NCBI GenBank assembly: GCA_030696315.1
Contig: JAUYSM010000033.1
Location: forward strand, 1 to 35,028
Direction: 5' to 3'
Length of the DNA: 35,028 nt
Source: Pseudohongiella sp.
GTDB lineage: Bacteria; Pseudomonadota; Gammaproteobacteria; Pseudomonadales; Pseudohongiellaceae
The translations under genes were made by a program, and so were the position numbers. The notes under the pieces were generated by a model. That model had not been told where the DNA came from and ran no database searches. It saw only the letters and a list, made by a program, of their open reading frames with translations. Below are positions 1 through 35,028 of the stretch, in pieces (the stretch's first letter is position 1; every line of letters starts with the position of its first letter).

Positions 1-185
1 TCTCCCAGACTGGCTTCGGTGAGTTGCAGCAAAAGACTTTCAAGCGTCGCGGGTTCAGTCATCTGAACCGCTTGTTCTGTGACCGGAGCAGGATCGTCAG
101 GCGTTTGTTCCGTTTGCCCATAAAGCGCCGGGATCAGACACAACCCCAACGTACATGCCAACAAACTTTTCCAGACGAGTCTCAC
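1..185 (-). CDS. urtB: Urea ABC transporter permease UrtB, N-terminal fragment (cut by window edge)
   Basis: An open frame starts at a GTG codon (183-185 on the minus strand) and runs off the left edge, giving about 61 residues. The product begins MRLVWKSLLACTLGLCLIP and continues with a charged Gln/Glu/Pro/Thr-rich stretch. This is a signal-peptide-like segment followed by an extracytoplasmic extension, which is typical of UrtB and unlike other branched-chain-type permeases. The start is supported by GGAG seven bases upstream. It lies 42 bp downstream of urtA on the same strand, the normal urtA-urtB order. The transmembrane part is outside the window, so the assignment rests on the N-terminus plus gene order. 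Confidence 0.72.
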   Translation of the reverse strand, partial: MRLVWKSLLACTLGLCLIPALYGQTEQTPDDPAPVTEQAVQMTEPATLESLLLQLTEASLG

Positions 186-227
186 GATCCTGCTCCAAAC
201 CGGCCAATCAATATCAGTAAGGCACAA

Positions 228-1529
228 TCAGTATGATTGGCCCGAGCACACACGAGTTACCGTGTTGTAATTGCCGCAGCGGATCGGAGCTGTCCAGTCT
301 GCTTCCAGATCTTTGGAGCCGTCCAGGAAGTCTGACCAGGCGTCACCTTCCACCAGACCTTCAGTTTCCCACACCACTTCAAACTGGCCGTTATCCTGAA
401 TCTCACCAATCAGCACTGGTTTGGAAATGTGGTGGTTTTTTCCCATCACCGCAATACCACCGGTCAGGTTGGGTGTTTCCATACCAATCATGGCTTGCTC
501 TACGGCATCAACATCCGTGGTGCCGGCTTTCTCAACTGCTTTGACCCACATGTTAAAACCGATGTAGGTCGCTTCCATGGGGTCATTAGTCACACGATTG
601 GTGTTGCCAATGAAGCTGTGCCACTTCTGGATAAATTCTGCGTTTTCCGGCGAATCTACACTCTGGAAGTAATTCCATGCGGCCATATGCCCTACCAGTG
701 GGCGCGTATCGATACCGGACAGTTCTTCTTCACCAACAGAGAACGCGATCACCGGAATATCTTCAGCAGACACACCCTGGTTGGCGAGCTCGCGGTAAAA
801 CGGCACGTTGGCATCACCGTTGATGGTTGATACCACGGCGGTCGCTTTACCCGCACTACCAAAACGTTGAATCTCGGCCACAATGCTCTGCCAGTCAGAA
901 TGGCTGAACGGTGTGTAGTTGATCATGATGTCAGCATCTGCCACACCTTTGGACTTCAGGTAGGCTTCCAGAATGCGGTTGGTGGTGCGCGGGTAAACAT
1001 AGTCGGTACCTGCCAGTACCCAACGCTCAACACCCAGATCATTCATCAGGTAATCCACCGCTGGAATGGCCTGTGTGTTTGGCGCAGCACCCGTGTAAAA
1101 AATATTTTTAGAAGACTCTTCGCCTTCATACTGTACCGGGTAGAACAACAAACCGTTCAGTTCTTCCAGCACGGGTAACATGGATTTGCGTGACACCGAT
1201 GTCCACGCGCCAAAAATGACACTGACTTGTTCCTGCGACAACAACTCGCGGGTTTTTTCAGCAAACAGTGGCCAGTCTGAGGCCGGGTCAACAACCACGG
1301 CTTCCAGCTGCTTTCCCAATACACCGCCATTTTTGTTTTGCTCATCAATCAGCATCAACACGGTATCTTTCAATGTGGTTTCACTGATGGCCATGGTGCC
1401 GGACAGTGAATGAAGCACTCCTACTTTGATGGTGTCCTGGGCAAAAGCCAGTTGGCTGAGAGCCGTCAGGCCCAACAGGCAAAGCCCCGCCTTTTTTATC
1501 ATGCTTGACATCATCAGTTGACTACTCAT
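228..1529 (-). CDS. urtA: Urea ABC transporter, periplasmic substrate-binding protein UrtA
   Basis: 433 residues. Residues 1-30 form a Sec signal peptide ending LAFA before QDTIKVG. The mature protein has the type I periplasmic-binding fold of the UrtA/AmiC/FmdD group. It carries blocks I recognise as UrtA-specific: VGVLHSLSGTMAISE near the N-terminus, VVDPASDWPLFAEK, a FGAWTSVSRKS stretch, FYPVQYEGEESS and STINGDANVPFYREL. Known role: UrtA captures urea in the periplasm with high affinity and delivers it to UrtBC/DE. The start at 1529 is backed by AGGAG six bases upstream; a later ATG (MIKKAG) lacks such a site. It follows the HupE/UreJ gene after 135 bp and precedes urtB. No urease gene is in the window. 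In this context it could capture urea made by the exported ureohydrolases encoded upstream. Confidence 0.95.
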   Translation of the reverse strand: MSSQLMMSSMIKKAGLCLLGLTALSQLAFAQDTIKVGVLHSLSGTMAISETTLKDTVLMLIDEQNKNGGVLGKQLEAVVVDPASDWPLFAEKTRELLSQEQVSVIFGAWTSVSRKSMLPVLEELNGLLFYPVQYEGEESSKNIFYTGAAPNTQAIPAVDYLMNDLGVERWVLAGTDYVYPRTTNRILEAYLKSKGVADADIMINYTPFSHSDWQSIVAEIQRFGSAGKATAVVSTINGDANVPFYRELANQGVSAEDIPVIAFSVGEEELSGIDTRPLVGHMAAWNYFQSVDSPENAEFIQKWHSFIGNTNRVTNDPMEATYIGFNMWVKAVEKAGTTDVDAVEQAMIGMETPNLTGGIAVMGKNHHISKPVLIGEIQDNGQFEVVWETEGLVEGDAWSDFLDGSKDLEADWTAPIRCGNYNTVTRVCSGQSY

Positions 1530-1631
1530 GGTTCACTCCTGGAAATTGCCTTGAAATGGAAATCGCACACACGACCGTGATTGTGGCGATTGAGTGGCCT
1601 ACGCAACAAGTCGGTGATTGACTGCCAGAAC

Positions 1632-1664
1632 TACGTCATTTCACGTACTACGCAAAATGACGTA
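1632..1664. promoter_or_regulatory. Perfect 10-bp inverted repeat between hupE-like gene and urtA
   Basis: TACGTCATTT (1632-1641) and AAATGACGTA (1655-1664) form a perfect dyad with a 13-base loop, directly after the stop codon of the HupE/UreJ gene and about 100 bp upstream of urtA. No T-run follows, so an intrinsic terminator is unlikely. It could be an operator for urtA or an mRNA-processing hairpin. The 11-mer AAATGACGTAG (minus strand, 1641-1631) recurs on the plus strand at 13392-13402, upstream of the TonB receptor. Function is unknown. Confidence 0.5.
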
Positions 1665-2729
1665 TCAGATTCCCAGTACGCGTTGGAGCGTCCAGAACAC
1701 ACCCAGCCCGCCCACTGAAAAAGTGGCTGCCCGAATCAGCAGCAACTCCATGTTCAGGGCACGGCGAACCAGCGCGAGGGTGAGAAGAACGGCGCAGACA
1801 AACAGGATTTGACCCAGTTCTACACCGATATTAAAAAATGCCAGCGCAACCACTGTGTCAGAGGCTGACACGCCCAGATCACCCAGCACACTCGCAAAAC
1901 CCAAGCCATGAATCAGTCCAAACATGGCGGTCACTGCCATTCGCCAGCGCTGCGAGTGAGCACTGCTGTCGTGCAACTGATCAGCGTCTTTTGTTAACAG
2001 ACACAGACGTGAATCGCGCGTGAAAAATACTTCGCGCGCCATAAAAACCACTGACAGCGCGATCACGGCCTCTACCGGCGTGATAGGGATATTGACCAAC
2101 CCCAGATAGGACAAGGCCAACGAAATCGAATGCCCCACGGTGAACGCTGTGATTAACCACACCAGCGAAACCCCGGTTGCCAACATCGCAAGGCAAAAAA
2201 CAAATGCAAGATGATCCCAGCCAATCAGCACGTGCTCGGTGCCCAATACCAGATACAACCAGGCTGAACTCGCCAATGATCGCGCTTCAATTTCTTCGTT
2301 CCAGTCGGGCAATTGCACGTTGATACCCGAGCGCGAACCCGACAACATCAGGGAATTAGTGCTGCCGTCCAGATAATTAAACACCACCCGACCACCGTCG
2401 CGCCCCCACGGCGTCACAATCAGCCCTTGAGTTCCGCGCGCACAATTTAATTCAAATTCAACACTGGGGAGAAATCCGGGTCCACTTTGCTGTCGGGTCA
2501 GTATTTCGCAGCCCTCGGGCAAGCCGATTGCCTGCGTCGGCACTGCAGTTTGCGGTAAATTATCAACACGCAAACGCAAACGCCCTGCTTCCTCATATTG
2601 ATAAAAGGTGAATTGAGCGATATCCAGATAGTGGGCCTGCGCCGACGGCGCCACTGACAACAAACCAAACACTGCCGCCAGAACCCAGAGGCTGAGCCTG
2701 TTCAGAATACCCGGTTTATTCCGTGCCAT
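1665..2729 (-). CDS. HupE/UreJ-family (HupE_UreJ_2 type) nickel/cobalt permease-like membrane protein
   Basis: 354 residues. A signal peptide (1-32, ending SAQA) is followed by a Cys-containing periplasmic domain (33-150) and then about six or seven transmembrane segments. The membrane part has the family's histidine/acidic motifs: GTEHVLIGWDHLAF (E165, H166, D172, H173), FTVGHS (H200), FGLIHGLGFA (H274) and FFNIGVELGQ (E304). HupE and UreJ proteins are associated with Ni2+ entry for hydrogenase and urease; the longer HupE_UreJ_2 group is less characterised. The ATG lies inside the end of the upstream foldase gene (14-bp overlap), so the two are probably translationally coupled. Being downstream of four arginase-family genes and upstream of urtA suggests metal supply to the ureohydrolases or to a urease. 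That role and the metal are inference. Confidence 0.85.
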   Translation of the reverse strand: MARNKPGILNRLSLWVLAAVFGLLSVAPSAQAHYLDIAQFTFYQYEEAGRLRLRVDNLPQTAVPTQAIGLPEGCEILTRQQSGPGFLPSVEFELNCARGTQGLIVTPWGRDGGRVVFNYLDGSTNSLMLSGSRSGINVQLPDWNEEIEARSLASSAWLYLVLGTEHVLIGWDHLAFVFCLAMLATGVSLVWLITAFTVGHSISLALSYLGLVNIPITPVEAVIALSVVFMAREVFFTRDSRLCLLTKDADQLHDSSAHSQRWRMAVTAMFGLIHGLGFASVLGDLGVSASDTVVALAFFNIGVELGQILFVCAVLLTLALVRRALNMELLLIRAATFSVGGLGVFWTLQRVLGI

Positions 2730-3621
2730 GAGCAGCTACCTCAGTGGCAACGGGTGCTGATGCGGCCGGCAGTATCACTTCGAACTGTGGCCTGATCAAA
2801 TCAACCTGCTCGCTGATCATGCGACGCTGTTCAGCATCCAGCCACGACTGGCGCACACGCATATAAATGTCTTCAAACTTGAGCGGCAGTGATGGCGTCA
2901 CATCACTGACGGACACAAAGTGATGACCACGAGGTGAGGTCAACGGACCGATCCAGCTGTTGCGCGGAGCGGCGACCACTGCCTCGTAAAATTCGCCACC
3001 AAAATTGGAGCGCAACACACTTTCGGCATAGCCATCAATGATGCTACCGAGCCAGTAGGTATCACCGGCAATCTGTTCGCCTGCATTCAGACGCGCCAAC
3101 AACCCTTGGCTGTTGTCCGGCAGCTCATTAAAAAATACCTGGGCAAAAGAGGCTTTGGGTTCCGAATAATAGTATTCAATATTGTCGAGATAGTGCTGCA
3201 GCATCTGAGCATCCGTTGGATCGTCTGGCAGACCCGCCCACAGCAGACTGATTTTCTCAATCATGTGTTCGCGGACTTTGCCATCATTCAAGTGCTGGCC
3301 GGTTATCAGGGTGTGCCGGAAAATCATTTCATCCTGCAACCACTCGTCCACCAATTGCCGGGCTTCCTCAGGCGTTGGCTCACGACCGGACAGCCAGGTG
3401 AACTCTTCCGTCAACGCACTCTGCAGATCATCACCGATCTCGATACGGGAGAGATTGACACTCGCCAGACCAGTCGGCGCGGACTCAAATACTTCTTCCT
3501 GCGCATCCGGCCCGAGCATATCAACCACAAAAATCAGCGCTGCGATGATAAAAAACAGGGTCAGAGGTTCTCTGATCAGCTTTGAAAGGGTAAATTTTTG
3601 CTCAGTCATTGGGTCTGTCAT
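2716..3621 (-). CDS. Membrane-anchored parvulin-like (PpiC) peptidyl-prolyl isomerase
   Basis: 301 residues. One transmembrane anchor lies at about residues 17-35 (LTLFFIIAALIFVVDML), with the rest predicted periplasmic. Residues 60-150 look like the helical chaperone part of SurA/PpiD-type foldases (DEWLQDEMIFRHT). Residues 155-250 resemble a parvulin domain and end in GPLTSPRGHHFVSVSDV, close to the family's GPv-S-yGyHii-v signature; the middle of the domain is divergent, so isomerase activity is not certain. The gene starts 38 bp after the lipoprotein ureohydrolase paralogue and overlaps the HupE/UreJ gene by 14 bp. The likely job is folding the exported proteins of this operon or the permease's periplasmic domain. 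A second in-frame ATG four codons later is an alternative start. Confidence 0.78.
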   Translation of the reverse strand: MTDPMTEQKFTLSKLIREPLTLFFIIAALIFVVDMLGPDAQEEVFESAPTGLASVNLSRIEIGDDLQSALTEEFTWLSGREPTPEEARQLVDEWLQDEMIFRHTLITGQHLNDGKVREHMIEKISLLWAGLPDDPTDAQMLQHYLDNIEYYYSEPKASFAQVFFNELPDNSQGLLARLNAGEQIAGDTYWLGSIIDGYAESVLRSNFGGEFYEAVVAAPRNSWIGPLTSPRGHHFVSVSDVTPSLPLKFEDIYMRVRQSWLDAEQRRMISEQVDLIRPQFEVILPAASAPVATEVAAHGTE

Positions 3622-3659
3622 TGGGTCAATGTTCCGTAATAAAAAGCGTCACCCGATTG

Positions 3660-5063
3660 TTAATCGGTGCCATCATCGAGTGTCAATGGTGACAGATAAT
3701 CTGCCTCCATGGTAAGGCCTGATTTGTTTAAAGCGACACCCGCCAGGCAGGCATTCATCACATAATTGGCATTCAAGGCACTGGTATAGGACACATCCAG
3801 CATCGGTGCCAGATCCAGAATTTCGAAACCTGCCACCTGATTTTCTGCACACAAACGCCGAATCAAGGGCAGCACTTCACGCATCATCAACCCGCCAGGT
3901 ACCGCGCGACCGGCCGCAGGCAGCTGTGAGGTATCCAATACCGACACATCAAAACTGATATAGACCGGCAATGCGGCACTGCTGGCCTCTTGCAACACTC
4001 TAACCATCACCGAGTCCCAACCTCTGCGTTCAACCTCTGCCATGGTGTGGTACATCACACCTTGCTCGCGCAGCCACTGCAATTCTTCGGTACCCGCGTG
4101 TGGCCCGCGTAAACCAAGCTGAATGAGATTACCGCCAGAAATACTGTTTTCAGTGATCAACTTATAGATGACGTCACGGTCAGAAACCTGATGAGCGCCC
4201 GTAGGCTCAGCATTAAAATGCGCACCCAAATGCACCACTGTGACGCCACGATTGTACTGCTCGCTGATGGCCTTGATTGACGAATAAGTCACGGAGAAAT
4301 CGCCACCCACCAGAAAGGGAGTGGTGCCGACCTCTACAATCTGACCGACCATCTCACTGATGTGCGCAATAGTACGATCTTTGAGCATCCGGTCTGCGGT
4401 GAAGTTGCCATAATCCACAATATTCAGATAGGCGTGGGGATCCTGCAGGGTAAACAGATTGCGGTCAGCGATGCCATGCATCAGACGCATGGCTTTGGGG
4501 CCATTGTCCGCATCACGGCTACCGCTGCTCAGACTTTGTGGCACGCCGGCAATTGCTATATCCACTTTGCCAGCAATCAGATCTTCTGGAAACACCGCCA
4601 CAGGCGCGCCTGCAAACGTGGGGATACCGCCGCCACCGCCGATATAACGCGACAAGTGGATGGGGCCAAAGTCGCGCCTGCGCGTCCACAGGGCTGTAGG
4701 TCTTACCGTCGTGCCGCTGTTAAATCCCTGATTTTCACGATTCAACAGGATCTCACCCATATCAATGCCCGGGCGCCATGCCAGCATAGATGTAGTTTTC
4801 ATCATGTCTGCCACAAAAGTTTGATTCTGTTCTGCGGTACGCATCATCAATTCGTCGGTCAACTTTGCTTCGGAGGCAAACAAACGCAGCGGCTCAGCAC
4901 TAAAAATATAGGCGCTCTGTGATTCGTCGAGCAGAGCAAGTCGAGAGCGCAAATCGCCGCTGTTGGCGACCAAGGTGCTTGCCTGTGGTCTTGGTGAGGT
5001 GCTTGCACAGGCCGACAGCAAAGCTGTGCAGACCATCGCGCTTATCAATTTTGTAACGTTCAT
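3660..5063 (-). CDS. Degenerate ureohydrolase (arginase/agmatinase family) lipoprotein, probable pseudoenzyme
   Basis: 467 residues from ATG 5063, which has AAGGA 8-12 bases upstream; the frame is open further upstream but that stretch overlaps the preceding gene. A lipoprotein signal ends in LSAC (Cys19), so it should be membrane-tethered. The fold is arginase-like (PTFAGAP at 148-154, GGD-S, AGF-I--LAPMLD near the C-terminus). Of six expected metal ligands, four are changed: GGDHS is GGDFS (Phe256), DAHxD is GAHFN (Gly280, His282 kept, Asn284), and DVD is DVS (Asp372 kept, Ser374). The TGTPVSGG substrate loop is replaced by AGRAVPGG. Binuclear metal catalysis is therefore unlikely. It follows the complete enzyme 5074-6504 by 10 bp, suggesting co-translation and a heteromeric or scaffolding role. 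It is not a decayed pseudogene: full length, good start, conserved core. Confidence 0.85.
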   Translation of the reverse strand: MNVTKLISAMVCTALLSACASTSPRPQASTLVANSGDLRSRLALLDESQSAYIFSAEPLRLFASEAKLTDELMMRTAEQNQTFVADMMKTTSMLAWRPGIDMGEILLNRENQGFNSGTTVRPTALWTRRRDFGPIHLSRYIGGGGGIPTFAGAPVAVFPEDLIAGKVDIAIAGVPQSLSSGSRDADNGPKAMRLMHGIADRNLFTLQDPHAYLNIVDYGNFTADRMLKDRTIAHISEMVGQIVEVGTTPFLVGGDFSVTYSSIKAISEQYNRGVTVVHLGAHFNAEPTGAHQVSDRDVIYKLITENSISGGNLIQLGLRGPHAGTEELQWLREQGVMYHTMAEVERRGWDSVMVRVLQEASSAALPVYISFDVSVLDTSQLPAAGRAVPGGLMMREVLPLIRRLCAENQVAGFEILDLAPMLDVSYTSALNANYVMNACLAGVALNKSGLTMEADYLSPLTLDDGTD

Positions 5064-5073
5064 CTGTTGATCC

Positions 5074-6504
5074 TTACTGTGTCTGTTGGCCTTCCACATA
5101 GCGGCGCTGATAATCATCCTGACCATGATCCAGCGTGGTCGGATTGAGGTAATGCGGATCGGTCAAACCTTTTTTTCGCATGGCAATGCCAGTCAGACAA
5201 GCCTTGACGATGGCAGCGCTGTGCAGTGTGGTTTTGTAAGTTGGGTCGAGCGCAGGCGCCACTTCTACCAGTTCAAAACCTGCCACATCACTTTCAGCAC
5301 ACAGGCGACGCACCAGTGGAATGGCTTCCCGTGGTGTGATACCCCCGGAGACCGGTGTACCGGTGCCGCCGGTGTACACCGGATCGAGAATATCCACGTC
5401 AAAAGACAGGAACAGGACTTTGCCTTTTTCGGTATCGTCGCGCGCTTCTTTGAGCACCCGTTCCAGCACAAAGTCCCAGCCGAATCGTTCAACTTCTGCC
5501 ATGGAGTGGTAACGGAAACCTTCTTCCTGCATCCATTTATAGGTTGCTTCGTCAGGGCTGCCGGCACGCAAACCCACTTGAATGTAGTCTTTGCCTTCGA
5601 TGAGACCTTCTGCCATCAACCTGTAAACCGGCTGCCCATGATCGATCAGATGGGTACGGTCGCGGCCTACATCGTAGTGGGCGTCAAAATGGACCACGGC
5701 GACTTTGCCTTTACCATAGTGATCAACCATTGCTGCAATGTCGGGAAACGCCAGTGAATGATCACCGCCAATAATCAACGGCAACGCGCCAGCCTGCAGA
5801 ATTTCGTACACCACACTGCGCACTTCCTGCACGGCTCGCTCAGTGTTGTTATTGTCGATAGCGATATCACCATAATCCACAATATTCAGTTCTGTGCTGG
5901 GGTTCACCTGTACATATTGATCGTTGCCCGACATGCCATACATGCCTCGCAGCGCCAGCGGACCATGATCGGCATCGCGCCAACCAGACCCCATGTTCAG
6001 TGGTGCGCCCACAATCGCCACATCCACGTCACCGGCGATCAGGTCTTCCGGGGTCAGAGCAACCGGTGCACCGGCAAAGGTCGGCAGACCGCCACCAAAA
6101 CCGCCTACATAACGCCCCAGTTCCAAGGGGCCAGCCTCGCGCGCAGGATTAAAGGAACCCGGGCGCCGCGTTGTCCAGGCATTAAAATCCGGCGCAGCGG
6201 TGTTCAGCGGAATGTAGTCGATATCGCGACCTTCACGGAAGCGCCGCTGGTCAGCCATCCACATCAGCGCTTCCACATAGGCAACCACTTCCTCAGCGCT
6301 GCGTTTACCCATCGCCTCAAACAAGTTGTCACGATTGCGGGTTTCGCGATTGAGATAATCAATCTGTTCTGCCGACAAACCGGTAATTTTTGCCTGTAAC
6401 TCTGGCGGAAACACGATGGGTTCCCGCTCGGTTTCGGGTTCCTGTGCCAATGCGGAGGACGCCGCAAACAGCACCCCTGCCATGAGATGAGTGTAACGTT
6501 TCAT
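5074..6504 (-). CDS. Exported ureohydrolase (agmatinase/arginase/guanidine hydrolase-like), complete metal site
   Basis: 476 residues from ATG 6504 (TGAGGT four bases upstream; the longer open frame begins inside the neighbouring gene). Sec signal peptide MKRYTHLMAGVLFAASSALA, residues 1-20. After a shared helical N-terminal region of about 110 residues comes the arginase fold with all ligands: H249 in GGDHS, D274/H276/D278 in DAHYD, D369/D371 in FDVDILDP, plus TGTPVSGG and VEVAPALDP (E414). This family hydrolyses guanidino groups to urea with a binuclear metal site, Mn usually and Ni in guanidine hydrolase. Candidate substrates are agmatine, arginine, guanidinobutyrate-type acids or guanidine; I cannot choose. 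The export signal is unusual, since characterised bacterial members are cytoplasmic. It starts 7 bp after the degenerate paralogue 6512-7870 and is followed 10 bp later by another. Confidence 0.88.
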   Translation of the reverse strand: MKRYTHLMAGVLFAASSALAQEPETEREPIVFPPELQAKITGLSAEQIDYLNRETRNRDNLFEAMGKRSAEEVVAYVEALMWMADQRRFREGRDIDYIPLNTAAPDFNAWTTRRPGSFNPAREAGPLELGRYVGGFGGGLPTFAGAPVALTPEDLIAGDVDVAIVGAPLNMGSGWRDADHGPLALRGMYGMSGNDQYVQVNPSTELNIVDYGDIAIDNNNTERAVQEVRSVVYEILQAGALPLIIGGDHSLAFPDIAAMVDHYGKGKVAVVHFDAHYDVGRDRTHLIDHGQPVYRLMAEGLIEGKDYIQVGLRAGSPDEATYKWMQEEGFRYHSMAEVERFGWDFVLERVLKEARDDTEKGKVLFLSFDVDILDPVYTGGTGTPVSGGITPREAIPLVRRLCAESDVAGFELVEVAPALDPTYKTTLHSAAIVKACLTGIAMRKKGLTDPHYLNPTTLDHGQDDYQRRYVEGQQTQ

Positions 6505-6511
6505 ATGAACC

Positions 6512-7870
6512 TCACTGACCGTGATCCAACGCAAGTGGCGACAAATAATTCGCCTCGGTGATTCCTTCCTTGCGCAGCGCGATACCGGCCAGGCATGCAT
6601 TCATCAGATAATTGACGTTCAAGGCTGACACATAAGTGAAGTCCAGCATGGGCGCCATGTCTGCCAGTTCAAAACCTGCAATTTCGGTTTCCGCGCATAG
6701 CCGTCTCAGCAAGGGCATCACCTCGCGCATGGTCAATCCACCCGGCACTGCGCGTCCGGCCGCTGTGACCTGAGCAGTATCCATCACACTGACATCCAGC
6801 GAGATGAACACAGGCTTTTGAGTGGCCTTGGCTTCATCAACCACACTGGCCAACACGCTGCCCCAGCCAGTGCGCTCCACTTCTGCCATGGTGTGGTACT
6901 TGACACCTTCATTGCGCAGCCAAAGCAGATTCTGCTCAGTGAGTTGTGGGCCATTCAGCCCCACCTGAATCAGATCAGGACCATCAACAACGCCTTCTGT
7001 TAATAACCGATAAGCAGCATCCTGGTCTGATAGCGTGTGAGCGCTGGTAGGTTTGGTATCCGAATGCGCGCCCAGTTGTACCACTGCAATCCCGCTACCA
7101 AGTGACGCTTGCACGCCCTTCACTGCCGAGTACATCACGCTGTGATCACCACCTACCAGAAAGGGTCTGGCCCCGGTATCTGCGATGTCTTTAACTTCTT
7201 TGGCGATGAACTCAACACCCATTTCAATGGCCATACGATCCACGCTGATGTCACCAAAATCGGCGAGATTCAGCGTTGCGGCCGGATCAACCAACAAGTA
7301 CAGATTGCGGTCTGCCATGCCATGTGATCCACGAATGATTTTTGGCGCGTTACGCGCATCGCGACTACCACTGCTCATGCTTTGCGGTACACCTGCAAAA
7401 GCGACATCCACCTTGCCTGCTACCAGGTCACTGTGTGTCAATGCCACCGGTGCGCCTGCAAAGGTCGGAATGCCTGAAATCGGACGAATGTAGCGGTGCA
7501 CACTGAAAGGCCCCGGATCGCGGCGAATCTGCCACAAAGCTTCAGGTTCGCGGATCAGGTTATTAAAATTTGTGGCTTCCTTGTTGAGTGGGATAGCGGC
7601 CATATCGGTGTCAGGGTCAAACGCCATGGCAGCAACGACGTCCATCAGATCACTGACGTACACCGCTATCTGTGCTGCAGATCTGCTTTCGAAGGCCTGT
7701 GTCAATTGTCGCACATTCATAATTCGCAGAGGTTCGTCGCTGGCCAGAAAAGAGCGCTGCTCTGCTGACAAGTCAGTAAACTTCTGAGATACCGCGGCAG
7801 GAAAATCCACGGCCATCACCTGTCCGGACAACAGCACCGCACCCAGGGTTAACGCTAATTTTTGTTTCAT
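6512..7870 (-). CDS. Exported ureohydrolase paralogue with partly lost metal site, probable pseudoenzyme
   Basis: 452 residues. Signal peptide of about 20 residues (MKQKLALTLGAVLLSGQVMA); AGGA about nine bases before the ATG supports the start. The arginase fold is clear (PTFAGAP 135-141, GGDHS with H243 intact). The second motif is GAHSD, so the first Asp is Gly267 while H269 and D271 remain. The third is DVSVMDT, so D359 is kept but the next Asp is Ser361. The Glu of VEVAP is Asp404 (ADMAP) and the TGTPVSGG loop is AGRAVPGG. Thus two of six ligands are missing, both also missing in the 3660-5063 paralogue, which places these two in one subfamily. It sits 26 bp after the complete enzyme 7897-9327 and 7 bp before the next complete one. 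Best reading: a conserved non-catalytic or altered-function partner. Confidence 0.85.
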   Translation of the reverse strand: MKQKLALTLGAVLLSGQVMAVDFPAAVSQKFTDLSAEQRSFLASDEPLRIMNVRQLTQAFESRSAAQIAVYVSDLMDVVAAMAFDPDTDMAAIPLNKEATNFNNLIREPEALWQIRRDPGPFSVHRYIRPISGIPTFAGAPVALTHSDLVAGKVDVAFAGVPQSMSSGSRDARNAPKIIRGSHGMADRNLYLLVDPAATLNLADFGDISVDRMAIEMGVEFIAKEVKDIADTGARPFLVGGDHSVMYSAVKGVQASLGSGIAVVQLGAHSDTKPTSAHTLSDQDAAYRLLTEGVVDGPDLIQVGLNGPQLTEQNLLWLRNEGVKYHTMAEVERTGWGSVLASVVDEAKATQKPVFISLDVSVMDTAQVTAAGRAVPGGLTMREVMPLLRRLCAETEIAGFELADMAPMLDFTYVSALNVNYLMNACLAGIALRKEGITEANYLSPLALDHGQ

Positions 7871-7896
7871 AATCGTTTATCCTCGTAGACCGGCTG

Positions 7897-9327
7897 CTAC
7901 TGATTTGCCTCTACATAACGCTGCTGATAGTCATCCTGTGCATGATCCAGGGTGGTCGGATTCAGATAGTGAGGATCCGTCAGACCCTTCTTGCGCATCG
8001 CCAGTCCCGTCAGGCAGGCCTTGGCGATCGCAGCACTGTGCAGCGCGGTGGTGTAGGTTGGATCCAGAGCAGGTGCCACCTCAACCATATCGATGCCCAC
8101 CACATTCGCCTCGGCACACAAGCGGCGCATGATGGGAATGGCTTCACGTGGCGTGATACCGCCGGAAACGGGTGTACCGGTACCTACGATGTAACTTGGA
8201 TCCAGCACGTCGACATCAAAAGAAATGTACAGTTTACGATCGCCTTCTTTGGCTTCTGCCAACACACGCTCAAGTACCCAATCCCAACCGAAGCGTTCAA
8301 CTTCTGCCATGGAGTGGTAACGGAAACCTTCTTCCTGCAGCCACTTGTAAATCTCTTCATTCGGGCTGCCTGAACGCAGACCAACCTGAATGTAGTCTTT
8401 ACCTTCGATGTGACCGTCTTTCAGCAGACGATAGATAGGAGAGCCGTGCGTGATGCCGTGTACACCGCCGCGACCGACATCATAGTGGGCATCAAAGTGG
8501 ATGACTGACAAATTGCCTTTGCCGACAACATCCACCAAGCCAGCGATGTTTGGATACTCCAGAGAATGGTCACCACCGATGATAAATGGGATGGCGCCGG
8601 TTTCTGTAATTTCACGCACAATGGCGCGCACGTGTTGCATGCTGCGTTCGGTATTATCGTTGTCGATTGCGATATCACCGTAATCAACAATGTTCAATTC
8701 ACTGTTTGCATTGACTTGCACATACTGGTCATTGCCTGCCATACCACCTTGCAAACGCATCACCAGCGGACCGTGATCGGCGTCACGCCAGCCTGAACCC
8801 ATGTTCAGCGGGGCGCCAACTATCGCAACCTCAACTTTACCTGCAATCAGATCCTCTGGCGTCAGGGCCAACGGCGCGCCGGCAAAGGTAGGCACCCCTC
8901 TGGGCAAGGCGATAGGGCCGGCTTCTCGGCTTGGATCAAAGCTGCTCGGGCGACGCGTCAGCCAGGCATTAAAATCAGGGTCAGCGGTATTTAAAGGGAT
9001 CGAGGCCTGATCACGACCTTCAACAAATTTCTGTTGGTCAGCAACCCAACGCATGGCTTCCACATATTCCACTACCTCTTGTGCGGTGCGTTTGGAAATC
9101 GCCTCAATCAATTTCTCCGTATCGCTGGCATACCGGCGGGTATTGGAGGGCGTACTGAGATAGGTCAGCTGCTCTGCACTCAGCAGTGACAATCGTTCGC
9201 TCAGCTCCGCAGGAAACTCCACCAGCTCCGGCTCTTTTTCTTCCTCTGCATCCTGTGCAAGCAGAGGGCCGGACAGGCTGAATGCCAGCATTGCAGTCAA
9301 CAGCATTTTATTTTTGAACTTAAACAT
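7897..9327 (-). CDS. Exported ureohydrolase (agmatinase/arginase/guanidine hydrolase-like), complete metal site, first of four
   Basis: 476 residues. Signal peptide of about 25 residues (MFKFKNKMLLTAMLAFSLSG followed by PLLAQ), then an acidic stretch. The same helical N-terminal extension as its three paralogues is followed by the arginase fold with intact ligands H254 (GGDHS), D279/H281/D283 (DAHYD) and D371/D373 (FDVDVLDP), plus TGTPVSGG and VEVAPALDP (E416). It is close to 5074-6504 over its whole length, including the C-terminal HYLNPTTLDH and QRYVE tail, but lacks the short YVGGFGG insertion before the PTFAGAP motif. Role by family: releases urea from a guanidino substrate; here most likely in the periplasm. 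Start supported by AGGA about ten bases upstream. It is the first gene behind the hairpin that separates it from the TonB receptor gene. Confidence 0.88.
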   Translation of the reverse strand: MFKFKNKMLLTAMLAFSLSGPLLAQDAEEEKEPELVEFPAELSERLSLLSAEQLTYLSTPSNTRRYASDTEKLIEAISKRTAQEVVEYVEAMRWVADQQKFVEGRDQASIPLNTADPDFNAWLTRRPSSFDPSREAGPIALPRGVPTFAGAPLALTPEDLIAGKVEVAIVGAPLNMGSGWRDADHGPLVMRLQGGMAGNDQYVQVNANSELNIVDYGDIAIDNDNTERSMQHVRAIVREITETGAIPFIIGGDHSLEYPNIAGLVDVVGKGNLSVIHFDAHYDVGRGGVHGITHGSPIYRLLKDGHIEGKDYIQVGLRSGSPNEEIYKWLQEEGFRYHSMAEVERFGWDWVLERVLAEAKEGDRKLYISFDVDVLDPSYIVGTGTPVSGGITPREAIPIMRRLCAEANVVGIDMVEVAPALDPTYTTALHSAAIAKACLTGLAMRKKGLTDPHYLNPTTLDHAQDDYQQRYVEANQ

Positions 9328-9364
9328 GTGCAGGTCCTATTTCAACTGACTTGATTTCGTGTCG

Positions 9365-9415
9365 AAAACAAAAAACTATCCACCAGCTTTTAATACATCA
9401 TTGCTGGTGGATAGT
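9365..9415 (-). terminator. Intrinsic terminator or attenuator between TonB receptor and ureohydrolase genes
   Basis: ACTATCCACCAGC (9375-9387) and GCTGGTGGATAGT (9403-9415) form a perfect 13-bp stem with a 15-base loop. Read on the minus strand, the stem is followed by a T-rich run (complement of 9365-9375). It lies 28 bp after the receptor stop and 48 bp before the first ureohydrolase. No convincing promoter fits in those 48 bases, so partial read-through is likely. That would give high receptor or differential enzyme expression, the usual effect of an intra-operon terminator. Confidence 0.8.
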
Positions 9416-9442
9416 CAGTTTGCTACACGAGCTTGTTCATGA

Positions 9443-12400
9443 TCACAGTGTCACATTGATACCCATGAAGAACGCTCGGCCAACCGGGCTTACCGGGTAA
9501 GCGCGTTCTGTAACATAAGGTTTTTCATCTGTCAGGTTGCTCACGCCACCGTAAAAACGCACGGTGTCGCTGAAGTCATAGTTGGCTGACAGGTTGTGAG
9601 CATAAAAGTCATCGGTGAAGATGTTCGGGCCGAAGTTCTGAACAGCGGTTTCGATCGCGCCGCTCAGTACCATCTCACTCATGTACTGTGAGCGCAGGCT
9701 GACACTCAATGGACCTCTGGCCATGTTCAGGTTCAACTGACCCGACCACTCAGGACGACGCATTTCCAGCAGATCCACGTCTACTACCGCTTCTTCGCCG
9801 GGTGCTGCTGGCTCAACAAAGTTCAGTTTCAGCTGCTTCGTCACTGAACTGCCGATGCCAAAGCGGTAACCGGCCATTTCGAAGCTGTAGTTCACGTTCA
9901 GGTCGACGCCTTCTGCCAGTGCCTGACCAAAGTTCAGCTGCGTCTGACGCAAGAAGGTGAAACCACCCGACTGCGCTGAAGTGGGTACGCGGTTACGATC
10001 AATCAGCGCACAGAAATCATTATTGATAGACGGAGCGTCGTAGCAGCTGTCCACAATGTTCTGCGATGAAATCTCGGAGATTGCGTCTTCGATTTCGATG
10101 TTCCAGTAATCCATGCTGATCATGAAACCATCCAGGAAACTTGGTTCATATACAAACCCGACAGTTTCGGTGATAGCTTCTTCAGGTCGCAGGTTCGGGT
10201 TACCGCCAATCACACCGGGGAAACCCGCAGACAATGGATCCACGAACTTGTAGCCGCCGGTTGTATCAAAAATATTGCTCTGCAAAACACCTTTTGCGGT
10301 CAGGTCAGCCACACAGTTGGCTTGACGCAGTGTCGGGTTCGGCGCGCTGCTGATTTGTGAGGCATCACAAGGGTCAGCTGGTCGGAAGTTCTGACCTTGC
10401 TCAGGTGAAAACAACTCAAACAAGTTAGGAACACGCACCGCCTGGCTGTAGTTGGCGCGGAAACGCAGATCTTCGATCGGCGCCCAGACACCACCAAACT
10501 TGTAGGTATCACTCGCGCCAAAGGTTGAGTAATCCGCACGTCGATATGCCGCATCAACAGTCAATGCTTCTGCAAAGGGGGCGCCGGCCAACAAAGGCAC
10601 TTCAACCTCAGCAAATACATCCCAGACATCATATTTGGCACTGGTATTCAGCAGTCGGTTGCCAGGTGAGCCACCCAAGCTCTTGGCGTTACTGACATCA
10701 CCTACCCAACCGCCAGCGGTAAACGCTCTGCCTTGTGGTGTGACACCACTGGCCAGCAACACACCCTGGTCAAACTGGTCAAATTTTTGTGAGCTTTTTT
10801 CTTCGCGCCATTCACCACCGGCCGCAAAAGATACTGCACCAGCGGGCAGTACAAACCACTCGCTGCTGGTTCCGCTTACAAACCCTGCGATCACAGACTG
10901 TTCAATGGTTTCTTCAACGGTACGCGTGTAAGTGAAGAAATCAATGGCTTCCTGACTGATGGAATTCTTTCCACCCCAGATGTTAGCGGGCTGACACTGT
11001 CCATCACCCGGTGTAAAGGTGAAGAATGGGGAACGCTGACGACCACCCAGATAGGCCGGGAAGTTAAACGGCGTGGTGTACGGGTAAGCAGTTGGGTTCA
11101 GGTCTGAACGGCATACCGGTTGCCCGGTGGCCGGATCGGTAACCGCGTCAATGGCCGCAAAAAAGCGGTCAGTGATCGGTGTAAATGGTGTCTCTAACTT
11201 ACGATCAAACCGGCCATAGTTGGCTGACACTTCGTAGGTCAATCCCAGATCATCCAATGATCCGCGCATACCACCGACCAAGCGGTAGGTATGACGCTCG
11301 TTCAGGGACTCGTTGTCACCCCAATCGTCCGAGTCACGGTTAATGTAGAGTCCACCTGGACCCACAAAACTCACGCCGGGGTTGCTGGCAAATGACCGCA
11401 GTTGCGCAGGCAGGAAGGGGTTATCCGGTGCGCCGTACAACAAGTCAGTTGCCTGGTTGCCACCACCACCAAATGTCACTTCGTGATACACATACTTGCT
11501 TTCTACAAACAATTCAGCCTGTGTTGACAGCTCGTACCTGCCATTCAGGTTCACAGCCCACTTGGTATCTTCCGGAATCACAAACGGGCGGTTTGGCGCG
11601 ATGTAGGTTTGATCCGCACCAAACTGGTTGAAGTTACCCGCCACCAGACCATCGTTGTGTGTGGTCAGATTGCCATTTTCATCAACAACCCAGCAGCCGC
11701 CAGCCGCGCCAAACGAGGCAGCACCATCAAGGCTGGAGTTGTATCCGGTGAAACTGTCCAGACAGTCGGACACACCGTTTCCATTCAAGTCAGGTTCGGA
11801 GCCCAACGGCACACGCGTTCCGAAGTCACCTAGCGCGATGATGCCGTAAGGTGAGGTAATGTTGAATGTGCGACCCGGCAGCAAGGCACGTGGTGGCGCA
11901 CCCACAATACGACCCAGCAACTCCGTTTCAGCAGCCGTTAACGTCGGCGTAGAACCGAATGCACGAGAAAAGTTGGTTGCAAACGCGGTTGGTGTTGGAA
12001 TTCTGAGACCAAATGGATATTGCTTGGTGTTTGCAAAGTTATAGAAACGCGAGAGGTTTGGCATGGTGGATGGATTAATGTCACCCTTCTGGAAGCGCAA
12101 CATCGGGTTCACATCACTGGTGTAACGTCCACCATCTGCCAGAAAGTCACGATCGCCGGCACGCAAGCCTTCGGAATAATCATGCTGCAAAGATAAGGTG
12201 AAATTACCACGGTCATCGTCAAAGTTCTGACCTATCAATGCACGCACGCTGGTGGTACCGGCATCGCCTTCACCAGACATGCCGGTTCTGAAGTCGATAT
12301 CAACGCCTTCAAAATCGTTTTTAAGCACAAAGTTCACAACACCTGTCACCGCATCCGCGCCGTAGACGGCAGATGCACCGCCCGTCAGCACTTCAACACG

Positions 12401-12880
12401 CTCAATCAATGCGGAAGGAATGGTTGAAACGTCAACCGACGAGGTGCCTTCGATGCCTGATACGTGACGACGTCCATTCACCAATGTCAATGTACGCTGT
12501 GATCCAAGCGCACGCAGGTTCAAGGCGCTACCACCGACGTTGTTGGCGCGACCGACGTTTTGAGCAGCTCCACCAATGGAGTCCGTGCTGGTCACAGAAG
12601 ACAACAGCGCCGGGTTTTCATTCAGGATTTCGCCAATATCAATGGTGGCTGAACTGGTCAGATCTTCCGAACTGATGACTGAAAGGGGTTGTGGCGAGGT
12701 CGCATTATCGGCGCGCTGCATACGGCTACCGGTGACGACCAACTCTTCAATTTCAGGTGCTGCGGCTGGTGCTGCGGCTTGCTGAGCATACGCTGCTGGC
12801 ATAACGGCTGCCCCGGCCAGAATGGCTATGGCGTAATGCAGGCGTCGGCGTCGAAATGGACTCAATGATTGACTTTTCAT
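9443..12880 (-). CDS. TonB-dependent outer-membrane receptor of the nitrogen-regulated ureohydrolase locus
   Basis: 1145 residues, long for the family. Signal peptide of about 32 residues (four Arg, hydrophobic core, AYA). A TonB-box-like EELVVTGSRM follows at about 44-53, then the plug domain with LNLRALGSQRTLTLVNGRR and IERVEVLTGGASAVYGADAV, then a large 22-strand barrel ending in GRAFFMGINVTL with the usual hydrophobic C-terminus. An extracellular-loop insertion holds DLNGNGVSD (about 364-372), a calcium-loop-like pattern, plus several Cys. The size and plug type resemble receptors for peptides or other sizeable nutrients; the ligand is unknown. It heads the gene block and is preceded by a sigma-54 element and an NtrC-like site, which ties uptake to nitrogen limitation. 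GGGGGT lies about ten bases before the ATG. Confidence 0.92.
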   Translation of the reverse strand: MKSQSLSPFRRRRLHYAIAILAGAAVMPAAYAQQAAAPAAAPEIEELVVTGSRMQRADNATSPQPLSVISSEDLTSSATIDIGEILNENPALLSSVTSTDSIGGAAQNVGRANNVGGSALNLRALGSQRTLTLVNGRRHVSGIEGTSSVDVSTIPSALIERVEVLTGGASAVYGADAVTGVVNFVLKNDFEGVDIDFRTGMSGEGDAGTTSVRALIGQNFDDDRGNFTLSLQHDYSEGLRAGDRDFLADGGRYTSDVNPMLRFQKGDINPSTMPNLSRFYNFANTKQYPFGLRIPTPTAFATNFSRAFGSTPTLTAAETELLGRIVGAPPRALLPGRTFNITSPYGIIALGDFGTRVPLGSEPDLNGNGVSDCLDSFTGYNSSLDGAASFGAAGGCWVVDENGNLTTHNDGLVAGNFNQFGADQTYIAPNRPFVIPEDTKWAVNLNGRYELSTQAELFVESKYVYHEVTFGGGGNQATDLLYGAPDNPFLPAQLRSFASNPGVSFVGPGGLYINRDSDDWGDNESLNERHTYRLVGGMRGSLDDLGLTYEVSANYGRFDRKLETPFTPITDRFFAAIDAVTDPATGQPVCRSDLNPTAYPYTTPFNFPAYLGGRQRSPFFTFTPGDGQCQPANIWGGKNSISQEAIDFFTYTRTVEETIEQSVIAGFVSGTSSEWFVLPAGAVSFAAGGEWREEKSSQKFDQFDQGVLLASGVTPQGRAFTAGGWVGDVSNAKSLGGSPGNRLLNTSAKYDVWDVFAEVEVPLLAGAPFAEALTVDAAYRRADYSTFGASDTYKFGGVWAPIEDLRFRANYSQAVRVPNLFELFSPEQGQNFRPADPCDASQISSAPNPTLRQANCVADLTAKGVLQSNIFDTTGGYKFVDPLSAGFPGVIGGNPNLRPEEAITETVGFVYEPSFLDGFMISMDYWNIEIEDAISEISSQNIVDSCYDAPSINNDFCALIDRNRVPTSAQSGGFTFLRQTQLNFGQALAEGVDLNVNYSFEMAGYRFGIGSSVTKQLKLNFVEPAAPGEEAVVDVDLLEMRRPEWSGQLNLNMARGPLSVSLRSQYMSEMVLSGAIETAVQNFGPNIFTDDFYAHNLSANYDFSDTVRFYGGVSNLTDEKPYVTERAYPVSPVGRAFFMGINVTL

Positions 12881-13045
12881 CAGAAATATTACCCCCGGTA
12901 CTTCTCATCGTTGATCAGCCTGTTAAGGCTCCCGTTTTAAACCTGAGCTGCCCGCTTGGCGGAGTCAGCATCATCTGGTGCAATTTTTTCTGTGATCACA
13001 CTCAAACTATTTTGGTGCGCGGAAGAATTGCATGTAACACGCTTG

Positions 13046-13061
13046 AGCAAGTTACGTGCCA
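13046..13061 (-). promoter_or_regulatory. Sigma-54 (RpoN) -24/-12 promoter for the TonB receptor/ureohydrolase locus
   Basis: On the minus strand this reads TGGCACGTAACTTGCT, matching the sigma-54 consensus TGGCACG-N4-TTGCW at every defined position, with GG and GC ten bases apart. It points toward the receptor gene 166 bp away; transcription would start near 13034, leaving a leader of roughly 155 nt. Sigma-54 promoters need an enhancer-binding activator; an NtrC-like dyad lies upstream at 13157-13173. Confidence 0.8.
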
Positions 13062-13156
13062 CCGGAAGGCTTTCACTATTTATCAGGAACTTACAAAAAT
13101 GCGGGGAACTTTTGCAGAATAACTGTGTCACTTATGAGTGCACTATTTTTTAACAT

Positions 13157-13173
13157 GGCGCCCAATCGGTGCA
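13157..13173. promoter_or_regulatory. NtrC-like enhancer site upstream of the sigma-54 promoter
   Basis: The sequence holds GCGCC-CAATC-GGTGC, matching the NtrC dyad GCACC-N5-GGTGC at nine of ten arm positions, with a further A at the right end. Its centre is about 130 bp upstream of the predicted start site, a normal enhancer distance. A weaker relative (GCACC-AACTT-AGCGC) lies at 13298-13312. This supports nitrogen control, but the site is short and needs binding data. Confidence 0.5.
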
Positions 13174-13313
13174 CACAAATATGACTTTTTTATCTATTAA
13201 AAACAAAATGTTACGCGTATTTTTATGAATCTCTTTTAAAAACAAAAGGTTCAAAAATAAGTAAAATTAACACTTAAATACATTATGCAATATACGCGCA
13301 CCAACTTAGCGCT

Positions 13314-13402
13314 TGCGTATACCTACGCACATCAACACAGCTGACAAATTAGCTGCGACAGATGACGGATGCAATACGCGTCATCTGCGTTAAATGACGT
13401 AG
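13314..13402. promoter_or_regulatory. Cluster of short dyads plus the AAATGACGTAG motif
   Basis: TGCGTA-TACC-TACGCA (13314-13329) is a perfect dyad. CAGATGACG (13359-13367) pairs with CGTCATCTG (13379-13387). AAATGACGTAG (13392-13402) exactly repeats an arm of the inverted repeat upstream of urtA (1641-1631), where TACGCA/TGCGTA also occurs. These could be operators shared by the two ends of the locus, or control the plus-strand gene at 13486. Function is not known. Confidence 0.4.
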
Positions 13403-13485
13403 CGTTGCACGAACCAAGTTTGGGGATTATGCTCATCGCTAACAAAAACTCCTTGTTAACAAAAAATAGAGACAAAAATAGCAAC

Positions 13486-15105
13486 ATGCGGTCGTGCGCG
13501 TCGGGCACTCGCCCTCATCAACTTTTCTCACTGTTGCTTGCCGGTCTGTTTATTGGCGGGCTGCTGCAGGCACAAACGTTTGAGCCCGTATCCGCTTTCC
13601 CGCTATCTGATGAATCCAGCGTCGATCGCTCAGGATTTGCAGCACCCGGTCAAATGACGTGGACTCAACTGACCGACTTTGAGCAATCCGTGATACAGCG
13701 CTTCAACACGCAAACGTCTGAACCCGACGCGAGTGATCTGCTGGCCTTATACCTGATCGCGTCAGGTGACATTCGCGATGATGATCAAGTAAAGCCGTTT
13801 CAAACACACCTCGAACTTTTTTTTGAGCAACATCAGGATGTGCTGCGCATCCGGGATGAACGTGAACGCGGGGCGCAATTGCTCAAACGTATGCACCTGC
13901 ACTTCTTCTCTGCCGATGAGCGCTCTCCTCTGGCCGGTTACGATGCGGACCAAAGCCAATTGAGCGCCTTGTTGCGCACGGGTGTTTACAACTGCATCAG
14001 CTCCGCTTTGTTGTATCTGGTGCTGGCCGAGACGGCAGGATTGGTCAGTGCGGGTGTCATCATGCCCTCGCACGCCTATGTGCAGATCACGTTGCCGGAT
14101 GGACGCATTGTGGACGTCGAAACCACCAGTGCTGACGGTTTTGATGTAGTGCGTGACGAAGCGTTTTTTAACCGACAGGCGGGCTCTTGGTTTGAATCGC
14201 GTCGTCTGGTGGTACCCAGCTTTGCTGACTACGAACAACGCCGGGTTGTCAGCCCCGCCGGGCTGGGTTACGAAAGCATGTGGAGTCAACATACCACTGA
14301 AATGCGCATGCCCTATGCTGACCGCATGCGTCTTGCCGAAATACGTGGCCTGATGCAATCTGAATACCTGGATGCACAGCACAATCGCTTGGTCTACTAC
14401 TACCGGGAAGCTGACTATCTGCGCAAACAAGAGAATCTGCCAGCGCTTGATCAACTGTTCACCCGAATCAGCCCGCTGCTGACCGAGTTCGACAATCAAC
14501 CTGCGGCGGCGCTGTTCAGCGACCCGATATCGGCAGTGCCGGCCTTGTTGTTGCAGGCCGAACGTGCGGACTGGCTGATTCGGACCAGCACTAGCAACAC
14601 GGTTGTACCGGGGCTGGCGGATCAAGGCCAACAATTGGCCTTGCACGTGCTGAGTCAGGCCAGCAGCGCACCCATGAACACGCAACTGATCCGTGACCTG
14701 GCGTATCGCGCACTCGGCAATCACCTTGGCAACTTGTTGGCGGCAGACGATCTGGTCACGGCGCGCGACCTCATTGCCGGGTTTCCCGATGATTGTGGGG
14801 CTTCGGCCTTCTGTGTTAACGCACTGGAGCAGTTTTATATCACGCAGGGCCAGCAATACTGGGCGCAACGCAACTGGCCACGTGCCATCTCACTTTATGA
14901 GGAATACCTGACGCTTGGGTTGCAAACCAACAACCGATCAGTGTTTGAAAGCAATCTGCAAACCGCCTACATGAATCAGGCAGAACAGTACTGGTTTGAT
15001 GAGGAACGTGATGAGGCTGTGGCCATGCTGGAGGTTTGTGTCATCAAGGTTGCGTCAGCGGAGCGTTGTCAACAGCGTTTGCAGTCTGCTCGCCAAGGTC
15101 GTTAA
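13486..15105 (+). CDS. Exported transglutaminase-like protein with C-terminal TPR-like helices
   Basis: 539 residues from ATG 13486, chosen because it puts a normal signal peptide (MRSCASG, then LFSLLLAGLFIGGLLQAQ) at the N-terminus. An in-frame ATG at 13429 with GGGG just upstream is an alternative; the Shine-Dalgarno for 13486 is weak. A transglutaminase/papain-like core is suggested by YNCISSALLYLVLAETAG (Cys170), MPSHAYVQI (His196) and VDVETTS (Asp210), in the order of a Cys-His-Asp triad. The C-terminal third is helical; NWPRAISLYEEYLTLG and the following segments look like tetratricopeptide repeats. Probable periplasmic peptidase, transamidase or binding protein of unknown substrate. 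It is divergent from the TonB receptor and overlaps the convergent gene by 62 bp. Confidence 0.7.
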   Translation: MRSCASGTRPHQLFSLLLAGLFIGGLLQAQTFEPVSAFPLSDESSVDRSGFAAPGQMTWTQLTDFEQSVIQRFNTQTSEPDASDLLALYLIASGDIRDDDQVKPFQTHLELFFEQHQDVLRIRDERERGAQLLKRMHLHFFSADERSPLAGYDADQSQLSALLRTGVYNCISSALLYLVLAETAGLVSAGVIMPSHAYVQITLPDGRIVDVETTSADGFDVVRDEAFFNRQAGSWFESRRLVVPSFADYEQRRVVSPAGLGYESMWSQHTTEMRMPYADRMRLAEIRGLMQSEYLDAQHNRLVYYYREADYLRKQENLPALDQLFTRISPLLTEFDNQPAAALFSDPISAVPALLLQAERADWLIRTSTSNTVVPGLADQGQQLALHVLSQASSAPMNTQLIRDLAYRALGNHLGNLLAADDLVTARDLIAGFPDDCGASAFCVNALEQFYITQGQQYWAQRNWPRAISLYEEYLTLGLQTNNRSVFESNLQTAYMNQAEQYWFDEERDEAVAMLEVCVIKVASAERCQQRLQSARQGR

Positions 15106-16738
15106 CATGGAGGTCGTTGACAGAGAGGTCGTTGACAGGGAGGTCGTTAACAGCCGCCCAGCGCTGCTCCCAATCCAGCACATCAAACAGACCAGTACCT
15201 GGAAATGCAGGCGGACGAACATGATCAAAACGAGCGTCATATTTAATGTGTGTGCTGAAGCGCGGCTCGGTCGCCGACACGGACCCCGCCACCAGCGCAC
15301 CGTACACGTAGAGCTCACCCTGATGCCGGTCACTGAAGCGGCGCACACTGAAGCGGTCTCGTGCAAACAGCGCACCGTTGATTTTGAGATCGCCCGGCCC
15401 GGTTATCATCGCACTGGCAATTTCGATACTGCCATCACTGATTAACGCCAGGTAATCCTCAGAGGCCTCGGAGGAATCAACATACACCAGGTTGCCGGTA
15501 ATCATCTGCCTGCGGGGCGAATACACCAGCACACGACCTGAAACCTGACCAGACAACTCGAAACCTGCGCGACCGGTTCCCGCAATAATTAACCCTGCCG
15601 GTGGAATCAGCATCTGCTCTTGCTGACCACTGTCAATATCAGTCCAGATAACACCGTTGTCTCCCTGAAACTCCAGACGGGTATCGGCATCAACGGTCAG
15701 CACCGCTGCACCCGATGTCAGCCATCGAGTGGGAAACGCATTATCTGGCAAGGCAATACGACCTGTCCCAGTGCGCACACCGGCCGCAAACATGCTCGAC
15801 TCCCGGACCCGACGCGTCAGCGTCTGCCGTCGGGCAATGGTCACCTCACCGTTGAATTGCGAGCGCGGCTGAGCAAAGGACTCAAAATTGACGTCGGAAT
15901 TGGAGTGAAAGCGACCATCAATCCGATCATCGCCAAGTGTTACGTTGCTGTCCCAGTTATTAATAAATTTGGCGTAATGCGACAAAGCCCGCTCCCGCAA
16001 ACGTATGCGGGTGCTATGCGGCTGACCTTTGATTTGGCGAGTAACAGCAACCTCCACCTGCTCCAGACCCGTGAACTCGACGGCCGGCACAAATGTCGCC
16101 TCCACAACATCCGTACTCAGTAAACCCAGAGACAGCGGGTCTATCGTAGTCTGCGATGTCATTTGAGCAATCAGATCTGCCCGGTCATCAGGATCACTCA
16201 GTCGTTCAAGCAGATTCTCGGTAGCCTCTTGAAGCTGAACGATGTCGTGCTCTGCCATGGGAACGGGGGGCTGGTCTACCTCAGGTTCAGTTGGCAAGGC
16301 GATTTCAGTTGGTTTTAACCTGAAATCTGCAGGTGTAACCTGAGCCAACGTGGCCAGCAGATCTGTCATGGGTGTAGCCATTGCCGCCATGCTAGGGGCT
16401 TGCTCGGGCGCGGGTGCTGGTGCCGGAGCTGGTTCTGGTGCTGATACAGTTGTTGAAGACGGCGCAGGGTTCGCAGCAGCCAGGCTTTCCGGTGCGGGGA
16501 TTTGATTGATTTCTTGCTGCGCGGTTGGTGACGGCGCGCTCACAGGCGGGGCAGCGCGTTCATCTCCAGACACTAACTCGACGTGCAGCTGTAAAGAGGG
16601 TGGAATCGGGTCTGAAAACCATTGCGGGGACAGCAGCGCCAGCACTGGTATATGCAACACAAGCGAACTCAGCGTGGCCCACAACAATGGACGACGCAGT
16701 ATGCTCTGAAATCGTGTTGAATCTGGCCTACTGTGCAT
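15044..16738 (-). CDS. TonB-like membrane anchor plus Pro/Ala linker fused to a PilX/DUF4900-like domain
   Basis: 564 residues from ATG 16738 (AGGT eight bases upstream; a TTG at 16789 would add 17 residues). A single N-terminal transmembrane helix (about 18-36) contains S25-x3-H29, the Ser/His spacing TonB uses to couple to ExbB/ExbD. It is followed by a hydrophobic-proline segment and a Pro/Ala-rich linker (PEPAPAPAPAPEQAP), as in TonB. The C-terminus is not a TonB domain. From YAKFINNWDSN through DGRFHSNSDVNF, NGVIW, LVYVDS, GALFA and KYDARFDHVRPPAFPG it resembles the DUF4900/PilX-like domains of type IV pilus-associated proteins. The tail has four VNDLx pentapeptides. It overlaps the convergent gene 13486-15105 by 62 bp. 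Function unknown; an envelope role is likely. Confidence 0.65.
   Translation of the reverse strand: MHSRPDSTRFQSILRRPLLWATLSSLVLHIPVLALLSPQWFSDPIPPSLQLHVELVSGDERAAPPVSAPSPTAQQEINQIPAPESLAAANPAPSSTTVSAPEPAPAPAPAPEQAPSMAAMATPMTDLLATLAQVTPADFRLKPTEIALPTEPEVDQPPVPMAEHDIVQLQEATENLLERLSDPDDRADLIAQMTSQTTIDPLSLGLLSTDVVEATFVPAVEFTGLEQVEVAVTRQIKGQPHSTRIRLRERALSHYAKFINNWDSNVTLGDDRIDGRFHSNSDVNFESFAQPRSQFNGEVTIARRQTLTRRVRESSMFAAGVRTGTGRIALPDNAFPTRWLTSGAAVLTVDADTRLEFQGDNGVIWTDIDSGQQEQMLIPPAGLIIAGTGRAGFELSGQVSGRVLVYSPRRQMITGNLVYVDSSEASEDYLALISDGSIEIASAMITGPGDLKINGALFARDRFSVRRFSDRHQGELYVYGALVAGSVSATEPRFSTHIKYDARFDHVRPPAFPGTGLFDVLDWEQRWAAVNDLPVNDLSVNDLHVNDLGEQTANAVDNAPLTQP
15096..15155. repeat. Four tandem 15-bp units across convergent gene ends
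   Basis: Units with the consensus AGGTCGTT(A/G)ACAGGG start at 15096, 15111, 15126 and 15141; the first reads AGGTCGTTAACATGG. On the minus strand they encode four pentapeptides of the form V-N-D-L-x near the C-terminus of the 15044-16738 product. The TAA stop of the plus-strand gene (15103-15105) is inside the first unit. Confidence 0.9.
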
Positions 16739-17107
16739 ACGCGTACCTGAATGGCAGCCCGACAGAACCCTCGACCGGATTATAGTCAAGTTTATGCCAA
16801 TTGCATCTGTTGCAATTTTTTCTGCACCGCCCCCCGCACCGACGCAGCCCAGGTTCAGCTTCTGTTAATGTCTGAGCGCACACACTCTGCTTGTCGAATG
16901 ACCGATACACGTCGTCTTTTCCGGCCGGTCATGCGGGAGTGTCAACTTGATTACAGATTGGGGATGGCTTATTCTTGCGGCGTCCGATTTCTGACCATAA
17001 CAACACCCCCTCAACATCCTTTCGCTGCAAGCTCAGCGGCCGGAAATCGAGGCCAAGTCGGCCGTGTAACGAGCATGTATTTAAGACCTGAATCCGGGGA
17101 GAGAAGA
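16739..17107. other. 369-bp divergent intergenic region with a candidate sigma-70 promoter
   Basis: It separates the TonB-like gene (minus) from the PQQ dehydrogenase gene (plus). TTGATT (16947-16952), 17 bases, TATTCT (16970-16975) is a plausible sigma-70 promoter for the dehydrogenase, leaving a leader of about 125 nt. AATTGCA/TGCAATT (16799-16805, 16811-16817) followed by a T-run is a weak terminator-like hairpin on the plus strand. Upstream open frames extend into this region but show no start or coding support. Confidence 0.4.
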
Positions 17108-19033
17108 ATGATAAAAAGCAAACGTTTGTTGTCGGCAATAATTATGAGCGCCGGCGCCCTTATGAGTGCTCCAATGGCGTTCAGCCAGTCAGGCACTGAT
17201 GTCTATGCAGGTGACTGGCCGGACTACAATGGTAATCTGGCTGCACAGCGTTATTCGCCACTTGACCAGATTAATGCGTCAAACGTCAATTCTTTGCAGA
17301 TCGCATGGCGTCTGAATACGGAAGGCTACGGTTCGCAGCCTGAGTTCGGCGCGACTTTCACCCCGCTGGAAGTTGACGGCGTGCTGTACTCCACCATTGG
17401 TGCCCAGCGTGACGTTGTGGCGATCAACGCGGTGACCGGTGAAGTCCTGTGGCAATGGCAAGCCAACGAAGGCGCGCGTTTTGACGCAGCGCCGCGTAAA
17501 GGCTCAGGCCGTGGTGTTGCTTTCTATCGCAACGGCGATAAAGCGCGCGTGATCGTCATTACGCCTGGTTTCTTCCTGGTATCGCTGGATGCCGCGACCG
17601 GTTTGCCAGATCCTGAATTTGGTGAAAACGGTATCATTGACCTGCAACAAGGCCTGCGTCTGGGCCAGGGCCGTGAAGATCTGGACATCGGCTCCTCCAT
17701 GCCGCCTCTGGTAATGAATGACGTGATTGTTGTGGGACCCGCGATGGCGGTATCCATGCGTCCGCCGTCAAAGTACAACGTGAAAGGCGATGTGCGTGCA
17801 TTCAGCGCCATCACCGGCGAACATCTATGGACCTTCAAAACTATTCCTGAGCGCGGCGAACCCGGCAGTGAAACCTGGTTGGGTGATGGCGCAGAAATCT
17901 CCGGCAACGCTGGCGTCTGGGCGCCGATGTCAGGTGACCCTGAACTGGGCCTGGCTTATCTGCCTGTTGAATCTGCCACCGGCGACCGTTACGGCGGGGA
18001 TCGCCCCGGCAACAACCTTTATACCAACAGTGTGGTTGCAGTCGATATCAAGACTGGTGAACGCAAGTGGCATTACCAGTTGATTCACCACGACATCTGG
18101 GACTGGGATAACCCCGCAGCTCCGATTCTGGCGGATCTGCCAAACGGCCGCAAAGTAGTGATGCAGGTGACCAAACAGTCATTTGTGTACACATTTGACC
18201 GCGCGACCGGTGAGCCAATCTGGCCAATCGAAGAACTGCCCGTACCGGCCGGTGATGTTCCGGGTGAATGGTATTCACCCACTCAACCTTTCCCGACCAA
18301 ACCAGCCGGGTTTGATCGACAGGGTATTACCGAAGACGATCTGATTGATTTCACACCGGAGCTGCGTGCTGCTGCGCTGGAAGCTGTGAAGCCTTTCCGT
18401 CTGGGCACCAACCTGTACTCACCGCCTTCGTTGGCTGACGCCGCCGACGGCACCACAGGCACCCTGAGTTTGCCCTCAGCAACCGGTGGCGCAAACTGGG
18501 AAGGCGCGGCACTGGATCCTGAAACCGGCATGCTCTATGTGCCTTCCAGAACAACCGTTGCGGTGTTGTCTGTTGCCAAAGACGAAAACTCTGACGTCGA
18601 CTACAGTATGGCGCTCGGCGTACGTGTGCCACGTGCCATGGGTCTGCCGATTGTGAAGCCGCCGTATGGCCGTATTACAGCAATCGACATGAACAGCGGC
18701 GATCACGAGTGGATGATTGCCAACGCTGACACACCTGCGGCTATTGCCAGCAACCCTGCACTGGCGGGAGTTGATGTACCAAGAACGGGTGTAGAAACCA
18801 AGTCTGGTCTGTTGTTGACCAAGACCTTGCTGTTTGCTGGCGAAGGCGTTGGTGGCGGCCCCATGCTGCGTGCACACGACAAACAAACTGGCGAGATTGT
18901 TGCCGAGATCGAAATGCCTGGCACTCAGACTGGCCAGCCATTTACCTACGAGCACGATGGAAAACAATACATTGGCATGGTAGTAAGCGCACGCGGTTCA
19001 GCGTCTGAACTGGTGATCTACGCGCTTCCTTGA
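17108..19033 (+). CDS. Periplasmic PQQ-dependent dehydrogenase (glucose/quinate dehydrogenase-like)
   Basis: 641 residues from ATG 17108, preceded by GGGGAGAGAAG. Signal peptide of about 26 residues ending MAFSQ. The body is an eight-bladed quinoprotein propeller with repeated W-type motifs such as VVAINAVTGEVLWQW, SVVAVDIKTGERKWHYQ and ITAIDMNSGDHEW. Family hallmarks include YNGNLAAQRYSPLDQINASN, HHDIWDWDNPAAP, GGANWEGAALDPETGMLYVP and a C-terminal FTYEHDGKQYIGMVVSARG. Such enzymes oxidise sugars or alcohols outside the cytoplasm and pass electrons to ubiquinone or a cytochrome. The five N-terminal membrane helices of membrane glucose dehydrogenase are absent and no fused cytochrome c is seen, so the electron acceptor must be separate. 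Two YceI genes follow within 55 bp and may take part. Substrate not assignable. Confidence 0.9.
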   Translation: MIKSKRLLSAIIMSAGALMSAPMAFSQSGTDVYAGDWPDYNGNLAAQRYSPLDQINASNVNSLQIAWRLNTEGYGSQPEFGATFTPLEVDGVLYSTIGAQRDVVAINAVTGEVLWQWQANEGARFDAAPRKGSGRGVAFYRNGDKARVIVITPGFFLVSLDAATGLPDPEFGENGIIDLQQGLRLGQGREDLDIGSSMPPLVMNDVIVVGPAMAVSMRPPSKYNVKGDVRAFSAITGEHLWTFKTIPERGEPGSETWLGDGAEISGNAGVWAPMSGDPELGLAYLPVESATGDRYGGDRPGNNLYTNSVVAVDIKTGERKWHYQLIHHDIWDWDNPAAPILADLPNGRKVVMQVTKQSFVYTFDRATGEPIWPIEELPVPAGDVPGEWYSPTQPFPTKPAGFDRQGITEDDLIDFTPELRAAALEAVKPFRLGTNLYSPPSLADAADGTTGTLSLPSATGGANWEGAALDPETGMLYVPSRTTVAVLSVAKDENSDVDYSMALGVRVPRAMGLPIVKPPYGRITAIDMNSGDHEWMIANADTPAAIASNPALAGVDVPRTGVETKSGLLLTKTLLFAGEGVGGGPMLRAHDKQTGEIVAEIEMPGTQTGQPFTYEHDGKQYIGMVVSARGSASELVIYALP

Positions 19034-19087
19034 TGTGAGTTGTCCTGATTTGCCTTACCGTATTTTGAAATGAGGAGTAGAAGTAAC

Positions 19088-19651
19088 ATGCGTAAATTTT
19101 TTGCTAAAGCGGCGCTTGCGCCGCTGCTGTTGGCGTCCAGTTTGTCTGCGCAGGCAGCAACCTGGGTGATGGATCCGGAAGGCTCTTCAGTAATCTTCAA
19201 ATATTCTTACTCAGATACCCCGTATCAGGGTGAGTTCAAGAATGTTACTGCGACTTTCGAAATTGATCCGTTGAGCCCAGCCAACTGCAAATTTGAAGTG
19301 AATATTCCGATTGCCGACATTTATGTCGACAGTGAAGAAACCTTGAGCTACATGCTGGACATCGAACTGTTCGACGTTGACCAGTTCCCGACAGCGCGTT
19401 TTGTGGCAGACAAGTGCACTCTGGATTCACTGAATTCATTTACTGCAGCGGGCCAGGTCACGATTCGCGATGTTACGCAACCAATCAGCTTTCCGTTCAA
19501 GCTGGATATCGAAGGTATGCGCTTTCGTCTGACCAGTGAAGTGACGCTGCAGCGTCTGGACTTTGGTGTAGGCCAGGGTTACTTCGCTAACACATCCGCC
19601 ATCCCAAACGATGTGGTTGTGACAGTCGACGTTTTCGCAAAGATGCAGTAA
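19088..19651 (+). CDS. YceI-family periplasmic protein
   Basis: 187 residues from ATG 19088, which begins a clean signal peptide (MRKFFAKAALAPLLLASSLS followed by AQA); GGAG lies ten bases upstream. An in-frame ATG at 19070 overlaps that Shine-Dalgarno and is less likely. The YceI lipocalin-like barrel is recognisable: WVMDPEGSSVIFKYSYSDT, Y-GEF-NVTATFEIDP, ETLSYMLDIELFDVDQFPTARF, and the conserved transition into a -VTIRDVTQPISFPFKL- strand. Members bind polyisoprenoids such as ubiquinone-8 in a hydrophobic pocket. It is 54 bp after the PQQ dehydrogenase and 33 bp before a second YceI gene, so an operon carrying quinone or lipid between dehydrogenase and membrane is an attractive inference. 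Confidence 0.88.
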   Translation: MRKFFAKAALAPLLLASSLSAQAATWVMDPEGSSVIFKYSYSDTPYQGEFKNVTATFEIDPLSPANCKFEVNIPIADIYVDSEETLSYMLDIELFDVDQFPTARFVADKCTLDSLNSFTAAGQVTIRDVTQPISFPFKLDIEGMRFRLTSEVTLQRLDFGVGQGYFANTSAIPNDVVVTVDVFAKMQ

Positions 19652-19684
19652 TCAAACACGCTCAGTCATAAACAGGATAAATAA

Positions 19685-20326
19685 ATGTTTTCCAATTTTA
19701 TTGTTAAATATCGTCGGTTTTCGCTGCTACTGGCATGTTCGGTGCTGCTGGTATCGTGTGACCGCATTCTGACACCAGGTTTTGAAACCAGTGTGCAAGA
19801 TCTGCGTGGTGGTGCTTACACCCTGGATAAGGCGCACGCGACTATCAACTGGAAGGTCAACCACTTGGGATTTTCAACCTACGTCGGTCGTTTTAATGAT
19901 TTTGATGCGTCACTGGATTTTGATCCGGAAAACATCGAAGCTTCCAGCCTGGAGGTGATCATCAATACGGCTTCTTTGGATGTGAACAATGAAGCGTTTG
20001 CTGAAGATCTGCGTGGCGATGACTGGTTCAACGTCGCTCAGTTCCCGCAAGCTGTGTTCAGAACCACGTCGTTTGTTGAAGCCGTTGATGAAGATACTTT
20101 CATATTTGAAGGCGATCTGACGTTGCTCGATACAACAGCGCCTGTTCAGCTCACCGTGAATTTTAACGGTGGTGGTCGTAACTTCCTGACGCGCAGCTAT
20201 ACGCTGGGTTTCTCTGCAACAACCAGTTTCCAGCGCTCTGTGTTTGGTCTGGATAATCTTGTGGCGTTTGGAGTAGGCGACAATATTGATCTGGAAGTTC
20301 ACGTTGAGTTTATGGAAAGCGAATAA
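19685..20326 (+). CDS. YceI-family lipoprotein
   Basis: 213 residues. The N-terminus (basic residues, FSLLLACSVLLVSC) carries a lipobox LVSC with Cys25, so it is predicted to be lipid-anchored, unlike its soluble neighbour. The YceI barrel is clear: YTLDKAHATINWKVNHLGFSTY, VGRFNDFDASLDFDP, LEVIINTASLDVNNEAFAEDL, FNVAQFPQAVF and a C-terminal FGVGDNIDLEVHVEF. It is closer to the classical YceI pattern (AHATINWKVNHLGFS) than 19088-19651, so this is not a recent duplicate. It is probably co-transcribed with the dehydrogenase and first YceI gene, and the terminator at 20347-20382 ends the unit. Role inferred: isoprenoid or quinone handling at a membrane face. Confidence 0.88.
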   Translation: MFSNFIVKYRRFSLLLACSVLLVSCDRILTPGFETSVQDLRGGAYTLDKAHATINWKVNHLGFSTYVGRFNDFDASLDFDPENIEASSLEVIINTASLDVNNEAFAEDLRGDDWFNVAQFPQAVFRTTSFVEAVDEDTFIFEGDLTLLDTTAPVQLTVNFNGGGRNFLTRSYTLGFSATTSFQRSVFGLDNLVAFGVGDNIDLEVHVEFMESE

Positions 20327-20346
20327 ACCTGACGCTTGAGAACAGT

Positions 20347-20382
20347 AAAAAGGGACGGAGGGCAACCTCCGTCCCTTTTTTT
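20347..20382 (+). terminator. Strong intrinsic terminator after the PQQ-YceI operon, built from a REP-like palindrome
   Basis: AAAAAGGGACGGAGG (20347-20361) pairs with CCTCCGTCCCTTTTT (20366-20380) around a GCAA tetraloop, followed by further T. The GC core GGGACGGAGG is shared with the palindromes at 25742-25841 and 31096-31138, so it may be a shortened member of that family. The A-tract on the left makes it potentially bidirectional. Confidence 0.9.
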
Positions 20383-20388
20383 ATTGAT

Positions 20389-20558
20389 CCGTGCATGGGT
20401 CATTGCCACGTCGGCACAGCGCGGGTCTGATTGTGGCGTGCCATCCATGGCCGCCACCCTGCGGGGCGCCGCTTACGCAGCGCCAAAAATTGCTCCTGGC
20501 AATTTTTTGTTGCTCGCTCTTTCACGCCGCCGCCCCGATTCCGTGCATGGGTCATTGC
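20389..20558. repeat. 18-bp perfect direct repeats flanking a hairpin-rich GC segment
   Basis: CCGTGCATGGGTCATTGC occurs at 20389-20406 and again at 20541-20558, 152 bp apart. Between them are GCCATCCATGGC-like dyads, GCGCC-rich arms and a hairpin AAAAATTGC (20485-20493)/GCAATTTTT (20499-20507). Together with the terminator this fills the 307-bp gap 20327-20633. It looks like a small non-coding mobile or REP-associated repeat element. No coding sequence or transposase is seen in it. Confidence 0.6.
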
Positions 20559-20633
20559 AAGCTTGAGACAGCGTGTATGTGAGTTTTGCGTTATATTACG
20601 CGACTGATTTCTGTGACTGAGGTAAATGATCTG

Positions 20634-21554
20634 ATGTTCTTTCGTAAACAGCCGCTGTTTTATTCACTTTTATGCTTGCTTGTGCTGGCACCGACGTTCT
20701 CATGGGCCGGCACGGTGGTGCGCGTCAATTCTCAACTGGGCGAATTTTTTATCGAGCTTTCCGATGACACAACGCCGATTACGGCAAATAACTTTCTCAG
20801 TTATGTGAACGAAGGTTTGTATAACGGCACGGTGATTCACCGTCTGGTGCCGGGTTTTGTATTTCAGGGCGGCTGGTTGAAATACAACGAGGCTATAAGA
20901 ACGTTTGCACCGATCACGACCAAAGGAAACATTCAGAACGAGTTTCGGGTATCCAATCAACGCGGCACCATTGCCATGGCCAAGGTGGGCGGAGACCCGA
21001 ACAGCGCTAACAGCCAATGGTTTATCAATCTGGGCAACAACAGTTTCCTGGACACTGATAATGGCGGATTTACCGTGTTTGGCCGGGTGATGGGCAATGG
21101 CATGCAGGTGGTGGATGCGATTGCGGCCCTTCCTGCGCTATATGTCTTGCAAGGTATGGACCCATTCCCGCTGATTAATTACGTCAGCGGCCCGCTGCTC
21201 AACAGTCATCTGGTCACCATGAACATGTCGGTCGCCGGCAAAACAGATGGCCCGCCCGCCGTGTTCAAACCGGAAACCGGGCGCATGAATATTTTTGTGG
21301 ATGCCGGCGCACTGGGTTTGCTGGCGGTTGAGTTTGAGCTGATCAGCGAAGTGCCCGAGATCAAGGTCAAAATCGACCCCGCAAAAATGTTCCCGATTGA
21401 CCGGCGCGTAGACACCATGCCGGTGTTTGACAATGCCACTGGTCGGCTCACAATTCCGGAGCTGCGTGTCAACGGGGAAGTTGCTTACCGTAATGTGCGT
21501 TTTATGCTCACCGATGGTGAACAACTGGTGTTTACTTTGGAAGGGACGGACTGA
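20634..21554 (+). CDS. Exported cyclophilin-type peptidyl-prolyl isomerase with extra C-terminal domain
   Basis: 306 residues from ATG 20634, which starts a signal peptide (MFFRKQPLFYSLLCLLVLAP, cleaved near FSWA-G); GAGG lies eleven bases upstream. Residues 27-175 are a cyclophilin domain: VIHRLVPGFVFQGG (Arg70, Phe75, Gln78 of the active site), QRGTIAMAK, NSQWFINLGNN and FTVFGRVMGNGMQVVD. This matches periplasmic bacterial PpiA, which speeds proline isomerisation in exported proteins. Residues 176-306 are an additional region I do not recognise, rich in beta-type sequence (LGLLAVEFELISEVPEIKVKI), making the protein much longer than the usual 160-190 residues. It converges on the IclR gene with 13 bp between stops. 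Confidence 0.9.
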   Translation: MFFRKQPLFYSLLCLLVLAPTFSWAGTVVRVNSQLGEFFIELSDDTTPITANNFLSYVNEGLYNGTVIHRLVPGFVFQGGWLKYNEAIRTFAPITTKGNIQNEFRVSNQRGTIAMAKVGGDPNSANSQWFINLGNNSFLDTDNGGFTVFGRVMGNGMQVVDAIAALPALYVLQGMDPFPLINYVSGPLLNSHLVTMNMSVAGKTDGPPAVFKPETGRMNIFVDAGALGLLAVEFELISEVPEIKVKIDPAKMFPIDRRVDTMPVFDNATGRLTIPELRVNGEVAYRNVRFMLTDGEQLVFTLEGTD

Positions 21555-21571
21555 CCTAAACTGAAGGTCAG
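21551..21571. other. Small dyad spanning both convergent stop codons
   Basis: CTGACCT (21551-21557) and AGGTCAG (21565-21571) form a perfect 7-bp stem with a 7-base loop. It contains the stop of the cyclophilin gene and the last bases of the IclR gene. No T-run follows on either strand, so it is at best a weak bidirectional transcript end. Confidence 0.35.
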
Positions 21572-22302
21572 CCTCCCAGCGCCTGCTGAATACCCGTGCA
21601 GGCGCTCAGCATAGGCTGGACCAACGCGGTCATTTTGTCGTGCGAAAAGCGTTCTTTTGGCCCGGCAACCGCGATTGCTCCCACCGACAATCCCTGTCGA
21701 TCACAAATCACACCCGCCATACTGTTGATGCCCGGCCTGAAGTGACTGGCGGAAAACGCATACCCATCTTTCCTGGCTTGAACCAGATCACTGAGCAAGG
21801 ACGCCAAGGTAAAAGGCGGCTGTGGTTGGTGGTTTTTGTACAATTGCGCCGCCAACTGCTCACTCCCGGGCCGATGCGCCAGCATCACTCGACCAGAAAT
21901 TGTCATGATCGCGGGCACACGTTCCCCAACAGTGGAGCTGATCCGCATCGGTGCATCTGCGGACATCTGATGCACATACAGACAATCATCGCCATCCGGC
22001 AGCACAAGGTTCACCGTTTCACTCGTCTCTCGCTGTAATGCGTGCATAAACGCAACCGCAGCGCGCCGCACCTGGTTGCGCTTGATGACGCGCATACCCA
22101 TTTCCCAAACCTGCAAAGTTGCCTCGTAGGTTCCATTGTCATGGCGAACTGCAAAACCGGCACTGACCAGCGTCGTCAAGGTCCGGTGGATATTGCTCTT
22201 GGGCAAACCAAGCTGCAACGCCAGCGCAGAGACGCCTACTGGCACGGCTGCATCCACCAGATGTCGCAAGACGTTTAAACCTTTTAACAAAGTACTGTCC
22301 AA
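21568..22302 (-). CDS. IclR-family transcriptional regulator
   Basis: 244 residues. Translation starts at TTG (22300-22302), supported by a full AAGGAGG seven bases upstream. The N-terminal winged helix-turn-helix (about 5-65) has the IclR pattern LKGLNVLRHLVDAA followed by VSALALQLGLPKSNIHRTLTTLVSAGF. The C-terminal effector-binding domain (about 75-240) shows ETVNLVLPDGDDCLYVHQ, ISSTVGERVPAIMTISGRVMLA, GYAFS and the end motif GVICDRQGLSVGAIAVAGP. IclR proteins bind small carboxylates or aromatics and usually control an adjacent operon. Here the divergent esterase/hydrolase genes and a 19-bp palindrome in the gap point to local control. Effector unknown. Confidence 0.92.
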   Translation of the reverse strand: MDSTLLKGLNVLRHLVDAAVPVGVSALALQLGLPKSNIHRTLTTLVSAGFAVRHDNGTYEATLQVWEMGMRVIKRNQVRRAAVAFMHALQRETSETVNLVLPDGDDCLYVHQMSADAPMRISSTVGERVPAIMTISGRVMLAHRPGSEQLAAQLYKNHQPQPPFTLASLLSDLVQARKDGYAFSASHFRPGINSMAGVICDRQGLSVGAIAVAGPKERFSHDKMTALVQPMLSACTGIQQALGG

Positions 22303-22388
22303 TTATCGCCTCCTTTCCACCATTCACAGCACAGGGCTTGTGGCAGCCTGACGCGCTCTGCTAACGTGGTGCACAGATAATAGAACTA

Positions 22389-22407
22389 TGTTCCATATAT
22401 TGGAACA
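22389..22407. promoter_or_regulatory. Palindromic operator, likely IclR-regulator binding site
   Basis: TGTTCCA-TATAT-TGGAACA is a perfect 19-bp dyad in the 142-bp gap between the divergent IclR gene and the esterase gene, 38 bp before the esterase ATG. The size and AT-rich centre suit an IclR dimer operator. Position near the esterase start fits repression of that operon, but no direct evidence exists here. Confidence 0.65.
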
Positions 22408-22444
22408 AAAACTTACCACACCTAACGGAATCAGGGGGTACACC

Positions 22445-24043
22445 ATGGATCGTCGACAATTCATCTCGCGCAGTTTTATGTTTACCGCAGCGGGCGTGCT
22501 TGCACCTCAGTGGGCATTTGCCAATGCGGAACCCGTGGTAGAAACCGCTCAAGGCCGCGTGCGTGGACGCATCAACGACGCCGGGATTCATGTTTTTAAA
22601 GGCATGCGCTATGGGCAGGCGGAACGATTTATGCCCCCTGCACCACCAACAGCCTGGGCGGGCATTCAGGATGCATTTGAATACGGCGATCAAAGCCCTC
22701 AGGCGCGCACGCGGCTGGCCAGCTCGGAGCCCATGACCGATGACTGTTTGCGTATCAATGTGTGGACTCCGGCGCTGGATGATGCCAAACGCCCTGTGTT
22801 GTTGTGGTTCCATGGCGGCGGTTTTGAGGCAGGCTCAGGGTCCAGCCCCCTTTACGAAGGTACAAACATAGCGCGTCGAGGCGATGTCGTGGTTGCCACA
22901 ATCAACCATCGCTTGAATGTTTATGGTCACTGCTATCTCGGTGAAGTATTGGGTGAAGAATTTGCACAATCGGGCAACGCAGGTTATCTGGATCTGATTC
23001 GTGCCATGGCGTGGGTCAAAGAAAATATCAACCGATTCGGAGGTGACCCCGACAATGTCATGATTTACGGGCAGTCGGGTGGTGGTCGTAAAGTCAGCTT
23101 GTGTTATGCCGGTCACGACGCGCAGAGTTTGTTCCACAAAGGCGTGGTGCAAAGTGGTTCCCATCTCAAAGTGCAGACAACTGAACGCGCATCGGGGTTG
23201 ACGCGGGCCTTGCTCGCGGAACTGGGCTTAACGCCTGCCACTGCACGGCAGTTACAACAAATCGATATCGAGACCTTATCCAGCGCGCAACGCAAAGTGA
23301 TTGCGGCAGCCGGGGCTCGCTTTTCGCCAGTGCTTGATAACATCACATTTACCGCACACCCGTGGCTACCCGACGCGCCAACACAGTCCACAAATAAACC
23401 CATGATGCTTGGAACCACTCGTACTGAACTGTCTAATCAGATGGGCACGGAGCCTGGTATCTTTGACATGAATGAGGCTCAGGCCAAGGCAAGATTGATT
23501 GGCTTTCTGGAAGAGAGTGATATTAATGACGCCTGGGAGATTTTCCAGTCCTCTCGTCCACAGGCCAATCCCTCTGAAGTGTTTTTCACCATCGTTTCGG
23601 CGCGCGGTTATGTCCGTGATCAAACCATCATGGCTGAGCAACGTGTAAACAGCGGTGCGCGCGACAATACGTTTGTCTATCGCCTGATGTGGCGCCAACC
23701 GGTTGAAGGGGGGCGACGAGTGTCGCAACACTCGCTGGATCTGCCTTTTATGTTTGATAACGTGAGCGCAGGTGCGGGTATGACCGGTCCAGAAACGCAA
23801 CAGACTCGTGCTATGGCAGACAATATGGCAAACAGTTGGCTGGCATTTGCACGCACAGGAAATCCAAACAACAACAGCGTGCCGGCTTGGGCGGCCTACG
23901 ATCTGAGCCGCCGGAACACCATGTTGTTCGACGTGCCCAGTCAGGCGGTGGATGATCCTCACCGTGAGGAGCGTGAATTTATGGCGCGTTATGCAAGCCA
24001 GCAGGATGGCGGCAATGCCTTGCATCGCCAGCTTATGGACTAA
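22445..24043 (+). CDS. Tat-exported type-B carboxylesterase
   Basis: 532 residues from ATG 22445, preceded by GGGGG. The N-terminus MDRRQFISRSFMFTAAGVLA carries an RRxFI twin-arginine motif and a hydrophobic core, with cleavage near AFANA. The body is a carboxylesterase/lipase alpha/beta hydrolase: oxyanion loop WFHGGGFEAGSG (123-126 HGGG), YLDLIRAMAWVKENINRFGGDP, and nucleophile elbow YGQSGGG (Ser211) where the family usually has GESAG. The acidic member is probably the Glu in TTRTELSNQ, and the His that in SQHSLDLPFMF. Likely cleaves a carboxylic ester in the periplasm. It is followed 27 bp later by a second alpha/beta hydrolase, and an IclR gene with a palindrome precedes it. Substrate unknown. 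Confidence 0.9.
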   Translation: MDRRQFISRSFMFTAAGVLAPQWAFANAEPVVETAQGRVRGRINDAGIHVFKGMRYGQAERFMPPAPPTAWAGIQDAFEYGDQSPQARTRLASSEPMTDDCLRINVWTPALDDAKRPVLLWFHGGGFEAGSGSSPLYEGTNIARRGDVVVATINHRLNVYGHCYLGEVLGEEFAQSGNAGYLDLIRAMAWVKENINRFGGDPDNVMIYGQSGGGRKVSLCYAGHDAQSLFHKGVVQSGSHLKVQTTERASGLTRALLAELGLTPATARQLQQIDIETLSSAQRKVIAAAGARFSPVLDNITFTAHPWLPDAPTQSTNKPMMLGTTRTELSNQMGTEPGIFDMNEAQAKARLIGFLEESDINDAWEIFQSSRPQANPSEVFFTIVSARGYVRDQTIMAEQRVNSGARDNTFVYRLMWRQPVEGGRRVSQHSLDLPFMFDNVSAGAGMTGPETQQTRAMADNMANSWLAFARTGNPNNNSVPAWAAYDLSRRNTMLFDVPSQAVDDPHREEREFMARYASQQDGGNALHRQLMD

Positions 24044-24070
24044 TCTGAATCATCAAGGAGCGCACTCTAA

Positions 24071-24910
24071 ATGACCGTGGTTAATAAAATGTTGAGTAAA
24101 AATTTCTTAAAAACTTTTTTGGGTGGTTTTATGGTCAGCCTGATCTGCTTTGCTGACCATCAGGCGTCGGCGCAAGCAAACTCCCCGGACATGAAGATTA
24201 TTTCCGAGTCGATCGAAGCCGGCGTCATGGAAACCCGGTTTGATCTGGAGGTAGATGGCATCACAGTGCCGGCCATTTTATGGACGCCGGAAAATGCTGT
24301 GGGGACTCGTCCATTGGTCATGTTTGGTCACGGTGGCAGCCAACATAAACGTGTCAGCAATATTCTGAGAATGGCGCGTGATCTGGTCAGCAATGAGCAC
24401 TACGCGGTGCTCGCCATTGATGGTTATGGGCATGGTGACCGCGCGCCGCTGCCTGAAGACGAGAACTCACGCCCGGGTGAAAACATGACTGCGGAGTCCA
24501 TGGCTGCGATCACGGCGGTACAGCAATTATCCTACGTAGGCGACGGCCCGGTTGGATATTGGGGCGTTTCAATGGGTACGCGTTTTGGGGTGCCTTTAGT
24601 TGCTAAGGATTCCAGAATAAAAGCTGCGGTGCTGGGGTTATTTGGTTTATTCCCGGAAGGACGCACAGTGCCAGTCGGCTGGGCTGATGATGCCCGCAGC
24701 ATCACGGTCCCCTTGATTTTTGTTTTCCAGCGTAGCGATACCCTGATGACACTGCAAAACGGCATAGACCTGTTTGACGCGTTTGGATCCGCCGAAAAAG
24801 CCATGCACATCAATCCCGGTGGTCACACCGCCATCCCGGTGTCCGAGCGTGAGACGTGGAAACCATTTTTTGTGAGTCATCTGGGCAAGGCCCGATTGAC
24901 ATCGGAGTAA
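24071..24910 (+). CDS. Exported alpha/beta hydrolase (dienelactone hydrolase-like)
   Basis: 279 residues. The signal peptide spans about 35 residues (basic N-region, FLKTFLGGFMVSLICF, ASAQA). The hydrolase fold shows the oxyanion segment MFGHGGSQHK, IDGYGHGD, nucleophile elbow GYWGVSMGT (Ser167), FQRSDTLM (Asp223) and GGHTAIP (His252), a complete Ser-Asp-His triad. AAGGAG precedes the ATG by eleven bases. It sits 27 bp after the Tat esterase on the same strand, so both probably form an IclR-controlled operon acting on related extracytoplasmic ester substrates. Peptidase or lactonase activity cannot be excluded. Confidence 0.88.
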   Translation: MTVVNKMLSKNFLKTFLGGFMVSLICFADHQASAQANSPDMKIISESIEAGVMETRFDLEVDGITVPAILWTPENAVGTRPLVMFGHGGSQHKRVSNILRMARDLVSNEHYAVLAIDGYGHGDRAPLPEDENSRPGENMTAESMAAITAVQQLSYVGDGPVGYWGVSMGTRFGVPLVAKDSRIKAAVLGLFGLFPEGRTVPVGWADDARSITVPLIFVFQRSDTLMTLQNGIDLFDAFGSAEKAMHINPGGHTAIPVSERETWKPFFVSHLGKARLTSE

Positions 24911-24935
24911 TCAGAATCTGATCACTCCGACACCG

Positions 24936-25718
24936 TCAAGGTATGTAAATCTCTCGGTGGTACCACGGTGTTGACGTGATGCCCGTCAGCACTTCCGATC
25001 CGTCAAAAATGCGTGAATACAGTGGGCCTTCAATTTGGAGGCTCATTGATTCAATGCGACTGTCAGGCGCACCGGGCACTCCCAACGCGTCATTCGCCTG
25101 ATCGATTTTATAGGTGCGCGTAAAACCGGTGTTTTTGCCGGAGCGGATCACAATCGTTGATGGTCGCCTGACCGGAATGGCCTGCTGGTAGGTGAGTGTC
25201 AGGCTGACACTGTCGCCACTGCCTGACACCATCTGCCAGCTCTCCTGCACACGACTACTCTGCTCCGCTGACCCAGACAGGGCTCTTTCGGCGCGCGCCA
25301 CCACTGCGGGTTGATAGACCTCATACGACCCGACGCCTTCCGGAGAAATACCGTTAATGATCAGTGTGCTGCCCTCACCCGCAGCATTGCGCGCTTGCAC
25401 CGACATCACCATGTATCGACTGCTGCCGGTGCCGACAGGCTGCCCCTGAGGATCTAACACCACATGACGATCCATAAAAGTCACTGACAAACTGACCTGC
25501 GCTGGATTATCCGGGTTTGCCGCTACCGTCCAGCCTGGCGGTAATAGCGTGCGCACCGCATCCCCATTAACCCGAAACCCCAAAGACGTCCGCGTTTCAG
25601 CGCTCCACTCAACGTAAGGGTCAGCCCTCTCAGTCTGGGCACTTATGCTTGTTGTGCCCAACAACCCAGCAAAAACCAGCGCAAGCCAGCCAACACTCGC
25701 CATTTTCTGAACTTTCAT
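24936..25718 (-). CDS. Exported protein, possibly acetoacetate-decarboxylase-like fold; function unknown
   Basis: 260 residues with a signal peptide (MKVQKMASVGWLALVFAGLL, ending SISAQ) and a good AGGAG eleven bases before the ATG. The mature part begins YVEWSAETRTSLGFRVNGDA followed by VRTLLPPGWTV, then LSVTFMDRHVV. This LPPGW plus sheet pattern reminds me of the ADC-like fold, but the catalytic lysine context is not recognisable, so enzymatic activity is doubtful. No transmembrane helix besides the signal. It converges on the hydrolase operon with 25 bp between stops and lies just downstream (in its own direction) of the MFS gene, separated by the REP-like cluster. No functional name is justified. 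Confidence 0.6.
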   Translation of the reverse strand: MKVQKMASVGWLALVFAGLLGTTSISAQTERADPYVEWSAETRTSLGFRVNGDAVRTLLPPGWTVAANPDNPAQVSLSVTFMDRHVVLDPQGQPVGTGSSRYMVMSVQARNAAGEGSTLIINGISPEGVGSYEVYQPAVVARAERALSGSAEQSSRVQESWQMVSGSGDSVSLTLTYQQAIPVRRPSTIVIRSGKNTGFTRTYKIDQANDALGVPGAPDSRIESMSLQIEGPLYSRIFDGSEVLTGITSTPWYHREIYIP

Positions 25719-25741
25719 TTGTAGCTCCTGTGATTATTAAG

Positions 25742-25841
25742 AGGGGACGGAGGGATCATTTTTTGATCCCTCCGTCCCCTACCTGATCAAAATTTGATCC
25801 CTCCGTCCCCTGCCTGATCATTTTTTGATCCCTCCGTCCCC
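25742..25841. repeat. REP-like palindrome with two extra tandem 31-bp half units
   Basis: AGGGGACGGAGGGATCA (25742-25758) pairs with TGATCCCTCCGTCCCCT (25764-25780) around five T. The right arm with its TGATCA-containing lead recurs twice more, ending at 25811 and 25841, a period of about 31 bp. The third unit lies inside the MFS gene and provides its last codons and stop. The same palindrome is found at 31096-31138 and, shortened, at 20347-20382. This form is typical of REP elements mobilised by RAYT transposases; none is in the window. Confidence 0.85.
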
Positions 25842-27029
25842 ATAAAGAATAAACACCAGCAGGCTGAGCGCGGTCAGTACTGCCGCCAGCGAAAACGCGG
25901 CGCCGGGGAAATACACGGCGGCGGATGTTGCCGTAAAAAACGCGAAGGTTCCGGTCATCAGGGGTGGACTGAGGATAGACGTCAAGCTGGACATGCTCGC
26001 CAGGCCGCCTTGCAGTTCACCCTGGGAGTTGGCCGGAATCTGTCCTGACATGATGCTTTGTACCGAGGGCATCACAAAGCCCTGTAGCGCGCCTGGAATC
26101 ATGAACACGTAGAGCATAAATCCGCTATTGGAGAAGGCATAACCTATAAAAGAGACAATACAAAACAAGAAACCGGCGATGGCCGCTTTGTGCTGTCCGA
26201 TGATGGGCAACACGCGTCGGAGTAGTACCGCCTGCGTGAACACCATCAACACGCCTACAAACGCAAAGGAATAACCAACCTGCGACTCGCTCCATTGGAA
26301 TTTTTCAATGGTGAAATAAGTCCAGGTACTCGGCAAAGCGTGATGTCCCATCAGAAACAGAAAGTAGGCTCCGATCATGCCCATCACCATGGGATATTTT
26401 CGCAGCGCCAGCAGTGTACCCATCGGGTTTGCACGCCGCAGATTAAACGGCCGACGATTTTCTTTTGCCAAGGTCTCTGGCATAACAAAAAAGCCAAAAA
26501 TCAGATTGGCGAAGGCCAGGCAAGCTGCCGCAATAAACGGCACCCGGGCACCGTACTCGCCTAACAATCCACCCACCAACGGACCAATAATAAACCCGAG
26601 CCCAAACGCGGCGCCGATCAAGCCAAAGGTCTGGGCGCGTTTCTCAGGTGGCGTACTGTCCGCAATCACCGCGTAACAGGTGCTGTATGTGGACGCAGCA
26701 ATACCCGCCACCATCCTGCCAACAAACAACCAGAACAATGTCGGCGCCCATGCCATCACCAGATAGTCAACTCCCAGCAGCAGCAATGACAACAGCAGCA
26801 CCGGCCGGCGTCCAAACCGATCTGATATATTGCCCATCAGCGGAGAGCAGAAAAACTGCATCAGCGCATACACCATCATCAGCCAGCCCCCGTAACGGGC
26901 AGCGCTGGACAGACCTTCTCCGGACACACTCATGATGAGTTGTGGCATCACCGGCAAAATGATGCCAAATCCAATGGAGTCGATCAGCAGGGTGATAAAA
27001 ACAAAGGTGATGGTGTATTTGTGGCTCAT
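25818..27029 (-). CDS. MFS exporter, TetA-like (DHA1 family)
   Basis: 403 residues from ATG 27029, 13 bp after the ArsC-type gene; earlier in-frame starts at 27065 (ATG) or 27074 (TTG) would overlap that gene, and no start has a strong Shine-Dalgarno. Twelve hydrophobic segments. Helix 1 reads FVFITLLIDSIGFGIILPVMPQ, loop 2-3 has the MFS motif A GNISDRFGRRP, and helix 5 has FGLGFIIGPLVGG, all typical of TetA-type drug:proton antiporters. The last eight residues (YGDGGIKK) and the TGA stop come from a REP-like repeat, so the original C-terminus has been replaced or trimmed. Substrate unknown; pairing with an arsenate-reductase-like gene suggests but does not prove a role in arsenic export. Confidence 0.85.
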   Translation of the reverse strand: MSHKYTITFVFITLLIDSIGFGIILPVMPQLIMSVSGEGLSSAARYGGWLMMVYALMQFFCSPLMGNISDRFGRRPVLLLSLLLLGVDYLVMAWAPTLFWLFVGRMVAGIAASTYSTCYAVIADSTPPEKRAQTFGLIGAAFGLGFIIGPLVGGLLGEYGARVPFIAAACLAFANLIFGFFVMPETLAKENRRPFNLRRANPMGTLLALRKYPMVMGMIGAYFLFLMGHHALPSTWTYFTIEKFQWSESQVGYSFAFVGVLMVFTQAVLLRRVLPIIGQHKAAIAGFLFCIVSFIGYAFSNSGFMLYVFMIPGALQGFVMPSVQSIMSGQIPANSQGELQGGLASMSSLTSILSPPLMTGTFAFFTATSAAVYFPGAAFSLAAVLTALSLLVFILYGDGGIKK

Positions 27030-27042
27030 GGTGGGGTTCTGA

Positions 27043-27480
27043 TTATTGTGGTCCTTGTCTATCATCCAATTCAAGAAAGCATGCCAGCCGATCTATCAGT
27101 TCACGGATCTGATCCCTTGTGCCTGAAAACCGCTCCAAGGGCGACGTACTGTCATCGTTTGGCAGCGGCTTTGAGGGGCCGGGCAAAGGCCAATGCATCT
27201 GCATGACTGACGGTGGCAGTTTTGGACAAATCTCTTCCTCACACAGTGTGACAACCAGATCAAATGACTGCAGATCAAGGGTGTCGATAGATTTGGTTTG
27301 GTGCCCTGAGATATCAATGCCAATCTCCAGCATCGACTGAATGGCTAATGGATTCAGCGTGCCTTGTCGTGAACCAGCGCTAAAAGCATCTACCTTGCCG
27401 GGCAACAAATGTCTGGCCCAACCCTCCGCCATCTGGCTACGCGCCGAATTGGAGACACACAAAAACAGCACTCGTTTCAT
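27043..27480 (-). CDS. arsC: Arsenate reductase, low-molecular-weight phosphatase (thioredoxin-coupled ArsC) type
   Basis: 145 residues, the normal length. The N-terminal P-loop is CVSNSARS (Cys8, Arg14), the CX5R motif with the NSARSQMAEG continuation characteristic of ArsC rather than protein phosphatases. Two further cysteines, Cys80 and Cys85 in VVTLCEEEICPKLP, fit the redox relay of thioredoxin-linked enzymes, though their spacing is shorter than the classical Cys82/Cys89. It reduces arsenate to arsenite in the cytoplasm. AAAGGAC six bases upstream of ATG supports the start. It is followed by a TetA-like MFS gene at 13 bp, but no arsR, arsB or acr3 is nearby, so arsenic resistance is not certain. 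Confidence 0.82.
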   Translation of the reverse strand: MKRVLFLCVSNSARSQMAEGWARHLLPGKVDAFSAGSRQGTLNPLAIQSMLEIGIDISGHQTKSIDTLDLQSFDLVVTLCEEEICPKLPPSVMQMHWPLPGPSKPLPNDDSTSPLERFSGTRDQIRELIDRLACFLELDDRQGPQ

Positions 27481-27505
27481 CAGTCAGTCCTTTCGTCCCC
27501 TAAAC

Positions 27506-28045
27506 TCATACGCCCCTGACATCAAGCACCATGATCGTGTCATCAATCGATTGCCCCTGCAGTCTGAAACGGTCTTTGAGAGTTCCGATTTCTACGAATC
27601 CCTTCTTTTTATACAGGGCTCGGGCAGGAAGATTGTTTGAAAAAACTCTCAGTTCTATGAAGTCTATGGTGCGGGTTGATTTAGCAAACGCGATGGCGCA
27701 ATCCATCAGTTTCCCGCCCAGGCCGCGCCCGCGATACGCGCTTTCGATACCAATACCGAGATGGCACCAGTGCGTTCCAGTTCTTAGCGGGTCAGTTTTT
27801 AGATCCACATGCCCAACAATGTTGCCGGTCGCTAGTTCGTGGATGCAGAACCAGCGCTGCCAACCTGGTTTATCAATTGTCCAGAAAGACCGATCAACCG
27901 TGGCGCCCGTCGGCCCATTGGTATCGTCCGGTGCAAATGGCATGAAATGCACGCCATTTGTGCCAGATTCAGCGCGGTGGCGCTTAAAGTGCTCACCCAG
28001 AACTGGCATGGTTTGTCGCGTCAGTGCTTTGATTTCGATTGTCAT
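27506..28045 (-). CDS. GNAT-family N-acetyltransferase
   Basis: 179 residues. The acetyl-CoA-binding motif A is clear: HLGIGIESAYRGRGLGGKLMDCAIAFA (Q/RxxGxG/A type, R-G-x-G-G). It is followed by FIELRVFSNNLPARALYKKKGFVEIG, the usual motif B with the N-x-x-A-x-x-x-Y-x-x-x-G-F pattern. The N-terminal part (EHFKRHRAESG) is less conserved and would bind the acceptor amine. RimI/RimJ-like or small-molecule acetylation are both possible. It is 25 bp upstream of the arsC-like gene on the same strand, so they may be one transcript. Start at ATG 28045 has only a weak GGA upstream. Confidence 0.88.
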   Translation of the reverse strand: MTIEIKALTRQTMPVLGEHFKRHRAESGTNGVHFMPFAPDDTNGPTGATVDRSFWTIDKPGWQRWFCIHELATGNIVGHVDLKTDPLRTGTHWCHLGIGIESAYRGRGLGGKLMDCAIAFAKSTRTIDFIELRVFSNNLPARALYKKKGFVEIGTLKDRFRLQGQSIDDTIMVLDVRGV

Positions 28046-28176
28046 TGTGATGATTGTCCAATAAGTCCAGCGCCAGCTAAAGCAGAATCATGCTGCCAAG
28101 TCAACCCCTGAGCTGTGGCATAGCCAGCCCCCGAGTTTCATCCGACACTGTGATAAACACGGTAACTGGAGGCATT

Positions 28177-29949
28177 ATGAACATATTCTCAACGGTTCGA
28201 CTGACATTCTTCCGACTTTTTTCAGGATTCTGGCTGCTACTGCTGCTGACAACATCCCAAAGCCATGCACAACAGATCGCGACGGCCGGTAATACTCAGC
28301 TGTTTGATATCTCCGCGGATGGGCAACTGGTGTTACAGCGCAACGGCTTCACTTCTTCTGGCCAATCCACGACCAATATGTCTGTTTTAAACCTGAGCAC
28401 AGGTGAAGCAGACCCGGTGAACTTTGACCTGACTGGCGTGCTGGTAAATACAACAACGGGCTCTATGAGTGATGACGGGCGCTATGTCGCCTATCAAGCC
28501 GGATCAAGTGCCATTTACCTGCGCGATCGTGTGGCAGGCACCACCGTAAGAGTGACCCAAACCATCGATGGCGCCTTGCCCAACAACGATGTCGCCTATC
28601 CACGGGTTTCCGGCAATGGTCGTTATGTGTTGTTTCTGGGACGCGCCACCAATCTGGTCAACGAAACCCTGCCTGCCACGTCAGCGTTTACCACCAATCT
28701 GTTTTTGTTCGACAGAGAAACCAATCAAATTACCCTGCCAGCGCGCGGGCATGACGGCGCACTGCTGGCAAACGCGTTTGCGATAAAAATCGGCCTGCCA
28801 CAGCAACAGATCAGTGCCGATGGCCGTTATCTGGTGTTTGCCACCAATGCCCCCAACGTGCATCCGGATGTTCCAGCGGGCAACACCCGAACCCTGCTTT
28901 ACAGACGGGATCTGCAAACCGGAGAAGTGTTGCTGCTGTCGCGCGACAGCAATGGCAATGTGGTCTCTGGCAATTATGATTACCCGATGATCAGCCGGGA
29001 TGGCAACGTTGTCGGATTTACGGCAGCAAGTCTGCAAGGCGCATTGGTTCCGGGCAAACAAGTGGCAGGCATCTACATCAAAGATGTCAGCACAGGCAAA
29101 GTCACCTACATGACTGAAACCAACAATGCCAGCAATATCAGTCTCACGGGGTTGTCCGGCAACTTCAGCTCACCGGTCAGTATGAGTGGCGATGGCAAAC
29201 ATGTTGCCTTCAACAATGGCTCACAAAACCTGTTAGCCCCCAATCCGGGTGGCGGATGGGCCGTGTTTGTATCAAGCATCACCGAGAGCGGCAGCGTCGC
29301 CATGCGTCGTATATCCTTACCAGAGAGCACGCAGCAACAAACTTCAAGTAACGAGGGAACCAACCCGATATTTGCGCGCGGACGCTTTGCGATCGCCTTT
29401 CAGTCGCGCGACCGAACTGTATTTATCCCGGGCAACAGTGTGAAAAACGCCCCGGTCATTTACACCGACACCAGCATGGACGGCAGTACAGTCACCCCAC
29501 CGCAGAGACCTGCGCTTCCTGTGCGTCAGACCATGCGCGTGGACGGCAGACCCAGCACTGCCATCATTTCCGGTGGGGTTTACACCACTGCAAACACTTT
29601 GACCAATCGCGCAGCAGCACCAGCGCAGCTGGAAATCGAGGTATCCATTGCGCCGGAAGCCGATGATGTTGGGCGCTCTATTCGCATTCTGGTGGTTGTG
29701 GAAGTTGCCGGCGCCATGCTGACTGTCAATGCTGACGGTGCCATCGTGCCGTTTGACGAAAACAATCTTCAGTTCTTCACCAGCCGCGCTGCGGCGGCCG
29801 CAAAGGAAACGCTGACCATCTTCAACGGCATACTGACTGCCGGAGACCGTGCCGCGTACAACATTTTTGTGGGTTACCTGCGTGACGGTGATCTGAATCA
29901 GGGCAATATCATCTACAACGCCGAGCCTGTCAGCCTTGTGATTGAGTGA
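28177..29949 (+). CDS. Exported PD40/TolB-like beta-propeller protein with C-terminal beta domain
   Basis: 590 residues from ATG 28177, with GGAGG four bases upstream. The signal peptide is long (basic start, FSGFWLLLLLTTSQSHAQQ). Residues 35-400 carry repeated S-x-D-G-R-Y-V-x-F propeller blades: ISADGQLVLQ, MSDDGRYVAYQ, VSGNGRYVLFLG, ISADGRYLVFAT, ISRDGNVVGFTA and MSGDGKHVAFN. These resemble the PD40 repeats of TolB and related periplasmic or surface proteins. The C-terminal 150 residues form a separate domain (LEIEVSIAPEADDVGRSIRILVVVEV) of unknown type. Likely an extracytoplasmic binding protein. It is preceded by the divergent GNAT gene and followed, after a GNRA hairpin, by a GGDEF gene. 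Confidence 0.75.
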   Translation: MNIFSTVRLTFFRLFSGFWLLLLLTTSQSHAQQIATAGNTQLFDISADGQLVLQRNGFTSSGQSTTNMSVLNLSTGEADPVNFDLTGVLVNTTTGSMSDDGRYVAYQAGSSAIYLRDRVAGTTVRVTQTIDGALPNNDVAYPRVSGNGRYVLFLGRATNLVNETLPATSAFTTNLFLFDRETNQITLPARGHDGALLANAFAIKIGLPQQQISADGRYLVFATNAPNVHPDVPAGNTRTLLYRRDLQTGEVLLLSRDSNGNVVSGNYDYPMISRDGNVVGFTAASLQGALVPGKQVAGIYIKDVSTGKVTYMTETNNASNISLTGLSGNFSSPVSMSGDGKHVAFNNGSQNLLAPNPGGGWAVFVSSITESGSVAMRRISLPESTQQQTSSNEGTNPIFARGRFAIAFQSRDRTVFIPGNSVKNAPVIYTDTSMDGSTVTPPQRPALPVRQTMRVDGRPSTAIISGGVYTTANTLTNRAAAPAQLEIEVSIAPEADDVGRSIRILVVVEVAGAMLTVNADGAIVPFDENNLQFFTSRAAAAAKETLTIFNGILTAGDRAAYNIFVGYLRDGDLNQGNIIYNAEPVSLVIE

Positions 29950-29973
29950 TCTGTTACGATCAGGGTATATTGC

Positions 29974-30001
29974 GGGAGAGGAAGAGCAATCTTCCTTTCC
30001 C
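29974..30001. other. 12-bp hairpin with GCAA (GNRA) tetraloop
   Basis: GGGAGAGGAAGA (29974-29985) pairs with TCTTCCTTTCCC (29990-30001), including one G-U pair when read as plus-strand RNA, around GCAA. It is 25 bp after the propeller gene stop and 43 bp before the GGDEF start. There is no T-run, so it is more likely a 3'-end stabiliser or weak terminator than an intrinsic terminator. Confidence 0.5.
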
Positions 30002-30044
30002 CAATAGGCACACATGCCCCAATGGACACACAGGCAGCTAAGCG

Positions 30045-31097
30045 ATGCTCAATTGGTTAGGTTCGGAAAAAATAGCAGCATTGTCCGGACAACTGCGCCA
30101 TCAAGCTAAAATGGTCCATGTGCTGTTGATTGTCATGGCCATTTATTTTGCAGTGCTCTGCGCACTGAACCTGTTTGTATTTGGCGATTTCGACATTGCA
30201 GCGCTGGATATTGCCGGATTGGCGGGCGCGATATACCTGCTTGTTTACTTCAGGCGAACCGCCAATCTTAAGGTTACCTCTTGGTCAGTTGTCTTGATTT
30301 TGACAGGCATTCTGTTGATGTTCATTCACATTACCAGTGGAATGGCCTATTCAATAATCTGGGTAACTGTGCTGCCGCCCATCAGCTTTTTCCTGCTGGG
30401 CCGACAATCCGGTGCTTGGGTATGCGCCATTGTTTTCTGTTATGTAGTTGCATTCTTTTACTTCCAAACGCAGTCAGCGCCAGCAAGCACTCCTGGTATG
30501 GCAAGTGTATTGAACATCGCGGAGGTGTTACTGGCGCATTGGTTTTTGTTTCGGTTTTATGAGCGTTCACGCTCTGATGCCTACGCAGAACTCGAGCGCC
30601 TGTCAGAAACTGACAAGCTGACCGGCCTCTATAATCGCCGGCAACTGGATATGCTGCTGACAAAAGAATTTAATATGTACCAACGCTCACAACATCCCCT
30701 GACCCTGGTGCTCTGTGACATCGACCACTTCAAACGTATTAACGACAAATTTGGCCATCTGACCGGCGACATCATTCTGCAAGAGATAGCGGAAACACTG
30801 CGACTAAACATGCGCAGCACCGATATGTGCGGGCGATGGGGTGGTGAAGAGTTCCTTGTGATCTGTCCTGACACCACCAGCGAAGGGGCTATTGCGATCG
30901 TTAACAAACTTCGTGACGCGCTGACTCAGAAGCTGTTCGCCAAAGACATCAAGGTGACACTGAGCTTCGGAATCGCCACGTCAGCCAGCGACACGGACGC
31001 TGAACAGCAACTGCGTCGCGCAGACAACGCGCTGTACGAGGCCAAACGCAGAGGCCGCAATTGTTATGTGATTGCAGCAGAGCATAGAGGAGCATAG
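30045..31097 (+). CDS. Membrane diguanylate cyclase (GGDEF domain)
   Basis: 350 residues. Residues 25-170 contain about five or six transmembrane helices and form a membrane sensor domain I do not recognise. A short coiled linker (ERSRSDAYAELERLSETD) leads to the GGDEF domain (188-345): DKLTGLYNRRQ, DIDHFKRINDKFGHLTGD, active site GGEEF at 266-270, and LSFGIA plus RADNALYEAKRRGRN. Active-site residues for GTP and metal (Asp225 and the GGEEF glutamates) are present, so c-di-GMP synthesis is expected. An inhibitory I-site RSTD (257-260) lies exactly five residues before GGEEF, predicting product feedback. No EAL domain. The TAG stop overlaps the edge of a REP-like palindrome, after an AGCATAGAGG duplication. 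Confidence 0.93.
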   Translation: MLNWLGSEKIAALSGQLRHQAKMVHVLLIVMAIYFAVLCALNLFVFGDFDIAALDIAGLAGAIYLLVYFRRTANLKVTSWSVVLILTGILLMFIHITSGMAYSIIWVTVLPPISFFLLGRQSGAWVCAIVFCYVVAFFYFQTQSAPASTPGMASVLNIAEVLLAHWFLFRFYERSRSDAYAELERLSETDKLTGLYNRRQLDMLLTKEFNMYQRSQHPLTLVLCDIDHFKRINDKFGHLTGDIILQEIAETLRLNMRSTDMCGRWGGEEFLVICPDTTSEGAIAIVNKLRDALTQKLFAKDIKVTLSFGIATSASDTDAEQQLRRADNALYEAKRRGRNCYVIAAEHRGA

Positions 31098-31138
31098 AGG
31101 GGACGGAGGGATCAAAATTTGATCCCTCCGTCCCCTCT
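31096..31138. repeat. REP-like palindrome, perfect 21-bp stem
   Basis: 31096-31116 pairs perfectly with 31118-31138 (arm core GGGGACGGAGGGATCAAA). It matches the palindrome at 25742-25780 apart from the loop. It begins within the TAG stop of the GGDEF gene, where a 10-bp duplication (AGCATAGAGG twice, 31081-31100) is also seen. Long perfect hairpins at 3' ends can protect mRNA; no T-run is present. Confidence 0.88.
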
Positions 31139-31246
31139 GTAGGCCACTAAGTAGGCCACTGGTCACAAAACCGCCATCAATCCGCCATACGCCTGTCAAA
31201 CTCCACCACTAAGCTGCTCTGCGTTCGCAACCCTGACGCGCCTGCG

Positions 31247-31270
31247 TTGGGGTCAATTGCATTTCCCCAA
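31247..31270. repeat. Possible remnant of a second palindromic repeat family
   Basis: TTGGGG (31247-31252) and CCCCAA (31265-31270) flank TCAATTGCATTT. The shape resembles the GGGGTCA...TTTCCCC REP-type sequences known in gammaproteobacteria. The stem is only six bases, so this is tentative. Nearby, GTAGGCCACT is directly repeated at 31139-31148 and 31151-31160. Confidence 0.3.
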
Positions 31271-31302
31271 TTTCAGCTCGGGCGACCATGGAGTTCAGCT
31301 AT

Positions 31303-34300
31303 ATGACACGTATCACACCTCACATCTGCGTTTCAAATCAATCAGATAGCGCAAACAATATTCTGCGACTGAAACCATTGAACAAGATGGTGCGTCTGGC
31401 ACTTTACGGCGCACTGTTAAGTGCCGCCTCTCAGGTGGCAGCGCAACCGGCCGCCAATACGCAATCGAACACACCTGAAATTCAGGAAGTTGTGGTAACG
31501 GGTTCCAACATCCGACGCGCGGAAAACGATGGCACTGTGCCCGTCTCGGTCATTGGTGAAGAGGCCATGGAAGTGCGTTCAGCGCTGCTGCCAGTTGACC
31601 TGCTGACCTCTTTGCCGTCGGTGGTCAACTTGCCCGAGAATGAAACCCGTCTGGGCTCCTCCGGTGCACGTGGTGACAATGCCAACATCAACCTGCGTAA
31701 CATGGGCGCCACTGCCACCCTGGTGTTAGTGAATGGCCGACGCATGGCCATCAACCCAATGACAGCCGGTCTGTCACAGGCAGTTAACGTCAACCAGTTG
31801 CCCACCCAGGGCGTGGATCGCATTGAAGTGCTGCGCGATGGCGCATCATCAATATATGGATCTGATGCCGTCGGCGGCGTGATCAACTACATCATGAAAC
31901 GCGAATTTGACGGTGTGGAAGCTTCTTTTCAGCAAGGTGGCACCGAGCACGGTGGCGGTGGTAATACCCAATTGGCACTGACCTTTGGCTCAACAGACTT
32001 TGCCGATGGTCGCGGCCGCTTTATTGGCAGTATCGAGGCGCTGACCCGCGACAGCATTGCGCTGACAGACAGAGAGTTCAGCCGTACGTCGTTTAACGCC
32101 GATCGTGCACCCGCACCGTTTAACACTGTTGGCGGCCCCTTTGATGGTAGATCCGCGCGTGGATACTGGCCGACTTTCCGGGTTGGAACCTCCACTGCCA
32201 ACAACTATTTCCGTCCGGTGAACGGTGTGCCATCACTGACCACCGCTGCGCCGAACCGTACAAGCAACCCGGAATTTTTCCTCGACCTGAACCAGTTTGG
32301 TTTTGCCTCGCCTGAGGTCAAACGTGGCAATGCCTACCTGGCGGGCGAATACGATCTGACGCCAGATGTGACTGCCTTTGCTGAACTTGGTTACTACATG
32401 GCCAGCTCTACCATGCAGCGCCAGCCACTCGCATTAAACGGCCCCACCTCAGACAAATTGATGCTGATGCCGATTGACAGCCCTTATAACCCCTACGGCT
32501 CGCGCTTTTATCACCCCACCGGCGCACCTAATGCTGACGGCAGCGCGCGTATCGCCGGCACGCCCAGAACGGTGGGCTTTACACAAATGACACTGGCTGG
32601 CCTTGCGCCAGAAGTTATACAGACAGATTCTGATGTATTCCGTTTCAGCACCGGCTTGAAAGGTTCTTTTGGAGATACCTGGACCTGGGAAACCTCATTG
32701 TTCTACAACCAGGTGAACGGCAATGACGAAGCTTATCCGGATGTCCGCGAAAGCCTGTTGCAACAGGCAATCGCTCGTACCGATGCCAGCGCCTATAACC
32801 CGTTTGGCTATACCTTCAAAGTGCTGAACGGCGCTGTCGTTGCCGATGCACCATACAACAATCCACAAGCGGTTGTGGATTCATTCAGCGCAGTATTTGC
32901 CCGGGAAGCACAGGCGGATATCAGCAGCATTGACGCCAAAGTCTCAGGCACATTATTCAACTGGTGGGGCGGCGATGTGATGGCCGCGTTTGGTATTGAA
33001 CACCGCCGCGAAAATCTGGAAGACGTGCGCCCACCGTTCAGTGGTGAAAACCCCGCCAGCTCAGGACTGGAAACCACCAACAATGACTTTTTGCTGCACC
33101 CGCCACGACCTGATGTGTTTGGTGACCGCAAAGTGACCAGCGCCTTTGCTGAAGTGTTGGTGCCCTTGGTCAGTGAAGATGCCGGCATCCCCTTAGTTGA
33201 TCGCCTGGAGCTCAACCTGTCGGCGCGCATGGAAGACTATAGCGACTTCGGCAGCACCACAAAACCCAAAATCGGGTTGAACTGGAAACCGGTTGACTGG
33301 GTCATGTTGCGCGCTTCCTACAATGAGGGCTTCATGGCGCCTAGCCTTGCGGCGCTGTATACCAGCCCGCGCTGGAGTATTACTGCGGGCGCCGGTGACA
33401 TCGACACATACCGCAACCCGGCGCTCAACGAAGGGCCTTATGTGAAGCGCACTTACTTTGGTGGCAATCCGGATTTGCAAGCACAGGAATCCGAAGGCCA
33501 GACTGCAGGTTTTGTGATTGACGTGCCGTTTGTTGAAGGGCTGACAGTGAATGCCGATTGGTGGAGCATCAGCCGCACCAATCTGCTTGGACAGCGCAGT
33601 GTCGCGCAGATCAACACCAGCGACGATGCCTTGCTGGCGGCTTACACGCAGCAGCAGCTTGCAGCGGGTGTACCCATCAACCAGATTGATCTGGGCAGTG
33701 GCACGGCTAACTACAAAGGTGATGGTGATGTAGAACGTTTTGCACTCACACCCGAAGATATCGCGGCGTTTGCCGCCTACAACGCCGCCAACCCCAGCAA
33801 GCCGGTCGCGGCCGCAGGCCGTATCTTTTCACGCAACCAACCGTTCCTGAATCTGTCCTCCAGTGAAAACAGCGGCGTCGACTTCGGCTTCCGTTATGAA
33901 CTGCGCGGATTGCCCATTGGCGACATGGTATTCAGCTCGGAGTGGGCATACCTGAAAGAAGCCGAGTCCACCCTGTCACCTGCTAACGTCGCGCCGATTG
34001 TGAACAATCTGTTGTTTGCCTCCGGCGCCGCTGAATGGCGCAGCACCAGCAACGTATTCTGGCGCAATGGACCTTGGAATGCCGGCCTGGGCATTTATCA
34101 CGTAGGTGAAACTCACGATGCGGGTGCAACCACAACGCAGGCGGTATATGAAAGCCTGGGCAGCCCCTCATACATAGAGCCTTTCTTCACGCAAGGCCGA
34201 ACTATTTATCGCCGGGTGATTGACAGTTTTATTACCTACAACCTGTCTGTGGGATATCAGTTTGATGGTTCGCGTTTCGCCATGCTCCGAGATACAAAGC

Positions 34301-34434
34301 TGCGCATGGGCATCATGAATCTGACTGACAAAGAACCTCCCCTGGCGGCTGACAATTTTGGTTATGATCCCTCTGTCAGCCAATCAACCATGACTGGCCG
34401 CAGCTGGAACATCCAGATCACGAGGAAATTTTGA
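31303..34434 (+). CDS. TonB-dependent outer-membrane receptor
   Basis: 1043 residues from ATG 31303, which has GGAG nine bases upstream; an ATG at 31288 would add five residues. The signal is extended, with the hydrophobic core MVRLALYGALLSAASQVAAQ about 28 residues in, a common arrangement for these receptors. A TonB-box-like region IQEVVVTGSNIRR follows, then the plug: NINLRNMGATATLVLVNGRRM and VDRIEVLRDGASSIYGSDAVGGVINYIMKR. The barrel ends in GRSWNIQITRKF with the terminal Phe. The ligand is unknown. It is only distantly similar to the 9443-12880 receptor. Its TGA overlaps the next ATG (TGATG), so receptor and downstream Tat protein are translationally coupled and probably act on one nutrient. 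Confidence 0.93.
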   Translation: MTRITPHICVSNQSDSANNILRLKPLNKMVRLALYGALLSAASQVAAQPAANTQSNTPEIQEVVVTGSNIRRAENDGTVPVSVIGEEAMEVRSALLPVDLLTSLPSVVNLPENETRLGSSGARGDNANINLRNMGATATLVLVNGRRMAINPMTAGLSQAVNVNQLPTQGVDRIEVLRDGASSIYGSDAVGGVINYIMKREFDGVEASFQQGGTEHGGGGNTQLALTFGSTDFADGRGRFIGSIEALTRDSIALTDREFSRTSFNADRAPAPFNTVGGPFDGRSARGYWPTFRVGTSTANNYFRPVNGVPSLTTAAPNRTSNPEFFLDLNQFGFASPEVKRGNAYLAGEYDLTPDVTAFAELGYYMASSTMQRQPLALNGPTSDKLMLMPIDSPYNPYGSRFYHPTGAPNADGSARIAGTPRTVGFTQMTLAGLAPEVIQTDSDVFRFSTGLKGSFGDTWTWETSLFYNQVNGNDEAYPDVRESLLQQAIARTDASAYNPFGYTFKVLNGAVVADAPYNNPQAVVDSFSAVFAREAQADISSIDAKVSGTLFNWWGGDVMAAFGIEHRRENLEDVRPPFSGENPASSGLETTNNDFLLHPPRPDVFGDRKVTSAFAEVLVPLVSEDAGIPLVDRLELNLSARMEDYSDFGSTTKPKIGLNWKPVDWVMLRASYNEGFMAPSLAALYTSPRWSITAGAGDIDTYRNPALNEGPYVKRTYFGGNPDLQAQESEGQTAGFVIDVPFVEGLTVNADWWSISRTNLLGQRSVAQINTSDDALLAAYTQQQLAAGVPINQIDLGSGTANYKGDGDVERFALTPEDIAAFAAYNAANPSKPVAAAGRIFSRNQPFLNLSSSENSGVDFGFRYELRGLPIGDMVFSSEWAYLKEAESTLSPANVAPIVNNLLFASGAAEWRSTSNVFWRNGPWNAGLGIYHVGETHDAGATTTQAVYESLGSPSYIEPFFTQGRTIYRRVIDSFITYNLSVGYQFDGSRFAMLRDTKLRMGIMNLTDKEPPLAADNFGYDPSVSQSTMTGRSWNIQITRKF

Positions 34435-35028
34435 TGAAACCTTTTCCCGGCACAGAATCGTCACCCGCATTGTCACGACGCGAAGCCCTGACCGCCGTGG
34501 CCAAAGTAGCTGGCGTCGTCGCCAGCAGTTTTGTGGCAGGCAAGTTTGGTATGACAGTATTCGCGGCAGAGAATCAGCCTGACGAAGCCAAGCGTAATGC
34601 CTACAGGGCCTGGCTGCAGTCACTGCCAGCCGCGCCCGTGCCTGAGCTTACCAAACACGGTCTGGTGGCGACTGAACTGCAACGCTGGTCAGTGATGGAA
34701 GGCAATCAGGGTGTAGCGGTTGATGGCGAACACTTCTACGGCATTGGCAACCACGCGCTGGTCAAACATCGCAAAGATAATGGCGAGCGTGTTGCACAAT
34801 GGTTTGGGCCACGTGACGGCACCATCATTCACCTGAATGCAGGCTGGGTGGACGGTGAGCGTCTGGTGCTCGCACACTCGAATTTTCCACAGCTGCCGAT
34901 GGCAAGCTCCCTGGAAACTTATGACACCCGCACCTTGCAGCCCATCGAGACCTACAGCTTTGGTATCCGTCTTGGATCACTGACCTGGGCGGTTCGCCAC
35001 GACGGTTTCTGGTGGGCGTGTTTTGCCA
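34434..35028 (+). CDS. Tat-exported protein with propeller-like sequence, C-terminus beyond window
   Basis: The frame is open for 198 codons from ATG 34434 to the window end. GAGGAAATTTTG just upstream supports the start, which overlaps the receptor stop by one base. The N-terminus has SRREAL followed by a moderately hydrophobic AVAKVAGVVASSFVAG and ends near FAAE, a plausible twin-arginine signal. The mature part shows NQGVAVDGEHFYGIGNHALVKH and AGWVDGERLVLAHSNFP, short sheet-turn units like NHL/SMP-30-type propellers that contain lactonases and binding proteins. The function cannot be named without the rest. Coupling to the TonB receptor suggests processing or binding of the imported compound. 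Confidence 0.7.
   Translation, partial: MKPFPGTESSPALSRREALTAVAKVAGVVASSFVAGKFGMTVFAAENQPDEAKRNAYRAWLQSLPAAPVPELTKHGLVATELQRWSVMEGNQGVAVDGEHFYGIGNHALVKHRKDNGERVAQWFGPRDGTIIHLNAGWVDGERLVLAHSNFPQLPMASSLETYDTRTLQPIETYSFGIRLGSLTWAVRHDGFWWACFA

Follow-up and report, generated by a model that had tools for sequence, protein, structure and literature searches.

A tandem array of intact and degenerate ureohydrolases, predicted to be exported, beside urea transporter genes in Pseudohongiella

Introduction

What use might a bacterium have for ureohydrolases that appear to be exported, are encoded in tandem, and of which every second one has lost part of its metal-binding site? This question is raised by a contig of Pseudohongiella sp. 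(GenBank assembly GCA_030696315.1, contig JAUYSM010000033.1), which was analysed whole (35,028 nucleotides; C23 of a 117-contig genome) and is called the window below. An earlier note on this DNA had proposed that the degenerate proteins are partners of the intact enzymes, by analogy with the enzyme–prozyme pairs of polyamine metabolism. The sequence pattern in the window is compatible with a dead activating paralogue of that kind, but a closer precedent lies within the same superfamily: the metformin hydrolase MefH/MetCaCb, a heterohexamer of an active and a metal-free subunit. In the available text of its descriptions from 2024 (PMC11399263, PMC11271267), the solved complex is an alpha2-beta4 heterohexamer that is inactive unless the subunits are co-expressed, neither being active alone; beta is without metal, homologues of beta have lost three to five of the six ligands, and an N-terminal structure of beta caps the alpha pocket. 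The mfmAB context and the accession numbers are given in PMC11647477 and PMC9800807.

Results

Four ureohydrolase genes in alternation

The array lies on the minus strand, and its genes are labelled I (intact) or D (degenerate). In the order of transcription they encode I1 (7897–9327, 476 aa), D1 (6512–7870, 452 aa), I2 (5074–6504, 476 aa; 237.1 bits to PF00491) and D2 (3660–5063, 467 aa; 174.7 bits to PF00491). By arithmetic the gaps are 26, 7 and 10 bp, so that the order and spacing given in the earlier note are borne out by the ORF coordinates. All four proteins match PF00491 (161.9 to 241.1 bits, cut-off 22), and single-chain predictions of I1 and D1 both show the arginase fold.

The motif columns likewise agree with what had been claimed of the active sites. 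None of the six ligands of the dinuclear site is missing from I1 or I2 (H,D,H,D,D,D; residues 254, 279, 281, 283, 371 and 373 in I1), whereas four of the six remain in D1 (H,G,H,D,D,S) and two in D2 (F,G,H,N,D,S), and AGRAVPGG replaces TGTPVSGG in both D proteins. Five replacements characterise D1, namely D282, S361, A371, R373 and D404. Beyond the motif changes given in the earlier note, in both D1 and D2 the His of the loop after DAHxD (H294 in I1) and the Glu of the VEVAP motif (E416 in I1) are each replaced by Asp. Judged by homology, D1 and D2 are members of the ureohydrolase superfamily by descent, not by catalytic site.

I1 and I2 are 70% identical; D1 and D2, 52%. The curated agmatinase models match the I proteins below their cut-offs (TIGR01230: I1 139.9 and I2 143.8 versus 174.3; NF002564: I1 187.8 and I2 193 versus 302). 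Seven PF00491 genes were found in the genome: the four of the array, one of ordinary size (L001, 319 aa) and a third pair on contig C28 (locus L008), in which D3 (8269–9675) is followed by I3 (9697–11358). We refer to pairs with I before D, as in the window, as type A, and to those with D before I, as on C28, as type B.

Signals for export

Export was called by a simple hydrophobicity rule of thumb on complete ORFs of at least 400 aa. By this rule a signal-like N-terminal segment is present in 51 of 54 I proteins and in all 46 D proteins. In the window, I1, I2 and D1 have signal-like hydrophobic N-termini, and D2 has one with a lipobox (LSAC), which makes it a predicted lipoprotein; a lipobox occurs in 9 of the 46 D proteins, D2 among them, and in none of the 54 I proteins. 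An Arg-Arg pair near the hydrophobic stretch was found in 12/46 D and 4/54 I proteins and in none of the four window proteins, and some relatives may therefore be exported by Tat.

Degenerate genes stand beside intact genes

Do degenerate genes of this kind occur alone? A collection of genomes was searched with three D proteins and two D-derived peptide patterns, a design that favours D-like genes and gives no measure of how frequent solo I genes are. It yielded 43 loci (two fragments and one I gene only), from source records of Pseudohongiella, Woeseiaceae, Lysobacterales, other Gammaproteobacteria and Alteromonas confluentis; another I-D pair lies on a plasmid of the alphaproteobacterium Novosphingobium sp. 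RL4. Co-occurrence had been set beforehand as the point on which the pairing would be judged, and D genes standing alone in many genomes were not found. Instead, for 49 of the 51 D genes gathered an I gene lies on the same strand no more than 400 bp away. The remaining two are at the edges of their contigs: the D gene of L020 is 127 bp from where its contig begins, and that of L029 precedes an I gene of which the contig end leaves just the start. In the same set, gathered mostly with D patterns, 8 of 59 I genes are without an adjacent D, and L012 and L013 each have two I genes and one D. Related strains, e.g. L012 together with L013, count separately here, and some loci share a genome; the counts leave out a fragment (L051), a relic (L061), ordinary relatives (L001, L009, L062–L082), duplicate loci (L002–L007, L053, L054) and loci added later (L083–L086, L088–L118).

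In 244 genomes of the order, long exported D proteins occur, among the matches listed, in G000, G161, G183 and G204; among the loci classified, G221, G140, G164 and G047 have intact proteins only, and G044 has a fragment. A D model at E 1e-50 matched in 1 of 369 genomes of the class. A mixed I/D model matched in 8 of 398 genomes of the phylum, of which only the window's own genome and G1021 (a solo I) have the long kind, and in 2 of 147 genomes of the Alteromonas confluentis family, one of these matches being short.

The replacements are conserved and the genes constrained

For each of the five replacements the new residue is present in 93–100% of 27 D rows, and the old residue in 28/28 paired I rows. 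Across 38 aligned D proteins, two of the new residues (the first Asp and the Ser) never vary, while the Ala, the Arg and the second Asp are at least 90% conserved; because of this conservation, the shared replacements exceed what chance would produce. All five are also present in the Novosphingobium D protein, and just three in that of Alteromonas. Mostly three or four of the six ligands are left in the D set, with one or two in some members and five in Novosphingobium.

Estimates of dN/dS are low for both kinds of gene (0.05–0.07 for D, 0.03–0.05 for I), the predicted single-chain fold of D retains the arginase fold, and no internal stop was seen in long D matches among those listed from the order sample and the genus survey. 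Of the two, D is the faster-evolving: over 29 type B pairs the mean distance is 0.38 for D and 0.30 for I. The distances of the two partners correlate closely (r 0.95, n=48; 0 of 2000 permutations as high), a correlation to which shared species history contributes. Selection on a non-catalytic partner, as the earlier note had claimed, is supported by the low dN/dS together with the five nearly fixed replacements, and D is, on this comparative evidence, a maintained pseudoenzyme under purifying selection.

Descent and doubling of the pair

A tree of the arginase domain, built after the motif columns had been taken out, has 71 rows: 69 of the 135 sequences gathered and the two MefH subunits. The exported proteins form one clade (63 rows; 100/99, starred), within which all 27 D rows group together (100/99, starred). 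The I proteins that have a D partner also group together, apart from eight solo I proteins, on a branch that is not starred (28 rows, 89/89). An AU test rejects neither a single clade of all I proteins (p 0.126) nor a grouping of D with the solo I proteins (p 0.382), and D may thus have arisen from within the intact exported proteins or beside them, both being compatible with the test.

D1 and its orthologues form the sister group of D2 and its orthologues (96/89, starred). The two D genes of L014–L016 show the same relationship to each other (99/97, starred). The corresponding I branches are weaker: 88/51 for I1/I2, and 93/97 for the L014–L016 I proteins with L018 inside. The duplication of an ancestral pair that had been suggested for the window is therefore supported on the D side by the starred branch, and more weakly on the I side. 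Because two such sister pairs exist, the tree indicates that the pair has been doubled at least twice, or else that gene conversion has homogenised the copies.

The array in a putative urea operon

The first gene of the operon (9443–12880, minus strand, as are all genes named here) encodes a TonB-dependent outer-membrane receptor (PF00593, PF07715), which occupies the same place in L010, L011, L012, L013, L015 and L016; its dN/dS was set aside, the L010 stretch used having two in-frame stops. The array is followed by genes for a PPIC-type prolyl isomerase (2716–3621; PF13145, 30.9 bits, cut-off 27), a HupE/UreJ-like membrane protein (1665–2729; PF13795, 134.1 bits) and UrtA, the substrate-binding protein of a urea ABC transporter (228–1529; TIGR03407, 567.9 bits, cut-off 492.75). 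Homologues of the isomerase adjoin exported ureohydrolases in L010–L016, L021, L040, L042, L087 and L108, and in all of these but L108 a HupE/UreJ-like homologue adjoins the isomerase.

Contig C48 of the same genome starts at base 2 inside UrtB (TIGR03409, above cut-off) and continues with UrtC, UrtD, UrtE, urease alpha (UreC, above cut-off), a UreE-like protein just below the models' cut-offs and UreG (above cut-off). Because C48 opens in this way, it is very likely, as far as gene order can tell, that the window operon continues there. Longer contigs of relatives carry more of these genes together. First, L012 has the order TonB receptor, I, D, I, isomerase, HupE, UrtA and then UrtB, C, D and E (curated models above cut-off). 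Second, in G161, a genome of the same genus, D2, the isomerase, HupE, UrtABCDE and urease alpha lie on one strand within about 10 kb (L114). Third, the array, isomerase, HupE and UrtA of L014 are followed further on by urease alpha, a match to which lies about 9.5 kb (by coordinates) beyond the last D in L016; and in A. confluentis a urease gene is on the ureohydrolase contig, about 12.5 kb away.

Of the 15 genomes of the genus, nine have arrays; a tenth, G044, retains no more than a broken I1, located behind where the receptor gene ends (L061). Urease alpha was found in 8 of the 15, all of them among the nine with an array, a split with a probability of 0.0014 if genomes were independent, which they are not. 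The ninth array genome, G1114 (91% complete, 700 contigs), yielded no urease. On the gene maps, which name only homologues of the genes of the window and L008 and so do not cover other receptors or urease beside type B pairs, most type B pairs have none of the window's operon genes nearby, its TonB receptor and UrtA included; isomerase and HupE genes are present in the type B neighbourhoods L021 and L042. In another family, a solo exported I (G221, L108) has an isomerase gene directly after it and then UrtABCDE, with neither HupE nor D. Because this enzyme also precedes UrtABCDE, it supports the link to urea; and because exported I proteins without D exist, D would be dispensable for the general reaction and an addition to the pathway. 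Judged from these gene neighbourhoods, the pathway itself can do without D, which counts against calling the heteromers 'obligate' at that level.

No guanidine riboswitch reached the Rfam gathering score in the window, L008, L011, L012, L016 or L037. The sole Rfam match, 5_ureB_sRNA (L016, 20843–21125, minus strand), lies, by its coordinates, opposite the urease alpha gene of that cluster, downstream of the array, and is uninformative on the substrate. A promoter and terminator scan of positions 1–13500 gave 5 and 12 sites, fewer than in shuffled sequence (10.9 and 14.8), and is likewise uninformative. HypA was not found in the four genus genomes searched (0/4), which leaves nickel dependence via HypA without support, and neither HypA nor HypB is among the operon genes scanned in the window and on C48.

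Discussion

Are these pairs a branch of a known system? The comparison with MefH/MetCaCb/MfmAB, taken together with the dimethylguanidine hydrolase DmgH, bears on this point. The two systems belong to one superfamily, both MefH subunits have the arginase fold, a gene with six ligands adjoins one with a degenerate site in each, and a HupE/UreJ gene lies beside the MefH pair too (L090). However, the window HupE gives just a weak local match to the HupE of the MefH plasmid (E 0.073), and identity over about 292 columns is 26% between MefH-alpha and I1 and 21% between MefH-beta and D1. The MefH subunits, of 357 and 348 aa, are without the long N-terminal part of the window proteins; the MefH operon has the nickel chaperones HypA/HypB, and the operon genes scanned in the window have neither; and the replaced residues differ, MefH-beta reading R,G,Q,D,N,N in our own alignment. 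The tree places MefH alpha and beta outside the exported clade, together with a GdmH-like protein, and common descent of D with MefH-beta is rejected (AU p 9e-5). The exported pair therefore resembles MefH in anatomy but, by its placement in the tree, is outside the MefH lineage. Because MefH-beta falls outside the exported clade, the exported pair is, on the same phylogenetic grounds, a second, independent origin of enzyme–pseudoenzyme pairing among ureohydrolases.

The guanidine hydrolase GdmH is a single-gene enzyme. Its Synechocystis structure 7esr is the best sequence match in the PDB (I1 142.7 bits, D1 100 bits) and has the same fold (other structures are 7oi1, Synechocystis, and 9fek, Nitrospira); the one row of the tree that we call GdmH-like, on account of its motifs (L072), falls outside the exported clade. 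Ordinary agmatinase-type ureohydrolases share the fold and ligands of the intact window proteins, and the NCBIfam agmatinase models match I1 and I2 below their cut-offs, but these enzymes have about 300–330 aa, as L001 of the same genome does, are without the N-terminal part and carry no known signal; we know of none with a degenerate partner. The claim that no exported pair had been described stands in the literature searched: no exported or periplasmic bacterial ureohydrolase pair was among the matches listed, the search extending to papers and main texts outside subscription and supplements. What is already known is thus the enzyme–pseudoenzyme heterohexamer itself (MefH/MetCaCb); the predicted export, the tandem arrays and the operon context are new.

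How might such an operon work? We consider it probable, if well short of certain, that it obtains nitrogen through the salvage of guanidino compounds outside the cytoplasm and is built on enzyme–pseudoenzyme pairs, a reading we adopt because the array, UrtABCDE and urease adjoin one another and co-occur. The TonB receptor would import a guanidino compound across the outer membrane. I1 and I2, exported probably via Sec, are by their intact motifs and predicted fold probably working urea-releasing enzymes, and would hydrolyse the compound to urea and an amine in the periplasm, using a dinuclear metal centre. Because of the MefH/MetCaCb precedent we read D as a subunit: by analogy with MefH-beta and MefH-alpha, each D and its I partner most likely assemble into a mixed trimer or hexamer, in which D may stabilise I and shape or cap the neighbouring active site. 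In plant arginases, according to the available text of PMC7370999, substrate contacts come from a neighbouring subunit, and contacts of this kind could, in general terms, give a dead neighbour a role. The lipid anchor predicted for D2 could hold the complex at a membrane. The urea would then enter through UrtABCDE, whose genes form the observed neighbourhood, and be split by urease.

Might the D proteins act alone instead? Their pocket (Asp282, Ser361, Arg373 and Asp404 in D1) could bind a guanidino ligand or urea, making D a periplasmic binding or sensing protein, or could have gained a new metal-free or one-metal activity; purifying selection, the retained fold and replacements that are nearly fixed and not random would all fit. 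However, D adjoins I wherever the contig allows in our set, the two diverge together, and few ligands for a dinuclear site are left outside Novosphingobium, and we hold an independent role to be rather unlikely. It is also conceivable that I and D form heteromers in an operon that detoxifies or remodels a guanidino compound from outside, such as an antimetabolite, with the use of urea incidental. In favour of this, guanidino compounds are only a candidate class of substrate, and UrtA was not seen next to most type B pairs; but in relatives the array is found together with UrtABCDE and urease, across the genus the three co-occur, and the solo exported enzyme of another family lies beside UrtABCDE; we regard this alternative as improbable. 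That the D genes are tandem duplicates under relaxed constraint, retained because of where they lie and not because of what they do, is highly improbable: such duplicates are common and D does evolve faster than I, but the low dN/dS, the absence of internal stops in the long D matches listed, the single origin and the five replacements found even in Novosphingobium speak against it, and the dN/dS, residue conservation and single origin rule out decay.

Within the salvage reading, we speculate on a more elaborate arrangement, which is unlikely in all its parts at once. The rebuilt Asp-Ser-Arg-Asp pocket of D, in which Arg possibly replaces the metals, might sense substrate or product and gate the active site of the partner, and I1, D1, I2 and the lipid-anchored D2 might form one outer-membrane complex beside the TonB receptor, coupling guanidino import to urea release; D would then represent a second, independently evolved class of pseudoenzyme.

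If the proposed salvage operon is real, enzyme–pseudoenzyme pairing has evolved at least twice among ureohydrolases, once in the cytoplasmic MefH and once in an exported, tandemly amplified family, and the two origins would allow one to ask what role a dead ureohydrolase subunit plays. Stages of ligand loss could be compared in living lineages, from the Novosphingobium D protein, which is minus one ligand, to D2 of the window, which is minus four. For the organism, it would mean an undescribed nutrient route, in which guanidino compounds lose urea outside the cytoplasm and UrtABCDE takes the urea up.

Variation in ureohydrolase loci

Outside Pseudohongiella, the Alteromonas confluentis locus (L040:441-11101) has an arrangement unlike that of the window: a TonB-receptor-like gene is followed by a solo gene for an intact, putatively exported ureohydrolase (I), genes for a PPIC-type prolyl isomerase (PPIase) and a HupE-like membrane protein, a second solo I, and finally a pair of I and its degenerate partner (D). 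By motif alignment, this D carries H,D,H,R,D,S at the six metal-ligand positions; its sequence also has a predicted lipobox. In Novosphingobium sp. RL4, the locus lies on a plasmid, a 1.8-Mb replicon (L087:1-21355), where an I-D pair, its D having lost a single ligand, and a third exported I are clustered with two pairs of PPIase and HupE genes, a gene for a TonB-receptor-like protein, and UrtA-, UrtB- and UrtE-like genes. At a further locus (L108:2165-10129, genome G221), a solo I is directly followed by a PPIase gene and UrtABCDE, and the gene map of this cluster contains neither D nor HupE.

Copy number also varies. Genome G1115 yielded eight exported ureohydrolase matches rather than six, on contigs C10, C74 and C7; therefore, it probably holds one additional pair. 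In genome G044, a relic of the ureohydrolase operon survives at L061:1405-3504, where the end of a TonB receptor gene precedes a truncated gene for I1, the first intact enzyme; a search of this genome revealed no further long exported ureohydrolase match and no urease match.

Other sequence features

At L016, a minus-strand segment (20843-21125) matches the Rfam family 5_ureB_sRNA (114.3 bits). Its coordinates place it opposite the gene for urease alpha, which lies on the downstream side of the array; the match may reflect mere likeness to urease coding sequence. Within the window, the 619-aa ORF at 28090-29949 (+ strand) has no Pfam match at E 0.001. The 578-aa ORF at 13369-15105 (+ strand), which adjoins the operon divergently, has a sub-threshold transglutaminase-like match as its sole match, and a homologue at locus L010 likewise lies next to the operon.
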